Shown one piece after another: positions 1 through 64,000 of a stretch of 64,000 nt of DNA. Each line of letters starts with the position of its first letter. Within the stretch, counting starts at the first letter, position 1. Under the pieces are notes generated by a model. The model saw only the letters and a program-made list of their open reading frames with translations. It did no database searches and had not been told where the DNA came from. The translations under genes were made by a program, and so were the position numbers. The DNA is from Mycoplasmatota bacterium (GTDB lineage: Bacteria; Bacillota_I; Bacilli_A; Haloplasmatales; Haloplasmataceae), in assembly GCA_018394295.1 (NCBI GenBank), contig CP074573.1:744001-808000 (forward strand), written 5' to 3'.

Positions 1-1
1 A

Positions 2-385
2 TATAGTGTTGGGACAATTACTAATCATGGAATTGTAAAAGATAACGGTGTTTTACATGTTGATGGAATTGGAAAAATCCATCAAGGAATGAATAATTCT
101 AATTCTCAACAGCAGACAAGTATTATTACTTTATCTGATAGCGCCAAAGTAAATGCAAATCCTTATTTATTGATTGATGAATATGATGTGCAAGCAGGAC
201 ATGGTGCTGGGATTGGTAAAGTAGATGAGGAACAATTATATTACTTAATGAGTCGAGGGTTATCAAAGAAAGAAGCTGAAAAACTTATTATATTAGGTTT
301 CTTATACCCAATCATTGAAATGATTTCATCAGATAAAATTAAAACAAATTTTATTCAAACAATAGAAAAAAAACTATCAATATAA
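2..385 (+). CDS. sufD: SufD, C-terminal part (5' end outside window)
   Basis: This is the last 127 codons of a gene entering from the left edge; the frame is open from base 2. The tail carries the SufB/SufD-family signature in which a LIDEYDV segment is followed by GHGAG and then by YYLMSRGL, much like the matching end of the SufB encoded at 2102-3517. SufD is a partner of SufB and SufC in the SUF scaffold that assembles iron-sulfur clusters in the cytosol. Its position directly before sufS, sufU and sufB fits the usual Bacillota order sufC-D-S-U-B, so sufC is expected just upstream of the window. The ATG at 89 is internal and not the real start. Confidence 0.9.
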   Translation, partial: YSVGTITNHGIVKDNGVLHVDGIGKIHQGMNNSNSQQQTSIITLSDSAKVNANPYLLIDEYDVQAGHGAGIGKVDEEQLYYLMSRGLSKKEAEKLIILGFLYPIIEMISSDKIKTNFIQTIEKKLSI

Positions 386-404
386 ATTGAAAGTGACTGA
401 TATT

Positions 405-1610
405 ATGGATGTGAATAAGATAAGACAAGACTTTTATGTTCTTGCCAATAGTAATTTATCCTATTTAGATAATGCTGCTTCTACACTTAAGCCTAAATCA
501 GTGATAGATATGTTAAACTATTATAATGAAAGATTAGGTGTTAATATTCACCGTGGAGTATATCGTATTAGTTATGAAGCAACAGAATTATATGAGAAAT
601 CTCGAAAAAAGACTGCCGATTTGCTAAACTGTCAATTTGAAGAGGTTGTTTTTACACGTGGTACTTCAAGTGCATTAAATTTAGTCGCATCTAGTTATGG
701 AATGAATATGATTCAAGAAGGTGATGAAATCATTACCTCTGAACTAGAACATCATTCATCAATGTTACCATGGCAAAATGTCGCTAAAATCAAAAAAGCT
801 AAATTAGTTTATGTCCCATTAGATGATGATAAGAGAATAACAATTGAAAATTTCAAAAAAGTCTTAAGTGATAAAACAAAGATTGTCGCATTAAACTATG
901 TTTCAAATGCGATGGGATATATGACACCAATTGAAGAAATTATTGAACTCACCCATCAGAAAAACGCCTTAGTGATTGTTGATGCAGCGCAAGCTGTTCC
1001 ACATATGAAAGTAGATGTAAAAGCACTTGATTGTGATTTTTTAGCTTTCTCAGGACATAAAATGTGTGGACCTACAGGAATTGGTGTCCTCTATGGAAAG
1101 TATCATTTACTTCAAGAAATGGAACCAATTGAATTTGGTGGCGATATGATTGATCACGTAGGACTTAACGAAGTAACTTATAAAGATGCACCTTATAAGT
1201 TTGAGACAGGAACACCATTAATTGCCTCTGCGATTGGATTAGGTGCAGCGATTGATTATATTCAATCAATTGGTTTTGATTTTATTGTTAAGCATGAACA
1301 AATGTTAAGAGATTATATGCTTAGTCAAATGAATAAATTAGATGGTGTTACAATTTATAATTTAAAAACAGATACTGGTATTGTTTCATTTAATATTGAT
1401 GGTGTCCATCCTCATGACGCTGCAAGTGTTTTTGATGAAGAGAATGTGGCGATTCGTGCAGGACATCATTGTGCTCAGCCACTAATGCATTGTTTGAATC
1501 AAATCGCAACCGTCCGTGCATCTGTTTATTTTTACAATACAAAGGAAGATATTGATCAATTAATTGAAGTAATCAAAAAAGCTAAAGCCTTTTTTGATAA
1601 CTTTATGTAG
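405..1610 (+). CDS. sufS: Cysteine desulfurase SufS
   Basis: A PLP-dependent cysteine desulfurase that takes sulfur from cysteine and passes it as persulfide to SufU for Fe-S assembly. The PLP lysine sits in the motif SGHKMCGPTG and the persulfide cysteine in AGHHCAQPL near the C terminus; the overall length of about 400 residues is normal for group II (SufS/CsdA) enzymes. An in-frame TTG at 387 would lengthen the protein by six residues but has no ribosome site. The ATG at 405 gives the usual SufS opening MDVNKIRQDF, so I chose it. It lies 19 bases after sufD and 13 before sufU. Confidence 0.93.
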   Translation: MDVNKIRQDFYVLANSNLSYLDNAASTLKPKSVIDMLNYYNERLGVNIHRGVYRISYEATELYEKSRKKTADLLNCQFEEVVFTRGTSSALNLVASSYGMNMIQEGDEIITSELEHHSSMLPWQNVAKIKKAKLVYVPLDDDKRITIENFKKVLSDKTKIVALNYVSNAMGYMTPIEEIIELTHQKNALVIVDAAQAVPHMKVDVKALDCDFLAFSGHKMCGPTGIGVLYGKYHLLQEMEPIEFGGDMIDHVGLNEVTYKDAPYKFETGTPLIASAIGLGAAIDYIQSIGFDFIVKHEQMLRDYMLSQMNKLDGVTIYNLKTDTGIVSFNIDGVHPHDAASVFDEENVAIRAGHHCAQPLMHCLNQIATVRASVYFYNTKEDIDQLIEVIKKAKAFFDNFM

Positions 1611-1623
1611 AGGGGAAAAAAAG

Positions 1624-2082
1624 ATGTCAAATGGTAATTTAGAAACCTTATATCGTCAAGTAATTATGGATCATTATAAAAATCCACGAAATAAAGGATT
1701 AAAAGAGAATGAGTTATATTATACTGTCCATTTAAAAAATCCAACTTGTGGTGATGATTTAACTATTCAAATTAAAGTTGAAGATAATATAATAACGGAA
1801 GTTTTCCATGATGGGTCGGGTTGTTCTATATCGATGTCAGCTGCTTCTGTCATGAGCGAAACGATTAAAGGATTAAGTTTAGATGAAGCCCAAAAAATCA
1901 TTGAAAATTATGTTCATATGGTTAAAGGTGAAACTTTCGATAGCGAAATGTTTATGGGTGATGCAATTGTTTATCAGGGTGTGTCTAAGTTTCCAGCTCG
2001 ATTTAAATGTGCTACAATTGCATGGAAGGCTTTAGATAAAGCCATAAATAATCACAAAGATGGTACCCATGAAAAAAAATAG
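1624..2082 (+). CDS. sufU: SufU sulfur acceptor / Fe-S assembly protein
   Basis: SufU is the zinc-containing sulfur acceptor that works with SufS in Bacillota. The expected metal ligands are present: Cys42 and Asp44 in NPTCGDDL, Cys67 in GSGCSIS, and Cys129 in RFKCATIAW. Length (152 residues) is typical. The start at 1624 follows a clear ribosome site (GAGGGG, then seven A/G bases). A longer reading from 1594 would overlap sufS and adds residues not seen in the family. It lies between sufS and sufB in the same operon. Confidence 0.93.
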   Translation: MSNGNLETLYRQVIMDHYKNPRNKGLKENELYYTVHLKNPTCGDDLTIQIKVEDNIITEVFHDGSGCSISMSAASVMSETIKGLSLDEAQKIIENYVHMVKGETFDSEMFMGDAIVYQGVSKFPARFKCATIAWKALDKAINNHKDGTHEKK

Positions 2083-2101
2083 TATAAAGTAGGTGAAAAA
2101 A

Positions 2102-3517
2102 GTGGCAGAAAAAAAACATAACCAAGATTTAGAAAACATTGTTGGTGATTATAAATATGGTTTTAAGACAGAAACAAAAAATGTTTTTAATACAGGTAAA
2201 GGGTTGAATGAAAATGTCGTTCGACTCATTTCAGAAAGAAAACAAGAGCCAGAATGGATGTTAAATATACGTTTAAAAGCTTATAAACATTTTATTAAAA
2301 CCCCTAATCCTGAATTTGGACCTGATTTATCTGACATTGATTTTGATGAATATACTTATTATATTAAATCAACAGAAAAATCAGAGAACAAATGGGAAGA
2401 TGTCCCATCAGAAATTAAGGAAACTTTTGAGAAATTAGGGATACCAGAGGCTGAACAAAAATTTCTTGCAGGTGTATCAACCCAATTTGAATCAGAAGTT
2501 GTTTATCATAATACAATAAAAGAATTAGAAGACCAAGGGGTTATTTTCCTTGATACAGATAGCGCTTTACGTGAATATCCTGATATATTTAAAGAATACT
2601 TTGCAAAATGTGTACCAGCTACAGATAATAAGTTTGCCGCATTAAATACAGCAGTTTGGAGTGGCGGTTCTTTTATTTATATTCCTAAAGGGGTTAAAGT
2701 TGATAAACCACTTCAATCTTACTTCCGAATTAATTCAGAACAAATGGGTCAATTTGAAAGAACGTTGATTATTGTTGATGAAGGGGCATCTGTTCATTAT
2801 GTGGAAGGGTGTACAGCACCTATTTATTCTAAAGAATCACTTCATGCAGCAGTCGTTGAGATATTTGTTCGTGAGGGTGGTTATTGTCGTTATTCAACTG
2901 TGCAAAATTGGGCGAACAATATCATTAACTTAGTTACTAAACGTACGATGGTTGATAAAAACGGTCATATGGAATGGATTGATGGTAATATTGGTTCAGG
3001 TATTAATATGAAATATCCGGCTTGTGTTCTTCGAGGAGAAGGGGCAAAGGGAACAACTGTATCAATTGCTTTTGCTGGAAGTGAACAATTTCAAGATACA
3101 GGAGCAAAGATGATTCATCTAGCACCTAACACCTCTTCGACAATCATTTCTAAATCGATTTCTCGAGGTGGTGGACGTGTGAATTATCGTGGACTAGTAA
3201 ACATTGGTAAAAACGCTGAACATGCCAAATCACATGTTGAATGTGATACAATTATTTTAGATGGATTATCAAAATCAGATACTATTCCAACTAATATTAT
3301 GAATAATGATAGTGCCTCACTTGAACATGAAGCTACTGTTTCTAAAGTATCTGAAGATCAATTATTTTATTTAATGAGTCGTGGACTCACAGTAGAACAA
3401 GCAACAGAAATGATTATTATGGGATTTATTGAACCATTCGCTAAAGAATTACCAATGGAATATGCAGTTGAACTAAATCAATTACTTAAATTAAACATGG
3501 AAGGTTCGATTGGCTAA
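2102..3517 (+). CDS. sufB: SufB Fe-S cluster scaffold protein
   Basis: SufB is the main scaffold of the SufBCD complex, on which new Fe-S clusters are built. The protein has the family hallmarks: the YKYGF segment near the N terminus, [20 protein letters not shown] in the middle, a long beta-helix core, and the C-terminal [20 protein letters not shown] region. About 471 residues is normal. I chose the GTG at 2102, which gives MAEKKHNQD and lies six bases after AGGTG; the upstream GTG at 2093 overlaps that ribosome site. A hairpin terminator follows, so this is the last gene of the suf operon. Confidence 0.94.
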
Positions 3518-3525
3518 TAACTTAT

Positions 3526-3550
3526 TCGCACATTGTAAAATGTGCGATTT
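3526..3550 (+). terminator. Hairpin terminator of the suf operon
   Basis: A perfect 9-bp stem (TCGCACATT / AATGTGCGA) with a GTAA loop lies 9 bases after the sufB stop. Only a short T stretch follows, so termination may be partial. Confidence 0.7.
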
Positions 3551-3577
3551 AATCTATAAATGATTTGGAGAACTATC

Positions 3578-4735
3578 ATGAATAATAAAGTTATAACGAT
3601 TATCCTTCTCATGACAATGACAGTGTTTATCAATAATTTTGCTCATCCTGTTACGCCAGAATTAGTTAGTAATATTGGATATAATTCGGTTTTACTTGGA
3701 ACTCTATTTGCTGCAATGGCATTATCAAATTTTTTGATGTCACCCGTTTGGGGTAGATTATCTGATAAATATGGACGTAAACCTTTTATGGTTATGGCAC
3801 CAATCGGATATGGTTTAGCACAATTAGGTTTTGGTTATTCAACTAATCCTAATAGTATCATTATGTTTAGACTATTGGCTGGTGGGGTTACTTGTGCCTC
3901 GTTTGTTGCTGGTATGGCTTATTTAATTGATGTATCCGACATAAATAAGCGAACTAAAATTATGGCCTTATATACAGCGGTAATAGGATTTGCAGGGAAA
4001 TTTGGAAATTTATTGGGTGGTTACATTGGTGATTCAGATTATCATCAAGCCTTTCTAGCACAAGGAGAGTTAAGTATTTTATCTAGTTTTGTGATTTTTA
4101 TTTTTCTTAAAGAAAGTCATCAACAAAAGCAGCTTGTTTTGAAGAGTAATATCATGAAGGATTTTTATAAATATCGAAATACAATTGTTCCCTTTTTATT
4201 GATTATTACAGTAATTACAAGTTTTTTTGCGATTGGATTTAATAGTAGTTTTAATTCTTATATGAAATTTGAGATGGATTTAAGCCCTAAAGAAATTGGG
4301 CAAATCATGGCATTAACTGGTTTGATAGGAATCGTTATGAATATAATTATCTTACCAATTATTAAAAGAAAATTTAACGATTATTTTTTATTAATTCTTA
4401 GTCTTTTCTTTATGTTTACCACTTTGCCACTCGCTATGTTTTTTGAATCGATTAATTTTAATCTATTTATCGTGATGTTAATTCTCTTTTTTGCCTTTTT
4501 AGCTTTATATCGACCATTACTACAAAGTATATTATCTAAAGTGGGAAATGCTAATGGTGAAATTATGGGCTTAAATAACGCCTCTAATGCTTTGGGGATG
4601 ATGGGAGGTTCATTTTATGCTGGTGTAATATTCATGCTAAATGTAAACCTTACATTTTATTCATTATCAGTAATTGGAATGTTAACTTTTGGATTATTAG
4701 TCTCAATGAGAAAGAAATTTGAACAATTTAGGTGA
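3578..4735 (+). CDS. Major facilitator superfamily transporter
   Basis: A membrane transporter of about 385 residues, rich in hydrophobic segments and long enough for twelve membrane helices. The loop between helices 2 and 3 has the MFS signature GRLSDKYGRKP. The family includes drug and sugar/H+ antiporters; nothing in the sequence fixes the substrate. I chose the ATG at 3578 because TTTGGAG lies at the right distance; an ATG at 3560 has no ribosome site. The gene ends four bases before the 5-formyltetrahydrofolate cyclo-ligase gene, suggesting co-transcription. Confidence 0.85.
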   Translation: MNNKVITIILLMTMTVFINNFAHPVTPELVSNIGYNSVLLGTLFAAMALSNFLMSPVWGRLSDKYGRKPFMVMAPIGYGLAQLGFGYSTNPNSIIMFRLLAGGVTCASFVAGMAYLIDVSDINKRTKIMALYTAVIGFAGKFGNLLGGYIGDSDYHQAFLAQGELSILSSFVIFIFLKESHQQKQLVLKSNIMKDFYKYRNTIVPFLLIITVITSFFAIGFNSSFNSYMKFEMDLSPKEIGQIMALTGLIGIVMNIIILPIIKRKFNDYFLLILSLFFMFTTLPLAMFFESINFNLFIVMLILFFAFLALYRPLLQSILSKVGNANGEIMGLNNASNALGMMGGSFYAGVIFMLNVNLTFYSLSVIGMLTFGLLVSMRKKFEQFR

Positions 4736-4739
4736 TATT

Positions 4740-5294
4740 ATGAAAGAATATTTAAGAAAAAAAGGATTGGCTTTAAGAAAACAAATGCATCAAGATGAAG
4801 TAAATGATTTATCAAAAAAAATTATAAAACAAATTAAAAAACAAATAGACCTTATGCCTTATCAAGTATTTGGGTTTTATATGCCATTAGGAAATGAAGT
4901 GGATTTAAGACCCTTAATGAGAGAATTAATCGATTTAAGGAAAACAATTGTAATTCCTAAAGTACATGATCAATATACAATGGATTTTTATCCTATTGAA
5001 ACAATTAATGATGTTCATAAAGGTCATTTTGGTGTATTAGAACCAAATTGTAATAGAAAAATGCCAAAAAATAAGATTGATATTATCTTTATTCCTGGCA
5101 TTTACTTTTCTTTTCAAAATTATCGTTTAGGATTTGGTGCAGGATATTATGATCGTTATTTAAAAGACTATTATCAAGAGAAAGTTGGAATTTGCTATTC
5201 CTTTCAGCATATTAATAATATCCCTTCACAAGATTATGATATCCCAATGGATTTTATTATAACGGAAAATCCATCACATCAACCCCATAATTAG
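4740..5294 (+). CDS. 5-formyltetrahydrofolate cyclo-ligase family protein
   Basis: This 184-residue protein matches the ATP-dependent enzyme that converts 5-formyltetrahydrofolate to 5,10-methenyltetrahydrofolate, recycling a stalled folate form. Visible signatures are the basic N terminus with KGLALRKQM, the FGFYMPLGNEVD segment, and the glycine-rich motif GFGAGYYDRYL near residue 135. The ATG at 4740 follows AGGTGA; an upstream TTG at 4719 lies inside the MFS gene and is unlikely. The 3' end overlaps the convergent CBS-domain gene by 38 bases. Confidence 0.9.
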   Translation: MKEYLRKKGLALRKQMHQDEVNDLSKKIIKQIKKQIDLMPYQVFGFYMPLGNEVDLRPLMRELIDLRKTIVIPKVHDQYTMDFYPIETINDVHKGHFGVLEPNCNRKMPKNKIDIIFIPGIYFSFQNYRLGFGAGYYDRYLKDYYQEKVGICYSFQHINNIPSQDYDIPMDFIITENPSHQPHN

Positions 5295-5730
5295 GGTTAG
5301 ATTTTATATCGGTTGATTTTAATGATATTTTTGATAATGCAACCCCTGCTTTTGTATCGTTTTCGGCAGTTGTTGAAATATCAGCCATTGCTAAAAAGCC
5401 AACTAATTTATCAAATTCATCTACAACCAGTAAACGACGGATTTGACGCTGACCCATAATATGAGTCGCTATACCCACTTCATCCTCTGGATTTACAGTA
5501 ATTAAATTGGTTGTCATGATATCTTCTAAACGTGTATTCCCATCATTATTTTGAGCTAATCCTCGAATAATCATATCTCTATCTGTGATAATACCAACAG
5601 GATGATTATCATCATCGATGATAGGTATACAACCGATATTATGCTCTAACATTAAGATAGATGCATCTTTCATTGAATTATAAGGTTTTAAACTTATAAC
5701 GCTTTTAGTCATTATTTCTTTTATTTTCAT
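5257..5730 (-). CDS. CBS-domain protein (tandem CBS pair)
   Basis: A 157-residue soluble protein made mostly of two CBS domains (about residues 1-60 and 70-125), with typical segments IKEIMTKSVISL, IGCIPIIDDD, VGIITDRDMI and IRRLLVVDE. CBS pairs bind adenosine nucleotides or similar ligands and act as sensors. No enzyme domain is attached, so the role is unknown; small stand-alone CBS proteins of this kind are common in Bacillota. Two ATGs are close together. AAGGAGG is one base before the first but seven before the second, so I use the second (5730). Its last 38 bases overlap the end of the convergent folate gene. Confidence 0.85.
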   Translation of the reverse strand: MKIKEIMTKSVISLKPYNSMKDASILMLEHNIGCIPIIDDDNHPVGIITDRDMIIRGLAQNNDGNTRLEDIMTTNLITVNPEDEVGIATHIMGQRQIRRLLVVDEFDKLVGFLAMADISTTAENDTKAGVALSKISLKSTDIKSNPNYGVDVMDFPL

Positions 5731-5835
5731 ATTCATGCCTCCTTATAAATATTTTTTGTATCTTAAGTTTTTTATATACATCAGATATAAAAAATGGTTA
5801 TACTTGCATATAATAAAAAATAGGGAGGGATTTTT

Positions 5836-6144
5836 ATGTTTCGTGTTGATAGAATTAATCTGAATAATAAGGCATTTTTTACCTATACGATAAAATTGCC
5901 TAAAACTACTTTATTAGTTATTGCTAATGATATTGGTTATTTTACTTGTCGTGCGATTGATGTGGATGTTTTTGATTCAAAGCCACATTTAAAAGAACGA
6001 AAAGTTGTTTGCGGATGTGCAACAGGTGTTAAAACAATTGAAGAATTATTAAATGCGCCTTTAGTAAAGGTGACACAAGCTGCAAAAAATTTAGGAATAT
6101 ATGAAGGAATGATTGTTCGTGATGCCTTAACTAAACTAGAATAA
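5836..6144 (+). CDS. yunC: YunC-like DUF1805 protein
   Basis: A 102-residue cytosolic protein of the DUF1805/YunC family, with the typical run of short beta segments and the cysteine-containing VVCGCATGVKT motif. The function of the family is not established. The start is supported by AGGGAGGG six bases upstream, and a TATAAT at 5809-5814 could be the -10 box. The next gene begins one base after the stop codon, and that gene is YunB-like; yunB and yunC are also neighbours in Bacillus subtilis, which strengthens both calls. Confidence 0.8.
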   Translation: MFRVDRINLNNKAFFTYTIKLPKTTLLVIANDIGYFTCRAIDVDVFDSKPHLKERKVVCGCATGVKTIEELLNAPLVKVTQAAKNLGIYEGMIVRDALTKLE

Positions 6145-6145
6145 A

Positions 6146-6856
6146 ATGCATAGACATAGACGTAGAAGAAAATTTACAGTAAATAAGGTAATCTTATTTT
6201 TAGTACTCATTTTCCTTTTGTTTATGGTTTTATCAAAGATGTATTATCGTTCACCACTCATCGTCTATGCAAAACAAAAATCTTATTATTATGCGTCTGT
6301 TTTAATTAATGATTCGATAAGTAATCAAATTGTACCTAATATTGATACTAGTAAAATTATAAATATGGAAACAAAAAGTAATGGTTATGTTACAAGTGTG
6401 ATTGTTGATGTTTATCAAATTAATATGTTAATTTCTAAAATGACTAAACAAATTCAGGACCAATTATTGATTTATCAAAAGGATTCTAACCATGAACTAA
6501 ATCATTTATCAATTCCTATTGGCGTTATGTTTGATAATCCTATAATGAATAATATTGGACCAGAGTTAAACATTAAATTGAAAATTATTGGTAGTGTTTA
6601 TACTGATATTGTATCATCCGTTAAACCTTATGGGATAAATAATAGTTTAATTGAAGTAGTGATTAAAACAAAAGTAAGGTTTCAAGTAGCTATTCCATTT
6701 CAGAAAGATGAAATAGAAGTTGAAACAAATACACCATTATTAATTAAAATTATTCAAGGGAGTGTTCCACATTATTATTATACTGGAGGAAATGGTAATT
6801 TTAGTAATCCTCCAAAAGATGATAATCCTCAACCTGATAGTGGTTTGTTAGAATAA
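6146..6856 (+). CDS. yunB: YunB-like sporulation-associated membrane protein
   Basis: A 236-residue protein with a basic N terminus (HRHRRRRKF), one membrane helix at about residues 14-30, and a large extracytoplasmic part. The pattern RSPLIVYAKQKSYYYASVLINDSI and the later PIGVMFDNPIMNNIGPELNIKL are characteristic of YunB, which in Bacillus is made in the mother cell and affects sporulation. The C terminus is proline- and asparagine-rich and low in complexity. There is no ribosome site of its own; the ATG is one base after the yunC stop, so translation is probably coupled. Confidence 0.8.
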   Translation: MHRHRRRRKFTVNKVILFLVLIFLLFMVLSKMYYRSPLIVYAKQKSYYYASVLINDSISNQIVPNIDTSKIINMETKSNGYVTSVIVDVYQINMLISKMTKQIQDQLLIYQKDSNHELNHLSIPIGVMFDNPIMNNIGPELNIKLKIIGSVYTDIVSSVKPYGINNSLIEVVIKTKVRFQVAIPFQKDEIEVETNTPLLIKIIQGSVPHYYYTGGNGNFSNPPKDDNPQPDSGLLE

Positions 6857-6862
6857 TAGTTA

Positions 6863-6891
6863 TTTAAAATTGTATTCGTATATGATATAAT
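6863..6891 (+). promoter_or_regulatory. Probable sigma-A promoter of yutD-yutF
   Basis: TTTAAA, a 17-base spacer, and TATAAT at 6886-6891 preceded by TG one base upstream (extended -10). It lies 18 bases before the yutD start. Confidence 0.5.
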
Positions 6892-6909
6892 TATTTTTGA
6901 GGTGTTAAC

Positions 6910-7179
6910 ATGATTAAAATCAAAAACAAAGTGTTTGAACTAGTTAAGGATTATAGAGATGCATTCAGTGAACAATTGTTTAAAGAAAAATACTTAGAAT
7001 CATTTGATAAATATGATGTCATTGTAGGTGATATGTCATCTAATATTTTACGGTTAAAAGGTTTTACTTCAAGAAAATCAGATTCACCCTTTTATGTAAA
7101 TAAGATACCAGATTATTTAAATGAATCATGTAATTATAATTGTCCTTACTTCATCGTTAAAAGAGTAAAAAATGTATAA
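6910..7179 (+). CDS. yutD: YutD-like protein (DUF1027)
   Basis: An 89-residue cytosolic protein with the YutD-family segments YELVKDYRDAF-like (here FELVKDYRDAF), KYDVIVGDMSSNILRLKGF and a cysteine pair near the end (CNYNC). The function of YutD is not known. AGGTG lies seven bases before the ATG. It overlaps yutF by eight bases; the same two genes are neighbours in Bacillus and relatives, so the pair is a conserved unit. Confidence 0.82.
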   Translation: MIKIKNKVFELVKDYRDAFSEQLFKEKYLESFDKYDVIVGDMSSNILRLKGFTSRKSDSPFYVNKIPDYLNESCNYNCPYFIVKRVKNV

Positions 7180-7933
7180 TGGTTATTTAATTGATTTAGA
7201 TGGAATTGCTTATTTAGGTGAAAATGTGATTCCTTCATGCCGTGATTTCATTAACAGGTGCGTAGAAGAAAAGATTAAGTTTTGTTTTGTGACTAATAAT
7301 TCAACCAGAACAACAAAAGAAGTCTATGAACATTTAAAACGAATTGGTTATAAAGTAAATCAGGAAAATATCATAACATCAAGTGAGGTTACAGCAAAAT
7401 ATATAAAAAAGGAAAATCCTTTAGCAAATGTCTATTTGATTGGAATGAATGGAATTAAGACTGAGTTTGAAAAAAATAAAATTTCAATGGTGTCTAAAAA
7501 TGCAGATTATGTTGTCGTTGGTCTTGATTTCAATATCAATTATGAAAAGGTATCGATAGCTTGTGAAGAAGTATTTAATGGAGCAAAATTTATTTCAACA
7601 AATAGTGATTTAAGGCTATCAAGAACAAATGGTATAACACCTGGTAATGGCTCTCTTACGAAAGTAATAGAATTAGTGACAAATGTTGAACCAATCTATA
7701 TGGGTAAACCTCAAATTGAAATGCTTGAATATGGATTAGAAAAACTTAATTTACCTAAAGAAGAAGTTGCGATGATTGGAGACAATTATTTTACTGATAT
7801 AATGGGTGCTCATAATTTTGGAATGGATAGCATATTTGTTGAAACAGGTGTAATGAAAATTCAAGATTTAGAGGCGTTTACTAAGCAACCGACAATTATT
7901 GTAAGAGATTTGTCACAACTAAAGATAAAATAA
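7172..7933 (+). CDS. yutF: HAD-IIA family phosphatase (YutF/NagD type)
   Basis: A 253-residue haloacid-dehalogenase phosphatase of subfamily IIA. Motif I is YLIDLDGIAY (nucleophile Asp and general acid Asp), motif II is FVTNNSTRT, and the C-terminal motif is MIGDNYFTDIMGA. Relatives hydrolyse small phosphomonoesters such as p-nitrophenyl phosphate, UMP or sugar phosphates; the physiological substrate cannot be read from sequence. The ATG overlaps the end of yutD, and a terminator starts at the stop codon. Confidence 0.88.
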   Translation: MYNGYLIDLDGIAYLGENVIPSCRDFINRCVEEKIKFCFVTNNSTRTTKEVYEHLKRIGYKVNQENIITSSEVTAKYIKKENPLANVYLIGMNGIKTEFEKNKISMVSKNADYVVVGLDFNINYEKVSIACEEVFNGAKFISTNSDLRLSRTNGITPGNGSLTKVIELVTNVEPIYMGKPQIEMLEYGLEKLNLPKEEVAMIGDNYFTDIMGAHNFGMDSIFVETGVMKIQDLEAFTKQPTIIVRDLSQLKIK

Positions 7934-7969
7934 AGATGTGAGTTTATCAATTGACCCACATCTTTTTTT
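7932..7969 (+). terminator. Intrinsic terminator after yutF
   Basis: A 9-bp stem (AAAGATGTG / CACATCTTT) with a 16-base loop, followed by a run of T. The stem begins within the yutF stop codon. Confidence 0.85.
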
Positions 7970-8190
7970 GGTATATTAATTTAATCAAAAGCGATAATAT
8001 GTGTGATGAAAGCACTATTTTTTTTAAAATCTCTTGAAAAATTATTTAGAAGTAGTATGATAGATATTGGACTTAAATTAACGAAAATGTTAAAGATAAA
8101 TATTGTATCAAATTATTTCTTTAGTCTAGCGATATTTTAAATAATAATAGAACAAATAGATAGTGTTTTTTATTAAAGAGGTGTATTATT
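7970..8190 (+). other. 221-base AT-rich intergenic region with a candidate promoter
   Basis: No coding signal is seen. TTGAAA at 8034-8039 and TATGAT at 8056-8061 are 16 bases apart and could drive the gene at 8191, leaving a leader of about 125 bases. No stable hairpin or known riboswitch is apparent by eye. Confidence 0.45.
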
Positions 8191-8661
8191 ATGACTAATT
8201 ATATTAATTTAGAAGCAAGTAAACATCAAATGAAACTGGTAATGATGGGTGCGGATGTAAAACAAATTTATTCAAAACTATGTTATGTTCGATTTGATTT
8301 AGACAGATGTAGAGTTTCTTATGTCTATAATATTAATAAAAGTAATCGTTATTTTTTAGAAAGAATTAAACCTTATCCATTACCCTATAGGGATTTCAAT
8401 AACGAAGAAGATATTATAAATGAAATAAACTTTGACATCAAACAATTTCAAAACGCTGAATTAAGTCAAAATATATACAAGTTTATACAAATAAATAAAA
8501 ATATACATAACTTAATGAAGGAGTTTGAGGATTTATTTTTATATTACAATGTACCAAAAGAGAAATTTGCATATTTATTGGATGAATTAAGTCAAATCTC
8601 TGACATGATAAAAAAGGTTCAAAATAATTCAGATAAAATATTTTTTGAAAGTGAACCATAG
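8191..8661 (+). CDS. Protein of unknown function, paralog of the gene at 10105
   Basis: I do not recognise this 156-residue protein. It looks cytosolic, with no signal peptide or membrane helix, a mixed N-terminal half and a helical C-terminal half (EFEDLFLYYN and onward, possibly a short coiled coil). It shares a clear core with the protein at 10105-10584: HQMKL.MGA, then SYVYNINK, then YFLERIKPYPLP, then IKQF, then KEFEDLFLYYNVP. The two genes flank a membrane transporter on the same strand, suggesting a duplication and a shared role with that transporter. GAGGTG lies eight bases upstream of the ATG. Confidence 0.75.
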   Translation: MTNYINLEASKHQMKLVMMGADVKQIYSKLCYVRFDLDRCRVSYVYNINKSNRYFLERIKPYPLPYRDFNNEEDIINEINFDIKQFQNAELSQNIYKFIQINKNIHNLMKEFEDLFLYYNVPKEKFAYLLDELSQISDMIKKVQNNSDKIFFESEP

Positions 8662-8750
8662 CAATCAAATAAAAGATCATATATAGATCATGGTATCTAA
8701 ATATGAATAACAATCTATGTAAAATAATATTGTTTTAGGAGCAGGGAATT

Positions 8751-10067
8751 ATGTATAACCATTTTTTAACTATTATATCAAATCAATCTTATATGATTAC
8801 CGCAATTTTAATTTTTATCGTAACTTATATTTTTATTATTACTGAAAAAATTAATCGTACGGTTATTACCTTATTTGCCGCTATCGTCATGATAGTAATT
8901 CATATCATTGATGAAGAAAGTGCAATTAAAGCGATAGATTTTAATACAATCGGATTACTAGTAGGGATGATGATCATCGTTAATATATTAAAAAGAACTG
9001 GTGTATTTCAATTTATTGCGATTAAGGCAGCGAAATATGCTAAAGGTGATCCATGGAAAATTATTTTATTCTTTTCGGTTATTACCGCTTTATCATCTGC
9101 CTTTTTAGATAATGTGACAACAATCTTATTAATAGCACCAGTAACATTTGTTATTACCGATACTTTAAAAATTAATCCTATCCCCTTTCTAACAACAGAG
9201 ATTTTAGCCGCAAATATAGGAGGTACTGCCACTTTAATTGGAGATCCACCTAATATCATGATTGGCGGAAAAACGGATTTAGGTTTTCTAGATTTTATAA
9301 CTAATTTAGGACCTGTGATTATTGTTATTTTTATCATCACACTGTTTATATTAAAACTTCTTTATCGAAAGTCATTAAAAGTTGAAAAGGAAAACAAATT
9401 AAAAATAATGGATTTTGATGAATCAAAAACGATTAAAGACAAACCGCTTTTAATTAAAAGTCTTATTGTTTTAGGAATTACTATTATTGGTTTTACAATC
9501 CATGAAATCCCTTTTATTAATGTAGAAACTAGTATAGTAGCATTATTAGGTGCTAGTTTATTATTATTAATTAGTAAGGTAGATGTAGAAGAAATACTTT
9601 TAGAAATTGAATGGCCAACAATCTTTTTCTTTATCGGATTATTTATTATTGTTGGAGGTCTAGAACAACAACAGATAATTCATAAATTAGCTCATAATTT
9701 ATTTACCTTTACTAAAGGAAATATGTTATTTACAGCGCTTGTTATATTATGGTTATCAGCGCTTGCTTCCTCATTTTTAGATAACATTCCATTTGTTAGT
9801 GTCATGATTCCATTAATTAAAAACTTTCCCGAATATGGTGGTAATATGGGAATAGATATTACACCACTTTGGTGGGCACTAGCATTAGGTGCATGCTTAG
9901 GTGGAAATGGAACCTTAATTGGTGCTTCATCTAATGTAATTGTAAGTGGGTTGCTTGAAAAGAATGGGAATAAATTATCGTTTCTTAAATATATGAAAAT
10001 TGGATTCCCTCTTATGATTGTTTCAGTGGTCATCTCTATGATATATTTAGTTATCTTCTATTTATAA
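8751..10067 (+). CDS. ArsB/NhaD-type (ion transporter superfamily) permease
   Basis: A 438-residue membrane protein with about eleven hydrophobic segments arranged as two similar halves. Each half contains the family hallmark: SAFLDNVTTILLIAPV with GTATLIGDPPNIMIGG in the first, SSFLDNIPFVSVMIPL with GNGTLIGASSNVIVSG in the second. These are re-entrant-loop motifs of the ArsB/NhaD/P-protein group, which includes arsenite and Na+/H+ antiporters and dicarboxylate carriers. The substrate cannot be told from sequence. It sits between two paralogous genes of unknown function with spacings of 89 and 37 bases. Confidence 0.85.
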   Translation: MYNHFLTIISNQSYMITAILIFIVTYIFIITEKINRTVITLFAAIVMIVIHIIDEESAIKAIDFNTIGLLVGMMIIVNILKRTGVFQFIAIKAAKYAKGDPWKIILFFSVITALSSAFLDNVTTILLIAPVTFVITDTLKINPIPFLTTEILAANIGGTATLIGDPPNIMIGGKTDLGFLDFITNLGPVIIVIFIITLFILKLLYRKSLKVEKENKLKIMDFDESKTIKDKPLLIKSLIVLGITIIGFTIHEIPFINVETSIVALLGASLLLLISKVDVEEILLEIEWPTIFFFIGLFIIVGGLEQQQIIHKLAHNLFTFTKGNMLFTALVILWLSALASSFLDNIPFVSVMIPLIKNFPEYGGNMGIDITPLWWALALGACLGGNGTLIGASSNVIVSGLLEKNGNKLSFLKYMKIGFPLMIVSVVISMIYLVIFYL

Positions 10068-10104
10068 AAATTAGATTGATTTATTATTTTAGCGAGGTGT
10101 TTGT

Positions 10105-10584
10105 ATGAAAAAATATATTGATTCACAGGCGAATCAACATGAAATGAAATTAATTCAAATGGGAGCAAAGGTTCTACAAATCAATAGTAAAATGTGTTTT
10201 ATTAAATTTTGTATTGATGAATTTGAAGTATCTTATGTATATAGTATTAATAAGAAAAATCATTATTTTCTCGAGAGAATCAAGCCTTATCCGCTTCCAA
10301 TTAAAGATTTTGAAAAAGAAGAGGATGTTATCAATATAATTGAAATTGATATTAAACAATTTAAAAATGCTAGTAAGAGTCGTAATATTAAAGAATTTAT
10401 TCAGATAAATACTGCACTCAATAAAACTATAAAAGAATTCGAGGACTTATTTTTATATTATAACGTTCCGAATTTTGAAACTGAAATCATTGAGAATAAA
10501 ATAAATGATATTCATAAAGAAATTATCAAAACAAAACAACAATCTGAACGTGTTTTCTTTGAAAAAGACCCTGATAATATTTAA
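10105..10584 (+). CDS. Protein of unknown function, paralog of the gene at 8191
   Basis: A 159-residue protein similar along most of its length to the product of 8191-8661, including the opening HEMKLIQMGAKV, the segment SYVYSINKKNHYFLERIKPYPLP (read in two parts) and IKEFEDLFLYYNVP. The C-terminal 40 residues are charged and helical and differ most. No catalytic motif is evident. GAGGTG precedes the ATG at 10105. It ends at a bidirectional terminator shared with the convergent dapF-like gene. Confidence 0.75.
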   Translation: MKKYIDSQANQHEMKLIQMGAKVLQINSKMCFIKFCIDEFEVSYVYSINKKNHYFLERIKPYPLPIKDFEKEEDVINIIEIDIKQFKNASKSRNIKEFIQINTALNKTIKEFEDLFLYYNVPNFETEIIENKINDIHKEIIKTKQQSERVFFEKDPDNI

Positions 10585-10592
10585 GAAACTAT

Positions 10593-10632
10593 AAAAAAAG
10601 TAGAAGAGATGGATATCCCTTCTACTTTTTTT
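10593..10632. terminator. Bidirectional terminator between convergent genes
   Basis: A 14-bp stem (AAAAAAAGTAGAAG / CTTCTACTTTTTTT) serves both the gene ending at 10584 and the minus-strand dapF-like gene ending at 10631. T runs lie on the 3' side in both directions. Confidence 0.88.
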
Positions 10633-11413
10633 ATACATAATAAGTTCCTTTACAAACTAGCCTTGCTTTACCACAATATAAAACTTCATCATGAATGATT
10701 TGAACTGTTGTAAGACCACCTAAAGTTTCTACTTCAATCTCTTCATCTTCATTTATTTTATCTATTTCTTTTAACAACATGGTAGCACCACAAATATTAC
10801 TTCCACAAGATAGGGTTAATTTTGATCCTTTTTCATAGGTGATAATTGAAAATGAATTTGGATTATTTGGAGTAATTAAACCTACATTACAATTAAAATG
10901 TTGACATAAATGTCTTCCTAAAGTCCGTTTAAAAAAATGATAACCTATATCTCCATTATTTATAAGATAAAGATGATTATTACCTATGTTTAAAAAATAT
11001 AGGTGAAATTTCTTACCATAAAAATAATAATTTTCTTCTTTGAATGTATTTGATATTTTAACTTTGACAATAATATTATTTAGAGTATTCATTGTTTCAT
11101 AAATTCCTGAATCTGTTTTAATTTTTAATTTCTGTTTTTCTTTATATTTTGTATCAAATAAATATTTACTAACGATTCTTAATCCATTAACGCATAGTGA
11201 TGCCTTACTTCCATCGCTGTTGTATATTTTTACATATGGGATAGGTCTGTATTTATTACTTAATATTAATGCACCATCTGACCCAATACCAAAGTTTTTG
11301 TTAGACATTTTTTCGATTAAACGACCAATATGTAAATTTTTATTTACACATTCATCTAATATTAGAAGATAATTATTACCGTTTGCTTCAAACTTTACAA
11401 AAGGTATTTCCAT
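10631..11413 (-). CDS. dapF: Diaminopimelate epimerase-like protein, divergent
   Basis: DapF interconverts LL- and meso-diaminopimelate for lysine and peptidoglycan synthesis. This 260-residue protein keeps both catalytic cysteines at the expected places, Cys74 (SKASLCVNG) and Cys203 (LTLSCGSN), and the YEKG glutamate region. Several motifs are altered: the usual CGNG reads CVNG, the usual GxGND reads ANGNN, the usual GNPH reads GNNH and the usual ACGTG reads SCGSN. It could be a relaxed DapF or a relative acting on another amino acid. A ribosome site (AGGAGC) supports the start. It stands alone, convergent to its left neighbour and divergent from the nifU-like gene. Confidence 0.75.
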   Translation of the reverse strand: MEIPFVKFEANGNNYLLILDECVNKNLHIGRLIEKMSNKNFGIGSDGALILSNKYRPIPYVKIYNSDGSKASLCVNGLRIVSKYLFDTKYKEKQKLKIKTDSGIYETMNTLNNIIVKVKISNTFKEENYYFYGKKFHLYFLNIGNNHLYLINNGDIGYHFFKRTLGRHLCQHFNCNVGLITPNNPNSFSIITYEKGSKLTLSCGSNICGATMLLKEIDKINEDEEIEVETLGGLTTVQIIHDEVLYCGKARLVCKGTYYV

Positions 11414-11441
11414 CTTATCAGCTCCTATTAAGTTTTTTAGT

Positions 11442-11470
11442 GGACAATTAAAGATAAAAAATATATAATT
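11442..11470 (+). promoter_or_regulatory. Sigma-A promoter of the Nfu-type gene
   Basis: TGGACA, a 17-base spacer, and TATAAT at 11465-11470; 30 bases before the ATG at 11501. Confidence 0.7.
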
Positions 11471-11500
11471 GAATAAGTGTCAAAAAAAGGAGTGGCTTAA

Positions 11501-11728
11501 ATGAACGATATAGAAAAACAAGTCGTTGAAATATTAGGAAAAATCCGACCATATATTCAAAGAGATGGTGGGGATGTTGAATTTATTAGATTTGAAGACG
11601 GCATTGTATTTGTCAAATTATTAGGGGCTTGTGTTGGTTGTTCAGCAGCAGATTCAACTATTAATGATGTGATTGAACAAATTTTAGTTGAAGAGGTACC
11701 AGGAGTTATCGCAGTAGAGCATATTTAA
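11501..11728 (+). CDS. yutI: NifU-like Fe-S scaffold/carrier protein (YutI type)
   Basis: A 75-residue Nfu-domain protein that carries an Fe-S cluster to target proteins. The cluster-binding CxxC is GACVGCSAADST (Cys44, Cys47), preceded by the typical IRPYIQRDGGDVEF. It complements the SUF system encoded at the left end of the window, fitting an organism with many Fe-S enzymes such as the molybdenum hydroxylases further on. AAAGGAGTG precedes the ATG, and a hairpin terminator starts at the stop. Confidence 0.93.
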   Translation: MNDIEKQVVEILGKIRPYIQRDGGDVEFIRFEDGIVFVKLLGACVGCSAADSTINDVIEQILVEEVPGVIAVEHI

Positions 11729-11762
11729 TAAAAGTGTTTCCCATTTGGGAACACTTTTATTA
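11726..11762. terminator. Bidirectional terminator
   Basis: A long stem (AATAAAAGTGTT / AACACTTTTATT, continued by CCC/GGG around an ATTT loop) with one unpaired T. It overlaps the stop codons of both the Nfu-type gene and the convergent gene ending at 11760. Confidence 0.85.
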
Positions 11763-12200
11763 AACTAGTTTACGAATTAAATTCAAATTATCTTCAATAA
11801 TTGGAATATTCTTAAACAATAAATTAATTTCTTTTTCTTGATTATATTTTACATATTTTAGAAAAATTTCAAAAAAATATAGTGAAAAACCTACTAAGCT
11901 ATAAAAAAGCTTTGTGTTTGGTCGATAATTTTTTAGAAACTGGTTTATTTCTGTTTCAGAATATGGTTTAATATATATATTCGGAACATTGACTATATCT
12001 AGCGCATATTTGTAGTTATAATTTAAATTTATTAATAATTGTAAACTATTTTCTGCCATATGTGAAAAATATAAATACAATGTTTGAATTTGTAATGGAA
12101 GTTTTGGAGATTTTAAGACATAATAATTATTGAATTCATTTAAAAGTTTTTCTAAATCGTAATTAAAATATTCAATTAAAGTGTTCTTACTAATTTCCAT
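11760..12200 (-). CDS. Protein of unknown function
   Basis: I do not recognise this 146-residue protein. It is rich in Asn, Tyr, Leu and Phe, with probable long helices and a hydrophobic stretch around LFYSLVGFSLYFFEIFL near residues 98-114 that could be a membrane helix or a buried helix. There is no signal peptide. A weak ribosome site (AAGGGATGA) precedes the ATG. It diverges from the PgpA-like gene at 12262 and converges on the Nfu-type gene; nothing nearby suggests a role. Confidence 0.6.
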   Translation of the reverse strand: MEISKNTLIEYFNYDLEKLLNEFNNYYVLKSPKLPLQIQTLYLYFSHMAENSLQLLINLNYNYKYALDIVNVPNIYIKPYSETEINQFLKNYRPNTKLFYSLVGFSLYFFEIFLKYVKYNQEKEINLLFKNIPIIEDNLNLIRKLV

Positions 12201-12261
12201 ATAATCATCCCTTCAATAAAGTATATGCAAGAAATTTGAAAATTTGAAAGGAGGTTTCATA

Positions 12262-12753
12262 ATGAAAGATGTTGATTATGAAATATTAAGAAATAAAGCC
12301 ATTAAAATGCTTGAATTAAGAGGGGTTAAATTAGTTGATATTGCTAAAATTACTTTAGAAATACAAACACAATATTATGATGATTTAACGCTTGAGGAAT
12401 GTTTGGATCATGTAAATAATGTTTTAACAAAAAGAGAAGTAATTAATACTGTTTTAACAGGTATTACAATTGATATTATGGCTGAGGAAGGTCATATTGA
12501 GGAACCATTAAGATCTTTACTCATGAATGATTATACTTTATATGGAATTGATGAAGTATTGGCATATTCAATTGTGAATGTATATGGTTCTATCGGATTA
12601 ACGAATTTTGGTTATATTGATAAATTAAAAGTTGGTATTATTGGCGAAGTAGATAAAATAGGGAAACAACCTAATAAATGTAATACCTTTTTAGACGATA
12701 TTGTTGGTGCAATAGCTGCTGCTGCTGCTAGTCGTATTGCACATACTAGATAA
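12262..12753 (+). CDS. YutG-type phosphatidylglycerophosphatase A family protein
   Basis: A 163-residue soluble protein of the PgpA-related YutG family. Family segments include MLELRGVKLVDIAKI, the VINTVLTGITIDIMAEEG stretch, GIDEVLAYSIVNVYGSIGLTNFG (read in two parts) and the acidic LDDIVGAIAAAAASRIAH at the C terminus, where Asp residues correspond to PgpA metal ligands. Canonical PgpA dephosphorylates phosphatidylglycerol phosphate in the membrane, but YutG forms lack its membrane helices, so the substrate is uncertain. The ATG at 12262 follows AAAGGAGG; the upstream TTG at 12244 overlaps that site and is not used. Confidence 0.82.
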   Translation: MKDVDYEILRNKAIKMLELRGVKLVDIAKITLEIQTQYYDDLTLEECLDHVNNVLTKREVINTVLTGITIDIMAEEGHIEEPLRSLLMNDYTLYGIDEVLAYSIVNVYGSIGLTNFGYIDKLKVGIIGEVDKIGKQPNKCNTFLDDIVGAIAAAAASRIAHTR

Positions 12754-12769
12754 TCATTGGAGGCTTAAA

Positions 12770-13240
12770 ATGTTTTTTAATTTTCCTTTAGTTACATCTG
12801 TAATCGCTTTGGTAATAGCACAACTAATTAAATTACCTATTCATTATTTCCTTCATAAGGAATACATGCCAGAGATATTACTTAGTACAGGTGGTATGCC
12901 TAGTTCACATTCGGCTTTTGTTACTGCTTTAGTCATTTCAATTGGAATGGTAAATGGTATTTATACCACAGATTTTGCGATTGCTTTTGTTTTAGCTGGA
13001 GTTGTGATACATGATGCGACTGGAATAAGAAGGGAAGCAGGAAGACATGCTACTGTTTTAAATAAAATGGGGGAAGACATTCAATACTTGTTTAGTTCTA
13101 TGATAAAAGAAAGAAATAAAGAAAAATATGATCAAAAATTCAAAGAATTATTAGGTCATGAACCAAGTGAGGCATTAGGAGGAATTATCTTAGGTATTTT
13201 AGTTGCTAGTATTTTATATTTTGTAGAATATGGATTATAA
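12770..13240 (+). CDS. yuiD: Divergent PAP2 family membrane protein (YuiD type)
   Basis: A 156-residue membrane protein with about four hydrophobic segments and the divergent PAP2 (DUF212) signature GGMPSSHSAFVTAL, followed by HDATGIRREAGRHA. These match part of the acid phosphatase/vanadium haloperoxidase active site, so a lipid or pyrophosphate phosphatase activity is possible but unproven. TGGAGG lies six bases before the ATG at 12770. It begins 16 bases after the YutG-like gene, suggesting an operon. An AT-rich hairpin lies at its end. Confidence 0.85.
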   Translation: MFFNFPLVTSVIALVIAQLIKLPIHYFLHKEYMPEILLSTGGMPSSHSAFVTALVISIGMVNGIYTTDFAIAFVLAGVVIHDATGIRREAGRHATVLNKMGEDIQYLFSSMIKERNKEKYDQKFKELLGHEPSEALGGIILGILVASILYFVEYGL

Positions 13241-13280
13241 TAATAAATCATTGATTTATTATTTGTAATCCTTTTTTTTA
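13239..13280 (+). terminator. Probable terminator after yuiD
   Basis: An AT-only 11-12 bp stem (AATAATAAATC / GATTTATTATT) overlaps the stop codon, and an eight-base T run follows about eight bases later. Confidence 0.55.
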
Positions 13281-13379
13281 TATAAAACTATCATTTTAAT
13301 TATAAAATTATATTTTTAATTATTAAATATAGCCTACTATGGAAGACTAATAAATAGTTCAATGAAAGTAGGTAAATAA

Positions 13380-14381
13380 ATGATTGAAAATACTTATGAT
13401 GTAACGATAATTGGTGGTGGACCTGTTGGAATGTATGCTGCATTTTATGCTTCACTACGAAAATTGAAAGTAAAAATAATTGATGCACTACCTGAATTAG
13501 GTGGGCAACTACAAGCAGTCTATCCGGAAAAATTCATTTATGATATACCTGGATTTAAAGAAGTAAAAGCTAAAGATGTCATTTCTAATTTAAAAGAACA
13601 GATGGCTAGTGTTAATGAAAATATTGAAGTCGTTTTAAATGAACGTGTAGAATATGTTAGGAGACGATATGAAGATAATATTTTAGAAATATGTACAGGA
13701 AACGTTTGTCATTATACAAAAACGGTTTTAATAACAGCGGGAAAAGGTGCTTTTCAACCACGTACATTAGGCTTATCAAATGAAAAACAATTTTCTAATA
13801 TACATTATTTCATTACTGATGTGAAGCACTTTGAAGATAAAGAGGTCATTATTTTTGGTGGTGGTGATTCCGCCGTTGATTGGGCTAATATGTTAAATGA
13901 TATTGCCAAAAAAGTAACTATTGTTCACCGTCGTAATGATTTTAGAGCACATGAACATAATGTAGATAAAATGAAAACTTCAAAAATAAATGTCTTAACT
14001 CCCTATGTTGCTACAAAATTAGAAGGATCTAATGGATTGGTTAATAAAGTTCATATAAAAGACACATTAACTTCAGAACCAAAAGTGATTGAAGTCGATG
14101 ATGTGATTGTTTTATTTGGCTTTTTAAGCTCTCTTGGACCTATTGGTACCTGGGACTTAACATTAGAAGATAGAGCTTTACTAGTTGATTCTCATAAACA
14201 AACTAATATTTTAGGTATTTATGCAGCTGGTGATGATTGTATTTATCCTGGTAAAGTTAAGATGATTACCTGTGGTTTTGGAGAAGCAGTAATTGCGGTT
14301 AACAGTATTTATCGATTTATATTTCCTAATCATAAGAATGCACCGATATATAGTTCTGGGTTAAAAAAGAATGAGAAATAG
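13380..14381 (+). CDS. yumC: Ferredoxin/flavodoxin-NADP+ reductase, thioredoxin-reductase-like (YumC type)
   Basis: This 333-residue FAD protein has the N-terminal dinucleotide motif VTIIGGGPVGMYAAF, a second NADPH-binding motif IIFGGGDSAVDWANM, and the C-terminal IYAAGDDC segment. It lacks the CxxC of thioredoxin reductase, which marks the YumC-type ferredoxin-NADP+ reductases that move electrons between NADPH and ferredoxin or flavodoxin. It could serve the flavodiiron protein at 17086 or the Fe-S hydroxylases further on, but that is inference. A ribosome site (AAAGTAGGT) precedes the ATG. It appears to be a single gene. Confidence 0.9.
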   Translation: MIENTYDVTIIGGGPVGMYAAFYASLRKLKVKIIDALPELGGQLQAVYPEKFIYDIPGFKEVKAKDVISNLKEQMASVNENIEVVLNERVEYVRRRYEDNILEICTGNVCHYTKTVLITAGKGAFQPRTLGLSNEKQFSNIHYFITDVKHFEDKEVIIFGGGDSAVDWANMLNDIAKKVTIVHRRNDFRAHEHNVDKMKTSKINVLTPYVATKLEGSNGLVNKVHIKDTLTSEPKVIEVDDVIVLFGFLSSLGPIGTWDLTLEDRALLVDSHKQTNILGIYAAGDDCIYPGKVKMITCGFGEAVIAVNSIYRFIFPNHKNAPIYSSGLKKNEK

Positions 14382-14547
14382 ATTAAAAACACCTAATATT
14401 TTTGTAATATATATATTTTACCTAAAACAATGAAGAATATAAACCAATATTCTACATAAAACTTGTAAAAAATCCAATGGATGATTTTATCTTTAAATAG
14501 CTTTGTGATATAATAAGAAATGGATTTTTAGAATAGAGGTGTATTTT

Positions 14548-14901
14548 ATGGCATTAAAAGAAGGGAGTGTCGTTCGAGGCAAAGTTACAGGTATTCAGCC
14601 TTATGGTGTTTTTGTCAAATTAAACCACGATATGAATGGTTTAATTCATATTTCAGAACTGACGGATGATTATGTAAAAGACATTAATGAATATGTCAAA
14701 ATAGGTGATGTTGTTCGTGTTAAAGTTTTAGAATTAGATGAGAAAAATAAAAATGCTAAATTAAGTCTTAAACAAGCACACAATTACTATACGCGCTTTC
14801 AAGACAGACGGCAAAGTAAAAATAAAGTGATTGAGGAAACACCCAGTGGGTTTCTTAATTTGAAAAGAATGTTAGAAAAAATTACAAAATTCAAAAAATA
14901 G
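14548..14901 (+). CDS. yugI: S1 RNA-binding domain protein (YugI / general stress protein 13 type)
   Basis: A 117-residue protein with one S1 OB-fold domain at residues 1-75: GSVVRGKVTGIQPYGVFVKL, GLIHISEL, VKVLELDEKNKNAKLSLKQ. The C-terminal 40 residues are basic and probably flexible. Relatives bind ribosomes or RNA. I chose the ATG at 14548, seven bases after AGAGGTG; a GTG at 14539 overlaps that site. TATAAT at about 14510 with TG one base upstream could be the promoter. The next gene, pgi, starts nine bases after the stop; the two genes are also close in Bacillus. Confidence 0.88.
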   Translation: MALKEGSVVRGKVTGIQPYGVFVKLNHDMNGLIHISELTDDYVKDINEYVKIGDVVRVKVLELDEKNKNAKLSLKQAHNYYTRFQDRRQSKNKVIEETPSGFLNLKRMLEKITKFKK

Positions 14902-14910
14902 GAGATTGCA

Positions 14911-16254
14911 ATGGAACAGATTTTACAATTTGATTACTCTAATATAAAAGATTATTTGTCTTCTGATGAATTAAATACTTATCAACCATATGTAGAAGTT
15001 GCTCATAAACTTTTACACGATAAAAGAGGACTTGGAAATGAATATTTAGGTTGGTTAGACTTACCAGAAAGTTATGACTTAGAAGAATTTACAGCAATAT
15101 TAAATGCTGCTACTAAAATAAGAAACCACTCTAAAGTTTTAGTCGTTATCGGAATAGGTGGGTCATATTTAGGCGCTAAAGCAGCTATTGAATTATTAAA
15201 CCATCATTTTTATCAAATGAAAAATGAGGTAAAAGTTTTATTTGCTGGACAAAATATTTCATCAAGTTATTTACATGATTTAATAGAAGTGTTAAAAGAT
15301 ACAGATTTTTCAATCAATGTCATTTCTAAGTCAGGTACTACAACAGAACCAGCCATTGCCTTTCGAATATTAAAAAAATTATTAGAGGAAAAATATGGAA
15401 AAGAAGCAAGTCGTGAAAGAATCTTTGTGACAACCGATAAATCTCGTGGTGCACTTAAGAAATTAGCATCCGCTGAAAATTATCAAACCTTTGTCGTACC
15501 AGATGATGTCGGAGGACGCTACTCGGTTCTAACAGCAGTGGGGTTATTACCAATTGGGGCTAGTGGAATTGATATTAAAAAAATGATGGATGGTGCCTAT
15601 CAAGCGATGGTACAATATGCAACACCATATTTAGAAGAAAACGCAGCTTATCAATATGCAGTCATTCGAAATAGTCTTTATAATAAAGGCAAAACAATCG
15701 AGTTATTAGTAAATTATGAACCTGCTTTACAATATTTTGGAGAATGGTGGAAACAATTATATGGTGAATCAGAAGGAAAAGATAATAAGGGTATTTTCCC
15801 AACCTCAGCTAATTTTTCAACTGATTTACATTCATTAGGTCAATACATCCAAGAGGGTCGTCGAGATTTATTTGAAACGGTTATAAATGTTTTAGAACCT
15901 AAGCATGAAATCATTATAGAAAAAGACTCAAATAATTTAGATGGCTTAAATTATTTAGCGGGATTAACGATGGATGAAGTTAATAAAAATGCTTTTAAAG
16001 GAACATTACTTGCTCATTTAGATGGTGGAGTACCTAATCTTGTCATCAATCTAAGAAAATTGGATGCTTTTGAATTTGGGTATTTAGTTTATTTCTTTGA
16101 GAAAGCATGTGCAATATCTGGGTATTTACTTGGGGTTAATCCATTTGATCAGCCTGGAGTAGAGGCATACAAAAAAAATATGTTTGCACTACTTGGAAAA
16201 CCTGGTTATGAAACATTATCTGAGGAGTTAAATCAAAGATTGAAGTTAAAATAA
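14911..16254 (+). CDS. pgi: Glucose-6-phosphate isomerase
   Basis: Interconverts glucose 6-phosphate and fructose 6-phosphate in glycolysis. The 447-residue length matches the bacterial short form. Visible signatures are [34 protein letters not shown] for sugar phosphate binding, [14 protein letters not shown], and the final signature segment around [14 protein letters not shown] containing the catalytic lysine. AGGAG lies six bases before the ATG. Confidence 0.96.
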
Positions 16255-16321
16255 CAATAAATAACAGTTTATATTGAGAAAGATAAGATAAACATTAACA
16301 CATAATAATATTGGTGATAAT

Positions 16322-17014
16322 ATGAAAAAAGGATTCCCATTTATTTTTGTTTGTTTAATGTTTATCTTTTTTTTTACGGTTCAAGTTCAAACGAGTGCCC
16401 AAGTAAAAAAAGCTTATGATGAGTATACAATTTATATTGACCCAGGTCATGGTGGATATGATGGTGGAGCTAAAAGAAATAATGATTTAATTGAAAAAGA
16501 ACTCAATTTATCAGTAGCTCTATATTTACGAAATTATTTAGAACAAGTGGGTATTAATGTTTTATTAACTCGGAATAAAGATATGGATTTTGTTTCTCCT
16601 GGAAAGGGATCAAAGAAAAAACGTGATTTAGATAAACGGATTGAGATGATTAATAATTCTAATTGTGATTTTTTTGTTTCTATCCATATGAATGCTTTAA
16701 GAAATCCAAGGTGGCATGGAGCACAAACCTTTTATTTTGATAATTTTGCAGAAAATAAGTTATTAGCTGAAAAGATTCAACAAACGTTAGTAGAAGTTTT
16801 ACAGAATACACATAGAAAAGCAAAAACGGTAAACACATTATATCTGTTTAAAAAGGTTAAGAAACCAGGCGCTTTAATTGAAGTTGGGTTTTTATCGAAT
16901 CCATATGAAGCAAATTTACTAAAACAAAGACAATATCAAGATAAAGTTGCTTTTGGGATTTATCTTGGGATTATCCATTTTTTAAATAAGGAAGATATTC
17001 TTATGGAATACTAA
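16322..17014 (+). CDS. cwlD: N-acetylmuramoyl-L-alanine amidase, CwlD type
   Basis: A 230-residue zinc amidase (amidase_3) that cleaves the bond between muramic acid and the stem peptide. It has an N-terminal signal or anchor helix (about residues 4-24). The metal ligands lie in DPGHGGYDGGA, the ELNL segment and SIHMNAL, and the catalytic glutamate in LIEVGFLSN. Overall pattern and size fit CwlD, which in spore-formers helps make the muramic lactam of the spore cortex, needed for germination. In a non-spore-former it would be a general cell wall hydrolase. A ribosome site is weak (GGTGAT). Confidence 0.87.
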   Translation: MKKGFPFIFVCLMFIFFFTVQVQTSAQVKKAYDEYTIYIDPGHGGYDGGAKRNNDLIEKELNLSVALYLRNYLEQVGINVLLTRNKDMDFVSPGKGSKKKRDLDKRIEMINNSNCDFFVSIHMNALRNPRWHGAQTFYFDNFAENKLLAEKIQQTLVEVLQNTHRKAKTVNTLYLFKKVKKPGALIEVGFLSNPYEANLLKQRQYQDKVAFGIYLGIIHFLNKEDILMEY

Positions 17015-17024
17015 AGGATATTAT

Positions 17025-17053
17025 TTGAAAAAATACTTTATTCATTGTAAAAT
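17025..17053 (+). promoter_or_regulatory. Sigma-A promoter of the flavodiiron gene
   Basis: TTGAAA, a 17-base spacer, and TAAAAT; 32 bases before the ATG at 17086. Confidence 0.6.
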
Positions 17054-17085
17054 AAAAGTGTAATCTAAAGATAAGAGGTGATGTC

Positions 17086-18345
17086 ATGTTAAAGAAAATT
17101 AAAGATAACTTTTACTATTTAGGTGTTATTGATAAGGCTTTAAAAGTATTTGATGTAATTATGGAAACTAAGTATGGTACATCATATAATTCCTATTTGG
17201 TAAAAACCAAAAATCATAATATTTTGATTGAAACTGTAAAAGTTAGTTTTTTTGATGAATACATTAAAAATCTTAATGAAATCGTTGGGGTTGAAAATAT
17301 CGATACCATTATTGTTAATCATACAGAACCTGACCATGCAGGTTCTATTGAAAAATTATTGATGTTAAATCCTAATATTACGATTATAGGTTCTAAATCA
17401 GCTATCCTATATTTGAAAAATATTACAAACAAATCGTTCAATAGTCAAGTAGTAAAGCCTAACCAAGAAATAATATTTGATGATAAAACTTTTCAATTTA
17501 TAAGTGCACCATTTCTTCATTGGCCAGATTCTATCTATACTTACATTAAAGAGGATGAAGTTTTATTTACCTGTGATTCGTTAGGGACACATTATGCATT
17601 TGATGAAGTATTCTTATCAAAAATGAATAAAACACTATATAAAGATTATCTTGAATCATTTCAATATTATTATGATGCTATTTTTGCACCATATAAGAAG
17701 TTTGTATTACAAGCATTAGATAAAATAAAAGATTTGAAAATTAAGATGATTTGTAATGGTCATGGACCAATACTTGATGAAAATATTCAATTTTATTTAG
17801 ATACCTATAAAAAGTGGTCTACTGTTTATAACCCATTTGATAAATTAATAGTGATTCCTTATGCAACTTCATATGGATATACAAAAATAATGGCAGAAAA
17901 GATTGCTCAGGGAATAAAAAATTATGATGATACAATCGATATTCATTTATATAATCTAAATGTAAGTAATTATAAAGCGCTTGAACAACAAATTGTTTCA
18001 GACATTTATTACGCTGATGGTGTATTATTTGGCTCAACAACAATTAATAAAGATGCAACACCAGTTATTTGGGATTTAGTTATTAATATGAATGCGATTA
18101 TCCATCAAGGTAAATTTGTTACTACCTTTGGGTCTTATGGATGGAGTGGTGAAGGCGTTGACAATATCCAAACACGTTTAAAAAATGCTAGTTTAAAAGT
18201 ATTGCCTTCCTTTAAATTAAAATTTAAACCATCATTAGAGAATGAAATAATGTTAGAAAAATATGGTGAAGAATTAGCTGAAGCCATATTTAGTAAAAAA
18301 ATTCAGGTTCAATTAATCAATGATGAAAAAGTAACAATGAGTTAA
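17086..18345 (+). CDS. Flavodiiron protein (A-type, FprA/ROO-like)
   Basis: A 419-residue two-domain enzyme. The N-terminal metallo-beta-lactamase-like domain carries the diiron ligands: His79, Glu81, Asp83 and His84 in NHTEPDHAG, a histidine in FLHWPDS, Asp in FTCDSLGTH, and a histidine in NGHGP. The C-terminal part (about residues 255-400) is a flavodoxin domain with YATSYGYTKIMAE and TFGSYGWSGEG for FMN. Such proteins reduce oxygen to water or nitric oxide to nitrous oxide and protect anaerobes. No rubredoxin is fused or adjacent, so the electron donor is not visible; YumC-type chemistry nearby is a candidate. Confidence 0.93.
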   Translation: MLKKIKDNFYYLGVIDKALKVFDVIMETKYGTSYNSYLVKTKNHNILIETVKVSFFDEYIKNLNEIVGVENIDTIIVNHTEPDHAGSIEKLLMLNPNITIIGSKSAILYLKNITNKSFNSQVVKPNQEIIFDDKTFQFISAPFLHWPDSIYTYIKEDEVLFTCDSLGTHYAFDEVFLSKMNKTLYKDYLESFQYYYDAIFAPYKKFVLQALDKIKDLKIKMICNGHGPILDENIQFYLDTYKKWSTVYNPFDKLIVIPYATSYGYTKIMAEKIAQGIKNYDDTIDIHLYNLNVSNYKALEQQIVSDIYYADGVLFGSTTINKDATPVIWDLVINMNAIIHQGKFVTTFGSYGWSGEGVDNIQTRLKNASLKVLPSFKLKFKPSLENEIMLEKYGEELAEAIFSKKIQVQLINDEKVTMS

Positions 18346-18352
18346 TAATTTC

Positions 18353-18382
18353 AAAAAGTCTAAATTTTTTAGACTTTTTTTC
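18353..18382 (+). terminator. Intrinsic terminator after the flavodiiron gene
   Basis: A 12-bp stem (AAAAAGTCTAAA / TTTAGACTTTTT) with a TTT loop and T tail. Confidence 0.88.
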
Positions 18383-18448
18383 TTGATTTAATCACCAAAT
18401 TTATTTTTTGACTTATGATATATTAGTTTAAAAAAATGGGTGATTGTC

Positions 18449-19102
18449 ATGGGTATAAAGCAGTATAGATTATTGACTTTTTATCAAGATAAGAGTTTTA
18501 AAGATACAAAGAAGATCTTATATAACCAATTTTATCTATATATTGTGATATTATTGGGATTTACTGCGATGTCTGTCACATTTTTAAATAGATTAGATTT
18601 TTTATTTAACAATTCGAAAAATATTCTTATTACTTCATTTGTAATAGTTCCAATTATTTATTTCATCATAAAATCAATTTATGGATTAATTTTGTTACAA
18701 GAATCTTATCAATCATTTCACTATAAATTAATTAACGAATTCAGTTTATTATATATTTTAGGGTATCACATAATCTTATTGTCATTTTTTGAAAATAATT
18801 TGGTGTATTGTTATGAATCACTGCTTTTGATTTTAATTGGTTTTATTTTTCAACGTTTTAAAAATGAAATCATAATTTTGATTGCGATAGTACTGACTGT
18901 TTGTTCTCTCTATTTTTTATCATCATTTTGTGTATTTAATATTTATCTAATAATTATAACCTTTATTTTCACTTTATTTATGTTATATCCAATTGTATTT
19001 ATTCTAGATAAAGAAATTGATAAAGAAATCGAATTAATTATGTTAGGTAATAAAAATAATCCAAATGGTAAAATTAAAGATTTTTTGAGAAAAATAAAAT
19101 AG
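18449..19102 (+). CDS. Membrane protein of unknown function
   Basis: A 217-residue protein with a basic, Tyr- and Lys-rich N terminus followed by about six hydrophobic segments (for example LYIVILLGFTAMSVTFL, SFVIVPIIYFII, LLILIGFIF and a long stretch near residues 150-190), ending in a short charged cytoplasmic tail. It matches no family I can name. The ATG at 18449 follows GGGTG; the GTG at 18440 overlaps that site. It stands between a terminator and the tsaEB-rimI promoter and so is probably transcribed alone. Confidence 0.65.
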   Translation: MGIKQYRLLTFYQDKSFKDTKKILYNQFYLYIVILLGFTAMSVTFLNRLDFLFNNSKNILITSFVIVPIIYFIIKSIYGLILLQESYQSFHYKLINEFSLLYILGYHIILLSFFENNLVYCYESLLLILIGFIFQRFKNEIIILIAIVLTVCSLYFLSSFCVFNIYLIIITFIFTLFMLYPIVFILDKEIDKEIELIMLGNKNNPNGKIKDFLRKIK

Positions 19103-19125
19103 ATATTAAAACACCTCAGATTGGG

Positions 19126-19155
19126 TTGATATATTCTCTATATTCGAGATATAAT
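19126..19155 (+). promoter_or_regulatory. Sigma-A promoter of tsaE-tsaB-rimI
   Basis: TTGATA, an 18-base spacer, and TATAAT at 19150-19155; 30 bases before the chosen tsaE start. Confidence 0.65.
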
Positions 19156-19185
19156 ATAAGCAGTCTTAATGAATGGATGATGACA

Positions 19186-19656
19186 ATGAAAAAGTATCAA
19201 GTTGAAGTAAATAATTTACGAGAAACACAGAATTTAGCAATTGAAATAGGTAAGCGATTATTTCCAGGTACTGTTATCACCTTAGAAGGTGATTTAGGCG
19301 CTGGAAAAACGACTTTTACTAAAGGAATCGCTTTAGCTCTAAATATTAATAAAACAGTAAATAGCCCAACTTTTACGATTATAAAAGAGTATGAAGGGGA
19401 TTTACCTCTTTATCATATGGATACCTACCGAATAAGTGATGATTTAGAGGATTTAGGTTTTGATGAATATTTCTATGCAAATGGTGTAACATTAATTGAA
19501 TGGGCAAGACATATTCAATCACAACTGCCTTCTGAAAGACTTGAAATTAATCTTTATGTAACTGGTGAAACAAAAAGGGTGTTTGAGTTTTTTCCATTAG
19601 GACAAAAATATGAACAACTTTGTGAGGTGTTAGTAAATGAAAAAATTATTGATTGA
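19186..19656 (+). CDS. tsaE: TsaE, tRNA threonylcarbamoyladenosine ATPase subunit
   Basis: TsaE is the small ATPase that works with TsaB and TsaD to put threonylcarbamoyl on A37 of ANN-decoding tRNAs. The P-loop is GDLGAGKTTFTKG, followed by the family motifs NSPTFTIIKEY and HMDTYRI, then LIEWARH. A reading from 19126 would start inside the promoter, so I chose the ATG at 19186, preceded by GGATGA. It overlaps tsaB by 20 bases. Confidence 0.94.
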   Translation: MKKYQVEVNNLRETQNLAIEIGKRLFPGTVITLEGDLGAGKTTFTKGIALALNINKTVNSPTFTIIKEYEGDLPLYHMDTYRISDDLEDLGFDEYFYANGVTLIEWARHIQSQLPSERLEINLYVTGETKRVFEFFPLGQKYEQLCEVLVNEKIID

Positions 19657-20299
19657 TACATCAACTCAAGTATTAATGATTATTTTAGAAGAAGACGATA
19701 AGGTTAAGGATTATATTCTTGAAGTGGTTATTCGTGACCATTCTGTAAAATTAATGCCAAGTATTGAAACCCTTTTGAAAAGAAATCAAATTGATATTCA
19801 AGAAATTGATCAAATCATTGCTTCAGAAGGACCAGGAAGTTATACTGGTGTTAGAATTGGGGTTACTGTAGCGAAGACATTAAGTTATACTTTGAATATT
19901 CCATTAAAGAAAATATCTAGTTTAGAAGTAATTAGTGCTTCTTATATTAATCAAGCAAAATATATTGTTCCTTTAATTGATGCTAGAAGAGGCAATGTTT
20001 TTTCAGCTCTATATAACGTTATTGACCATAAACTTAATTGTATCTTCGAACCACAATTATATCATTTTACAGATTTTATCCAACAAATAATAGAAGTAGT
20101 AAAAGGAGATGTCATATTTGTTGGATATGATAACCACAAGTTTAAAATAGAAGATCCACAGTTCCATTTTCCATTTTCTTTGATTGAAGATTTTAATCCT
20201 GAGTTGGTGATGACACTAGATTTTGAAAGGGTAGCTAATATTCATCACCTTGTCCCTAATTATAAAAGATTAACTGAGGCAGAAATGAATTTAAAATGA
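19637..20299 (+). CDS. tsaB: TsaB, tRNA threonylcarbamoyladenosine complex subunit
   Basis: A 220-residue partner of TsaD in the ASKHA fold. It begins LLIDTSTQVL and contains the diagnostic EGPGSYTGVRIGVTVAKTL. TsaB scaffolds the TsaD-TsaE complex and has no activity itself. GTGAGGTG lies eight bases before the ATG. The stop overlaps the rimI start (ATGA). Confidence 0.93.
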   Translation: MKKLLIDTSTQVLMIILEEDDKVKDYILEVVIRDHSVKLMPSIETLLKRNQIDIQEIDQIIASEGPGSYTGVRIGVTVAKTLSYTLNIPLKKISSLEVISASYINQAKYIVPLIDARRGNVFSALYNVIDHKLNCIFEPQLYHFTDFIQQIIEVVKGDVIFVGYDNHKFKIEDPQFHFPFSLIEDFNPELVMTLDFERVANIHHLVPNYKRLTEAEMNLK

Positions 20300-20745
20300 A
20301 AAGTGAAAGTACTGTACAGAAAATAGATGATGTAAATGATTTTGTTGAGATTATGGAAATAGAAAAAAAAGCTTTTGTTGATCCATTTACTAAAGATTTA
20401 TATCTTTCTGATTTTTTAAATCATCCGTATAGTGTTTATTATAAGTTAGTTTTAAAAGATAAAATCATTGGATATATTGGTTTATGGATAATGTATGAAG
20501 ATGTTCAAATAACTACTTTCGCAATTGATCCTACCTATCAAGGGTTAGGATATGGAAGTGTGTTAATGGATTTTACAGTTAATCTTGTTAAAGAAAAAAA
20601 ATGTCAAAATATTACCCTAGAAGTAAGAGTATCTAATGATAAAGCAATACAATTGTATGAAAAATATCATTTTAATAAAGTAGCAAAAAGGAAACGGTAT
20701 TATCCAACTGGAGAAGATGCTTATTTAATGGAATTGGTAATGTAA
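20296..20745 (+). CDS. rimI: RimI-type N-acetyltransferase
   Basis: A 149-residue GNAT acetyltransferase. The acetyl-CoA loop is DPTYQGLGYGSVLM (QxxGxG), followed by LEVRVSNDKAIQLYEKYHF and the RimI-like ending KRKRYYPTGEDAYLMEL. RimI acetylates the N-terminal alanine of ribosomal protein S18 in E. coli; substrates differ between species. It overlaps tsaB by four bases, the common arrangement in Bacillota, where tsaD usually follows but here comes only after the pullulanase gene. Confidence 0.9.
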   Translation: MKSESTVQKIDDVNDFVEIMEIEKKAFVDPFTKDLYLSDFLNHPYSVYYKLVLKDKIIGYIGLWIMYEDVQITTFAIDPTYQGLGYGSVLMDFTVNLVKEKKCQNITLEVRVSNDKAIQLYEKYHFNKVAKRKRYYPTGEDAYLMELVM

Positions 20746-20994
20746 AGAAATATAATAATCGTTATAATTTATCTTTTTCACATTAAGAATAAGAAAATAA
20801 GGGTAAAAACTTATAATTTGATAAACAGTGATTAAGGTTATAAGATTTTTATTGTATTTATTAAAAAATTCACTTTTAAATTGAAAAAAAAGTAAAATTT
20901 GTGTAATATTATAATTATAGAGATTGATTAAGTTAATCAAAGATTGACCTTTGATTGATAATATCTATCTTAGTTAATAAAAGTAGGTGAAATA
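20746..20994 (+). other. 249-base intergenic region holding the pullulanase control region
   Basis: The first 160 bases are AT-rich with nothing recognisable. The rest holds the promoter and palindromes listed separately at 20910-20956. Confidence 0.5.
20910..20956 (+). promoter_or_regulatory. Candidate -10 box and overlapping palindromic operators before the pullulanase gene
   Basis: TATAAT at 20910-20915 is followed eight bases later by TTGATTAAGTTAATCAA (20924-20940), a perfect palindrome around a central G. Its right half is reused in a second inverted repeat, AATCAAAG at 20935-20942 and CTTTGATT at 20949-20956. The arrangement looks like a repressor site covering the transcription start. 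No -35 box is clear at normal spacing. TTGACC at 20944-20949 with TATCTT at 20966-20971 is an alternative promoter. Confidence 0.5.
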
Positions 20995-23070
20995 ATGATT
21001 GATACGAAAAAATTTGAAACAGAAGAGTTTAATCATCAATATTATTATAGTGGCAATGACTTAGGGTATGTTTATACAAAAGATACGACATCCTTTAGAG
21101 TATGGAGTCCTTTTGCGATAAAAGTATCATTGTTTTTATATGATAAAGGTTATAAAAGTAAACCTTACGATAAGATAAAAATGAATAAAGATATGAATGG
21201 GACCTGGTATATAGATATTAAAGAAGACTTACATGGTGTTTTTTATACATATGGAATAGAATTTCAAGATGAAAAATATGAGACTGTTGATATTTATGCG
21301 AAGGCATGTGGGGTTAATGGTGAAAGAGGGATGGTTGTTGATTTAGAGAAAACTAATCCAGATGGTTTTTCAGAAGATGTTCGACCTAAATTAATTAATA
21401 CTACTGATTCAATCATTTATGAAGCGCACATTCGTGATTTAACGATTCATAAAACAGCAAATGTGCAAAACCCAGGAAAGTTTTTAGGGCTAGCCCAACA
21501 CAATACTAGAAGTCCAGAAGCTTTAACAACTGGATTAGACCACTTAATAGAATTAGGTATAACGCATATTCATTTACTTCCTGTGTTTGATTTTGGTTCT
21601 ATTGATGAGGCTAAACTTGATAAACCACAATATAATTGGGGATATGACCCAGTAAACTATAATTGTTTGGAGGGGTCTTATTCAACTAATCCAATTGATG
21701 GTGAGGCAAGAATAAGAGAATTTAAAACATTAGTACAAGAATTGCATCGAAGCAATATTCGCGTTGTTATGGACGTTGTTTATAATCATACCTATTTTCA
21801 AAAGAATTCTAATTTTCATAAAACATTTCCACATTATTATCATCGACAAACAGAAAATAATGAATTCGCTGAGGGGTCTGGTTGTGGTAATGAAGTTGCT
21901 TCAGAACGGTTGATGGTTCGTAAATTCATTATTGATTCTGTGACTTATCTAGCTAAAGAATATCATATTGATGGATTCCGTTTTGATTTAATGGGATTAC
22001 ATGATATTCAAACAATGAATGAAATTCGCCTAGCACTTGATAAAATTGATTCTACTATTCTGATATATGGTGAAGGATGGACTGCAGGAGAAACACCACT
22101 TCCTGTCAATAAAAGGGCACTTAAAGAAAACATGTCTAAAATGCCTAGAATTGCTGCCTTTAATGATGATTGTCGTGATGGGATTAAAGGGGATGTCTTT
22201 TATGCAAAACAGCCTGGATTTGTTAATGGTGGTATTGGGTTAGAAGAATCTGTGAAATTCGCGATTGTTGGTGCAACTGATCATCCACAAATTAACTTTG
22301 ATAGAGTCATTTATTCAAAAAAACCATGGGCAACTCAACCTAATCAAACCATTAATTATGTCTCATGTCATGATAATTTATGTTTATTTGATAAAATTGT
22401 TGAAACAACAGAGGGCCTTGATATGACAACGCGTATTAAGATGGCTAAAATGGCTAATACTATTGTATTAATGAGTCAAGGAATTCCTTTCTTTTTATCT
22501 GGTGAAGAGATGTTAAGAACAAAAAATGGTGATGAGAATAGTTATAAATCACCTGATATGATTAATCAAATTATTTGGCATAGTAAATATGACCATATTG
22601 ATTTATTTGAATATTATCGTGGGTTAATTGAATTAAGAAAAGCACATCCTGCATTTAGGATGACAACTACTGAAATGATACAAAAACATCTTAGATTTTT
22701 GGATACTCCAGTAACTAATACGATTGCTTACAATATAACTGATTCAGCCAATCATGATACATATGCAGATATTGTTGTTATATTTAACGCTAATATTACA
22801 GAAGTTAAATTTAAGTTACCACATTTTGGTGTATGGAATATCATTGTTGATAATAATAAAGCAGGGACAGAGGTTCTAAAGAAAATTACAGGTGATGAAA
22901 TTGTTGTGCCTGAATTAACTTCTTTGGTACTATATTCTAATGAAAAACATGTCAATGAAGTAACTGTTGTTGGACAAGAAAAAACAGATCTTAAGAAATA
23001 TGCAGGCTATGCAATTGGTGCGATTGGGCTAATTATGTTCTTAAGAAGAAGAAAAAAGAAACGTAAATAA
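20995..23070 (+). CDS. pulA: Type I pullulanase with C-terminal membrane tail
   Basis: A 691-residue glycoside hydrolase 13 enzyme that cleaves alpha-1,6 branches in pullulan, glycogen or limit dextrins. Residues 15-110 form a CBM48-like N domain (TTSFRVWSPFA). The catalytic barrel has VMDVVYNHTY, the nucleophile Asp in IDGFRFDLMG near residue 328, the acid Glu in IYGEGWTAG and the histidine in NYVSCHDN. There is no N-terminal signal peptide, yet the protein ends with a hydrophobic stretch (AGYAIGAIGLIMFL) and a basic tail (RRRKKKRK), as in a tail-anchored protein. AAAGTAGGTG precedes the ATG. Palindromes upstream suggest repression. Confidence 0.92.
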   Translation: MIDTKKFETEEFNHQYYYSGNDLGYVYTKDTTSFRVWSPFAIKVSLFLYDKGYKSKPYDKIKMNKDMNGTWYIDIKEDLHGVFYTYGIEFQDEKYETVDIYAKACGVNGERGMVVDLEKTNPDGFSEDVRPKLINTTDSIIYEAHIRDLTIHKTANVQNPGKFLGLAQHNTRSPEALTTGLDHLIELGITHIHLLPVFDFGSIDEAKLDKPQYNWGYDPVNYNCLEGSYSTNPIDGEARIREFKTLVQELHRSNIRVVMDVVYNHTYFQKNSNFHKTFPHYYHRQTENNEFAEGSGCGNEVASERLMVRKFIIDSVTYLAKEYHIDGFRFDLMGLHDIQTMNEIRLALDKIDSTILIYGEGWTAGETPLPVNKRALKENMSKMPRIAAFNDDCRDGIKGDVFYAKQPGFVNGGIGLEESVKFAIVGATDHPQINFDRVIYSKKPWATQPNQTINYVSCHDNLCLFDKIVETTEGLDMTTRIKMAKMANTIVLMSQGIPFFLSGEEMLRTKNGDENSYKSPDMINQIIWHSKYDHIDLFEYYRGLIELRKAHPAFRMTTTEMIQKHLRFLDTPVTNTIAYNITDSANHDTYADIVVIFNANITEVKFKLPHFGVWNIIVDNNKAGTEVLKKITGDEIVVPELTSLVLYSNEKHVNEVTVVGQEKTDLKKYAGYAIGAIGLIMFLRRRKKKRK

Positions 23071-23072
23071 AT

Positions 23073-23090
23073 AGGGCATTAGCCCTTTTT
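23073..23090 (+). terminator. Short terminator after pulA
   Basis: AGGGC and GCCCT around an ATTA-type loop, followed by T5. The stem is short (5 bp), so some read-through into tsaD is likely. Confidence 0.65.
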
Positions 23091-23112
23091 ATATGGAGAA
23101 AAGAGTGATTGT

Positions 23113-24120
23113 ATGAAAGATATCATCGTATTAGCTGTTGAATCAAGTTGTGATGAAACAAGCGTAGCGATTGTAAAAAATGGTAAAGAAGTATTATCGA
23201 ATATTGTTTCTTCACAAATTGATATTCATAAGAAATTTGGTGGAGTTGTACCAGAAGTGGCTAGTCGACATCATGTAGAGAATATAACACTTGTTTTAGA
23301 TGAAGCCATAAAAAAAGCAAATATCAAGGTTAAAGATATCACTTGTGTAGCCGTAACAAAAGGTCCAGGATTAATCGGTTCTCTACTTGTTGGTATTAAT
23401 GCTGCAAAAGCGTTTAGTTTTGCGAATCATTTACCTTTAATTGGCGTCCATCACATTGCAGGGCATATCTATGCAAATCATTTAGTTGAAGATTTACAAT
23501 TTCCATTACTAGCCTTAGTTGTTTCAGGGGGTCATACAGAACTTGTTTATATGAAAGATCATTATCATTTTGATATTATTGGACAAACAAGAGATGATGC
23601 AGTTGGTGAAGCTTATGATAAAGTAGCGCGGGTGATTGGTTTACCTTATCCAGGTGGACCGCATATTGATAAGCTTGCTAATGAAGGAATCGATTTGTAT
23701 AAACTTCCCCGAGTTATGTTGGATCAAGATAATTTTGATTTTAGTTTTTCGGGATTAAAATCAGCTGTTATTAATTTAGTTCATAATGCAACTCAAAGAA
23801 ATGAAACGATTAATAGAGAGAATTTAGCTAGAAGTTTTCAAGAAAGTGTAGTTGATATTTTAGTAGGTAAAACAGTTAAAGCAATTAAAAAAAATCCTAT
23901 TAAACAATTGATTATCGCTGGTGGTGTGGCTGCTAATAGCGGATTACGAAAAAGACTTCATGAAGAAATTAAAAGCTTTCCTGACATCAAACTTATTATA
24001 CCTCCACTAAAATATTGTACAGATAATGCAGCTATGATTGCTGTAGCTGGAACTTTTAGTTATTTAAATGGACAAAAAGATGATTTAAGTCTTAATGGTA
24101 AAGCAAATTTAGATTTATAA
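23113..24120 (+). CDS. tsaD: TsaD, tRNA N6-threonylcarbamoyltransferase
   Basis: The catalytic subunit that transfers threonylcarbamoyl to A37 of tRNA. It has [13 protein letters not shown], the metal-binding [11 protein letters not shown] motif, [12 protein letters not shown], and the C-terminal [15 protein letters not shown] and [12 protein letters not shown]. The 335-residue length is normal. It is separated from tsaE-tsaB-rimI by the pullulanase gene and has its own ribosome site, with a strong terminator after it. Confidence 0.96.
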
Positions 24121-24130
24121 TATGACTTAA

Positions 24131-24167
24131 AATGTGTTGTCAATTCATATTGACAACACATTTTTTT
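24131..24167 (+). terminator. Intrinsic terminator after tsaD
   Basis: A perfect 13-bp stem (AATGTGTTGTCAA / TTGACAACACATT), six-base loop and T7 tail. Confidence 0.92.
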
Positions 24168-24204
24168 ATTTTTAAAGTATGTATAATTGTTTTTCGTTAG
24201 GTAG

Positions 24205-24234
24205 TTGTTAAAGGCTAATTAGTTATGGTATTAT
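24205..24234 (+). promoter_or_regulatory. Sigma-A promoter of the P-loop gene
   Basis: TTGTTA, an 18-base spacer and TATTAT; 48 bases before the ATG at 24282. Confidence 0.55.
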
Positions 24235-24281
24235 ATTTAATAGATATATTTAAATAATAGGGGCATAGGAAAGGAGAAAAG

Positions 24282-25118
24282 ATGGAAAATCGATTAATAT
24301 TGGTAGAAGGAATACCAGGTTCTGGGAAAACAATGATTTCGAGAAAAATAAAACATGATTTAGAATCTAAGGGTGAAAAAGCAATTTTATATAATGAAGG
24401 TGATGTACACCCTGCAGATTTAGCGTGGCATGCTTATATTTCGCTAAATGAGTTTGAGAGAATTGTGAAAGAATATCCAAAATATAAAACTAGCTTAATC
24501 AAATATACCCAAATTGAAGAGAATTTTGCTTTAGTTGCGTACACAAAATTAGGTATTAGAGAAAAGGAATTATTTAAATATTTTGAAGAACACGAAGTAT
24601 ATGATGGGAGAGTACCATTTGAGGTTTTTAAAAAACTACATTTTAAAAGGTGGACAAAGTTCGTTGATCAAGTTAATTCTGATAGTATTATAATTTTTGA
24701 ATGTGCGTACTTACAAAATCATATTAATGAATTATTCGCATTTCATAATAAAGATAGGGATAATATTATAAAATATATGCTTGAATTAATTAATATCGTA
24801 AAGAAATTAAAACCAATTCTTATTTACTTATCACAACCTGATGTAGGTGAGACAATCTCCCGTGTTGCTAAAGAAAGAGTGTCTCCTGATAAAAGCCAAT
24901 ATGAAGATTGGATTGATTTAGTGATCAGCTATGTTGAAAAATCAATGTATGGAAAACTAAATAATTTAAAGAATTTCGATGGTGCTATCAAATTTTTTGA
25001 ACACAGAAAAAAACTTGAATTAGCTGTTATAGAACAATTACCTATAGACAAGGTGGTTATCGAAAATCCAGATTATAACTGGGAAAAAGTATTTAATAAA
25101 ATTAAATCATTATGGTAA
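24282..25118 (+). CDS. P-loop kinase-like protein of unknown substrate
   Basis: A 278-residue cytosolic protein opening with LILVEGIPGSGKTMISRKI, a Walker A motif (residues 10-17). The rest resembles small-molecule kinases in layout, with an acidic strand SIIIFECAYLQNH near residue 145 and basic residues around SRVAKERVSPD. I cannot name the substrate. Relatives in Bacillota are usually annotated only as AAA or thymidylate-kinase-like. It has its own promoter and terminator and so is a single-gene unit. AAAGGAGA precedes the ATG. Confidence 0.8.
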   Translation: MENRLILVEGIPGSGKTMISRKIKHDLESKGEKAILYNEGDVHPADLAWHAYISLNEFERIVKEYPKYKTSLIKYTQIEENFALVAYTKLGIREKELFKYFEEHEVYDGRVPFEVFKKLHFKRWTKFVDQVNSDSIIIFECAYLQNHINELFAFHNKDRDNIIKYMLELINIVKKLKPILIYLSQPDVGETISRVAKERVSPDKSQYEDWIDLVISYVEKSMYGKLNNLKNFDGAIKFFEHRKKLELAVIEQLPIDKVVIENPDYNWEKVFNKIKSLW

Positions 25119-25125
25119 ATTACTT

Positions 25126-25159
25126 AAAAATCTACATTTGAATATATGTAGATTTTTTT
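25126..25159 (+). terminator. Intrinsic terminator after the P-loop gene
   Basis: A 12-bp stem (AAAAATCTACAT / ATGTAGATTTTT), eight-base loop and T tail. Confidence 0.9.
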
Positions 25160-25225
25160 ATAGGAGTTAATTTCCTTATATCATTAGTTTTTATGGCAAT
25201 TAATTCCATAATTTCCTTAAAATGG

Positions 25226-25255
25226 TTGACATTGATATAAACTTTTGAGTACTAT
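25226..25255 (+). promoter_or_regulatory. Sigma-A promoter of the Big_2/amidase lipoprotein gene
   Basis: TTGACA, an 18-base spacer and TACTAT; 32 bases before the ATG at 25288. Confidence 0.65.
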
Positions 25256-25287
25256 TAGGGTATGAAGTGAAGGGGAGGTAATATTAG

Positions 25288-28200
25288 ATGAAAAATTTCA
25301 AAAATTTATTAAGTATTTTATTATTATTTATTGTTGTATTTACATTAACCTCATGTGATAATGAAGAAGAGATTAATTTATCTGTTTCTAACGAGTCATT
25401 ATCCATTGTATTAAATGCAAAAATGACTTTAGATTTTGAAACCAATGATAAAGATGGAGTCGTTTTTAATTCTAGTGATGAAGCAGTTGTACTAGTTAAT
25501 GAAGAGGGTGTAATTGAAGCGCTATCTCTAGGAACTGCAACTGTAACTATTACATCAAAAACTGATTCTAACGTGAGTGTATCAGTTAGTATCACAGTTA
25601 TTAAGCAAAACCCTACAGAAATTAAGATAATTGGAGAAGATAAGGTTTTCTTAGGTAGTGGTACTCAACTTAATTTAGAAATAGTACCCAATCATGCAAA
25701 AGATGAAGTAATATGGTCATCAAGTGATGAAAGTATCGCAACAGTAGATGAAAATGGGTTAGTAACAACGGTTGGTGAAGGAGAAGTAACAATTATAGCA
25801 ACATCTGCAGAGGATACAAATATTAAAGGAATCCATGAAATAACCGTATTATTGCCAAGCCCTACTAGTTTAGTAATTGAAGGTAAAACTAGTCTCTTAT
25901 TAACAGAGACGATGAATTTAACTGTAACAGTTGATCCAATTCTAGCTAGTAATGAAGTTAAATGGTCATCAAGTGATGAAAATATCGTAACAGTAGATGA
26001 CAATGGATTAGTAACACCAGTTGGTGAAGGACAAGTAACCATTACAGCAGTATCTATGCTTGATGAATCAATAGCTAATACCATGGAAATTACGGTTGCT
26101 AATAACATATTAGTTGATAAAAACGTTGTTAGTGGTGATACATTTGAGTATCTTGGTTATATGTTTACCTATGGTGTGAACCTATTTAATAACATTCAAG
26201 AAGCAATTGATGTTGCAACTAGTGATGTTAATATATATATTACCCCAGGTATTTATGAAGATAATTTCACGATAAACAAAAATGGAATTCATCTTCTTGG
26301 AGCGAACTATGATAAAGATTCAAATTTGGTAACACGTACAGAGGAAACGGTATTAAAGGGTGTTATAACAATTGGTGAATGTGAAGATATCATAATAAAT
26401 GGTTTTAAATTTACTGATACAGCTCAAATAGTTTCAGAAAGTGATCATTTAATCAATAAACTTGAAATAAGTTATAATCTTATCGAAAATATAAATTATA
26501 GTACTAGTGAAATCAAAGGATTTATTCAATTTGTATCTTCAAGTATAGATACAGGTGTACAAAATATTAGTATAACTCATAACCAGTTTGATCATATTTA
26601 TGCAACTGAAAATGAAGCTAAATTAGTTAGACCAATATGGATTAGTTATACCAAGTTAGTTAATATAACTAATAATGTTTTTAGTAACTATGACCGTGAT
26701 GTATTTATTGAATATACATCAGGAACTATTTTAGTAAAAGAAAATAGTTTTGAAAACAATTCTGCTCGAGCATTACAAATTGTTGGTTTCCTAGATGGGG
26801 ATATAAATGTATCTGAAAATAGTTTTAAAAATAGTAATGATTGGGCGATTGCGATTTGGGGAAAAAGTGAATATGAACACGGTATCCTTATTGAAGTAAC
26901 CCATAATACAATTGATACAGCATTGAAGGGGATTATGATTGACCCAGAATACAAAAACTCACAGGGTTCTTGGGTAGCTGATAAAATAATTTTCGCTAAT
27001 GCAAACTATAATATCATTAAAAATGTAACTTCTTATTACGGATATAGTTCTGATGTATATCCTGTTGATTTTACGAAAAATTACTGGGGTACTGAAACAC
27101 CAATAATTGATCAATTTGGTAATCTAACAGAAAATGAATATAGAGATTATTATACAACCGAAGAAGAAGTGCCATCTTCAGAAGAAACAGCGATTGTTTA
27201 TCCAAACGACATCATTATTTCTAATCCTATTGCTAATATGAATAGTGGAGATACTTATCAATTAAATCTTCAAGTGCTTCCTATAGATGCATCAATTAAT
27301 CATGTCTATTGGTTAAGTTCAGATCAAACAATTGTTAGCGTTTCACAAGATGGATTATTAACAGCGATAAAAAGTGGAATTGCTGAAATTATGGTTACAT
27401 CAGCTGATAATTCTAAAATAATTAAGGTATTTACAGTTGTAGTAGATGCTGAAGCAGGAATTAAATTATCATTCTCAAATACAGATAATAACCTTATTGT
27501 TGGAGATACATTAGAAATAGCAGAAAAAGCATTTCCAGTTAGTGAAATTGATCATGAAGTAATTTGGTCATCAAGTGATGAACAAGTGGCAACGGTTGAT
27601 CAAAATGGTTTAGTGACAACTATTTCTGAAGGGGTGGTTACCATCACTGTTTCATTTGCTGATAATGAATTAATAAGAACATCTGTGACGTTGAATGTCT
27701 ACAATCAATTAGATATGAATAACTTATTTGATTTAATAAGTATGTATCAAACGATTTCATCGAAAAGTTATTACTTTACCTCATATGGTGCCACTAATTA
27801 CACAGTTAACACTAATAAGAGTATTGCTTCTTATTTCTATGATAGAAACGTTATCCAACAAGATATTATTGGAATCAGTGATTATACGAGAACTGGACGT
27901 TTAATGTCATCAATTCCTAATGAATATCCGTCTTATAATGAGGATAATATAAATTGGATTGTAGTTCATGACACAGCTAATACAAGTTCTTCAGCAACAG
28001 CAGCAATGCACGCTTTATATCTTCATAACTTAACCAATAATCCAAGTAACACTACCTATGTATCTTGGCATTATACTGTTGATGAAAATGAAATAATTCA
28101 TCATATTCCTGATAATGAGCGTGCTTTTCACGCAGGAGATGGAAGTCGTTTAGTTGGTGAAGGAAATTATGAAGGTGGAGGTAATACTAATGGTATTGGG

Positions 28201-28596
28201 ATTGAAATGGCTGTAAATAAAGGATCGGATATTTATAAAACATGGCATAAAACTGCTAAATTAGTCGCGATGTTATTAGTAAAATATAATCTTCCTATAG
28301 ATAATTATAAATTCCATCATGATTTTAGTGGAAAAGATTGTCCAAGAACGTTAAGAAATGCTCGTTTAACAAGTGAATTTAGAAAAATGGTAGAAATTGA
28401 ATATGAAATTAGATTAAACCATAAAGACGCTAAAATTACAATGAAATCTAATTACCCAGAATATCTAGATGATAGTGGTCGGATTATTAAACTACCTTTA
28501 TTACCGATGACGGTAAGCTATGATGTGACTGTAACTGAAAATGGAGTTACTGAAACTCGTACATTCTATACCTATTTACCAGGTAGTAAATCTTAA
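25288..28596 (+). CDS. Large surface lipoprotein: Big_2 repeats, beta-helix domain and N-acetylmuramoyl-L-alanine amidase
   Basis: A 1102-residue exported protein. The signal peptide ends in a lipobox (TLTSC, Cys23). Big_2 (bacterial Ig-like) domains fill about residues 30-275 and 640-810, with the repeated core WSSSDE then ATVDENGLV. Between them, residues 290-630 read like a right-handed beta-helix of the DUF1565/pectate-lyase-like type (GIYEDNFTINKNGIHLLGA, repeated N/S/F ladder). The amidase_2 domain is at about residues 885-1045 with zinc ligands in NWIVVHDTA, FHHDFSG and KDCPRTL. About 60 more residues end the protein. It probably binds and trims cell wall, its own or that of another cell. 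AGGGGAGG precedes the ATG. Confidence 0.87.
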   Translation: MKNFKNLLSILLLFIVVFTLTSCDNEEEINLSVSNESLSIVLNAKMTLDFETNDKDGVVFNSSDEAVVLVNEEGVIEALSLGTATVTITSKTDSNVSVSVSITVIKQNPTEIKIIGEDKVFLGSGTQLNLEIVPNHAKDEVIWSSSDESIATVDENGLVTTVGEGEVTIIATSAEDTNIKGIHEITVLLPSPTSLVIEGKTSLLLTETMNLTVTVDPILASNEVKWSSSDENIVTVDDNGLVTPVGEGQVTITAVSMLDESIANTMEITVANNILVDKNVVSGDTFEYLGYMFTYGVNLFNNIQEAIDVATSDVNIYITPGIYEDNFTINKNGIHLLGANYDKDSNLVTRTEETVLKGVITIGECEDIIINGFKFTDTAQIVSESDHLINKLEISYNLIENINYSTSEIKGFIQFVSSSIDTGVQNISITHNQFDHIYATENEAKLVRPIWISYTKLVNITNNVFSNYDRDVFIEYTSGTILVKENSFENNSARALQIVGFLDGDINVSENSFKNSNDWAIAIWGKSEYEHGILIEVTHNTIDTALKGIMIDPEYKNSQGSWVADKIIFANANYNIIKNVTSYYGYSSDVYPVDFTKNYWGTETPIIDQFGNLTENEYRDYYTTEEEVPSSEETAIVYPNDIIISNPIANMNSGDTYQLNLQVLPIDASINHVYWLSSDQTIVSVSQDGLLTAIKSGIAEIMVTSADNSKIIKVFTVVVDAEAGIKLSFSNTDNNLIVGDTLEIAEKAFPVSEIDHEVIWSSSDEQVATVDQNGLVTTISEGVVTITVSFADNELIRTSVTLNVYNQLDMNNLFDLISMYQTISSKSYYFTSYGATNYTVNTNKSIASYFYDRNVIQQDIIGISDYTRTGRLMSSIPNEYPSYNEDNINWIVVHDTANTSSSATAAMHALYLHNLTNNPSNTTYVSWHYTVDENEIIHHIPDNERAFHAGDGSRLVGEGNYEGGGNTNGIGIEMAVNKGSDIYKTWHKTAKLVAMLLVKYNLPIDNYKFHHDFSGKDCPRTLRNARLTSEFRKMVEIEYEIRLNHKDAKITMKSNYPEYLDDSGRIIKLPLLPMTVSYDVTVTENGVTETRTFYTYLPGSKS
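25714..25980 (+). repeat. DNA-level repeats within the Big_2 coding region
   Basis: The 18-mer TGGTCATCAAGTGATGAA occurs at 25714-25731, 25963-25980 and again at 27565-27582. Each marks the same place in a Big_2 domain, and similarity continues downstream. This suggests recent duplication or gene conversion among the domains. Confidence 0.85.
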
Positions 28597-28617
28597 ATAC
28601 CTATTGGAGGTAGTTAG

Positions 28618-29091
28618 ATGGTTGAAAAATGTAAAAATCAATTTAATTTAGTTTTTTCAATGTTAGAGAAATTAATTGAAGAGAGTAGTGAGAAAATATG
28701 GAATCAAAAGATCGGTGGTCATATCTATTTTCAACAATTACTTCACACTTTGATGGGAATCAATTTCTGGTTTAGGGATAATAATGATCAATTTATTGAA
28801 CCATTCAAGGAAAGGGGATTTTATCCTGAATTTGAAGAGGACCCTTTATCAGTTATGTCTAAAACTGAATTAATTAATTACAAAAATACCGTAAAAGGAA
28901 TAATTAATCAATTCTTCTTTAATAGAAGTGATCAATGGTTGAATGAAAAATCCCTTGTTTATTCCAAATTATCTAATTTAGATATCATTTTTATGCAAGT
29001 AAGACATGTTCAATATCACATTGGTTATTGTAATGCATTATTACATGAAAATGAGGAAAATAAAATCTCTTGGATTGACTATTATGGTTAA
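28618..29091 (+). CDS. DinB-like putative metal-dependent protein
   Basis: A 157-residue four-helix-bundle protein of the DinB/YfiT superfamily. The likely metal-binding triad is His43 (QLLHTLMG), His130 and His134 (VRHVQYHIGY). Some family members are thiol-dependent S-transferases; most have no known role. TTGGAGG precedes the ATG. It lies 21 bases after the lipoprotein gene without a terminator between, so the two may share a transcript. Confidence 0.75.
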   Translation: MVEKCKNQFNLVFSMLEKLIEESSEKIWNQKIGGHIYFQQLLHTLMGINFWFRDNNDQFIEPFKERGFYPEFEEDPLSVMSKTELINYKNTVKGIINQFFFNRSDQWLNEKSLVYSKLSNLDIIFMQVRHVQYHIGYCNALLHENEENKISWIDYYG

Positions 29092-29506
29092 AGATAATTA
29101 TTTTAAATTGAGATTTTAAATAATAAGATGAAGTACTTATTTAATATTTATAAAAAATATATGTTATTTGATACTCAAATGATATAATTGAACAAAACGT
29201 TGTTATATCAAATAAATTAATCAGAAATTTTGATATATTCGACAGTTTTCGACAAATTTCTTTTAGATTTAAAGTTATATTTAGTACATACCGTTGTATA
29301 TAATAGATTTTTAGTTTTCCATTACCTCCTCTCTCAAAAGATGAATTAGTCAATTCTGTTATATCAAAGAATCTAATGAATTTATTTTTTGATAGAGAGG
29401 ATTTTAATGTGTTCAATTGAAAATTAAAATAACGGGGGATGATCTTTAGAAGTTTTGTATTTCTAAAATCATATATATTTAAAAAGAGAAAAGGAGAGAA
29501 GAGAAA
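29092..29506 (+). other. 415-base region upstream of oppA, no gene seen
   Basis: I see no convincing coding frame. A minus-strand frame at 29141-29416 would start with TTG and has no ribosome site or recognisable product. The region holds an extended -10 element (TG, one base, TATAAT at 29183-29188), a second TATAAT at 29299-29304, the direct repeat GTTATATCAAA (about 29202 and 29358), an inverse copy TTTGATATA near 29228, and the hairpin listed at 29328-29400. A ribosome site (AAAAGGAGAG) precedes oppA. It probably acts as promoter plus long leader. Confidence 0.5.
29328..29400 (+). promoter_or_regulatory. Long imperfect hairpin in the oppA leader
   Basis: CCTCTCT at 29328-29334 pairs with AGAGAGG at 29394-29400. 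CAAAA and TTTTG continue the stem after a two-base bulge. Inner pairs TTAG/CTAA and ATTC/GAAT close on a 12-base loop. The CCTCCTCTCT segment from 29325 is also partly complementary to the purine-rich ribosome site of oppA. Confidence 0.5.
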
Positions 29507-31879
29507 ATGAAAAAATTGTCAAGTTTTATCTTGATGTTCGCTATTGTTTTAACTGCTTTTACTTTAGCAAGTTGTGGCAAGAAGACTAATAAAAGTGAAC
29601 AAGCACTTGTAGTTGGTTATGATGCATTTAGTGAAAAATTTAGTCCATTCTTTAGCGATACAGATATGGATACTGATGTAGTTGAAATGACTAGTGTTGA
29701 ACTTATGACTACAGACAGAGATGGTGGAATTGTTTATAATGCTATCAACGGTGAAACAATTGCTCGTGGTGGTAAAAGTTACGAATATAAGGGCATCTCT
29801 GATATAACTGTTACTCAAGGTAATGGTAAAACAACTTATAATATAAAGATAAGAGATGATATTAAATTCTCAGATGGTCATGTTATGGACGCTGATGATA
29901 TTATCTTCTCATATTATGTTAGGTTAGATCCATATTATACTGGTTCTTCTTCAATAGGTGCTATTGACATTGTCGGATATTCAAATTACAAATATAATTC
30001 GACTGCATCAGAGCAAGCAAGAACAATTGCTGAAGGAACATATGGTGACTTAATCGATGCAATTGGAACTGATACAGCTAATGCTGAATTAAACCAATAT
30101 GTTTTAGATGAAATCCATGCATTACTTGACGAAGAATTTGATTGGGTTAAGAATGATGTTATAAATAATGAAATATATACTGGTTACTGGGTATTAGAAG
30201 ATGGAAGTCCTTATGACAAAGATAATAATGTACCTGAAGACGCTTCAGCTGCTGCAACATTTGCTTCCTTCTATGCATTAGATGAAAATTATTCAGTTGT
30301 TGGAAAAACTCGTGAAACTATTGTAGATGAAATTGCAGCAATGTATGAATATGATTATCTTACACTTGATGCCTATTATGGTGGTGCAGTAGTAGCTCCT
30401 AAGGTTGAAAGAAAAGCATTGAACATAGCTATTAAAATTGCTGTAGAAGATTTAGATGGTGACCCTGTTCCTAATATCACTGGTATTAGAAAAATTAGTC
30501 AAACTGAAGTAGAAGTAGATGTTTACGGATTTGATGCTGCTGCTATATATGATATATGTGGTATAACAGTTGCACCTATGCATTACTATGGTGACGAGTC
30601 TCTATATAATTATGCAAATAATCAATTTGGCTTCAATAGTCGTACAGAAACTTCAATGGATGATATTCAAGCAAAAACAGATACCCCAATGGGTGCTGGT
30701 CCTTATAAGTTCGTTAAATTTGAAAATAATGTTGTATACTTTAAAGCAAACAAAAATTATTATAAAGGCGAACCTAAAATAAAATATGTTAACTTCCAAG
30801 TTGTAGATGAACCTAGCAAAGTAAGTGCAATTGGTACAGGAGATATTGATATTTCAAATCCTTCTGGATCAAGAGTTAAATTCCAAGAAATTGATTCTTA
30901 TGGAGATAAAATTCATATTAGTTCAATTGATAATTTAGGTTATGGCTATATTGGACTTAGTGCAAAGAACGTTGCTGTTGGTGATGATATTGATAGTACT
31001 GCATCTAAAGCATTAAGAACTGCTTTTGCAACTGTTCTTTCATCTCAAAGATATACATCTATAAACAGTTATTACGGTGAAGCTGCATCTATTATAAATT
31101 ATCCAATTTCTAATACAAGTTGGGCTGCACCAAAACCTGGTGAAGATGGATACGAAACTGCATTTAGTAGAAATCCTGATGGAACAACAGTTTATGATGG
31201 AGATCCTGCAGATTTAGCAGATTCAGTAAGAAATGAAGAAGCTAAATTAGCTGCTAAAGCATGGTTAGTTGAAGCTGGATATACATTTGTTGAAAAAGCA
31301 GGAGATGCTCAATTTGGTGATAGTCTTTACACAGCAACAGCACCTGATGGCGCTAAATTAGAGTATGAAATTATCGTTCCTGGTGATGGTGTTGGGGATC
31401 ATCCTTCACATGGTATAGCTACTCAATTCAAAAATATTATGGCTGAGCTTGGTATCACAATTACTATTAATGACCCAACTAATTCAGGTGTATTATGGGA
31501 CATATTAGATGCAGATGAACAAGAAATATGGTGTGCTGCATGGGTTGCTACAATTGACCCTGATATGTATCAAGTTTATCATAGTAGTAATGTTGTTGGT
31601 GAAGAAGGTTCAACAGAATCAAATCATTATTATATTCGTGATAATGATTTAGATACAAAAATTATTGACGCACGTTCATCTGATGATCAATCATTCCGTA
31701 AAGGTGTATATAAAGAGTGTCTAGATATAATTATTGATTGGGCTGTTGAAGTACCTATTTATCAAAGACAAAACATTATTGCATTTTCAACTGAAAGAGT
31801 AAATATAGATACAATTACACCAGATATTACGACTTATTGGGATTGGATGGAAGACATCGAAAAGTTAGAAATGAAATAA
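29507..31879 (+). CDS. oppA: Oligopeptide ABC transporter substrate-binding lipoprotein, unusually long
   Basis: A family 5 extracellular solute-binding protein with a lipoprotein signal (AFTLASCGK, Cys23). Family features are KYNIKIRDDIKFSDGHVMDADDIIFSY, read in parts from about residue 110, the GAGPYKFVKFENN segment, and the FKNIMAELGITITI region. At 790 residues it is about 250 longer than usual; the extra part lies mainly around residues 145-290, acidic and Ala/Tyr-rich. It delivers peptides, or possibly another ligand, to the OppBC channel. It is separated from oppB by a stable hairpin, typical where the binding protein is made in excess. Confidence 0.9.
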   Translation: MKKLSSFILMFAIVLTAFTLASCGKKTNKSEQALVVGYDAFSEKFSPFFSDTDMDTDVVEMTSVELMTTDRDGGIVYNAINGETIARGGKSYEYKGISDITVTQGNGKTTYNIKIRDDIKFSDGHVMDADDIIFSYYVRLDPYYTGSSSIGAIDIVGYSNYKYNSTASEQARTIAEGTYGDLIDAIGTDTANAELNQYVLDEIHALLDEEFDWVKNDVINNEIYTGYWVLEDGSPYDKDNNVPEDASAAATFASFYALDENYSVVGKTRETIVDEIAAMYEYDYLTLDAYYGGAVVAPKVERKALNIAIKIAVEDLDGDPVPNITGIRKISQTEVEVDVYGFDAAAIYDICGITVAPMHYYGDESLYNYANNQFGFNSRTETSMDDIQAKTDTPMGAGPYKFVKFENNVVYFKANKNYYKGEPKIKYVNFQVVDEPSKVSAIGTGDIDISNPSGSRVKFQEIDSYGDKIHISSIDNLGYGYIGLSAKNVAVGDDIDSTASKALRTAFATVLSSQRYTSINSYYGEAASIINYPISNTSWAAPKPGEDGYETAFSRNPDGTTVYDGDPADLADSVRNEEAKLAAKAWLVEAGYTFVEKAGDAQFGDSLYTATAPDGAKLEYEIIVPGDGVGDHPSHGIATQFKNIMAELGITITINDPTNSGVLWDILDADEQEIWCAAWVATIDPDMYQVYHSSNVVGEEGSTESNHYYIRDNDLDTKIIDARSSDDQSFRKGVYKECLDIIIDWAVEVPIYQRQNIIAFSTERVNIDTITPDITTYWDWMEDIEKLEMK

Positions 31880-31907
31880 AATGTAAATAATAATTCAAAT
31901 AAGACAT

Positions 31908-31941
31908 ACCCGACTTAAGTTTAATTTTAACTGGGTCGGGT
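31908..31941 (+). terminator. Hairpin between oppA and oppB
   Basis: ACCCGAC and GTCGGGT pair around a partly paired 20-base interior (AGTT/AACT), followed by TTATTTTAATTTT. It is likely a partial terminator or 3'-end stabiliser that raises oppA expression above the rest of the operon. Confidence 0.75.
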
Positions 31942-31970
31942 TATTTTAATTTTAGGTAGGAGTTGATGAA

Positions 31971-32945
31971 ATGAAAACATTTATAATAAGACGTCTACTA
32001 ATCAGTATAATCGTTTTATTTGGTGTATCAATTATTTTATATACTATTATAAGATTATTACCAAGCAACTATGTTGACTCCATTATGCGTGGTAATCCTA
32101 AAATAACACCTGAGAGAATTGATCATATGAAAGATTTATATGGGCTCAATTCAGGGATTATTGAAGGATACTTTGACTGGATAGTTAAAGCATTAAAAGG
32201 TGATTTTGGTAATTCATTTATATCAGGAAGCCCAGTTATAGGTGATATTAAAGATAAAATGTGGACTTCTTTTTGGCTCGCATTAATTTCATTAATTTTA
32301 GAAGTTTTAATCGCTGTACCACTTGGTGTTATTGCTGCTACAAAACAGTATTCAAAAACAGATTATTCTGTAACTGTAATAGCACTTATGGGGATATCCC
32401 TTCCAAGTTTCTTTTTTGCGATTGTACTTCAACAAATTTTCGCTGTACATTTAGGAATACTTCCATTACAAGGGATGGTAGATGCACGATCTCATCAATT
32501 TATGTCCCAATTTGGGCAATATTATGATATATTTTGCCACTTTATTCTTCCAATCACTGTATTAACCATGGTTGGTATGGGAGGATTAATGCGTTACACA
32601 CGTACAAACATGCTTGAGGTATTAAAATCTGATTATATTAGAACTGCACGTGCAAAAGGATTGAGTGAAAAAACTGTTTTCTATAAACATGCTTTTAGAA
32701 ATACTTTAATTCCAATCGTTACAATTCTAGGAGGTACATTACCAGCATTATTTGCCGGTGCGATGATTACAGAAACAATATTCTCGATTCCTGGACTTGG
32801 AAGAGCCGGATTAAATGCTATTACTCAGGGGGATATTCCTTATATAATGACATTTAATATGTTCATAGCCATTCTAACTTTATTAGGAACGTTATTGGCT
32901 GATATAACTTATGCAATAGTTGATCCGCGTGTCAGATTATCGTAG
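31971..32945 (+). CDS. oppB: Oligopeptide ABC transporter permease OppB
   Basis: A 324-residue inner-membrane permease with six hydrophobic segments. The start RRLLISIIVLFGVSIILYTII is typical of OppB/DppB. The EAA loop that contacts the ATPases reads DYIRTARAKGLSEKTVFYKHAFRN in the usual place. Near the end, TETIFSIPGLGRAG is another OppB hallmark. GGAG precedes the ATG. Confidence 0.94.
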   Translation: MKTFIIRRLLISIIVLFGVSIILYTIIRLLPSNYVDSIMRGNPKITPERIDHMKDLYGLNSGIIEGYFDWIVKALKGDFGNSFISGSPVIGDIKDKMWTSFWLALISLILEVLIAVPLGVIAATKQYSKTDYSVTVIALMGISLPSFFFAIVLQQIFAVHLGILPLQGMVDARSHQFMSQFGQYYDIFCHFILPITVLTMVGMGGLMRYTRTNMLEVLKSDYIRTARAKGLSEKTVFYKHAFRNTLIPIVTILGGTLPALFAGAMITETIFSIPGLGRAGLNAITQGDIPYIMTFNMFIAILTLLGTLLADITYAIVDPRVRLS

Positions 32946-32960
32946 AAAGGATAGGTTAAA

Positions 32961-33938
32961 ATGAAGAAAAATGTAGATAAGACAAATCTTGATAATCAAG
33001 AGTTGAATAATTCTATCCAAGAGACAAAAGAAGAAATTTGTGTTGATAAAATAATTACTCCTGGACAATTAGTAATGAAACGTTTTATACGTAATAAACT
33101 TGCTATAATTGGTATCGTTGTCCTTGTTTGTATGTTTGTTTTTTCCTTTTTCGGACCTTTACTCATCAATTATTCCTATTCAGAAGTATTTGTAGATGAT
33201 GAACTTTCACTCATTAGAATGTTTGAACGACCATCAGCAGAACATTTACTAGGACTTGATGGACATGGGATGGATGTTATGGTCAGATTAATGTATGGGG
33301 GTAGAATTTCGCTTACTGTTGGTTTTGTCGTAGTAGGGATTGAAATTTTAATTGGTACTATTGTTGGTGGTATCGCTGGATTTTATGGTCGTTGGGTGGA
33401 CGGCTTATGTATGAGAATAGTTGACATTTTCTTATGTATTCCATATTTACCTGTTATGTTAATCGTTGGAGCGGTTATAGATACTTTAGAAATTGATAAA
33501 ACAAAAAATATATATATATTGATGATTATGATGGGAGTTTTATATTGGCCAGGAGTTGCTAGGTTAATACGTGGACAAATTCTAACATTACGGGAACAAG
33601 AATTTATGGTAGCAACAGAAGCTTTAGGATTAAAAGCTAGAAGACGTATATTCAAACACCTTATCCCAAATATAATTCCTCAATTAATCGTTTATGCTAC
33701 TATGGGACTTGGTGGTATCATATTGACAGAAGCTGCTCTATCATTCTTAGGATTTGGTGTTCGATATCCTGTTCCTAGTTGGGGAAATATGATTAATGCG
33801 GTTAACCAACCATATATATTGAAACAATATCTATTTCCATGGGTACCGCCAGGATTATGTATATTTTTAACCGTTTTAGCGTTCAACTTTGTTGGTGACG
33901 GATTAAGAGATGCATTTGATCCAAAAATGAAGAGGTGA
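32961..33938 (+). CDS. oppC: Oligopeptide ABC transporter permease OppC
   Basis: A 325-residue permease with a 40-residue hydrophilic N-terminal extension, then a family-typical start (MKRFIRNKLAIIGIVVLV). It has HLLGLDGHGMDVMVRLMYGGR, the EAA loop EFMVATEALGLKARRRIFKH and the ending LRDAFDPKMKR. It pairs with OppB to form the channel. GAAAGGAT precedes the ATG, 15 bases after oppB. Confidence 0.94.
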   Translation: MKKNVDKTNLDNQELNNSIQETKEEICVDKIITPGQLVMKRFIRNKLAIIGIVVLVCMFVFSFFGPLLINYSYSEVFVDDELSLIRMFERPSAEHLLGLDGHGMDVMVRLMYGGRISLTVGFVVVGIEILIGTIVGGIAGFYGRWVDGLCMRIVDIFLCIPYLPVMLIVGAVIDTLEIDKTKNIYILMIMMGVLYWPGVARLIRGQILTLREQEFMVATEALGLKARRRIFKHLIPNIIPQLIVYATMGLGGIILTEAALSFLGFGVRYPVPSWGNMINAVNQPYILKQYLFPWVPPGLCIFLTVLAFNFVGDGLRDAFDPKMKR

Positions 33939-33942
33939 TAAT

Positions 33943-35085
33943 ATGGATAAACAACAAAATAAATTAAATAAAAAGAAATCTCGTAAATTATTAAAAGAAG
34001 CTTCTAGATATAGTTCTCAACAAATCAATAAGTATGAAAGACTTAAGAAAAGAGAAGTAACTAAAAAAGATGTTGTTACTGAGATGAAAGATGAAAACAA
34101 TATCCTTGAGATAGAAGATTTAAACACCTATTTTTTCACAGATATAGGTGTTGTAAAAGCAGTAGACGGTGTATCTTTCAATGTCCCAAAAGGTGCTACT
34201 GTTGGCGTAGTAGGTGAATCTGGATGTGGAAAGAGTGTAACATCATTATCAATCATGCGATTGGTTCAAGGTCCAACTGGACAAATAGTTAAAGGTGATA
34301 TCCGATTCCCATATGGCGATAAAATCATAAATCTTCGCACAGCACCAATGGAAGTCATAAGAAATATTCGCGGAAATGATATTGCGATGATATTTCAAGA
34401 ACCGATGACATCTTTAAATCCAGTATTTACTACTGGATATCAAATTGATGAGGTAATTAAAAACCATCATCCTGAATTAACTAAAAAGCAAATTAGACAA
34501 AAATCTATTGATATGTTAGATTTAGTTGGTATTTCTCGACCTAAAGGCATTTATAAAGCTTACCCACATGAATTATCAGGTGGAATGAGACAACGTGCTC
34601 TAATTGCGATGGCACTCGCTTGTGATCCTAAACTCATTATTGCCGATGAACCAACAACTGCTCTTGATGTGACGATTCAAGCGCAGGTATTAGATATATT
34701 ACGTGATTTAAAATCAAAAATAAATGCTTCTATTATCTTAATTACACATGATTTAGGTGTGGTCGCTGAAATGGCTGACTATGTAGTTGTTATGTATGCT
34801 GGAAGAATTATTGAACAAGGTACAGCAAGAGATATTTATAAAGATCCTAGACATCCTTATACGGTAGGTTTAATTAAGTCACGTCCAAATGCGATAGGGA
34901 AAGATGAAAAATTGTACTCAATTCCAGGACAAGTACCTAACCCAATTAATATGCCTAAATATTGTTACTTTAAAGATAGATGTAATCAATGTACTTCTAA
35001 GTGTAACGGGGATTATCCGGAGCTTACCCAAGTATCTCCAACACATTTTGTGGCATGTTGGAAGTATGAGGGAGGTAATGAGTAA
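33943..35085 (+). CDS. oppD: Oligopeptide ABC transporter ATP-binding protein OppD
   Basis: A 380-residue ATPase. Walker A is VGESGCGKSVTSL, the signature is LSGGMRQRALIAMALA and Walker B is LIIADEPTTALDV. The C-terminal OppD extension has a cysteine cluster (C-Y-F-K-D-R-C then C...C) that may hold an Fe-S cluster as in other Opp ATPases. The N-terminal 45 residues are an unusual lysine-rich extension. The stop overlaps the oppF start by one base. Confidence 0.94.
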   Translation: MDKQQNKLNKKKSRKLLKEASRYSSQQINKYERLKKREVTKKDVVTEMKDENNILEIEDLNTYFFTDIGVVKAVDGVSFNVPKGATVGVVGESGCGKSVTSLSIMRLVQGPTGQIVKGDIRFPYGDKIINLRTAPMEVIRNIRGNDIAMIFQEPMTSLNPVFTTGYQIDEVIKNHHPELTKKQIRQKSIDMLDLVGISRPKGIYKAYPHELSGGMRQRALIAMALACDPKLIIADEPTTALDVTIQAQVLDILRDLKSKINASIILITHDLGVVAEMADYVVVMYAGRIIEQGTARDIYKDPRHPYTVGLIKSRPNAIGKDEKLYSIPGQVPNPINMPKYCYFKDRCNQCTSKCNGDYPELTQVSPTHFVACWKYEGGNE

Positions 35086-36083
35086 TGGAAAACAAAAAAA
35101 ATATTTTAGAAGTTATTGATTTATACAAACATTTTCCTATTCGTGCAGGTGTTTTCCAACATGTTGTTGGGCAAGTAAAAGCAGTAGATGGAATCTCATT
35201 CTCAATAAAAGAAGGAGAAACCATGGGACTTGTTGGTGAATCTGGATGTGGTAAAACAACCATTGGAAGAACAATTTTAAGATTACACCAAGCAACAAAA
35301 GGAAAAGTTTTATATAAAGGAATCGATTTATTTAACTTAAAAAAGGAAGAATTACGAAAATTAAGACCTGAAATACAATTAATATTTCAAGATCCATATT
35401 CTTCATTATCACCAAGAATGCCAGTTGGTGAAATAATTGGTGAAGCTGTTAGAGAACATAATATAGTTCCTAGAGAAGAATATCGTAATTATATTATGAA
35501 AATTATGGCGGATTGTGGTTTACAACCACATCATATAGATAGATATCCGCATGAATTCTCTGGTGGACAAAGACAGAGAATTGGAATTGCAAGAGCATTA
35601 GCTTTAAAACCTAAATTTATTGTTTGTGATGAACCTGTATCAGCACTCGATGTTTCTATACAGGCACAAATTATTAATTTACTTAAGGATTTACAAAAAA
35701 AATATAACTTTACTTATTTATTCATATCTCATGACCTTTCTGTTGTAGAATATATTTCTGATTCTGTTGGTGTAATGTATTTAGGTAATATGGTTGAATA
35801 TGGTCCTAAGGAAAAAGTGTTTGCTAATCCACTTCATCCTTATACAGAAGCCTTATTCAGTGCGATACCAGTACCAGACCCAGATAAAAAACCAGACAGA
35901 ATTATATTAGAAGGTAATATTCCTAGTCCTGCAAACCCACCTAAGGGATGTAAGTTCCATACAAGATGTCAAAAAGCTATGGATATCTGTAAAACTGATA
36001 TTCCAAAGAGTATTGAAATGGAAGATGGACACTTTGTTTTATGTCATTTATTTGATGAACAAAATAAAAAAACTATAGAATAA
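35085..36083 (+). CDS. oppF: Oligopeptide ABC transporter ATP-binding protein OppF
   Basis: A 332-residue ATPase partner of OppD. Walker A is VGESGCGKTTIGRT, the signature FSGGQRQRIGIARALA and Walker B FIVCDEPVSALDV. The C-terminal extension ends with the FHTRCQKAMDIC cysteine segment of oligopeptide ATPases. GAGGGAGG precedes the ATG. No terminator follows directly, so the small gene at 36120 is probably co-transcribed. Confidence 0.94.
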   Translation: MENKKNILEVIDLYKHFPIRAGVFQHVVGQVKAVDGISFSIKEGETMGLVGESGCGKTTIGRTILRLHQATKGKVLYKGIDLFNLKKEELRKLRPEIQLIFQDPYSSLSPRMPVGEIIGEAVREHNIVPREEYRNYIMKIMADCGLQPHHIDRYPHEFSGGQRQRIGIARALALKPKFIVCDEPVSALDVSIQAQIINLLKDLQKKYNFTYLFISHDLSVVEYISDSVGVMYLGNMVEYGPKEKVFANPLHPYTEALFSAIPVPDPDKKPDRIILEGNIPSPANPPKGCKFHTRCQKAMDICKTDIPKSIEMEDGHFVLCHLFDEQNKKTIE

Positions 36084-36119
36084 TAGCGATATAAGTATTG
36101 TTTGAAGGAGAAAAAGCAT

Positions 36120-36386
36120 ATGGGAAAAGAAAGAAAGAAAAAGAAATTTGAAGATGACGGAAGAACAATTGCTAGTATGAATTTTGATTATATGGGAAAT
36201 ACTTATCGTACAAAAAATAAAAAAATAGACAATAAAAATCAAGCAAATAAAAGAGAGAATTTAAATATAACGAATAAAGAAAAATGGGCAATGATAAAAG
36301 CATTGTATCTTAAATTAATTCCAATTGTTTTGATTATATTCTTTTCTTTTTTCCTTGCGTTCTTTCTTTTAAGTTTGTTGTGGTAA
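36120..36386 (+). CDS. Small single-pass membrane protein of unknown function
   Basis: An 88-residue protein with a very basic N terminus (KERKKKKFEDDG), the segment DDGRTIASMNFDYMG, and a C-terminal membrane helix (about residues 66-88). Small proteins with a DDGRTIA-type motif and one helix are common in Bacillota, but I know no function for them. The ATG at 36120 follows AAGGAG. It ends the opp transcript before a terminator. Confidence 0.7.
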   Translation: MGKERKKKKFEDDGRTIASMNFDYMGNTYRTKNKKIDNKNQANKRENLNITNKEKWAMIKALYLKLIPIVLIIFFSFFLAFFLLSLLW

Positions 36387-36395
36387 TAATTATTT

Positions 36396-36426
36396 AAGGA
36401 ATCTGCAGAGCAGATTCTTTTTTTTA
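36396..36426 (+). terminator. Intrinsic terminator of the opp operon
   Basis: GAATCTG and CAGATTC around a five-base loop, followed by T8. It separates opp from the purine locus. Confidence 0.9.
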
Positions 36427-36449
36427 TAATGACTGAATTAAATATTTTA

Positions 36450-36502
36450 TTGAAATATACTTGAATGTTTTGTTATAATAAAAATAGATTAACTAGTCAA
36501 TC
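36450..36502 (+). promoter_or_regulatory. xdhA promoter with TetR-type operator
   Basis: TTGAAA at 36450-36455, an 18-base spacer and TATAAT at 36474-36479. Seven bases later comes the palindrome GATTAACTAGTCAATC (36487-36502; seven of eight base pairs match). From the TATAAT through the palindrome, 30 of 31 bases equal those before ygeW at 40274. The position over the transcription start suggests repression. Confidence 0.75.
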
Positions 36503-36522
36503 AACTTTTAGGGGAGGTAAAA

Positions 36523-38814
36523 ATGTCAAACAAAGTAATCGGTAAGAGTGTTAGTAGGCTTGATGCGTTAAGTAAGGTGACTGGTAAAGCGAAATACGCC
36601 GATGATTATTTTGAACGTGACATGCTAGTGGGGAAAGTATTAAGAAGCCCCCATGCTCATGCCATAATTAAAAATATTGATGTAAGTAAGGCAAAGGAAT
36701 TAGCAGGTGTTGAGGCAGTTATTACACATAAAGATTTACCTAAAATTAAGTTCGCAACAGCAGGTCATCCTTGGTCATTAGATGAAAATCATAGAGATGT
36801 GGAGGATAGACTAATTTTAACAGATAAGGCGCGTCACGTTGGGGATAGTATTGCTGCAGTTGTCGCTATTAATCCGTTAATAGCGGAGAAAGCACTAAAA
36901 TTAATTGAAGTCGAGTATGAAGTACTCCCTCATATTCTTGACCCAGAGAAAGCAATGGAGGAAGGTGCACCAGTAATACATGAGGAAAAACCAAATAATA
37001 TCATCAGTTCTTTTAGTCAAGAATACGGTGATGTTGATTATGATTTTCAAAATGCATCATATATTTTTGATGGTATCTATGAAACAAGTATTGTTCAGCA
37101 TTGTCATTTAGAAAACCATAGTGCCTATGCCTATAAGGATACTGATGGTCGTATTGTAATTGTTACTTCAACTCAAATTCCACATATTGTTAGAAGAATC
37201 GTAAGTCAAGCTTTGGGTATTTCATGGGGGAATGTAAGAGTCATTAAACCGTATATTGGTGGAGGATTTGGAAATAAACAAGATGTTGTTATTGAACCCT
37301 TAACTGTAGCCATGTCATTAGCTGTAAATGGAAGGCCTGTACGATATGCATTAACTCGTGAAGAATGTTTTATTGGGACAAGAACGCGACATGCGATAAA
37401 ATTCTATTTCAAGACAGCATTATCAAAAGAGAATAAATTAAAAGCAATAAAGATTAAGGCAATTTCAAATAATGGTGCCTATGCTTCTCATGGACATTCG
37501 ATTATTATGAGTGCTAGCAGTAAATTTAGACCATTATATAATTTTAAATCAGTTAAGGTAGAGCCAAAAACAGTGTATACAAATTTACCGACAGCAGGTG
37601 CTATGCGAGCATATGGTGTACCACAAATCTTTTTTGCCTTAGAAAGTCACTTAGATGATATCGCAAGAAAACTTAACTTAGATCCAATTGAACTTAGAAA
37701 GCAAAATTTAATTAGTGTAGGTCATGTGGATCCACTTACAAATATTACAGTTCGTTCATGTGGTATTCGAGAATGTATTCAAAAAGGAAAAGAATTAATA
37801 AAATGGGATGAGAAGAAAAAACAATATCAAAATCAAGAAGGAGAAGTAAAAAAAGGTTTAGGGATGGCTTGTTTTAGTTATTTTTCTGGCACACACCCTG
37901 TTGGTTTAGAACTTTCTGGTGCAAGAATAATTATGAATCAAGATGGTTCCATCCAACTACAAGTTGGTGCAACAGAAATTGGACAAGGAAGTGATACAGT
38001 TTTTGCACAAATGGCAGCTGAAGTAATCGGAATACCAATTAGTATGGTTCGAATTGTTTCAACGCAAGATACGGATATTACACCTTTTGATACGGGAGCT
38101 TATGCCTCTAGACAAACCTATATAACAGGGGCTGCAGTGAAAAAGGCAGCTTTAGAAATTAGGGAGAAGGTATTAAACATAGCTAGTAAATCCTCTGGAC
38201 TAGCGAAAGATGCACTAGATATTGTCAACGCAAAGATAGTTGAGAAGAAATTAGGTACAATAATTTGTCCTTTACAAGATATTGCAATGGCATCTTATTA
38301 TGACAGAATGAGTGCTGAACCGATAACAAGTGATATATCTGTTAATGTAAGAACAAATTCAGTCGCATATGGTGTCACCTTTGTTGAAGTATCTGTAGAT
38401 ATGATAACAGGTAAAATTGAAATTCTTGAAATATATAATGTTCATGATTCAGGTGTTATTATTAATCCTAAACTTGCTGAAGGGCAGGTACAAGGTGGTG
38501 TGAGTATGGCTTTAGGTTACGCTTTGTCAGAAAAGATGCTTTTTGATGAGAAAACAGGTAGACCACTTAATCATAACTTGTTAGATTATAAATTACAGAC
38601 AATTTTAGATACACCTAAAATTGGTGTGGATTTTGTAGAGACTTACGAAGCAACCGGATCATTTGGCCAAAAATCATTAGGAGAAAACCCTACCATATCC
38701 CCTGCACCAGCCATACGTAATGCTGTTTTAGATGCAACAGGTGTAGCGTTTAATAAGATTCCGATGAATCCACAAGCAGTATTTGAAAAATTTAAAGATG
38801 AAGGATTACTATAA
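36523..38814 (+). CDS. xdhA: Xanthine dehydrogenase-family molybdenum subunit
   Basis: A 763-residue large subunit that binds the molybdopterin cofactor and hydroxylates a heteroaromatic ring, most likely xanthine or hypoxanthine given the neighbours. Domain I opens with SVSRLDALSKVTGKAKYADD. Cofactor-binding segments are IGGGFGNKQDVV, GAMRAYGVPQ, and GATEIGQGSDTVFAQM. The active-site glutamate is Glu721 in KSLGENPTISPAPA. The FAD and 2Fe-2S subunits follow at once, completing a three-subunit enzyme. GGGGAGG precedes the ATG. The exact substrate cannot be read from sequence. Confidence 0.9.
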   Translation: MSNKVIGKSVSRLDALSKVTGKAKYADDYFERDMLVGKVLRSPHAHAIIKNIDVSKAKELAGVEAVITHKDLPKIKFATAGHPWSLDENHRDVEDRLILTDKARHVGDSIAAVVAINPLIAEKALKLIEVEYEVLPHILDPEKAMEEGAPVIHEEKPNNIISSFSQEYGDVDYDFQNASYIFDGIYETSIVQHCHLENHSAYAYKDTDGRIVIVTSTQIPHIVRRIVSQALGISWGNVRVIKPYIGGGFGNKQDVVIEPLTVAMSLAVNGRPVRYALTREECFIGTRTRHAIKFYFKTALSKENKLKAIKIKAISNNGAYASHGHSIIMSASSKFRPLYNFKSVKVEPKTVYTNLPTAGAMRAYGVPQIFFALESHLDDIARKLNLDPIELRKQNLISVGHVDPLTNITVRSCGIRECIQKGKELIKWDEKKKQYQNQEGEVKKGLGMACFSYFSGTHPVGLELSGARIIMNQDGSIQLQVGATEIGQGSDTVFAQMAAEVIGIPISMVRIVSTQDTDITPFDTGAYASRQTYITGAAVKKAALEIREKVLNIASKSSGLAKDALDIVNAKIVEKKLGTIICPLQDIAMASYYDRMSAEPITSDISVNVRTNSVAYGVTFVEVSVDMITGKIEILEIYNVHDSGVIINPKLAEGQVQGGVSMALGYALSEKMLFDEKTGRPLNHNLLDYKLQTILDTPKIGVDFVETYEATGSFGQKSLGENPTISPAPAIRNAVLDATGVAFNKIPMNPQAVFEKFKDEGLL

Positions 38815-38828
38815 AGGAGAGGATAAAA

Positions 38829-39710
38829 ATGTTTAATATTAAAAATATACTAGAACCAACAACACTAAGTGAAGCATTGAAAATGTATGGTAGTAATCCT
38901 AATTTAAAGATTATTGCTGGTGGAAGCGATGTGTTAATTCATCTTCATCATGGAAAACTAAGTGATGTAGAATTATTAAGTCTTAGAAATATAAAAAGCT
39001 TAGAAACTATAAAAGAATTAGATGATGGGTCTATTTCAATCGGTCCAATGGCTACATTTTCACATATTTTCAAATCAGAAATTATAAATTGTAACTTACC
39101 AATATTAGCAGAGGCTGCAGTTTCTATGGGAGGACCTCAAATTAGAAATATTGCGACAATAGGTGGAAATATTTGTAATGGTGCGGTATCAGCAGATAGT
39201 GTCCCTGCATTGTTTTCATTAAATGCCATGCTAAAATTAGAAAGTCCAGATGGGGTTAGAATCGTTTCAATTCATGATTTTTATGAGGGACCAGGAAAAG
39301 TTAAATTGCACCATAAAGAAATATTAACTAATATTATTATCACAAAAGATAATTATCATGAGATGCATGGAAAATATATTAAATTTAGTAACAGAAAAGC
39401 CATGGACATTGCGATGCTAAGTGTTGCAGTATTATGCAAGATAAAGGAAAATAAATTCATTGATTTAAGAATCGCATTAGGTGTTAGTGCACCAACTCCA
39501 ATAAGATGTAAAGAAGCTGAAAAATTTGCGATAGGAAAATGTGTGGAAGAAGAAACTATTAAAGAAATAGGAAGTTATGCGTTAAAAGCAGCTAGCCCTA
39601 GAAATTCATGGCGTGGATCTAAAGCCTATAGAGAACACTTAATAAAAGTATTAACACAGCGTGCAATAAAAGAAGTAATTAAAGAATTGGAGGGGATCAA
39701 TATTGAGTGA
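38829..39710 (+). CDS. xdhB: Xanthine dehydrogenase-family FAD subunit
   Basis: A 293-residue FAD-binding subunit that passes electrons from the 2Fe-2S subunit to NAD+ or another acceptor. FAD motifs are IIAGGSDVLIHLHHG near residue 30 and RNIATIGGNICNGAVSADS near residue 105. The CO-dehydrogenase flavoprotein C-terminal domain follows (SAPTPIRCKEAE). The start is preceded by AAAGGAGAGG, 14 bases after the large subunit; the end overlaps the 2Fe-2S gene by eight bases. Confidence 0.92.
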   Translation: MFNIKNILEPTTLSEALKMYGSNPNLKIIAGGSDVLIHLHHGKLSDVELLSLRNIKSLETIKELDDGSISIGPMATFSHIFKSEIINCNLPILAEAAVSMGGPQIRNIATIGGNICNGAVSADSVPALFSLNAMLKLESPDGVRIVSIHDFYEGPGKVKLHHKEILTNIIITKDNYHEMHGKYIKFSNRKAMDIAMLSVAVLCKIKENKFIDLRIALGVSAPTPIRCKEAEKFAIGKCVEEETIKEIGSYALKAASPRNSWRGSKAYREHLIKVLTQRAIKEVIKELEGINIE

Positions 39711-40179
39711 AGCAAATATGAAGAAAATTAAGATGAATGTGAATGAAAAATTATATGAAATAGAAGTTGATATTAGAGAATCTTTACTTGATGTCCTACG
39801 AAATAAACTCCATTTTACAGGTGTAAAACAGGGATGTTCGGTAGGAGAATGTGGGGCATGTACTGTTTTAGTAGATGGCATTGCGGTTGATTCTTGTATA
39901 TATTTAGCTGTTTGGGCAGATGGTAAAACGATTAAAACGATAGAAGGTGTTGAAAAAGATGGAAAGATATCTAAAGTTCAACAAGCTTTTATTGATGAGG
40001 GCGCGATTCAATGTGGATTTTGTACGCCAGGACTTGTTATGACAACTACAGCACTAGTAGATAGTGATAAAGATTATAGTGATGAGGAAATTAAAAGAGA
40101 AATATCTGGGCATTTTTGTCGATGTACAGGTTATCAGAAAATATTTAATGCAGTTAAGAAATCATTAAAGGATAAATAA
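39703..40179 (+). CDS. xdhC: Xanthine dehydrogenase-family 2Fe-2S subunit
   Basis: A 158-residue subunit with two [2Fe-2S] clusters: a plant-ferredoxin type (GCSVGECGACTV, Cys45, 50, 53, 65) and the second in QCGFCTPG plus CRCTGYQK. It shuttles electrons from molybdenum to FAD. I use the TTG at 39703 because GGAGGGG lies seven bases before it; the ATG at 39718 is too far from that site. A terminator follows the stop, closing the xdhABC operon. Confidence 0.92.
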   Translation: MSEANMKKIKMNVNEKLYEIEVDIRESLLDVLRNKLHFTGVKQGCSVGECGACTVLVDGIAVDSCIYLAVWADGKTIKTIEGVEKDGKISKVQQAFIDEGAIQCGFCTPGLVMTTTALVDSDKDYSDEEIKREISGHFCRCTGYQKIFNAVKKSLKDK

Positions 40180-40180
40180 G

Positions 40181-40204
40181 AGTCATCATTGATGACTTTT
40201 TTTT
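40181..40204 (+). terminator. Intrinsic terminator of the xdhABC operon
   Basis: AGTCATC and GATGACT around ATT, followed by T8. It begins at the xdhC stop codon. Confidence 0.88.
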
Positions 40205-40255
40205 GATGGTTTATAATAAAAAATTCTAAATATAGCGAAAACTTTTATACAAGTA

Positions 40256-40302
40256 TTGACAATAAAAGGACCCTATAATAAAATTAGATTAACTAGTCAA
40301 TC
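40256..40302 (+). promoter_or_regulatory. ygeW promoter with TetR-type operator
   Basis: TTGACA at 40256-40261 with TAAAAT 17 bases on (40279-40284); TATAAT at 40274-40279 is the part shared with the xdhA promoter. The palindrome GATTAACTAGTCAATC is at 40287-40302, identical to the one before xdhA. Confidence 0.78.
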
Positions 40303-40327
40303 AAATTTTTAGTATGAGGTGATAATT

Positions 40328-41524
40328 ATGAAGGAGTTAAAAAATTTAATTAGTCAATTAGAAAAATTAAATCATCAAAACATGTATAATAATGATTTTT
40401 TATTAACATGGGAAAAAACAGATGATGAAATTCAATCTGTATTTAAAGTAGCTGAAATACTACGTCATATGAGAGAAAATAATATTTCTCCGAAGATATT
40501 TGATAGTGGTTTAGGAATATCAGTATTCCGTGATAATTCTACAAGAACAAGATTTAGTTTTGCTAGTGCATGTAATTTATTAGGTTTAGAAGTTCAAGAC
40601 CTAGATGAAAAAAAATCGCAAATTGCTCATGGAGAAACGGTTCGTGAAACAGCTAATATGATTTCTTTTATGGCTGATGTGATTGGGATTAGAGATGATA
40701 TGTTTATTGGAAAAGGAAATGCTTATATGCGTAAGGTTTCGCAATCTGTACAGGAAGGTTTTGAGGATAATGTTTTAAATCAGCGACCTACCCTTGTTAA
40801 CTTGCAATGTGATATAGATCATCCAACTCAGACAATGGCAGATATGCTTCATTTAATTAATCATTTTGGAGGAGTTGAAAATCTTAAAGGGAAAAAGATA
40901 GCTATGACATGGGCTTACTCGCCATCATATGGGAAACCATTATCTGTTCCTCAAGGAGTTATAGGACTAATGACAAGAATGGGGATGGAGGTAACACTAG
41001 CACATCCAAAGGGATATGATTTAATGCCAGAAGTTGAAGAAATAGCGAAGAAAAATGCAGAATCTACTGGAGGAAAATTTATTAAAACAAATTCAATGAA
41101 AGAGGCTTTTGTTAATGCTGATATTGTATATCCAAAAAGTTGGGCGCCTTTTGCAGCGATGGAAAAAAGAACTAGATTAAATGGTGAAGGTAAGTTTGAT
41201 GAAATTAAGACACTTGAAAAAGAATTATTAGCACAAAATGCAAACCATTTAGATTGGGAATGTACCGAGGATTTAATGAAATGCACGAAAGATGGTCAAG
41301 CGTTATACTTACATTGCCTTCCTGCTGATATTACAGGTGTTAGTTGCGGACATGGAGAAGTAGCAGCATCGGTTTTTGAGCGTTATCGTACGCCATTATA
41401 TCGTCAAGCAGGTTATAAGCCATATATTATAGCTGCTATGATATTTTTAAGTAAGGTGAAAAATCCAATTAAAACAGCAGAAATGATTTTAGATAGAAAT
41501 AAAGAAAGATTTTCTGGAAAATAG
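40328..41524 (+). CDS. ygeW: YgeW, putative carbamoyltransferase of purine catabolism
   Basis: A 398-residue relative of aspartate and ornithine carbamoyltransferases. The carbamoyl phosphate motif is FRDNSTRTRFSF (residues 68-78), with HPTQTMADML and the later HCLPADITG. In the ygeW/ygfK/ssnA/hyuA gene set it is thought to act on a carbamoylated ring-opening product, releasing carbamoyl phosphate, but the reaction is not firmly established. I chose the ATG at 40328, six bases after GAGGTG; a GTG at 40319 overlaps that site. No carbamate kinase gene is in the window. Confidence 0.92.
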   Translation: MKELKNLISQLEKLNHQNMYNNDFLLTWEKTDDEIQSVFKVAEILRHMRENNISPKIFDSGLGISVFRDNSTRTRFSFASACNLLGLEVQDLDEKKSQIAHGETVRETANMISFMADVIGIRDDMFIGKGNAYMRKVSQSVQEGFEDNVLNQRPTLVNLQCDIDHPTQTMADMLHLINHFGGVENLKGKKIAMTWAYSPSYGKPLSVPQGVIGLMTRMGMEVTLAHPKGYDLMPEVEEIAKKNAESTGGKFIKTNSMKEAFVNADIVYPKSWAPFAAMEKRTRLNGEGKFDEIKTLEKELLAQNANHLDWECTEDLMKCTKDGQALYLHCLPADITGVSCGHGEVAASVFERYRTPLYRQAGYKPYIIAAMIFLSKVKNPIKTAEMILDRNKERFSGK

Positions 41525-41573
41525 AATTAATGTTTTTAAGGGTTATATGAACTATTTTGAGAGGATGATGATT

Positions 41574-44500
41574 ATGAGTGATAAGATGCGTCCAATAAGT
41601 TTTGAGAAAATGGTTATATGGATTCTAAAAGAATTTAGTGAACAAGAAACAATTTTTGGAATTCATAAAAATAAGTTCTATAGATATAATAATGAAAAAA
41701 AGATTAAGTTGTTTGGTGATACATTAGCAACAATAATTGGTCCTGCCGCAGGTCCGAATTCTCAATTAGCACAAAATATTGTTGTTAGTTATTTAACAGG
41801 CTCACGGTTCATTGAACTAAAAACAGTTCAAATACTTGATGGAGAGGATTTACCAGTTTCAAAACCTTGTATTTTAGCATCAGATGAGTGCTATAATGTG
41901 GAATGGTCCACTGAATTAACTGTGCAAGGTGCATTTGATGAATATATAAAAGCTTGGTTTTTATTACATGTATTAATGAGAGAACTTAAAATAAGCCAAG
42001 AAAGAGACTTTATGTTTAATATGAGTGTTGGGTATGACTTAGAAGGAATCAAGAGTCCTAAAATTGATGGTTTTATTGAGGGAATGAAAAATGCTTCAGA
42101 GACAAAAATATGGAAAGAGTGTTATAATTTTCTTACTTCTCATATAGAGTTGTTTACTCATTTTACAATCGATGATTTGATGCATGTTTCACCGATTATT
42201 TCACCATCAATTACTTTATCAACGCTTCATGGTTGTCCTCCCCAAGAAATTGAAAGAATTGTAAATTATTTAATAAAAGACAAACATTTACATACTTTTA
42301 TAAAAATGAATCCAACATTACTAGGTGAAAAATTTGTTCGAGATACATTAGATGAAATGGGCTATGATTACATCAAATTAAATGCTCATCATTTTCAAAA
42401 CGACTTAAAATATAATGATGGGGTAGCGATGCTCAAACGTTTAATAGCTTTAGCGAAAGATATGGATTTAGAGGTAGGGGTTAAATTAACCAACACATTA
42501 CCAGTTAAAGTGTTAAATGAAGAGTTACCAGGTGATGAAATGTATATGTCAGGTCGGTCACTTTATCCGCTCACAATCACATTAGCGAGTCTGTTAGCGA
42601 AAGATTTTGCTGGTATTCTTAGAATTTCTTATTCAGGTGGGGCTGATTATTTTAATATTGATAAAATACATGAAACTGGAATCGCTCCAATTACTTTCGC
42701 AACAACCATTTTAAAACCAGGTGGTTATGAAAGAATTACTCAATTGGTTTATAAATTAGAGGATATAGATAGTTACTCTTTAATTAATACAAAAAAGCTT
42801 GAACAATTAGCGAAACAGGCTTTAAATGATGTTCATCATCTGAAAACTTTTAGACCAGCTGAAAATCGATTGCTTGATTTAAAACTTCCATTGTATGATT
42901 GTTTTATTGCACCTTGTACAAATGGATGCCCAGTTAATCATCAAATTCCAGAATATATCGCTTTAGTGGGTGAAAAAAAATATGATGAAGCCTTTTCTAT
43001 CATTGTAAAGGACAATGCTTCACCATTTATAACAGGTACAATTTGTGATCATCAGTGTCAGTATAAATGTAGTCGTCTAGATTATGATCAATCGGTTGAA
43101 ATTCGAAATATGAAAAAGATGGCTGTTTTAAATGCTCAAGATGGGTTTATTGAAAAGCTTAAACCGGTTAATTTAAGAAGTAGTAAAAAAGTTGTGGTTA
43201 TTGGTGCTGGTCCTGCTGGCCTTTCATGTGCTTTGTTTTTAAGAAGAAATGGATTAGATGTAACCGTTATGGAAAAAAGAGATAAACCTTATGGAATGGT
43301 TGAATACCTTATACCAAACTTTAGAATATCTCAAGAAGCCATTGATAAAGACTTTGAACTTGTAAAACGTCAGGGGGTTAAATTTTTATTCGGATGTAAT
43401 GAAAACTATAACATTGAATCATTAAAAAATACTTACGATTATATTATATTAGCAACAGGTGCATGGATTCCTAGACAAATTGATTTAATTGAAGGTAAAG
43501 AAAAAGCAATCAGTGCGATTTCTTTCTTGGAAAAATTCAAGGCTGATAAGGAAAATATTCATTTAGGAAAACAGGTGTGTATTATCGGTGGTGGAGATGT
43601 TGCGATAGATGCAGCCAGATGTGCTAAGCGGGTTTCCGGTGTTAAAGGAGTTTCTATTGTTTATAGAAGAATAAAAGCCTTAATGCCAGCTAGTAAGGAA
43701 GAAATAAACTTAGCGTTATCAGATGGTATAGTGATAAAAGAGTTATTATCTCCTGTATCAATTAAAGAAGGAAAACTTGCGTGTTACCAAATGGTATTAG
43801 GTGAACCCGATGCTTCAGGAAGAAGAAGACCAGAGCCAACAGAAGAAAAGGTATTAATGGATGCAGATACAGTAATTGTAGCGATTGGAGAAAGTATTGA
43901 TGGTAATATATTAAAATCTAATGGAATTGATTTAAATGGGTTAGGTTTTCCAAAAATCAATGAAAATAATGAAACAAATATAGCGAATGTATTTGTGGCT
44001 GGAGATATGAAAAAAGGACCAGCCACTGTTGTGAAATCAATCGCAGATGGAAAACTTGTTTCAAAAGTGATTTTAAATAAAGAAGGATTAACACATGACT
44101 TTTATAAGGTAAACATATCTGTAAATGAACAATTATTATATGAACGAAAAGGCATTTTATGTGACCCTATAAATAGTGAAACTGAATCAAAAAGGTGTTT
44201 ATCATGTCAAAAGATTTGTGAATTATGCGTTGATGTTTGTCCTAATCGAGCAAATATCGTCATTCAGGTTGATGAGGTTTTTAATAAAAGACATCAGATT
44301 ATACATATTGATGGAATGTGTAATGAGTGTGGTAATTGTGGTGTATTCTGTCCATATGAAGGTAATCCTTATCAAAATAAGATGACTGTTTTTTGGGATG
44401 AGTCAGATTTTAATACAAGTTCAAACTGTGGGTTTATCGTTATTAATCAAGAAATAGGCCAATGTAAAGTTAGAAAAGAAGATGGAAGGGTTGTAAATTA

Positions 44501-44585
44501 TACACTTGGACAAGACGATGTTGTTTCAAAGGAAATGGAAAAAATAATTGATACTTGTATCAATTACTATCAATATATTTTGTAG
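41574..44585 (+). CDS. ygfK: YgfK, putative Fe-S/FAD oxidoreductase of purine catabolism
   Basis: A 1003-residue multidomain oxidoreductase, formerly annotated as a selenate reductase subunit. Residues 1-430 form a dihydropyrimidine/dihydroorotate-dehydrogenase-like barrel. Next comes a cysteine-rich linker (APCTNGCPVNHQIPEYI, then CDHQCQYKC), a GltD-like FAD/NAD(P)H module (VVVIGAGPAGLSCALF, CIIGGGDVAIDAAR, VFVAGDMKKGP), and two 4Fe-4S motifs at the end (CQKICELCVDVCPNR; CNECGNCGVFCPYEG). The layout suits reduction of a purine ring with NAD(P)H, as proposed for uric acid. The ATG at 41574 gives the typical MSDKMRPISFE start after GAGAGGAT. Confidence 0.92.
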   Translation: MSDKMRPISFEKMVIWILKEFSEQETIFGIHKNKFYRYNNEKKIKLFGDTLATIIGPAAGPNSQLAQNIVVSYLTGSRFIELKTVQILDGEDLPVSKPCILASDECYNVEWSTELTVQGAFDEYIKAWFLLHVLMRELKISQERDFMFNMSVGYDLEGIKSPKIDGFIEGMKNASETKIWKECYNFLTSHIELFTHFTIDDLMHVSPIISPSITLSTLHGCPPQEIERIVNYLIKDKHLHTFIKMNPTLLGEKFVRDTLDEMGYDYIKLNAHHFQNDLKYNDGVAMLKRLIALAKDMDLEVGVKLTNTLPVKVLNEELPGDEMYMSGRSLYPLTITLASLLAKDFAGILRISYSGGADYFNIDKIHETGIAPITFATTILKPGGYERITQLVYKLEDIDSYSLINTKKLEQLAKQALNDVHHLKTFRPAENRLLDLKLPLYDCFIAPCTNGCPVNHQIPEYIALVGEKKYDEAFSIIVKDNASPFITGTICDHQCQYKCSRLDYDQSVEIRNMKKMAVLNAQDGFIEKLKPVNLRSSKKVVVIGAGPAGLSCALFLRRNGLDVTVMEKRDKPYGMVEYLIPNFRISQEAIDKDFELVKRQGVKFLFGCNENYNIESLKNTYDYIILATGAWIPRQIDLIEGKEKAISAISFLEKFKADKENIHLGKQVCIIGGGDVAIDAARCAKRVSGVKGVSIVYRRIKALMPASKEEINLALSDGIVIKELLSPVSIKEGKLACYQMVLGEPDASGRRRPEPTEEKVLMDADTVIVAIGESIDGNILKSNGIDLNGLGFPKINENNETNIANVFVAGDMKKGPATVVKSIADGKLVSKVILNKEGLTHDFYKVNISVNEQLLYERKGILCDPINSETESKRCLSCQKICELCVDVCPNRANIVIQVDEVFNKRHQIIHIDGMCNECGNCGVFCPYEGNPYQNKMTVFWDESDFNTSSNCGFIVINQEIGQCKVRKEDGRVVNYTLGQDDVVSKEMEKIIDTCINYYQYIL

Positions 44586-44597
44586 GGAGGGTAAATA

Positions 44598-45926
44598 ATG
44601 TTTTTAATTGGTAATGGTAAAATCATTACAAGAAATGAAAAAAATGAGATTATCGATAATGGTTGTATTGTGGTTGATGGAAATAAAATTATTGAAATTG
44701 GGATTACGACATCATTAAAAAGTAAGTATCAAAGAGCAAGATTTATTGATGCTAAAGGAAGACTTGTGATGCCGGGTTTTATTAATACACATATGCATTA
44801 TTATAGTACTTTCGCTAGAGGAATAGAAAATGATAGCCCTCCTGCTAAGAAGTTTTCAGATATACTAAAAGGATTATGGTGGCGTCTTGATAAAGTGTTA
44901 ACTTTAGAAGATGTATACTATAGTGCAATTGTACCGATGATTGATCAAGTTAAAAATGGTGTCACCACGGTTTTTGACCATCATGCCAGTCCTTATGCCA
45001 TTACCGGTAGTTTATTTAAAATTGCTGAAGCGGCAGAAAAAATTGGAATTCGTAGTAATTTATGTTATGAAACATCAGATAGAGATGGTGAAAAAATCTC
45101 AAATGAAGGTATTTTAGAAAATGTCGAATTTATTAATTACTGTAATACTAAAGATGATGATATGATAAAAGGAATGTTTGGACTTCATGCATCAATGACG
45201 ATTACAGATAAAACCTTAGATAAATGTTTAGATAAAATGGCATCATTAGATACTGGTTTTCATGTTCATACCGCAGAAGGCATTGAAGATGTAGAGGATG
45301 CAAAAAAGAAGTATGGAAAAGGCGTTGTTGAAAGATGGTATGAAAGTGGAGTCCTCTCAAATAAAACAATAGCGGTACATTGTATACATATTAGTGATAA
45401 AGAAATGGATATGTTAAAAGAAAAGAATGCCATGATTGTTCATAATCCAGAATCTAATATGGGGAATGCAGTTGGAGCTGCTTCAGTCTTAAAAATGTAT
45501 GAGAAAGGAATACTGTTAGGTCTTGGTACTGATGGATATACAACGGATATGATGGAATCATATAAGGTTGCTAATCTTATTCATAAACATACAAGTGGTG
45601 ATTCAACGGTCGCATGGCGTGAAATACCAGATATGTTATTTCACAATAATCGGAAAATTGCTGAAAGGTTCATTACTAATCCTGTGGGAATATTAAAAGA
45701 AGGGGCGCTTGCTGATATTATCATTGTAGACTATAATTCAGGAACCCCTATTAATGAAAATAATATAGATGCACATTTATTGTTTGGTATAAATGGACGA
45801 CATGTTGATACAACGATAATTAATGGTAAAGTAATCATGGAAGAAAGAAAACTTACGACTATTGATGAAGAAAGGGTATTAATGAAAAGTCAAGAATTAG
45901 CTAGAAAAGTTTGGGGACGTTTTTAA
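44598..45926 (+). CDS. ssnA: SsnA, amidohydrolase of purine catabolism
   Basis: A 442-residue metal-dependent amidohydrolase, the same length as E. coli SsnA. Metal ligands are His65 and His67 in PGFINTHMHYYS, a histidine in GFHVHTAEG, another in IAVHCIH and an aspartate in LGLGTDGYTTD. SsnA is one of the genes needed for anaerobic uric acid breakdown in gut bacteria and probably opens or deaminates a reduced purine ring; the exact step is not settled. AGGGAGGG precedes the ATG, 12 bases after ygfK. Confidence 0.92.
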   Translation: MFLIGNGKIITRNEKNEIIDNGCIVVDGNKIIEIGITTSLKSKYQRARFIDAKGRLVMPGFINTHMHYYSTFARGIENDSPPAKKFSDILKGLWWRLDKVLTLEDVYYSAIVPMIDQVKNGVTTVFDHHASPYAITGSLFKIAEAAEKIGIRSNLCYETSDRDGEKISNEGILENVEFINYCNTKDDDMIKGMFGLHASMTITDKTLDKCLDKMASLDTGFHVHTAEGIEDVEDAKKKYGKGVVERWYESGVLSNKTIAVHCIHISDKEMDMLKEKNAMIVHNPESNMGNAVGAASVLKMYEKGILLGLGTDGYTTDMMESYKVANLIHKHTSGDSTVAWREIPDMLFHNNRKIAERFITNPVGILKEGALADIIIVDYNSGTPINENNIDAHLLFGINGRHVDTTIINGKVIMEERKLTTIDEERVLMKSQELARKVWGRF

Positions 45927-45938
45927 TACAGACATAAA

Positions 45939-45967
45939 TTGACGTGTATAAATTTATCATGTATTAT
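45939..45967 (+). promoter_or_regulatory. Sigma-A promoter of tetR-mocA
   Basis: TTGACG, a 17-base spacer and TATTAT. The spacer contains the 10-base palindrome ATAAATTTAT (45948-45957). No copy of the GATTAACTAGTCAATC site is seen here, so autoregulation by that site is not indicated. Confidence 0.65.
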
Positions 45968-46014
45968 TTAATTAACAAGAAGAATTTATACAACAGATGA
46001 AAAGAGGATGTACT

Positions 46015-46596
46015 ATGTCAAAAGATATAAATAAAAAAATACTTGATGCAACTTTAGAAGTTGTTGCAAGAGAAAAAATAAGTGGAACACGTATGCATTT
46101 GATCGCAAAAGAAGCCAAAATGAGTCAATCAAACTTACATTATTATTATCCAACAAAGAATGATTTATTAATGTCTTTAATGGATGAACTTCAGAAGCGA
46201 TTTTCTGAAAAACGCATAGAGTCAGTTGATTTAAAAAATAAATCTCTTGGTGATAATTTAAATGGATTATTCAAAGAAAAGCATGATGATATATTAAATC
46301 ATAAAAAGGTAGATTATGCTCAGTTTGATTTTTGGGTACAAGGTACTGTTAATCCTGAAATAAAGACAAAATTTCAAACAAGTTTTGATGAATGGAGACA
46401 TAATATTACAGCAGTTTTAAAAAAAGATGAATCGTATGAGAGATTAAATGCAAAATTTCAAGAGATGTTACCATATATCATGGTCTCACTAATGATGGGT
46501 GCATCAATGCAGTATCTTATTGATGAAGGTAAATTTAATTTAGATAGTTATTTTGAAGTAGGAGAAAAATTAATTTTGGCTTATCTTCAAGTTTAA
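46015..46596 (+). CDS. TetR-family transcriptional regulator, probable purine-locus regulator
   Basis: A 193-residue TetR protein. The DNA-binding domain is residues 1-50: ILDATLEVVAREKISGTRMH, then LIAKEAKMSQSNLHYYYPTK with the helix-turn-helix. The rest is a helical ligand-binding domain with no recognisable signature. It lies between ssnA and ygeY, inside the locus, which is where a local regulator is expected. The palindrome found before xdhA, ygeW and ygeY is the size of a TetR operator. The inducer could be a purine or a breakdown product; that is inference. The ATG at 46015 follows AGAGGAT. Confidence 0.88.
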   Translation: MSKDINKKILDATLEVVAREKISGTRMHLIAKEAKMSQSNLHYYYPTKNDLLMSLMDELQKRFSEKRIESVDLKNKSLGDNLNGLFKEKHDDILNHKKVDYAQFDFWVQGTVNPEIKTKFQTSFDEWRHNITAVLKKDESYERLNAKFQEMLPYIMVSLMMGASMQYLIDEGKFNLDSYFEVGEKLILAYLQV

Positions 46597-46656
46597 ATCT
46601 ACAGAAGATTGAATAGTATTGGTGATTATCAAGGAGTTAATTTGGTGGTGATTCAA

Positions 46657-47235
46657 ATGGTTAATGCCATTATAATGGCTTCAGGTTTAAGTTTACGCAT
46701 GGGAACAAATAAGCTGTTACTACCTTTTAAAGGAAAATATTTGATTGAACATGTTTTAGATAAAGTACAAATTTGTCCATTTTATCAAACTGTTCTTGTT
46801 TCTAATGATGAACAAATATTAGAGTTGGGTAGTGACAGAGGCTTTACTGTAATTAATAATAAACATGCAGAAGATGGACAAAGTAAATCCATTGAGCTAG
46901 GAATTCTCAATTGTTTAAAAGCAGATGGTTATGCATTTTTTACAGGTGACCAGCCCTTTTTAGATATTAATACTATCAATCGTTTACTAGCATCTTTTAA
47001 TCAAAATCAAGAGTGTATCATTGTTCCTTGTTATCAAAGTAGAAGTGGAACCCCCGTAATATTTCCTAAGAAATATAAAAATGATCTATTAGCTTTAAAG
47101 GGAGATAAGGGAGGAAAAAGTATCATTCAACAAAATTTTGATGTCGTAAAGTTTATTGAAGTTTCTGAAGCGTCTATCCTTTGGGATATTGATTCAAAAG
47201 AGGATTATCAAAAATTAATCCTTGGTAATAGATAA
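46657..47235 (+). CDS. mocA: MocA-type molybdenum cofactor nucleotidyltransferase
   Basis: A 192-residue nucleotidyltransferase, the length of E. coli MocA (YgfJ), that attaches CMP to molybdopterin, making the cofactor form used by xanthine dehydrogenase-type enzymes. The nucleotide-binding start is VNAIIMASGLSLRMGTNKLL, and the acidic motif is FFTGDQPFL. Three molybdenum hydroxylases are encoded around it, so the role fits. The ATG at 46657 follows GGTGGTG; longer readings from TTG at 46609 would add residues not expected in the family. It probably shares the tetR transcript. Confidence 0.88.
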   Translation: MVNAIIMASGLSLRMGTNKLLLPFKGKYLIEHVLDKVQICPFYQTVLVSNDEQILELGSDRGFTVINNKHAEDGQSKSIELGILNCLKADGYAFFTGDQPFLDINTINRLLASFNQNQECIIVPCYQSRSGTPVIFPKKYKNDLLALKGDKGGKSIIQQNFDVVKFIEVSEASILWDIDSKEDYQKLILGNR

Positions 47236-47264
47236 ATAATGAATTTATATATTGTATACTCATT

Positions 47265-47291
47265 TATCAAGACAATAAGATTGTTTTGATA
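47265..47291 (+). promoter_or_regulatory. 12-bp inverted repeat upstream of the ygeY operon
   Basis: TATCAAGACAAT and ATTGTTTTGATA pair fully (one G-T) around AAG. A's follow, not T's, so it is not a plus-strand terminator. It lies 17 bases before the TetR-type site and could be a second regulator site or an RNA structure at the end of the mocA transcript. Confidence 0.5.
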
Positions 47292-47307
47292 AAAAAAATA
47301 CTCTAAT

Positions 47308-47325
47308 TTGATTAACTAATCAATA
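47308..47325 (+). promoter_or_regulatory. Variant TetR-type operator before ygeY
   Basis: GATTAACTAATCAATA at 47310-47325 matches the sites before xdhA and ygeW in 14 of 16 bases. It is also part of the palindrome TTGATTAACTAATCAA (47308-47323). No clear -35/-10 pair is visible, though TTGATA at 47286-47291 is a possible -35. Confidence 0.6.
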
Positions 47326-47357
47326 TAATTTAATAAAGAATATTTGGAGGGATAAAA

Positions 47358-48569
47358 ATGTCTATAAATAAAGATGAAATTTTAAGATTAGCCGAGAAAT
47401 ATAAACCTGAGATGACTCGATTTTTAAGAGATATGATTTGTATACCGAGTGAAAGTTGTGGGGAAAAAGAGGTAGTTCTAAGAATTAAGGAGGAGATGGA
47501 AAAGGTTGGTTTTGATAAAGTTACCATCGATCCTATGGGGAATATATTAGGTTATATCGGTCAAGGTAGTCATGTGATAGCGATGGATGCTCATATTGAT
47601 ACGGTTGGAATTGGTGATAGAAACTTATGGGATAAAGATCCATATGACGGTTTTGAAAATGATGAAGTAGTCTATGGTAGAGGGGGTTCTGACCAAGAAG
47701 GTGGAATGGCTTCAATGGTTTATGCAGGGAAAATTATAAAAGAGTTAGGACTACTTGATGATTATACATTAATAGTGACTGGGACTGTTCAAGAAGAAGA
47801 CTGTGATGGTCTATGTTGGCAATATATTGTTAATGAAGATAAAATCAAACCAGAATTTGTAGTTATTACTGAACCAACTTCTTTAAATATTTATAGAGGT
47901 CATCGAGGAAGAATGGAAATTAAAGTAACAACGCCTGGTATAAGTTGTCATGGTTCAGCACCTGAAAGAGGGGACAATGCTATATTTAAAATGGCACCGA
48001 TATTAAATGAGTTAAAAGCTTTAAATGAGAATTTGCATTATGATCCATTCTTAGGAAAAGGAACATTAACTGTTTCAGAAATATTTTTTTCATCCCCATC
48101 AAGATGTGCTGTAGCTGATCAATGTAGTATATCGGTAGATAGAAGATTAACAAACGGAGAAACTTGGGAAAAAGCCATTCAAGAGATTAAGAATTTACCA
48201 GCTGTTAAAGCTGCGAATGCAGTTGTTGAAATGTATACTTACGAAAGACCATCTTATACAGGTCTTGTTTATCCAACTGAGTGTTTTTTTCCAACATGGG
48301 TATTACCTGAAGAACATATCGCTTGTCAAACCCTTGTCAACTGTTATGAAGAGTTATTTAAAAAAGAACCTAAGGTTGATAAATGGACTTTCTCAACAAA
48401 TGCAGTATCTATTATGGGGCGCTATGGGATTCCTTGTATTGGATTTGGACCAGGTCATGAAGATCAAGCCCATGCACCTAATGAGGTGACTTGGAAAGAT
48501 GAATTAGTTAAATGTGCAGCCATGTATGCCCTTATTCCAATTACTTATGTTAATAAATGTTCAAAATAA
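47358..48569 (+). CDS. ygeY: YgeY, M20-type metallohydrolase of purine catabolism
   Basis: A 403-residue M20-family hydrolase, exactly the length of E. coli YgeY. Metal and catalytic residues are His79 and Asp81 in MDAHIDTVG, Asp112 in [10 protein letters not shown], Glu146/Glu147 in VQEEDCDG, Glu in VITEPTSL and the final histidine in EDQAHAPNE. In the uric-acid gene set it is thought to hydrolyse an acyclic amide intermediate late in the pathway. TTGGAGGG precedes the ATG. It heads the long run of genes down to 61950. Confidence 0.92.
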
Positions 48570-48602
48570 TCGCCTTATACAATTTAATGAGAGGTTGAAA
48601 TC

Positions 48603-49838
48603 ATGGATAAAATTAAACATTTAAAATGTTCAAAATGTGGGGCTACCTATAGTGAAGATGTTTTGTATCATTGTCCAAAATGTGGTACAGAAGGTACCTT
48701 AGATGTGGTTTTTGATTTAGGACTTGTGAAAAAAGTTATGATAAGAGAATATCTAAGTAATAATTCAAATCCTAATATCTGGCGATACTTCCCACTTCTT
48801 CCCTTAGAAAATTTAGTAGGTAAATCATCACTTACAATAGGTAATTCACCACTTTATAAATCAAAAAGATTAGAAGAATTATTAAATATAAAGAATATAT
48901 ATATTAAAGATGAGGGAAGAAATCCTACCGCTTCTTTAAAAGATAGAGCATCAGCTATCGGTGTTGCAAAAGCCATTGAGTTAAATAAAGATGTGATGTG
49001 CGCAGCCTCAACAGGGAATGCAGCCTCTTCTTTATCGGGTTTTGCTGCTTGTATGGGAATAAAAAATTATATATTTGTTCCTAAAACGATTCCTGAAGGA
49101 AAACTTGCACAATTATTAATTTTTGGTAGTCATGTTATATTAGTTGATGGGGATTATGATACAGCATTTGATTTTTGCTTAGAGGCAGTGGATCATTTCG
49201 GGTGGTACAACAGGAGTTGTGCAATTAATCCTTATCTAGTTGATGGTAAAAAGACAGTTGCTTTTGAACTACTAGAACAATTGGATTTTCAAGTACCAGA
49301 TAAGGTCATCATGTCAGTCGGAGATGGTTGTTCAATTTCAGGAGCTTGGAAGGGCTTCAAAGAATTTTATGAACTGGGTTTAATCGATAAATTACCGGTT
49401 ATGGTTTCAGTTCAAGCAGTAGGATCAAATCCAGTAAATCGGACATTTAGAAAGAAAACAAAACAATTTGATTATATACCACCAAAAACAATTGCTGATA
49501 GTATTTCAGTAGGGATTCCGAGAAATGGTTACAAAGCATTAAATACTTTAGAAGAAAGTAATGGATTGGCAGTTGATGTAAGTGATGAAGAAATATTACA
49601 TGCAATGAGAATCTTGGCTAGATATACAGGTGTATTTGGAGAACCAGCTGGTGTAACAGGTTTTGCTGGGCTTATGAAACTTGTAAATGAGGGTGTAATT
49701 AATCAAGATGAAAGTATTGCATTGATTATTTCTGGTAGTGGATTAAAAGATGTAAAATCAGCTCAAAGAGCAATTTCTAAACCAGATGCGATAAAACCGG
49801 ATTTAGATGTGCTTATTAATTTTCTTAATGATAAATAA
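48603..49838 (+). CDS. Threonine-synthase-like PLP enzyme with N-terminal zinc ribbon
   Basis: A 411-residue fold-type II PLP enzyme. A zinc ribbon opens it (Cys9, Cys12, Cys24, Cys27), followed by NPTASLKDRASAIG with the PLP lysine Lys113, STGNAASSLSGFAA for the substrate carboxylate, and SVGDGCSISGAWKG for the PLP phosphate. It resembles threonine synthase most, but no homoserine or threonine genes are nearby. It sits between ygeY and hyuA, where diaminopropionate ammonia-lyase (ygeX) is expected, so a beta-elimination on diaminopropionate or a similar amino acid is a reasonable guess. It is not YgeX itself. GAGAGGT precedes the ATG. Confidence 0.8.
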   Translation: MDKIKHLKCSKCGATYSEDVLYHCPKCGTEGTLDVVFDLGLVKKVMIREYLSNNSNPNIWRYFPLLPLENLVGKSSLTIGNSPLYKSKRLEELLNIKNIYIKDEGRNPTASLKDRASAIGVAKAIELNKDVMCAASTGNAASSLSGFAACMGIKNYIFVPKTIPEGKLAQLLIFGSHVILVDGDYDTAFDFCLEAVDHFGWYNRSCAINPYLVDGKKTVAFELLEQLDFQVPDKVIMSVGDGCSISGAWKGFKEFYELGLIDKLPVMVSVQAVGSNPVNRTFRKKTKQFDYIPPKTIADSISVGIPRNGYKALNTLEESNGLAVDVSDEEILHAMRILARYTGVFGEPAGVTGFAGLMKLVNEGVINQDESIALIISGSGLKDVKSAQRAISKPDAIKPDLDVLINFLNDK

Positions 49839-49879
49839 TCTATATAATATATCAATATAATTATAAGGGGAGATTTAAA

Positions 49880-51367
49880 GTGAAGAATTTAATCAACTTA
49901 GAAATTAATGAAGAACAGTTAAAGGTTGCTGTAGAACGAGCGAAAGAAAAAAATATTCTTATTCCAACTTTGGCACAAATGAAGGATCCTAAGCAGATAC
50001 CTGCTAAAGTTAAAGAAAAATTAAAGAAAACAGGATTATGGGAGATTGACTCCATAAATCTTTTCAGAATTTCTTGGAAAAATGAGCCAGTAAGTAAAGG
50101 TGGATTATATCAAGATTTACCTAATTATGTTGAAATACCACCTGAAATTTCTGGAGTGAAAGCAAGAATAATTGCGATGGCAGGGAAATACTTTCCGATA
50201 GGAGCACATAAGGTTGGGGCAAGTTTTGCTTGTTTAGTACCTCGTTTAGTGACTGGACAATTTAATCCTAAATATCATGAAGCCGTTTGGCCATCTACTG
50301 GGAATTATTGTCGAGGTGGCGCTTATAATTCTACGTTATTAGGATGTAAGTCGATTGCAATTTTACCTGAAAATATGAGTAAAGAGCGTTTCGAGTGGTT
50401 AAGTAAAGTTGCTGGAGAAGTCATTACGACCCCAGGTTGTGAAAGTAATGTAAAAGAAATATATGATAAAACCTGGGAACTTCGAGAAACAAGGGATAAT
50501 GTTGTGATATTTAATCAATTTGGAGAATTAGGTAATCATTTATGGCACTACGAAGTAACAGGAAATGCCATGGAAGAAATTATCAAAAAGGAAATAGGTT
50601 CAGATGGAAAAGTGGCTGGTGTTTGCTTGACATCTGGTTCTGCTGGTACTTTAGGAAGTGGAGATTATATTAAAAGTTTATATCCACAGGCTAAACTTGT
50701 TGTTGGTGAGGCTTTGCAATGTCCTACATTATATGTTAATGGTTTTGGTGATCATAGAATTGAAGGAATTGGAGATAAACATGTTCCTTGGATTCATAAT
50801 GTAAGAAATACGGATATGGTTGTTGCTATTGATGATTATGATAGTCTTGCATTATTCCGTTTATTAAATGAAGAAGCTGGACAGATTTATTTGAAGCAAC
50901 AAGGTGTTAAAGATGAAATCATTGAAAAACTTTCATGGGTAGGTATTTCTGGTGCTGCTAATATTATTACCGCAATTAAATTTGCGAAATACTATGAACT
51001 AACTGAAAATGATATTATTATGACTGTTTTAACAGATTCTAGTGAAATGTATCAATCAAGGTTAAAAGAAATGGAAGTTGAAAGAGGTAGAAAATACGAA
51101 ATAATGGATGCAGCAATTGATCATCATCGAAGTGTTTTAGGTCTTCGAACAGATAGTATGGAAGAGTTAACATATCTAAGTAAGAAACGCATTCATAATC
51201 TTAAGTATTATACATGGATTGAACAACAAAAGTATGATGTTGAAGAGTTAAATGCACAGTGGTATGATTATGACAATTATTGGGGTAGATTACATCAAAT
51301 GGGAAAAGAATTTGATGAATTAATTGAAGCATTTAATGAAAGAACGGGTTTATCAAAAGGTCTTTAA
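49880..51367 (+). CDS. PLP-dependent enzyme, fold type II, uncertain reaction
   Basis: A 495-residue PLP enzyme related to the tryptophan synthase beta/cysteine synthase fold but larger. The likely PLP lysine is Lys111 in PIGAHKVGASFA. Other fold features are WPSTGNYCRGGAYNS and LTSGSAGTLGSGDYI for the phosphate. The last 100 residues are hydrophilic, with many Tyr and Trp, and fall outside the usual fold. Sequence does not match YgeX, which is about 400 residues with a different lysine region. With its neighbour at 48603 it may do the final C-N cleavage of purine catabolism. It starts with GTG after GGGGAG. Confidence 0.78.
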   Translation: MKNLINLEINEEQLKVAVERAKEKNILIPTLAQMKDPKQIPAKVKEKLKKTGLWEIDSINLFRISWKNEPVSKGGLYQDLPNYVEIPPEISGVKARIIAMAGKYFPIGAHKVGASFACLVPRLVTGQFNPKYHEAVWPSTGNYCRGGAYNSTLLGCKSIAILPENMSKERFEWLSKVAGEVITTPGCESNVKEIYDKTWELRETRDNVVIFNQFGELGNHLWHYEVTGNAMEEIIKKEIGSDGKVAGVCLTSGSAGTLGSGDYIKSLYPQAKLVVGEALQCPTLYVNGFGDHRIEGIGDKHVPWIHNVRNTDMVVAIDDYDSLALFRLLNEEAGQIYLKQQGVKDEIIEKLSWVGISGAANIITAIKFAKYYELTENDIIMTVLTDSSEMYQSRLKEMEVERGRKYEIMDAAIDHHRSVLGLRTDSMEELTYLSKKRIHNLKYYTWIEQQKYDVEELNAQWYDYDNYWGRLHQMGKEFDELIEAFNERTGLSKGL

Positions 51368-51383
51368 TTAGGAGGGATTTCTA

Positions 51384-52781
51384 ATGGGGATAATTTTAAA
51401 AGGTGGTTTAATAATCACAGAAAAAGAATCTATTGATTCTGATATTAGAATTGATGGAGAAAAGATTGTTTCTATTGGACAGGATTTATATCAAAGTGGA
51501 GATGAAATTATTGATGTGAAAGGGTGTTATGTTTTACCTGGAGGAATCGATACTCATACCCATTTTGATTTAGATGTAGGTTCAACCTTAACAGCTGATA
51601 ATTTTATCAGTGGAACAAAAGCAGCTATTATTGGTGGGACAACAACAATCTTAGATTATGCTACCCAAAATAAGGGTGAATCATTAAAAATAGCTTTAAA
51701 AAATCAGTTTAGTAAAACAACAAATGGATGTTTTTGCGATTTTGGTTTTCATATGGGAATCACTGATTGGAATGATGATGTCTCAGAAGAAATAAGTGCG
51801 ATGATTGAAGCGGGTGTTACTTCATTTAAGTTATATATGGCGTATAAAAATATCCTTCAGGTAGATGATGGTGTGATATATAAGGCACTGAAAAGATGTA
51901 ATGATGTAAAAGGCTTAATCTGTTTTCATTGTGAAAATGGTGATATCATTGATGTATTAGTGGATGAAGCAAGAAAAAACAATCATCAAGCACCTATTTA
52001 TCATGCTTTAACAAGACCTAGTTCGTTAGAAAAAGAAGCAATCACAAGACTCCTACAAATAGCTGAAATAGTAGACATACCCGTAAATATTGTCCATCTT
52101 AGTTCTAAAGCAGGATTAGAGAGTATTATAGAAGCTAAAAAAAGAGGGGTAAAAGTATATGTTGAAACCTGTCCTCAATACCTTTTATTAGATGATTCTT
52201 TTTATGGTGGGAAAGAGGGAAGCGGTTTTGAAGGTGCTAAATATGTCATGAGTCCTCCGCTTAGAAAAGTCTCAGACCAATTGGCATTATGGGAGGCAAT
52301 AAGGGCTTCTGAGATTGATACAATTGGTACTGACCATTGTTCATTTAATTATAAAGGTCAAAAAGAGATTGGGTTAAATGATTTTAGTAAGATTCCAAAT
52401 GGTGCACCAGGAGTAGAACATCGAATGACATTAATGTATACATCTGGTGTTGTTGAGAAGAAAATTAATTTGAATCAATTTGTCGCACTGACATCAACGA
52501 ATGCTGCTAAATTGTTTGGACTATATCCGAATAAAGGAACCATTTCTGTGGGAAGTGATGCTGATATTGTCATTTGGGACCCAAACTTAATTACAGAAAT
52601 CACTGCCAAAAACCAAACTCAAAATGTGGATTATACACCATATGAAGGATTTAAACAAATAGGAAGACCAATACATGTGTTTTTAAGAGGAAACAAAGTT
52701 GTGATTAATACAAAATTGATAAATCCTAAACCTCTAGGTAAATATTTACATAGAAATACATATTTAGAGAGAGGGAATTAA
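51384..52781 (+). CDS. hyuA: HyuA, dihydropyrimidinase/hydantoinase-family amidohydrolase
   Basis: A 465-residue cyclic-amide hydrolase. Metal ligands are His58 and His60 in GGIDTHTHFDLD, carboxylated Lys149 in SFKLYMAYKN, histidines in CFHCENGDI and NIVHLSSKAG and Asp in IGTDHCSFN. In the uric-acid set, HyuA is thought to open a hydantoin- or dihydropyrimidine-like ring. AGGAGGG precedes the ATG, 16 bases after the previous gene. The next gene starts one base after its stop. Confidence 0.92.
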   Translation: MGIILKGGLIITEKESIDSDIRIDGEKIVSIGQDLYQSGDEIIDVKGCYVLPGGIDTHTHFDLDVGSTLTADNFISGTKAAIIGGTTTILDYATQNKGESLKIALKNQFSKTTNGCFCDFGFHMGITDWNDDVSEEISAMIEAGVTSFKLYMAYKNILQVDDGVIYKALKRCNDVKGLICFHCENGDIIDVLVDEARKNNHQAPIYHALTRPSSLEKEAITRLLQIAEIVDIPVNIVHLSSKAGLESIIEAKKRGVKVYVETCPQYLLLDDSFYGGKEGSGFEGAKYVMSPPLRKVSDQLALWEAIRASEIDTIGTDHCSFNYKGQKEIGLNDFSKIPNGAPGVEHRMTLMYTSGVVEKKINLNQFVALTSTNAAKLFGLYPNKGTISVGSDADIVIWDPNLITEITAKNQTQNVDYTPYEGFKQIGRPIHVFLRGNKVVINTKLINPKPLGKYLHRNTYLERGN

Positions 52782-52782
52782 A

Positions 52783-55338
52783 ATGTTTGAATTTAAATTA
52801 AATGGGAAAAAAATATCGATTGAAGAAGATATTAATTTTCTTGATTATCTGCGAGATTACGAAAATTTAACATCTGTAAAAAATGGTTGTAGTGAGGGAT
52901 CTTGTGGTGTATGTATGATTTTGGTCGATGGAAAAAAACTTAGATCTTGTTTATTGACAACTAAAAAAGTTAGTGGGAAATCTATATTAACTATTGAAGG
53001 ATTATCTTTATTTGAAAAAGAGGTTTATAGTTATTCTTTTTCTAAAGCAGGCGCAGTTCAATGCGGTTTTTGCACACCAGGGATGATTATTAGTGCGAAA
53101 TCTTTATTAGATAGAACATTAAATCCAACAATAGAAGAAATACAGAAAGCCATTAAAGGTAATATTTGTCGTTGCACAGGTTACATAAAAATAATAGAGG
53201 CAATTAAATTAGCAGCAACTATCTTTAAAACAGGGAAATTACTGGTTGAAGATAATTATCAAGGGAAAATCGGAGAAAGTATTCCTAGAATTGATGGAAA
53301 AGAAAAAATACTTGGTCATGCTGAATATGTAGATGATATGAAAGTTGAGGGTATGATATATGGATCTGCTTTAAGAAGTCAATACCCAAGAGCCTTGGTG
53401 AAAAAAATAGATGTAAGTAAAGCATTAAAACATCCTGAAGTAGAAGCTATATTAACCGCAAAAGATATTCCAGGTAAAAGATTACTTGGTCATCTAGTGA
53501 AAGATTGGCCTGCGTTAATCGCTGAAGGTGAAATAACAAGATATGTTGGAGATGCTCTTGTACTAGTTGCTGCTAAAAGCAAAAATGCTTTACATGAGAT
53601 AATAAATTCAATTCAGGTTGAATATGAAATATTAAACCCAGTGAGTTGTCCATCTGAGGCCATGAAAGACAATGCACCGAAAATACATTCAGATGGAAAT
53701 ATACTACGGGTTGAAAGAGTCAATAGAGGAAATGTTGATGAAGCAATTAACAAATCCAAATATGTTGTGACAAATACTTATTATACACCATTTACAGAAC
53801 ATGCCTTTTTAGAACCAGAAAGTGCATTAGGTATCTATGATAATGATGCTGTTACTATCTTCACTGGTTCACAAAGCGTTTATGATGAACAAAGAGAAAT
53901 TGCTGACCTATTGGGGTTACCTAAAGATAAAGTTAGAACAATCAGTAAATATGTCGGAGGCGCTTTTGGTGGCAAAGAAGATATGTGTGTTCAACATCAT
54001 GCTGCCCTTTTAGCATGGGCTTGTAAAAAACCAGTAAAAATAACTTTAAGTCGTAAAGAGAGTTTGATGATTCACCCTAAACGACATGCGATGGAAATTA
54101 AAGTGACTACCGCCTGTGATGAATTTGGAAATATTACAGCTTTTAAGGGAAAGATAATTGCTGATACTGGTGCTTATGCTTCATTAGGTGGACCCGTTCT
54201 CCAAAGAGCTTGTACACATGCGGCAGGTCCTTATAGATGTCAGAATGTAGAGATAGAAGGGACAGCTGTTTATACAAATAATCCACCAGGAGGTGCATTT
54301 AGAGGATTTGGGGTAACACAATCTGTTTTTGCATCAGAATGTAATTTGAACCTTCTTGCGGAAAAAGTCGGAATAACCCCTTGGGAAATAAGATTTAAAA
54401 ATGCGATAGAACCAGGACAAGTGCTTCCTAATGGACAGATTGCTGATAAAGCAACCGCGATAAAGGAAACGTTACTCGCTGTAAAAGCTGAATATGAAAA
54501 TAATCCCTATTCAGGTATTGCTTGTGCAATGAAAAATTCTGGGCTAGGGGTAGGTGTTCCTGATACTGGAAGATGTAAATTAATGATACAAGGTGGTTTT
54601 GTTCATGTTAGAACAAGTGCTGCTCGAGTTGGTCAGGGATTAGCGACAATTGCGATGCAAATCGTTTGTGAAACCACAGGTTTACAACCAGAATTAATTA
54701 AGATTGATGCACCTGATACCTGGCAAACACCTGATTCTGGTACCTCAACTGCTTCAAGACAGACTTTATTTACAGGGGAAGCTGTACGAATTGCTTCATT
54801 AAAATTAAAAGACCAATTATTAAAACATTCAATAATTGAATTAGAATCAAAAACATTTTATGGAGAATATCAAGCGATTACAGATCCAATCAACTCGAAT
54901 AAAGAAAATCCAATCAGTCATGTAACGTATGGATACGCTAGTCAGGTGGTTATACTAGATGAAACTGGTAAGTTGAAAAAAGTAATTGCTGCACATGATG
55001 TTGGAAAAGCAATCAATCCAATTAGTGTGGAAGGACAAATTGAAGGTGGGGTTGTTATGGGATTAGGATATGCCTTAACTGAGGATTACCCACTTAAAAA
55101 GTCTGTCCCTACTGCTAAATTTGGTACATTAGGGTTATTTAGAGCAACAGATATTCCAGAAATAAAGCCAATAATTGTTGGGAAAAACCCATTAGATTTG
55201 GCTTATGGTGCAAAAGGAATTGGTGAGATAACAACCATTCCAACAGCTCCTGCAGTCCAAGGTGCTTATTATCAGCTAGATAGTAAGTTTAGAAAAAAAC
55301 TACCACTTGAAGAAACATATTATAGACATAAAAAATAA
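52783..55338 (+). CDS. xdhD: XdhD-type molybdenum hydroxylase, 2Fe-2S and molybdenum domains fused
   Basis: An 851-residue fusion. Residues 1-150 carry two [2Fe-2S] clusters (Cys36, 41, 44, 56 in GCSEGSCGVCM and beyond; then QCGFCTPG and CRCTGYIK). The rest is a molybdenum domain with GGAFGGKEDM, GGAFRGFGVTQ and the active-site Glu815 in AKGIGEITT. No FAD domain is present. Length and layout match the family called selenium-dependent xanthine dehydrogenase and E. coli XdhD, named for hypoxanthine oxidation. No selenium-related gene is in the window, so selenium use is unproven. It starts one base after hyuA. Confidence 0.9.
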   Translation: MFEFKLNGKKISIEEDINFLDYLRDYENLTSVKNGCSEGSCGVCMILVDGKKLRSCLLTTKKVSGKSILTIEGLSLFEKEVYSYSFSKAGAVQCGFCTPGMIISAKSLLDRTLNPTIEEIQKAIKGNICRCTGYIKIIEAIKLAATIFKTGKLLVEDNYQGKIGESIPRIDGKEKILGHAEYVDDMKVEGMIYGSALRSQYPRALVKKIDVSKALKHPEVEAILTAKDIPGKRLLGHLVKDWPALIAEGEITRYVGDALVLVAAKSKNALHEIINSIQVEYEILNPVSCPSEAMKDNAPKIHSDGNILRVERVNRGNVDEAINKSKYVVTNTYYTPFTEHAFLEPESALGIYDNDAVTIFTGSQSVYDEQREIADLLGLPKDKVRTISKYVGGAFGGKEDMCVQHHAALLAWACKKPVKITLSRKESLMIHPKRHAMEIKVTTACDEFGNITAFKGKIIADTGAYASLGGPVLQRACTHAAGPYRCQNVEIEGTAVYTNNPPGGAFRGFGVTQSVFASECNLNLLAEKVGITPWEIRFKNAIEPGQVLPNGQIADKATAIKETLLAVKAEYENNPYSGIACAMKNSGLGVGVPDTGRCKLMIQGGFVHVRTSAARVGQGLATIAMQIVCETTGLQPELIKIDAPDTWQTPDSGTSTASRQTLFTGEAVRIASLKLKDQLLKHSIIELESKTFYGEYQAITDPINSNKENPISHVTYGYASQVVILDETGKLKKVIAAHDVGKAINPISVEGQIEGGVVMGLGYALTEDYPLKKSVPTAKFGTLGLFRATDIPEIKPIIVGKNPLDLAYGAKGIGEITTIPTAPAVQGAYYQLDSKFRKKLPLEETYYRHKK

Positions 55339-55373
55339 TCTGAACATATTTTTAGTTGATTGTGAGGGATAAG

Positions 55374-56654
55374 ATGTTAGATTTATATGCGGTGAAGGGG
55401 AATATTATTTTTTCAAAGACCTTTGGGGAATATGAAATCATTAAAAATGGATATATAGTTGTATCAGGAAAGGTAGTCCAAGGTGTTTATCAGGAACTTG
55501 ATGAAAATTTAAAAGATATTAAAGTATTTGATTATGGAGATCATTTAATTATTCCTGGATTTGTTGATTTACATGTTCATGCACCACAATTTGCTAATTT
55601 AGGATTAGGACTTGATAAGGAATTAATGCCATGGCTTAAGGCATATACTTTTCCTGAAGAGGCTAAGTATTGTGATGTAAATTATGCTAAAAAAGTATAT
55701 TCCTCTTTTATTAAAGAATTGTGGAAACATGGCACAACAAGAGCTTGTGTTTTTGGAACAATTCATAAAAATGCAACTAAGTTATTAATGGATTTATTTG
55801 CTCAATCAGGGTTAGGGGCATATGTAGGAAAGGTGAATATGAACAGAAATTCACCTGATTATTTAACAGAAACAACAGAGGATTCCATTCGGGATACGAT
55901 TGAAATATTAGATGAATATAAGGATAAATATGAACTTGTGAAACCAATTATAACTCCTAGATTTATACCAACCTGTAGTATAGATTTATTAAAAAGTCTA
56001 GGGAAGTTAGCCAAGGAATACAATGTTCCTGTACAGTCTCACTTATCTGAAAATTATGGTGAAATTAGTTTTGTTAGAGAACTACATCCTGATTCTCGTA
56101 ACTATGCTAGTTTATATGATGAAGCTGGATTATTTGGTGATGTACCAACCATTATGGCTCACTGTATCTTAGTTGAAGAAGAAGAGATAGCCCTTATGGT
56201 TAAAAAACAGGTTTTTATTGCACATAGTCCTAATTCTAACTGTAATTTAGCAAGTGGATTAGCACCTATTAGAAGGTTGGTATCAAGAGGAGCTCTTGTA
56301 GGACTTGGAAGTGATGTTTCAGGAGGACATAGTTTATCGATGATGAATGTAATGATTAATACTGCTCAAGTATCTAATATTAAGTGGCTTGAAACAAATC
56401 GAGTTGATAAGCCTTTAAATACTGCTGAGATATTTTTTTTAGCAACCAAAGGTGGAGGAAAATTCTTTGGTCAAGTAGGTAGTTTTGAACCAGGTTATAC
56501 CTTTGATGCCTTAATCATAGATGACAGCAGTTTACCAATTTTTAAATCACTATCAATAGAAGAAAGATTACAAAAATTTATATTTACAGGCGATGATAGA
56601 AATATAAAAGAAAGATATGTTGCTGGGAGAAGAGTAGAAGAGCCAAAATGTTAA
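55374..56654 (+). CDS. guaD: Guanine deaminase
   Basis: A 426-residue zinc amidohydrolase that turns guanine into xanthine and ammonia. The metal site is PGFVDLHVHAPQFANLG (His67, His69, and Gln72 typical of guanine deaminase), with SHLSEN and a later histidine in AHCILVEE, and VGLGSDVSGG. It feeds guanine into the xanthine dehydrogenases of the same operon. The ATG at 55374 follows GAGGGA; an upstream TTG at 55356 is less likely. Confidence 0.93.
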   Translation: MLDLYAVKGNIIFSKTFGEYEIIKNGYIVVSGKVVQGVYQELDENLKDIKVFDYGDHLIIPGFVDLHVHAPQFANLGLGLDKELMPWLKAYTFPEEAKYCDVNYAKKVYSSFIKELWKHGTTRACVFGTIHKNATKLLMDLFAQSGLGAYVGKVNMNRNSPDYLTETTEDSIRDTIEILDEYKDKYELVKPIITPRFIPTCSIDLLKSLGKLAKEYNVPVQSHLSENYGEISFVRELHPDSRNYASLYDEAGLFGDVPTIMAHCILVEEEEIALMVKKQVFIAHSPNSNCNLASGLAPIRRLVSRGALVGLGSDVSGGHSLSMMNVMINTAQVSNIKWLETNRVDKPLNTAEIFFLATKGGGKFFGQVGSFEPGYTFDALIIDDSSLPIFKSLSIEERLQKFIFTGDDRNIKERYVAGRRVEEPKC

Positions 56655-56671
56655 TATTTAATTTTAGCGTT

Positions 56672-56698
56672 AAAGGGAGTATGGTAGTACATCCCTTT
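56672..56698 (+). promoter_or_regulatory. Stem-loop between guaD and ade
   Basis: AAAGGGA at 56672-56678 pairs with TCCCTTT at 56692-56698 around a partly paired 13-base loop. No T tract follows, so it is more likely an RNA processing or stability element than a terminator. No purine riboswitch consensus is seen. Confidence 0.45.
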
Positions 56699-56732
56699 CG
56701 TTATATATAAATGAGTTTTAGGGAGGAATATA

Positions 56733-58415
56733 ATGGATAAGTTAAAAAATGATATAGATGTTGCTATGGCAAGAAGAAAAGCAGATATTGTATTAAAAAA
56801 TGCATCCATTATTAATGTGTTTACGCAAACAATAGATAAAGGTGATATAGCCATTAGTCAAGATACTATTATAGGGATAGGTAAATACGAAGGTATTTGT
56901 GAAATGGATTGTGCGGGGTTGTTTGTTACACCAGGATTTATTGATGCTCATGTTCATATTGAATCTTCTATGGTAACACCTGAGATTTTTTCTCAAATTG
57001 TGATTAAACGAGGGGTAACGACAGTTGTCGCTGATCCTCATGAAATCGCAAATGTATTGGGGAATAAAGGAATTAAATTTATGCTTCATAATAGTTCTTA
57101 TAGTGTTATAGATAATTATTTTATGCTTCCTTCATGTGTACCTGCTGTTGATTTCGAGGACAATGGAGCTACGCTTGATGCAAAAAAACTTGCGAAGTTC
57201 TGTCATAATCCTAGAATACTTGGACTTGGGGAAGTAATGGATGTTAATGCAGTTACTTCTGGAAAAAAGGATATGCTTGATAAAATAAAGATGATAAGAA
57301 AATTAAATAAAACCATCGATGGTCATTGTCCTAAAGTGAATCAAAAAGAGCTTAATGCCTATTTGTGTGCAGGGATTAAAACAGATCATGAATGTACAGA
57401 TTCGAATGAGGCGTCAATGAAAGTGAAAAATGGAATGTATGTAATGATGAGAGAAGGGTCTCAAGCGAGGGATTTAATCAATTTATTACCTGCAGTCACA
57501 AAAGAAAATTATCATCGATTTTTATTCTGTACAGATGATAGACATATAGAAGATCTAATAGAAGAAGGAAGTATCGATAATAATATCAGAATTGCGATTA
57601 AAGAGGGATTAGATCCAGTTATGGCTTACACCATTGCTTCTTTAAATGCTGCTAAGTGTTATCAACTACATGATAGAGGGGTTATTGCCCCAGGGATGAA
57701 AGCAGACCTAGTCTTATTAGATGATTTAGAAAAGTGTGAGATAAATAAAGTCATGAAAAATGGTAAGTTTCATGATGGAAGTAATACATATTCAAAAGTA
57801 AAGGCAAAGAATTCAATCCATCTTAAAAAAGTAAATACGAATGTATTTAAGATTAAAGGTGAAGGAGAGTTTGTTCATGTTATAAAAGTTAATCCAGGTT
57901 CACTAAAGACAACAAAAGTTAAAAGAAATGTGAAAAATATTGGGAAATCAATCAACAAAATAGCCGTAATAGAAAGACATAAGAATACAGGGAAATATTT
58001 TACTGGATTCATAGAAGGCCTTTCTTTAGAGAAAGCAGCGATTGCTCAAACTATTGCCCATGACTCCCATAATATCATCGTTGTTGGTGATAATGATAAA
58101 GATATGGAAGTTGCAGTTAATCGTTTGATTGATATGAGTGGGGGGATAGTTTTTGTTTCTGAAGGGATGGTACTTGAGTTTATTAGTTTACCAATAGCAG
58201 GAATTATGACAGATGAAAATCCTAAAGAAGTATTTATCAAAGTAAAACGGTTAAATCACATCGCTAGAAAACATGGTATTAAAGAAGGAATCGACCCATT
58301 TATTACGTTGTCATTTATGGCGCTACCAGTCATTCCAGAGATTAAAATAACAGCGAGAGGCCTATTTGACTACAATCGTTTTGAATTTATTAGTTTATTT
58401 TGTAAAGATGAATGA
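56733..58415 (+). CDS. ade: Adenine deaminase
   Basis: A 560-residue bacterial adenine deaminase (adenine to hypoxanthine and ammonia). The binuclear site includes TPGFIDAHVHIESSM (His73, His75) and VVADPHEIANVLG, then GHCPKV and KTDHECTDS, and FCTDDRH for Asp. The C-terminal adenine deaminase domain (about residues 390-560) is complete. It supplies hypoxanthine for the molybdenum hydroxylases. AGGGAGG precedes the ATG. Its stop lies 18 bases before the next start, allowing coupled translation. Confidence 0.95.
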   Translation: MDKLKNDIDVAMARRKADIVLKNASIINVFTQTIDKGDIAISQDTIIGIGKYEGICEMDCAGLFVTPGFIDAHVHIESSMVTPEIFSQIVIKRGVTTVVADPHEIANVLGNKGIKFMLHNSSYSVIDNYFMLPSCVPAVDFEDNGATLDAKKLAKFCHNPRILGLGEVMDVNAVTSGKKDMLDKIKMIRKLNKTIDGHCPKVNQKELNAYLCAGIKTDHECTDSNEASMKVKNGMYVMMREGSQARDLINLLPAVTKENYHRFLFCTDDRHIEDLIEEGSIDNNIRIAIKEGLDPVMAYTIASLNAAKCYQLHDRGVIAPGMKADLVLLDDLEKCEINKVMKNGKFHDGSNTYSKVKAKNSIHLKKVNTNVFKIKGEGEFVHVIKVNPGSLKTTKVKRNVKNIGKSINKIAVIERHKNTGKYFTGFIEGLSLEKAAIAQTIAHDSHNIIVVGDNDKDMEVAVNRLIDMSGGIVFVSEGMVLEFISLPIAGIMTDENPKEVFIKVKRLNHIARKHGIKEGIDPFITLSFMALPVIPEIKITARGLFDYNRFEFISLFCKDE

Positions 58416-58432
58416 GGGAAGGGAGGGATAAA

Positions 58433-59284
58433 ATGTTTTTTCAACCAACAACCGTTTTAGAGGTTAAAGACTTACTTGCAGATTATAAGAATGCAAAGTT
58501 ATTAGCAGGTGGAACAGATTTACTACTTGAAATAAAAAGAGATAAGATAAATCCTAAATACCTAATAGATATTAGTCATGTAGATTCACTTAAAGAAATA
58601 ACGGATGGTGAAGATGAAATTACCATAGGTAGTATGGTTACATTTAGTCAATTACTAGAAAATCCATTAATTAAAACTCATTTCCATTCTCTTATTGAGT
58701 GTGCTAAAGGGATGGGGTCCCCTCAAATAAGAAATATGGCAACAATTGGGGGAAATATTATCAATGCGCAAGCAGCTGCTGATAGTATTCCTTGTATTAT
58801 GAGTTTAGATGGCGTCCTGGTTATTGAATCTCAAAAAGGGATCAGAAAAGTAAGTTGTGAGAGTTATTTTGAATACTATTCACAAGAGAGAATTAAAGAT
58901 GATGAAATATTAACGAAAGTAATCTTACCTAAATCAAATGGGCTAACAGGATTCTATAAATTAGGAAAAAGAAATTCATTAGCGATTGCTAGAATGATAA
59001 CCTCCATTTATTTAAGTGTTGAAAATGAAATAATTAAAGAAATAGCACTTTGTTTAGGTGCTGTTGGTAAATTTCCATTTAGAGTTAAAGAAATTGAAAG
59101 AGAAGCTATAGGTAAAAGAATAGATTGGTTATATAGTGAGGAACCCTTAAACCTTCTTGAAAATAGTGTATATGAAAGCATTAAAGAAAGAAAATCAATG
59201 CCATTTAAAAAAGAAGCCATAAAAGGGGTTTATAAAGCTGCATTAAAGAATGTGGGGTGGGAAGATGATAGAAGTGACAATTAA
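58433..59284 (+). CDS. FAD subunit of a second molybdenum hydroxylase (NdhF-like)
   Basis: A 283-residue FAD subunit with LLAGGTDLLLEIKRD and RNMATIGGNIINAQAAADS. It is a paralog of the FAD subunit at 38829. The ATG at 58433, after GGAGGGA, gives the family-typical start MFFQPTTVLEV; a longer reading from 58412 overlaps ade. It is the first of four genes in the order FAD, 2Fe-2S, large, medium, which is that of nicotinate dehydrogenase ndhF-S-L-M of Eubacterium barkeri. Confidence 0.9.
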   Translation: MFFQPTTVLEVKDLLADYKNAKLLAGGTDLLLEIKRDKINPKYLIDISHVDSLKEITDGEDEITIGSMVTFSQLLENPLIKTHFHSLIECAKGMGSPQIRNMATIGGNIINAQAAADSIPCIMSLDGVLVIESQKGIRKVSCESYFEYYSQERIKDDEILTKVILPKSNGLTGFYKLGKRNSLAIARMITSIYLSVENEIIKEIALCLGAVGKFPFRVKEIEREAIGKRIDWLYSEEPLNLLENSVYESIKERKSMPFKKEAIKGVYKAALKNVGWEDDRSDN

Positions 59285-59732
59285 AATAAATGATCAGGAG
59301 TATACAAGAAAAATACAACCATTACTTCGTTTAGTTGATTTTATTCGTGATGAAATTAATTTAAAAGGAACGAAAGAAGGTTGTGGAGAAGGTGAATGCG
59401 GTGCTTGTACAGTTATCATGAATGGACATACTGTCAATTCATGTTTAGTACTGGCAGCTCAAGCAAATGGAAGTAAAATAACAACAATTGAAGGCTTAGG
59501 TGATAAAACCCTTCATCCAATTCAAGAAGCTTTTTTAGAAGTGGGTGCTGTTCAGTGTGGATATTGCACACCAGGGATGATTTTAAGTGCGAAAGCTTTG
59601 CTTGATAAAAACATAGATGTTACAGAAGATGAAATTAAAGAAGGGATATCAGGTAATTTATGCCGATGTACAGGGTATGCAAAGATTGTAGAGGCAATCA
59701 AACTTGCCCAAGATAAGCTAAAAAATAAATAA
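59265..59732 (+). CDS. 2Fe-2S subunit of the second molybdenum hydroxylase (NdhS-like)
   Basis: A 155-residue subunit with two [2Fe-2S] motifs: GCGEGECGACTV (Cys40, 45, 48 and a later Cys) and QCGYCTPG plus CRCTGYAK. It overlaps the FAD gene by 20 bases. The ATG at 59265 follows the G-rich GTGGGAAG; a GTG at 59250 would add five residues. Confidence 0.9.
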   Translation: MIEVTIKINDQEYTRKIQPLLRLVDFIRDEINLKGTKEGCGEGECGACTVIMNGHTVNSCLVLAAQANGSKITTIEGLGDKTLHPIQEAFLEVGAVQCGYCTPGMILSAKALLDKNIDVTEDEIKEGISGNLCRCTGYAKIVEAIKLAQDKLKNK

Positions 59733-59742
59733 GGAGGGAGAG

Positions 59743-60990
59743 ATGATGAAAGCAGTTGGTAAAAATATTATTAGACCTGATGCCTATGAAAAAATAATAG
59801 GGAAGGCTAAATATCCTGATGATATAACGTTTGAAGAGATGCTTTATGCAAGTGTGAAAAGAAGTAGTATTCCATATGGAAAAGTATTAAGTGTTAATAT
59901 TGATGAAATAAAACAATTGCCTGGTGTAGTAGCAGTGATAGATTATACCATGATACCAGGTGCAATCACTCATGGTGTAATATTTAAAGATACTCCGATT
60001 TTAGTTAAAGATATGGTTAAAAGAGTAGGAGATGCAATTGTCTTAGTAGTTGCAACGGATAAAGCATCCCTTCATGAGGCCATGAAACAAGTGAAAGTAG
60101 AATATGAAGAATATAAAGGTGTTTTTAGTGTTGAAGATGCTTTAAAAGAAGACGCTCCTATTTTAGGTGATGGAAGTAATGTATTGTATGATATTAAAAT
60201 AAAGACTGGTGACATTGAAAATGGATTTGAAGAAGCAGAATTTGTTGCTGAAAATTGGTATAACACCCAAATGACAGAACATGCATTTTTGCAACCAGAA
60301 GCAGCCGTGGCAAAATATGATAACGATGTTTTAACGGTCTATGTTGCTACCCAGTATCCTCATTATGACCGTGAAGAGGTTGCTCGTTGTATGAATATCG
60401 ATGAAGATAAAGTCGTGATAATCAATACTGCAATTGGTGGTGCTTTTGGAGGAAGAGAAGATATCAATCCTCAGTGTCATGCAGCAATCGCCGCTTATAT
60501 CACAAAAAAACCAGTGAAGATATTATATTCAAGAGAAGAATCTACGATTTCTCATTGTAAACGCCATCCAATGAAGATGTATTATAAAACAGGAGTTAGA
60601 AAAGATGGTAAACTTTGTGCCTTAAAGGTGAGAATATATGGTGATACCGGGGCTTATGCATCCTGGGGAATGAATGTCTTAAGAAAAGCAGCTGTTCATG
60701 CATCTGGTCCATATGTCATTCCGAATGTAGATATAGAAGCTTTAGCTGTTTATACGAATAATCCTTATTGTGGTGCTATGAGAGGATTTGGCGCTACACA
60801 GGTTCCTTTGGCATATGAAAGTCAAATGGACATATTAGCTGAAAAATTAAATATACATCCCTTGATTTTTAGATTTATGAATGCTTTTGAAGTAGGGAGT
60901 ATTACGGCTACAGGTCAAAAGCTAACAAGCAGTGTAGGGATGAAAAAGTGTATAGAAAAAATAGCTGATATAGATAAAATAGATCTTTAA
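59743..60990 (+). CDS. Molybdenum hydroxylase, N-terminal half of large subunit (NdhL-like)
   Basis: 415 residues covering the first part of a molybdopterin-binding subunit: KIIGKAKYPDD at the start, the first conserved domain, AIGGAFGGREDINPQ, and CGAMRGFGATQ. A normal large subunit would run on to about 760 residues; here it stops with TAA in the linker between domains. The second half begins 12 bases later in the same frame with its own ribosome site. This division matches NdhL (about 50 kDa) of nicotinate dehydrogenase. A recent nonsense mutation is the alternative. AAGGAGGGAG precedes the start. Confidence 0.85.
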   Translation: MMKAVGKNIIRPDAYEKIIGKAKYPDDITFEEMLYASVKRSSIPYGKVLSVNIDEIKQLPGVVAVIDYTMIPGAITHGVIFKDTPILVKDMVKRVGDAIVLVVATDKASLHEAMKQVKVEYEEYKGVFSVEDALKEDAPILGDGSNVLYDIKIKTGDIENGFEEAEFVAENWYNTQMTEHAFLQPEAAVAKYDNDVLTVYVATQYPHYDREEVARCMNIDEDKVVIINTAIGGAFGGREDINPQCHAAIAAYITKKPVKILYSREESTISHCKRHPMKMYYKTGVRKDGKLCALKVRIYGDTGAYASWGMNVLRKAAVHASGPYVIPNVDIEALAVYTNNPYCGAMRGFGATQVPLAYESQMDILAEKLNIHPLIFRFMNAFEVGSITATGQKLTSSVGMKKCIEKIADIDKIDL

Positions 60991-61002
60991 GGAAGTGGAA
61001 AG

Positions 61003-61950
61003 ATGAAACGAAGAGGCGTTGGTTATGCATCCATGTTTTATGGAACAGGTTATGGTAATGGTTTTCCAGATGAATCAAGAGCGACAGCCCTCATTAAACA
61101 AGAGGGTTGTATTATAATAAATGTAGGAGTTTCAGAAGTAGGTTCAGGTGGTCATAGTGTTATGTGGCAAATAGCAACTGAGGCGTTAGGTGTTAAAAAA
61201 GAGCTTATCAAAATTCAACATAATGATACGAGTAAGATGCATGATTCAGGAACAGCTGCAGCTAGTAGACAAACGTATAATACAGGAAATGCTGTGCTTG
61301 ATGCCTGTAGAAAATTAAGAGAAAATATGATTAAAGCAATGGAAAATCAATCTATAAGTTTGATTGAAGATTCAGAGGTAATTATTCAAATATATCAACA
61401 AATGATTTTGAAAGGTATTGAAACAAAAATTGAGGGATATTTTAAAGCAACCTCATCAGAGGTTAATTTAGAAACAGGACAAGGCGATCCTTACTGGCCT
61501 TATACTTTTGGTTTACAAAAAGCGGTTGTTGAAGTAGATGATGAAACAGGAAAAGTGGATGTTGTTGATATTGTGGCAATATTTGATGCAGGGAAGATTG
61601 TTAATCCAGCCTTAGCTGAGGGTCAATCGATAGGTGGTACAGCGATGGGAATAGGTTATGCAATTATGGAAGAAATACAATTAGATAATGGTGTCATTAA
61701 AAATAGAAATTTTTCTGATTACATTATCCCTACAAGTAAGGATGTTCCTAATATAAAAACCTATTTTATTGAAGATTTAGAAGATACAGGTCCTTATGGT
61801 GCGAAAGGACTTGGTGAACCAGTCATGCTTCCTACAGCACCAGCTATTATTAATGCAATTTATGATGCGATTGGTGTTAGAATTTATGATTTTCCAGCAA
61901 CTTGTGAGAGAGTCTTACAAGCCATTAAAAATAAAGAATCAAAAAAGTGA
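61003..61950 (+). CDS. Molybdenum hydroxylase, C-terminal half of large subunit (NdhM-like)
   Basis: 315 residues covering the rest of the molybdenum domain: RRGVGYASMFYGTGYG, GVSEVGSGGHSVM, GTAAASRQTYNTG, and the active-site glutamate Glu272 in AKGLGEPVMLPTAPA. A ribosome site (AAGGAAG, then GGAAAG) lies just before the ATG, showing it can be translated on its own. Size fits NdhM (about 37 kDa). No other nicotinate-fermentation gene is in the window, so given the operon a purine substrate is as likely as nicotinate. Confidence 0.85.
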   Translation: MKRRGVGYASMFYGTGYGNGFPDESRATALIKQEGCIIINVGVSEVGSGGHSVMWQIATEALGVKKELIKIQHNDTSKMHDSGTAAASRQTYNTGNAVLDACRKLRENMIKAMENQSISLIEDSEVIIQIYQQMILKGIETKIEGYFKATSSEVNLETGQGDPYWPYTFGLQKAVVEVDDETGKVDVVDIVAIFDAGKIVNPALAEGQSIGGTAMGIGYAIMEEIQLDNGVIKNRNFSDYIIPTSKDVPNIKTYFIEDLEDTGPYGAKGLGEPVMLPTAPAIINAIYDAIGVRIYDFPATCERVLQAIKNKESKK

Positions 61951-61977
61951 AGACATGAAAATTTGTCTTCATTTTTT
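61948..61977 (+). terminator. Intrinsic terminator of the ygeY-to-ndhM operon
   Basis: TGAAGACA and TGTCTTCA pair around an eight-base loop, followed by T6. It begins at the last stop codon. Confidence 0.88.
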
Positions 61978-62032
61978 GTTGACAAAAACACAAGCAGGGT
62001 ATAATATATGTATATACGCATATGAGTATATA
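61976..62032 (+). promoter_or_regulatory. arsR promoter with 22-bp palindromic operator
   Basis: TATAAT at 62000-62005 with TTGTTG (18-base spacer) or TTGACA (15-base spacer) upstream. A 22-base palindrome at 62011-62032, core TATACGCATATGAGTATA, has 10 of 11 base pairs matching and lies just after the -10 box, as expected for an ArsR/SmtB repressor site. Confidence 0.7.
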
Positions 62033-62046
62033 AGGAGTGATGAATA

Positions 62047-62391
62047 ATGAATGAAATGATAAATTTCTTCAAAATATTATCAGATGAAACAAGGTTAAGA
62101 ATATTAGTTTTGCTATATCATCAGAAACTGTGTGTTTGTCAATTAACAGGTATTATGAATGAATCACAACCAAAGATTTCTAAACATTTAGCAAAATTAA
62201 GAGATTTAGGATTTGTTAAAGTTGAAAGACAAGAACAATTTATATTTTACGAATTGAATTTAAACAATGACCTATATCTAAATATATTGCAAGGGATTAT
62301 AACATCGATTGATCAGTATACACTCTTGAAACAAGATATGAAAAATTGTGAAAATGCTGAAAACTATCTAACAAGATGTTTAAGTAAATAA
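62047..62391 (+). CDS. arsR: ArsR-family metalloregulator
   Basis: A 114-residue winged-helix repressor. FFKILSDETRLRILVLL is the family start, and the CVC motif (Cys29, Cys31) lies at the head of the recognition region, as in arsenite-sensing ArsR proteins. NESQPKISKHLAKLRDLGFV is the helix-turn-helix. Two more cysteines are near the C terminus. It probably represses its own operon until As(III), Sb(III) or another thiophilic ion binds. AAGGAGTGA precedes the ATG. Confidence 0.9.
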   Translation: MNEMINFFKILSDETRLRILVLLYHQKLCVCQLTGIMNESQPKISKHLAKLRDLGFVKVERQEQFIFYELNLNNDLYLNILQGIITSIDQYTLLKQDMKNCENAENYLTRCLSK

Positions 62392-62404
62392 CAGGAGGTA
62401 AGTT

Positions 62405-63418
62405 ATGTCAGTATTTATTAATTCATGGTTCAATGATCAAATTCTAAAAATGGATTGGTTATCAGAACTTATAAAATTATTAGTTGAAAAAGTATTTAAA
62501 TTATCTGTAGAAGATAAGGTAGGTGCTGGTGTTCATTTCTTTATTTACGATACAATTAAAATCATTATTTTGTTATCTATTATGATTTTTATGATCTCCT
62601 ATATTAGAAGTTATTTTCCACCAGAAAAAACAAAGGTTATGTTAGAAAAAGTGAAAGGCATTCGAGGAAATATACTTGGTGCTTTACTTGGTGTTGTGAC
62701 TCCATTCTGTTCTTGTTCAAGTGTTCCAATATTTATTGGTTTTGTCAGTTCAGGGGTAAATTTAGGTGCTACCTTTAGTTTTTTAATTGCCTCTCCTATT
62801 ATAAATGAGGCAGCATTTATTTTGTTATTATCTAAATTTGGATGGAAAGTAACACTCATCTATGTAATCGCTGGTTTATTAATTGGGATTATTGGTGGGT
62901 ATATAATTGATAAATTCCATCTTGAAAAGTATGTAGAAAGTTTTGTTTATGATATAGACGCTAAAGAGACTATTGTCCCAGATATGAGTCAAAAACAACG
63001 TTTTCATTTCGCATCAACTGAAACAAAAAGTATTTTCAAAAGAGTATACTTATGGATTTTAATTGGTATAGGAATCGGTGCATTTATGCATGGATGGTTA
63101 CCTGACGATTATCTAGTAAAGGTTGCAGGACCAGAAAATCCATTGGCTGTCATAATCGCTACAATTATGGCTGTACCGCTATATTCTAATGCACTGAGTA
63201 CCTTACCATTAGCTGAGGTTTTGGTAGATAAAGGAATGGCAATTGGGACGTCAATGTCATTTGTCATGGCAACAACTGCTCTATCTCTACCTGAGATGAT
63301 GTTGTTACGAAGAGTCATCAAATCAAAATTAATTTGGATATTCATTGTTATAACGACTATTGGAATTATATTTATGGGTTATCTATTTAATGTCTTAGAA
63401 TTATATAACTTAATCTAA
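62405..63418 (+). CDS. Permease of the ArsP/YraQ (DUF318) family
   Basis: A 337-residue membrane protein with about eight hydrophobic segments in two halves. The hallmark is VVTPFCSCSSVPIFIGFV with its CxC pair, followed by IASPIINEAAFILLL. ArsP members export trivalent organoarsenicals; others have unknown cargo. Linkage to a CVC-type ArsR supports a metalloid role. The start is preceded by AGGAGG, 14 bases after arsR. Confidence 0.87.
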   Translation: MSVFINSWFNDQILKMDWLSELIKLLVEKVFKLSVEDKVGAGVHFFIYDTIKIIILLSIMIFMISYIRSYFPPEKTKVMLEKVKGIRGNILGALLGVVTPFCSCSSVPIFIGFVSSGVNLGATFSFLIASPIINEAAFILLLSKFGWKVTLIYVIAGLLIGIIGGYIIDKFHLEKYVESFVYDIDAKETIVPDMSQKQRFHFASTETKSIFKRVYLWILIGIGIGAFMHGWLPDDYLVKVAGPENPLAVIIATIMAVPLYSNALSTLPLAEVLVDKGMAIGTSMSFVMATTALSLPEMMLLRRVIKSKLIWIFIVITTIGIIFMGYLFNVLELYNLI

Positions 63419-63451
63419 GTAATATAAATTATATATAAGGAGGAATTTTAA

Positions 63452-63679
63452 ATGATTATTAAAATTTTAGGTTCAGGATGTGCTAATTGTAAAAAATTAG
63501 AGGAAAACGCTAAGAAAGCTGTGGCTGAATTAGGAATTGAGGCTAATTTTGAAAAAGTTACAGACTATAAAGACATTGTTTCTTATGGTGTAATGAGAAC
63601 GCCAGCACTTGTTGTTGATGAGGTACTAAAAGCATCAGGAAGTGTTTTATCAGTAGAAGATATTAAAAAATATTTGTAA
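63452..63679 (+). CDS. Small thioredoxin-fold redox protein (CxxC)
   Basis: A 75-residue thioredoxin-like protein with GSGCANCKKLEENA and the cis-proline region VMRTPALVVDE. Such proteins (redox-active disulfide protein 2 family) are often encoded next to ArsP/YraQ permeases, where they may reduce or carry the thiol-bound metal. AAGGAGG precedes the ATG and a strong terminator follows. Confidence 0.9.
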   Translation: MIIKILGSGCANCKKLEENAKKAVAELGIEANFEKVTDYKDIVSYGVMRTPALVVDEVLKASGSVLSVEDIKKYL

Positions 63680-63686
63680 AAAAGAT

Positions 63687-63723
63687 ATATCACCCTTAAA
63701 TTAGTAAGGGTGATATTTTTTTT
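63687..63723 (+). terminator. Intrinsic terminator of the arsR operon
   Basis: A perfect 12-bp stem (ATATCACCCTTA / TAAGGGTGATAT), six-base loop and a T run. Confidence 0.93.
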
Positions 63724-63846
63724 ATTATATATATTTAATTATCATTAGAATGAATACATCTTAATAAGAAATATGTATGGAGTATTATGCAAGCAAATAT
63801 TATCTAATTATGATATATTATAAATAGAAGAAGTGTAGGTGATAAA

Positions 63847-64000
63847 ATGAATAATTTGAATATATTAAATCCTAAACGTTTAAAAGGTGGTGTATATAAT
63901 GAAATCAGAATTTTTGATCAATTATCTGTTTTAGAATACTTAAAGTGTCAATTGATAGAGATTTATCATGAAGCAACTTTTGAAGGAAAACTAGAATCAA
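63847..64000 (+). CDS. N-terminal part of an unidentified gene (3' end outside window)
   Basis: An open frame of 51 codons runs off the right edge. It starts at an ATG seven bases after TAGGTGAT and reads MNNLNILNPKRLKGGVYNEI, then a helical segment. It is too short to assign. The 123 bases before it are AT-rich, with no clear promoter beyond TATATTATA near 63812. Confidence 0.5.
   Translation, partial: MNNLNILNPKRLKGGVYNEIRIFDQLSVLEYLKCQLIEIYHEATFEGKLES

Follow-up and report, generated by a model that had tools for sequence, protein, structure and literature searches.

The reductive uric acid cluster of this bacterium has no gene for the diaminopropionate ammonia-lyase YgeX. In its place we find a pair of vitamin B6-dependent enzymes, which we will call P1 and P2, and the same replacement is present in many anaerobes of several phyla. 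This suggests an undescribed finish of anaerobic uric acid breakdown. The reductive pathway itself is already known: what is new is a variant at the YgeX step. It is likely that this bacterium uses the pair instead of YgeX. We also lean, with less assurance, to the view that the two enzymes make up one module at the place of YgeX, in which P2 works on the beta-amino group.

We will start with the cluster. The window, which is the whole stretch of 64,000 nt analysed, contains it in full (xdh, ygeW, ygfK, ssnA, ygeY, hyuA, guaD and adeC) with the pair inside; all the window genes listed below are on the forward strand. Three open reading frames (36,523–40,179) form a xanthine dehydrogenase-type molybdenum hydroxylase with Mo, FAD and Fe-S subunits; the Mo subunit has 48% identity to E. 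coli XdhA. Five genes of the pathway were identified by profile search, all five above the curated cut-offs: ygeW, a knotted carbamoyltransferase (40,328–41,524; TIGR03316, 759.2 bits, cut-off 500); ygfK, the yanthine (2,8-dioxopurine) reductase according to PMC12507026 (41,547–44,585; TIGR03315, 1494 bits, cut-off 835); ssnA, a ring-opening aminohydrolase (44,598–45,926; TIGR03314, 687.6 bits, cut-off 455.5); ygeY, an M20 hydrolase which yields diaminopropionate by release of the last ureido group (47,358–48,569; TIGR03526, 720.5 bits, cut-off 321.5); and hyuA, of D-hydantoinase type (51,384–52,781; TIGR02033, 579.8 bits, cut-off 393). Between ssnA and ygeY there are an open reading frame for a TetR-type regulator (45,997–46,596), conserved at 61–78% in the clusters of relatives, and mocA/ygfJ, a molybdenum cofactor cytidylyltransferase (46,609–47,235; TIGR03310, 196.7 bits, cut-off 186.45). 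Downstream of hyuA comes an XdhD-like hydroxylase with fused Fe-S and molybdopterin-binding parts (52,783–55,338), 29% identical to E. coli XdhA over 737 aa, which adjoins hyuA in relatives too. It is followed by two genes which we take, from sequence and general knowledge, to be a guanine deaminase, guaD (55,356–56,654), and an adenine deaminase, adeC (56,733–58,415). They would be purine entry steps, upstream in the pathway; both are without a curated match and have homologues in related clusters, and guaD is also found in the E. coli cluster.

P1 (48,603–49,838, ATG start, 411 aa) and P2 (49,880–51,367, GTG start, 495 aa) lie between ygeY and hyuA, exactly as a sequence-only reading of this DNA had placed two different fold-type II PLP enzymes; both match PF00291, with 230.6 and 50.9 bits respectively. 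The gaps are short: 33 bp between ygeY and P1, 41 bp between P1 and P2 and 16 bp between P2 and hyuA. A search for terminator-like sites between these four genes gave none. Four relatives within the family have the same order ygeY-P1-P2-hyuA, and their P1 and P2 show 75–81% identity, so both are real, conserved genes.

The absence of YgeX holds for the complete genome. A search with its profile (TIGR03528, cut-off 532 bits) gave nothing above 41 bits: P1 reaches 20.8 bits and P2 has no match, as it had been claimed that neither enzyme corresponds to YgeX. The complete PF00291 inventory has seven proteins, namely P1, P2, CysK, TrpB, DsdA, OrtB and ThrC, and none of them is YgeX; a normal thrC-thrB locus, cysK, trpB, dsdA and ortB are all found elsewhere in the genome. 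A YgeX encoded outside the cluster is thus ruled out. The sequence-only reading expected ygeX between ygeY and hyuA, which is right as to the block but not as to the slot: in E. coli it lies in the same block as ygeY, between ygeW and ygeY.

P1 and P2 share with YgeX (TIGR03528; E. coli b2871) the fold-type II PLP class and a place in the same block beside ygeY/ygeW in uric acid clusters, and we infer that diaminopropionate is their substrate too. They are however not YgeX by profile or by tree, they are two proteins instead of one, and each has features of its own, a zinc ribbon in P1 and a CysK core in P2. In YgeX an Asp precedes GN (DGNHG), whereas P1 and P2 have an invariant STGN. This Asp, which we take to be Asp120 of E. 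coli YgeX, presumably permits use of the D isomer. HyuA is D-specific in type and P1 and P2 lack the Asp before GN, a combination which we count against the pair. The fold matches listed for the models of P1 and P2 contained no diaminopropionate ammonia-lyase structures and are uninformative either way.

P1 is a zinc-ribbon protein similar to threonine synthase, as had been described: Cys9, 12, 24 and 27 form a CxxC...CxxC pattern and Lys113 is invariant in 48 aligned relatives. It passes the cut-off of the threonine synthase profile TIGR00260 (221.3 bits, cut-off 167.1) and falls under that of PRK08197 (292 bits, cut-off 303). Its model has a pLDDT of 92.8 and the nearest fold is the ThrC structure 2zsj, with a TM of 0.93 over the target. 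With short-type threonine synthases (TIGR00260, PRK08197; 2zsj, 1uim) P1 thus has in common the fold, the Lys and STGN motifs and about 35% identity, but it belongs to a clade of its own: in the tree P1 forms one clade (SH-aLRT 98) and ThrC another (SH-aLRT 98). The difference is clearest at positions T88, R160 and N188 of Thermus thermophilus ThrC, which we take to be the substrate phosphate site. They are conserved in the ThrC-type sequences of the alignment, whereas all 60 P1 sequences have Ala at the first, Leu, Met or Thr at the second and Asp at the third. Judged by these replacements, P1 is not a threonine synthase. That it could be the only threonine synthase of the genome is ruled out by the separate thrC-thrB. 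Deamination is possible for enzymes of the ThrC family (PMC12172450).

P2 has Lys111, invariant in 53 aligned relatives. The C-terminal extension noticed in the sequence is only part of the picture: the predicted structure (pLDDT 94.5) has helical extensions at both termini around a cysteine-synthase core, which matches CysK/CBS folds with Z 33–38 over 288–327 residues. Its profile scores are well under the cut-offs, 93.8 bits for CysK (TIGR01139, cut-off 351) and 76.3 bits for CBS (TIGR01137, cut-off 510). The closest characterised signature is that of Fn1055, which makes L-serine from cysteine by beta-replacement with water, Asp232 being a key residue (PMC12940168). Asp299 of P2, in the motif HRIEGIGD, aligns with this Asp232, a column which was confirmed with the D232N chain 5b55; it is Asp in all 126 readable P2 sequences, and the CysK of the genome has Ala there. 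P2 and Fn1055 (5b53, 5z5c) have a CysK-type core and HRIEGI(G/S)D in common. They differ in the extra helical segments at both ends of P2, in PSTGN against TSGN and in an identity of about 23% in the structural alignment. P2 resembles OrtB, a 2-amino-4-oxopentanoate thiolase subunit, by its PLP fold II, its close length and its presence in the same genome. Nevertheless OrtB is ruled out as an identity for P2: it has its own gene beside Ord (NF040741, 822 bits) and P2 is unmatched by NF040741.

Could P1 and P2 be an ordinary threonine synthase and an ordinary cysteine synthase, found in the cluster by chance? This is very improbable. P1 is above the TIGR00260 cut-off, its automatic name is threonine synthase, and ThrC and CysK are the nearest folds. 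However P2 is far under the CysK cut-offs, the ThrC-specific positions are changed in every P1 and the linkage to ygeY recurs across phyla. A role in amino acid synthesis alone, which the sequence-only reading had raised as the contrary case, is unlikely because normal thrC-thrB and cysK are present elsewhere and P1 is without the ThrC signature.

The P2 family is wider than the uric acid pathway. It is also found in organisms with no YgeY above the cut-off (Thorarchaeota and several MAGs), from which its substrate may be broader. The neighbours of stand-alone P2 genes in archaea, sulfate reducers and others showed no common partner. In one locus (L119) the order is P2-sdaB-sdaA-yqeC-mocA-yqeB. 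Three Synergistaceae have glyA, coding for SHMT, directly upstream of P2; two of these have it between P1 and P2. These serine-gene neighbours come from perhaps two lineages.

It had been proposed that the pair should occur where ygeX is absent, and this is what we find. We took an unbiased sample, drawn regardless of P1 or P2, of 17 genomes of the class Clostridia whose YgeY reaches at least 600 bits. The seven genomes without YgeX have P1 in 7/7 and P2 in 7/7, against 0/10 and 1/10 (a divergent P2) in those with YgeX. The Fisher test gives p = 5e-5 when kinship is ignored; after correction for kinship on the YgeY tree six independent pairs remain, too few for significance (median p 0.5). Among 23 genomes selected by P2 which have YgeY and no YgeX, P1 is present in 21. 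Two YgeY-positive genomes (G423 and G432) carry P2 with neither YgeX nor P1, which counts against the pair. Every P1 genome found also has P2, while P2 occurs without P1. The two genes share a stretch in 54 of the 92 P2 loci. In 41 they are adjacent, on one strand with less than 300 bp between them, and either gene may come first (24 and 17 loci). When they are not adjacent, the genes in between are mostly unrelated (glycosyltransferase, transposase-like, peptidase T-like), with the exception of SHMT in Synergistaceae. The pair is present in several phyla, and its block carries ygeX in YgeX-positive clusters. In a sister family within the class, the neighbour of P2 (60%) is a true ygeX, which is found in the place of P1.

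The idea that the pair stands in for YgeX is thus supported by the absence of YgeX and by complementary occurrence, within a limit: P1, P2 and YgeX are found together in Desulfosporosinus, Paradesulfitobacterium, Flavonifractor and others, so a strict one-for-one swap is too simple. P1-P2 may thus act beyond the step of YgeX, or otherwise than at it. An enzyme outside the cluster might degrade diaminopropionate instead, leaving a side product to P1-P2. The D-serine ammonia-lyase DsdA is present (PRK02991, 683 bits) and the D-specificity of HyuA type would yield a D product; nevertheless dsdA is at position 2,640,000 of contig 1, unlinked to the cluster, and in many genomes P1-P2 are present where YgeX is missing. 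We find this explanation hardly credible.

P1 and P2 probably dispose of diaminopropionate jointly: P2 takes off the beta-amino group, perhaps to give L-serine, and P1 deaminates to pyruvate. Formation of 2,3-diaminopropionate by the upstream enzymes was established with those of E. coli and C. difficile (PMC12507026); YgfK, SsnA, HyuA, YgeW and YgeY, all present here, would by homology deliver the same compound. P2, of cysteine-synthase/CBS type, would form an external aldimine through Lys111 and release the beta-amino group as ammonia, which leaves aminoacrylate. Addition of water, its most likely next step, would yield L-serine, the product which Fn1055 makes from cysteine. P1, with the threonine synthase fold and without its substrate-phosphate site, would eliminate and deaminate serine, or diaminopropionate itself, to pyruvate and ammonia. 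The serine route in particular, in which P2 is a diaminopropionate hydroxyl lyase (water for the beta-amino group) and P1 a descendant of threonine synthase with serine/diaminopropionate ammonia-lyase activity, is proposed tentatively, at less than even chances.

The two enzymes might instead divide the isomers. P2 would be a diaminopropionate racemase or a D-specific enzyme and P1 an L-diaminopropionate ammonia-lyase, so that between them they would equal YgeX, an enzyme with the same activity on the L and the D isomer of diaminopropionate (PMC12507026). The missing acidic residue of the GN motif would fit, as would the finding that P1 was never seen without P2, which is found beside YgeX as well, and serine racemase belongs to fold II. 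But four purine clusters (L110, L073, L078 and L119) have P2 with neither P1 nor YgeX nearby, and a racemase alone could not finish the pathway there; the serine-gene neighbours and the Asp of Fn1055 type indicate a beta-replacement. We consider a division by isomers unlikely.

It is also quite improbable that P1 alone replaces YgeX and P2 has another job, for example as a cysteine/selenocysteine hydroxyl lyase supplying sulfide or selenide to molybdenum hydroxylases. Several features point that way: the likeness of P2 to the cysteine hydroxyl lyase Fn1055, the genes yqeC-mocA-yqeB which follow P2 and sdaAB in L119 and are accessory to selenium-dependent molybdenum hydroxylases, and the sharper mutual exclusion with YgeX shown by P1 in the unbiased sample. 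A supply of sulfur or selenium does not predict, however, that P2 should be missing in nine of the ten YgeX-positive uricolytic genomes of that sample, which have the same kinds of hydroxylase.

The cluster described by Li et al. 2025 (PMC12507026; review PMC12990295) has the XdhD-type hydroxylase, ygfK, ssnA, hyuA, ygeW and ygeY, all of them found here; the difference is the P1-P2 pair instead of ygeX. The variants described concern YgfK/UacX, YgeW/UacY and an F420 enzyme, none of them at the YgeX step (PMC12507026; PMC12990295). The sequence-only reading believed the branch to be undescribed, and in the openly accessible literature we found no second route at this step. Li et al. 2025 scored "YgeX" by PF00291 alone (PMC12507026), therefore their survey is blind to a replacement by P1-P2.

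Gout and hyperuricaemia lend wider interest to the reductive uric acid pathway, which was elucidated only in 2025. Surveys which rely on ygeX as the marker gene, or count PF00291 in its place, will miss or misname the organisms with P1-P2: a curated model names P1 a threonine synthase, and the relatives of P2 are called only "pyridoxal-phosphate dependent enzyme". If our proposal is true, a common alternative end of the pathway gets its enzymes, and the P2 family, with hundreds of members, and its partner P1 gain a function. If the serine route is also true, anaerobes without YgeX in several phyla would pass the carbon of uric acid through serine; from there SHMT could lead it to glycine and one-carbon units, and P1 or SdaAB to pyruvate.

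The source genome (G000, a Mycoplasmatota bacterium of 3.29 Mb in two contigs) has in the window (contig C1, 744001–808000) a long co-directional cluster of purine-breakdown genes. It starts with a three-subunit xanthine dehydrogenase, ygeW, ygfK, ssnA, a TetR regulator, mocA, ygeY, P1, P2 and hyuA, and it continues with a fused XdhD-type hydroxylase, guanine deaminase, adenine deaminase and a further hydroxylase. YgeW, YgfK, SsnA, YgeY and HyuA all pass their curated cut-offs (5/5). P1 (48603–49838, + strand) is a zinc-ribbon, threonine-synthase-like PLP enzyme of 411 residues with Lys113; P2 (49880–51367, + strand) has 495 residues, a CysK/CBS-type core, Lys111 and Asp299. The sequence-only reading had placed two PLP enzymes between ygeY and hyuA in the absence of ygeX, and P1-P2 are found there. 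The gaps ygeY/P1, P1/P2 and P2/hyuA are 33, 41 and 16 bp, with no terminator-like site seen in them. The corresponding E. coli block is ygeW-ygeX-ygeY-hyuA...ygfK-ssnA-ygfM-xdhD; here ygeX is missing and P1-P2 lie between ygeY and hyuA.

An in-frame TAA divides the molybdopterin subunit of the last hydroxylase in two (59743–60990 and 61003–61950), and behind the TAA come a ribosome-binding-like site and an ATG. A relative (G002, L036) has the same split, which suggests a conserved subunit in two pieces rather than an error. YgeW is expected to make carbamoyl phosphate, and the carbamate kinase gene yqeA adjoins ygeW in many related clusters; no yqeA homologue was found in window positions 1–64000.

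In the pathway reconstructed by Li et al. in 2025, XdhD converts uric acid to yanthine, YgfK reduces it, SsnA and HyuA open the rings, YgeW and YgeY take off two ureido groups to give 2,3-diaminopropionate, and YgeX turns the latter into pyruvate and ammonia (PMC12507026). Variants are reported at the reductase and carbamoyl steps. Their survey accepts any PF00291 protein (fold-type II PLP enzymes) as YgeX (PMC12507026), so P1 or P2 would be counted as YgeX there. The order of ureido cleavage, and the stereochemistry, are open points according to Percudani (PMC12990295).

G000 has seven PF00291 proteins: CysK, P1, OrtB, TrpB, DsdA, ThrC and P2, with CysK and TrpB assigned by eye from sequence. 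None of the seven is YgeX; a ygeX elsewhere in the genome had been named earlier as evidence against the proposal, and it is absent from this inventory. Behind the ThrC gene comes a homoserine-kinase-like gene, as in the classical thrC-thrB arrangement. Since the genome has its own ThrC and CysK, a purely biosynthetic role of P1 and P2 loses its main support. OrtB belongs with ornithine fermentation genes at about 1157000–1160000 of contig C1 (L054), together with a 2,4-diaminopentanoate dehydrogenase-like gene.

We studied 291 Clostridia-class genomes chosen regardless of P1 and P2, leaving out the centre G419; 17 of them have YgeY at 600 bits or more. P1 and P2 are both present in the seven which lack YgeX (7/7); among the ten with YgeX, P1 is found in none and P2, in a divergent form, in one. 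The co-occurrence looked for in the sequence-only reading is thus found (Fisher p = 5e-5, kinship ignored). In a second set of 40 genomes selected for P2, YgeY is over the cut-off in 33; 23 of these are without YgeX, of which 21 carry P1. G423 and G432 have P2 with neither P1 nor YgeX; all three genes occur together in Desulfosporosinus, Paradesulfitobacterium, Flavonifractor and others. On the YgeY tree each of the two traits switches seven times or more, as in the neighbours G577 (P1) and G485 (YgeX). The association is strong by number and historically plausible, but its independence from kinship is not proven, since the corrected test has six independent pairs only and is not significant.

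The order ygeY-P1-P2-hyuA is kept in four genomes of the source family. Three other families of the class (f7, f12 and f22; L042–L049) have a divergent cluster with P1 (44–48%), P2 (34–40%) and ygeY (about 70–75%) side by side, and an ornithine-carbamoyltransferase-like gene where ygeW is expected. These small genomes also have an SsnA-like protein at 300–370 bits, under the curated cut-off, and a dihydroorotate-dehydrogenase-like (UacX-like) gene in the cluster. In family f3, P2 (60%) adjoins a true YgeX in the slot of P1 (473 bits to PRK08206, cut-off 276). Genome G021 has ygeW, ygeY, P2 and ygeX twice (L038, L039); in the first place P2-ygeX diverges from ygeY-ygeW, with a regulator-like gene in between.

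A P2 profile gave at least 593 matches in GTDB genomes; the best 80 of them come from Bacillota, Synergistota, Chloroflexota, Spirochaetota, Myxococcota, Bipolaricaulota, Asgard archaea and others. Of 92 P2 loci, 54 also have P1 on that stretch, and in 41 the two are adjacent (P1-P2 in 24, P2-P1 in 17). A deltaproteobacterial MAG (L103) has a row of UacX-like dehydrogenase, M20 hydrolase, P2 and TRAP transporter, which could be one more anaerobic purine or pyrimidine cluster with P2 at its end.

The P1 model (pLDDT 92.8) has ThrC 2zsj as its nearest fold (TM 0.93 on target). P1 also passes the TIGR00260 cut-off, so pipelines will name it threonine synthase. That it is not one is indicated by the tree, in which 40 P1 sequences form one clade apart from ThrC (SH-aLRT 98), and by changed residues. 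At positions 88, 160 and 188 (T. thermophilus numbering), reported in the 1V7C work to bind the substrate phosphate, ThrC-type sequences carry Thr, Arg and Asn; P1 has Ala, Leu/Met/Thr and Asp in 60/60. With a cationic site lost and an acid gained, an amino group on the substrate would fit better than a phosphate. Deamination is known among ThrC relatives (PMC12172450).

In the P2 model (pLDDT 94.5) the core aligns with those of CysK and CBS (Z 33–38); about 40 residues at the start and 75–90 at the end lie outside the matched part. The motifs GxHK, PSTGN, GSxG and EGxGDK are kept in 53/53 aligned sequences. The Asp of EGxGDK aligns with Asp232 of Fn1055, a column marked by the D232N structure 5b55; it is present in 126/126 readable P2 sequences and is Ala in the CysK of G000. 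Fn1055 converts cysteine to L-serine, water replacing the beta substituent, with Asp232 as a key residue (PMC12940168; PMC9865163). Distant P2-like proteins (about 40%) on plasmids of Rhizobium sp. NXC24 (L230) and Bosea vaviloviae (L231) keep a GIGDKH motif beside TauE/SafE (sulfite) exporters and M20 hydrolases, with RidA, gamma-glutamyltransferase and a TPP enzyme also present in Bosea. They may be lyases freeing sulfite from a sulfonated amino acid, and these relatives suggest beta-substituted alanines as substrates of the wider family, used by way of aminoacrylate.

Serine genes are found beside P2. In a Clostridia MAG (L119) the genes after P2 are sdaB-sdaA (L-serine dehydratase), yqeC-mocA-yqeB and, further on, glyA; the sda and glyA names are read from sequence. 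In Synergistaceae (L071, L076, L105) glyA is directly upstream of P2, and in L071 and L076 it lies between P1 and P2. P2 would take the beta-amino group off diaminopropionate to give serine or aminoacrylate, to be passed on by P1 (or SdaAB, or SHMT); elsewhere YgeX would perform the whole step as one protein. This model fits all patterns: YgeX by itself, P1+P2, P2+YgeX, all three together, and P2 accompanied by other serine enzymes. It also explains why no P1 was found where P2 is missing. Alternatively, P2 could be a racemase or a D-specific diaminopropionate enzyme and P1 an L-diaminopropionate ammonia-lyase; this appears unlikely and explains less, because some clusters have P2 but no lyase in view.

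We lean slightly towards P2 acting on the beta-amino group, with the P1-P2 pair replacing YgeX; substrate, stereochemistry and division of work are what we infer. More tentatively, P2 might be a serine-forming diaminopropionate hydroxyl lyase and P1 a serine/diaminopropionate ammonia-lyase. In the source organism P1-P2 are probably a conserved replacement at the known YgeX step. It is outside the variants described in searchable papers, in agreement with the earlier belief in an undescribed branch of purine catabolism.
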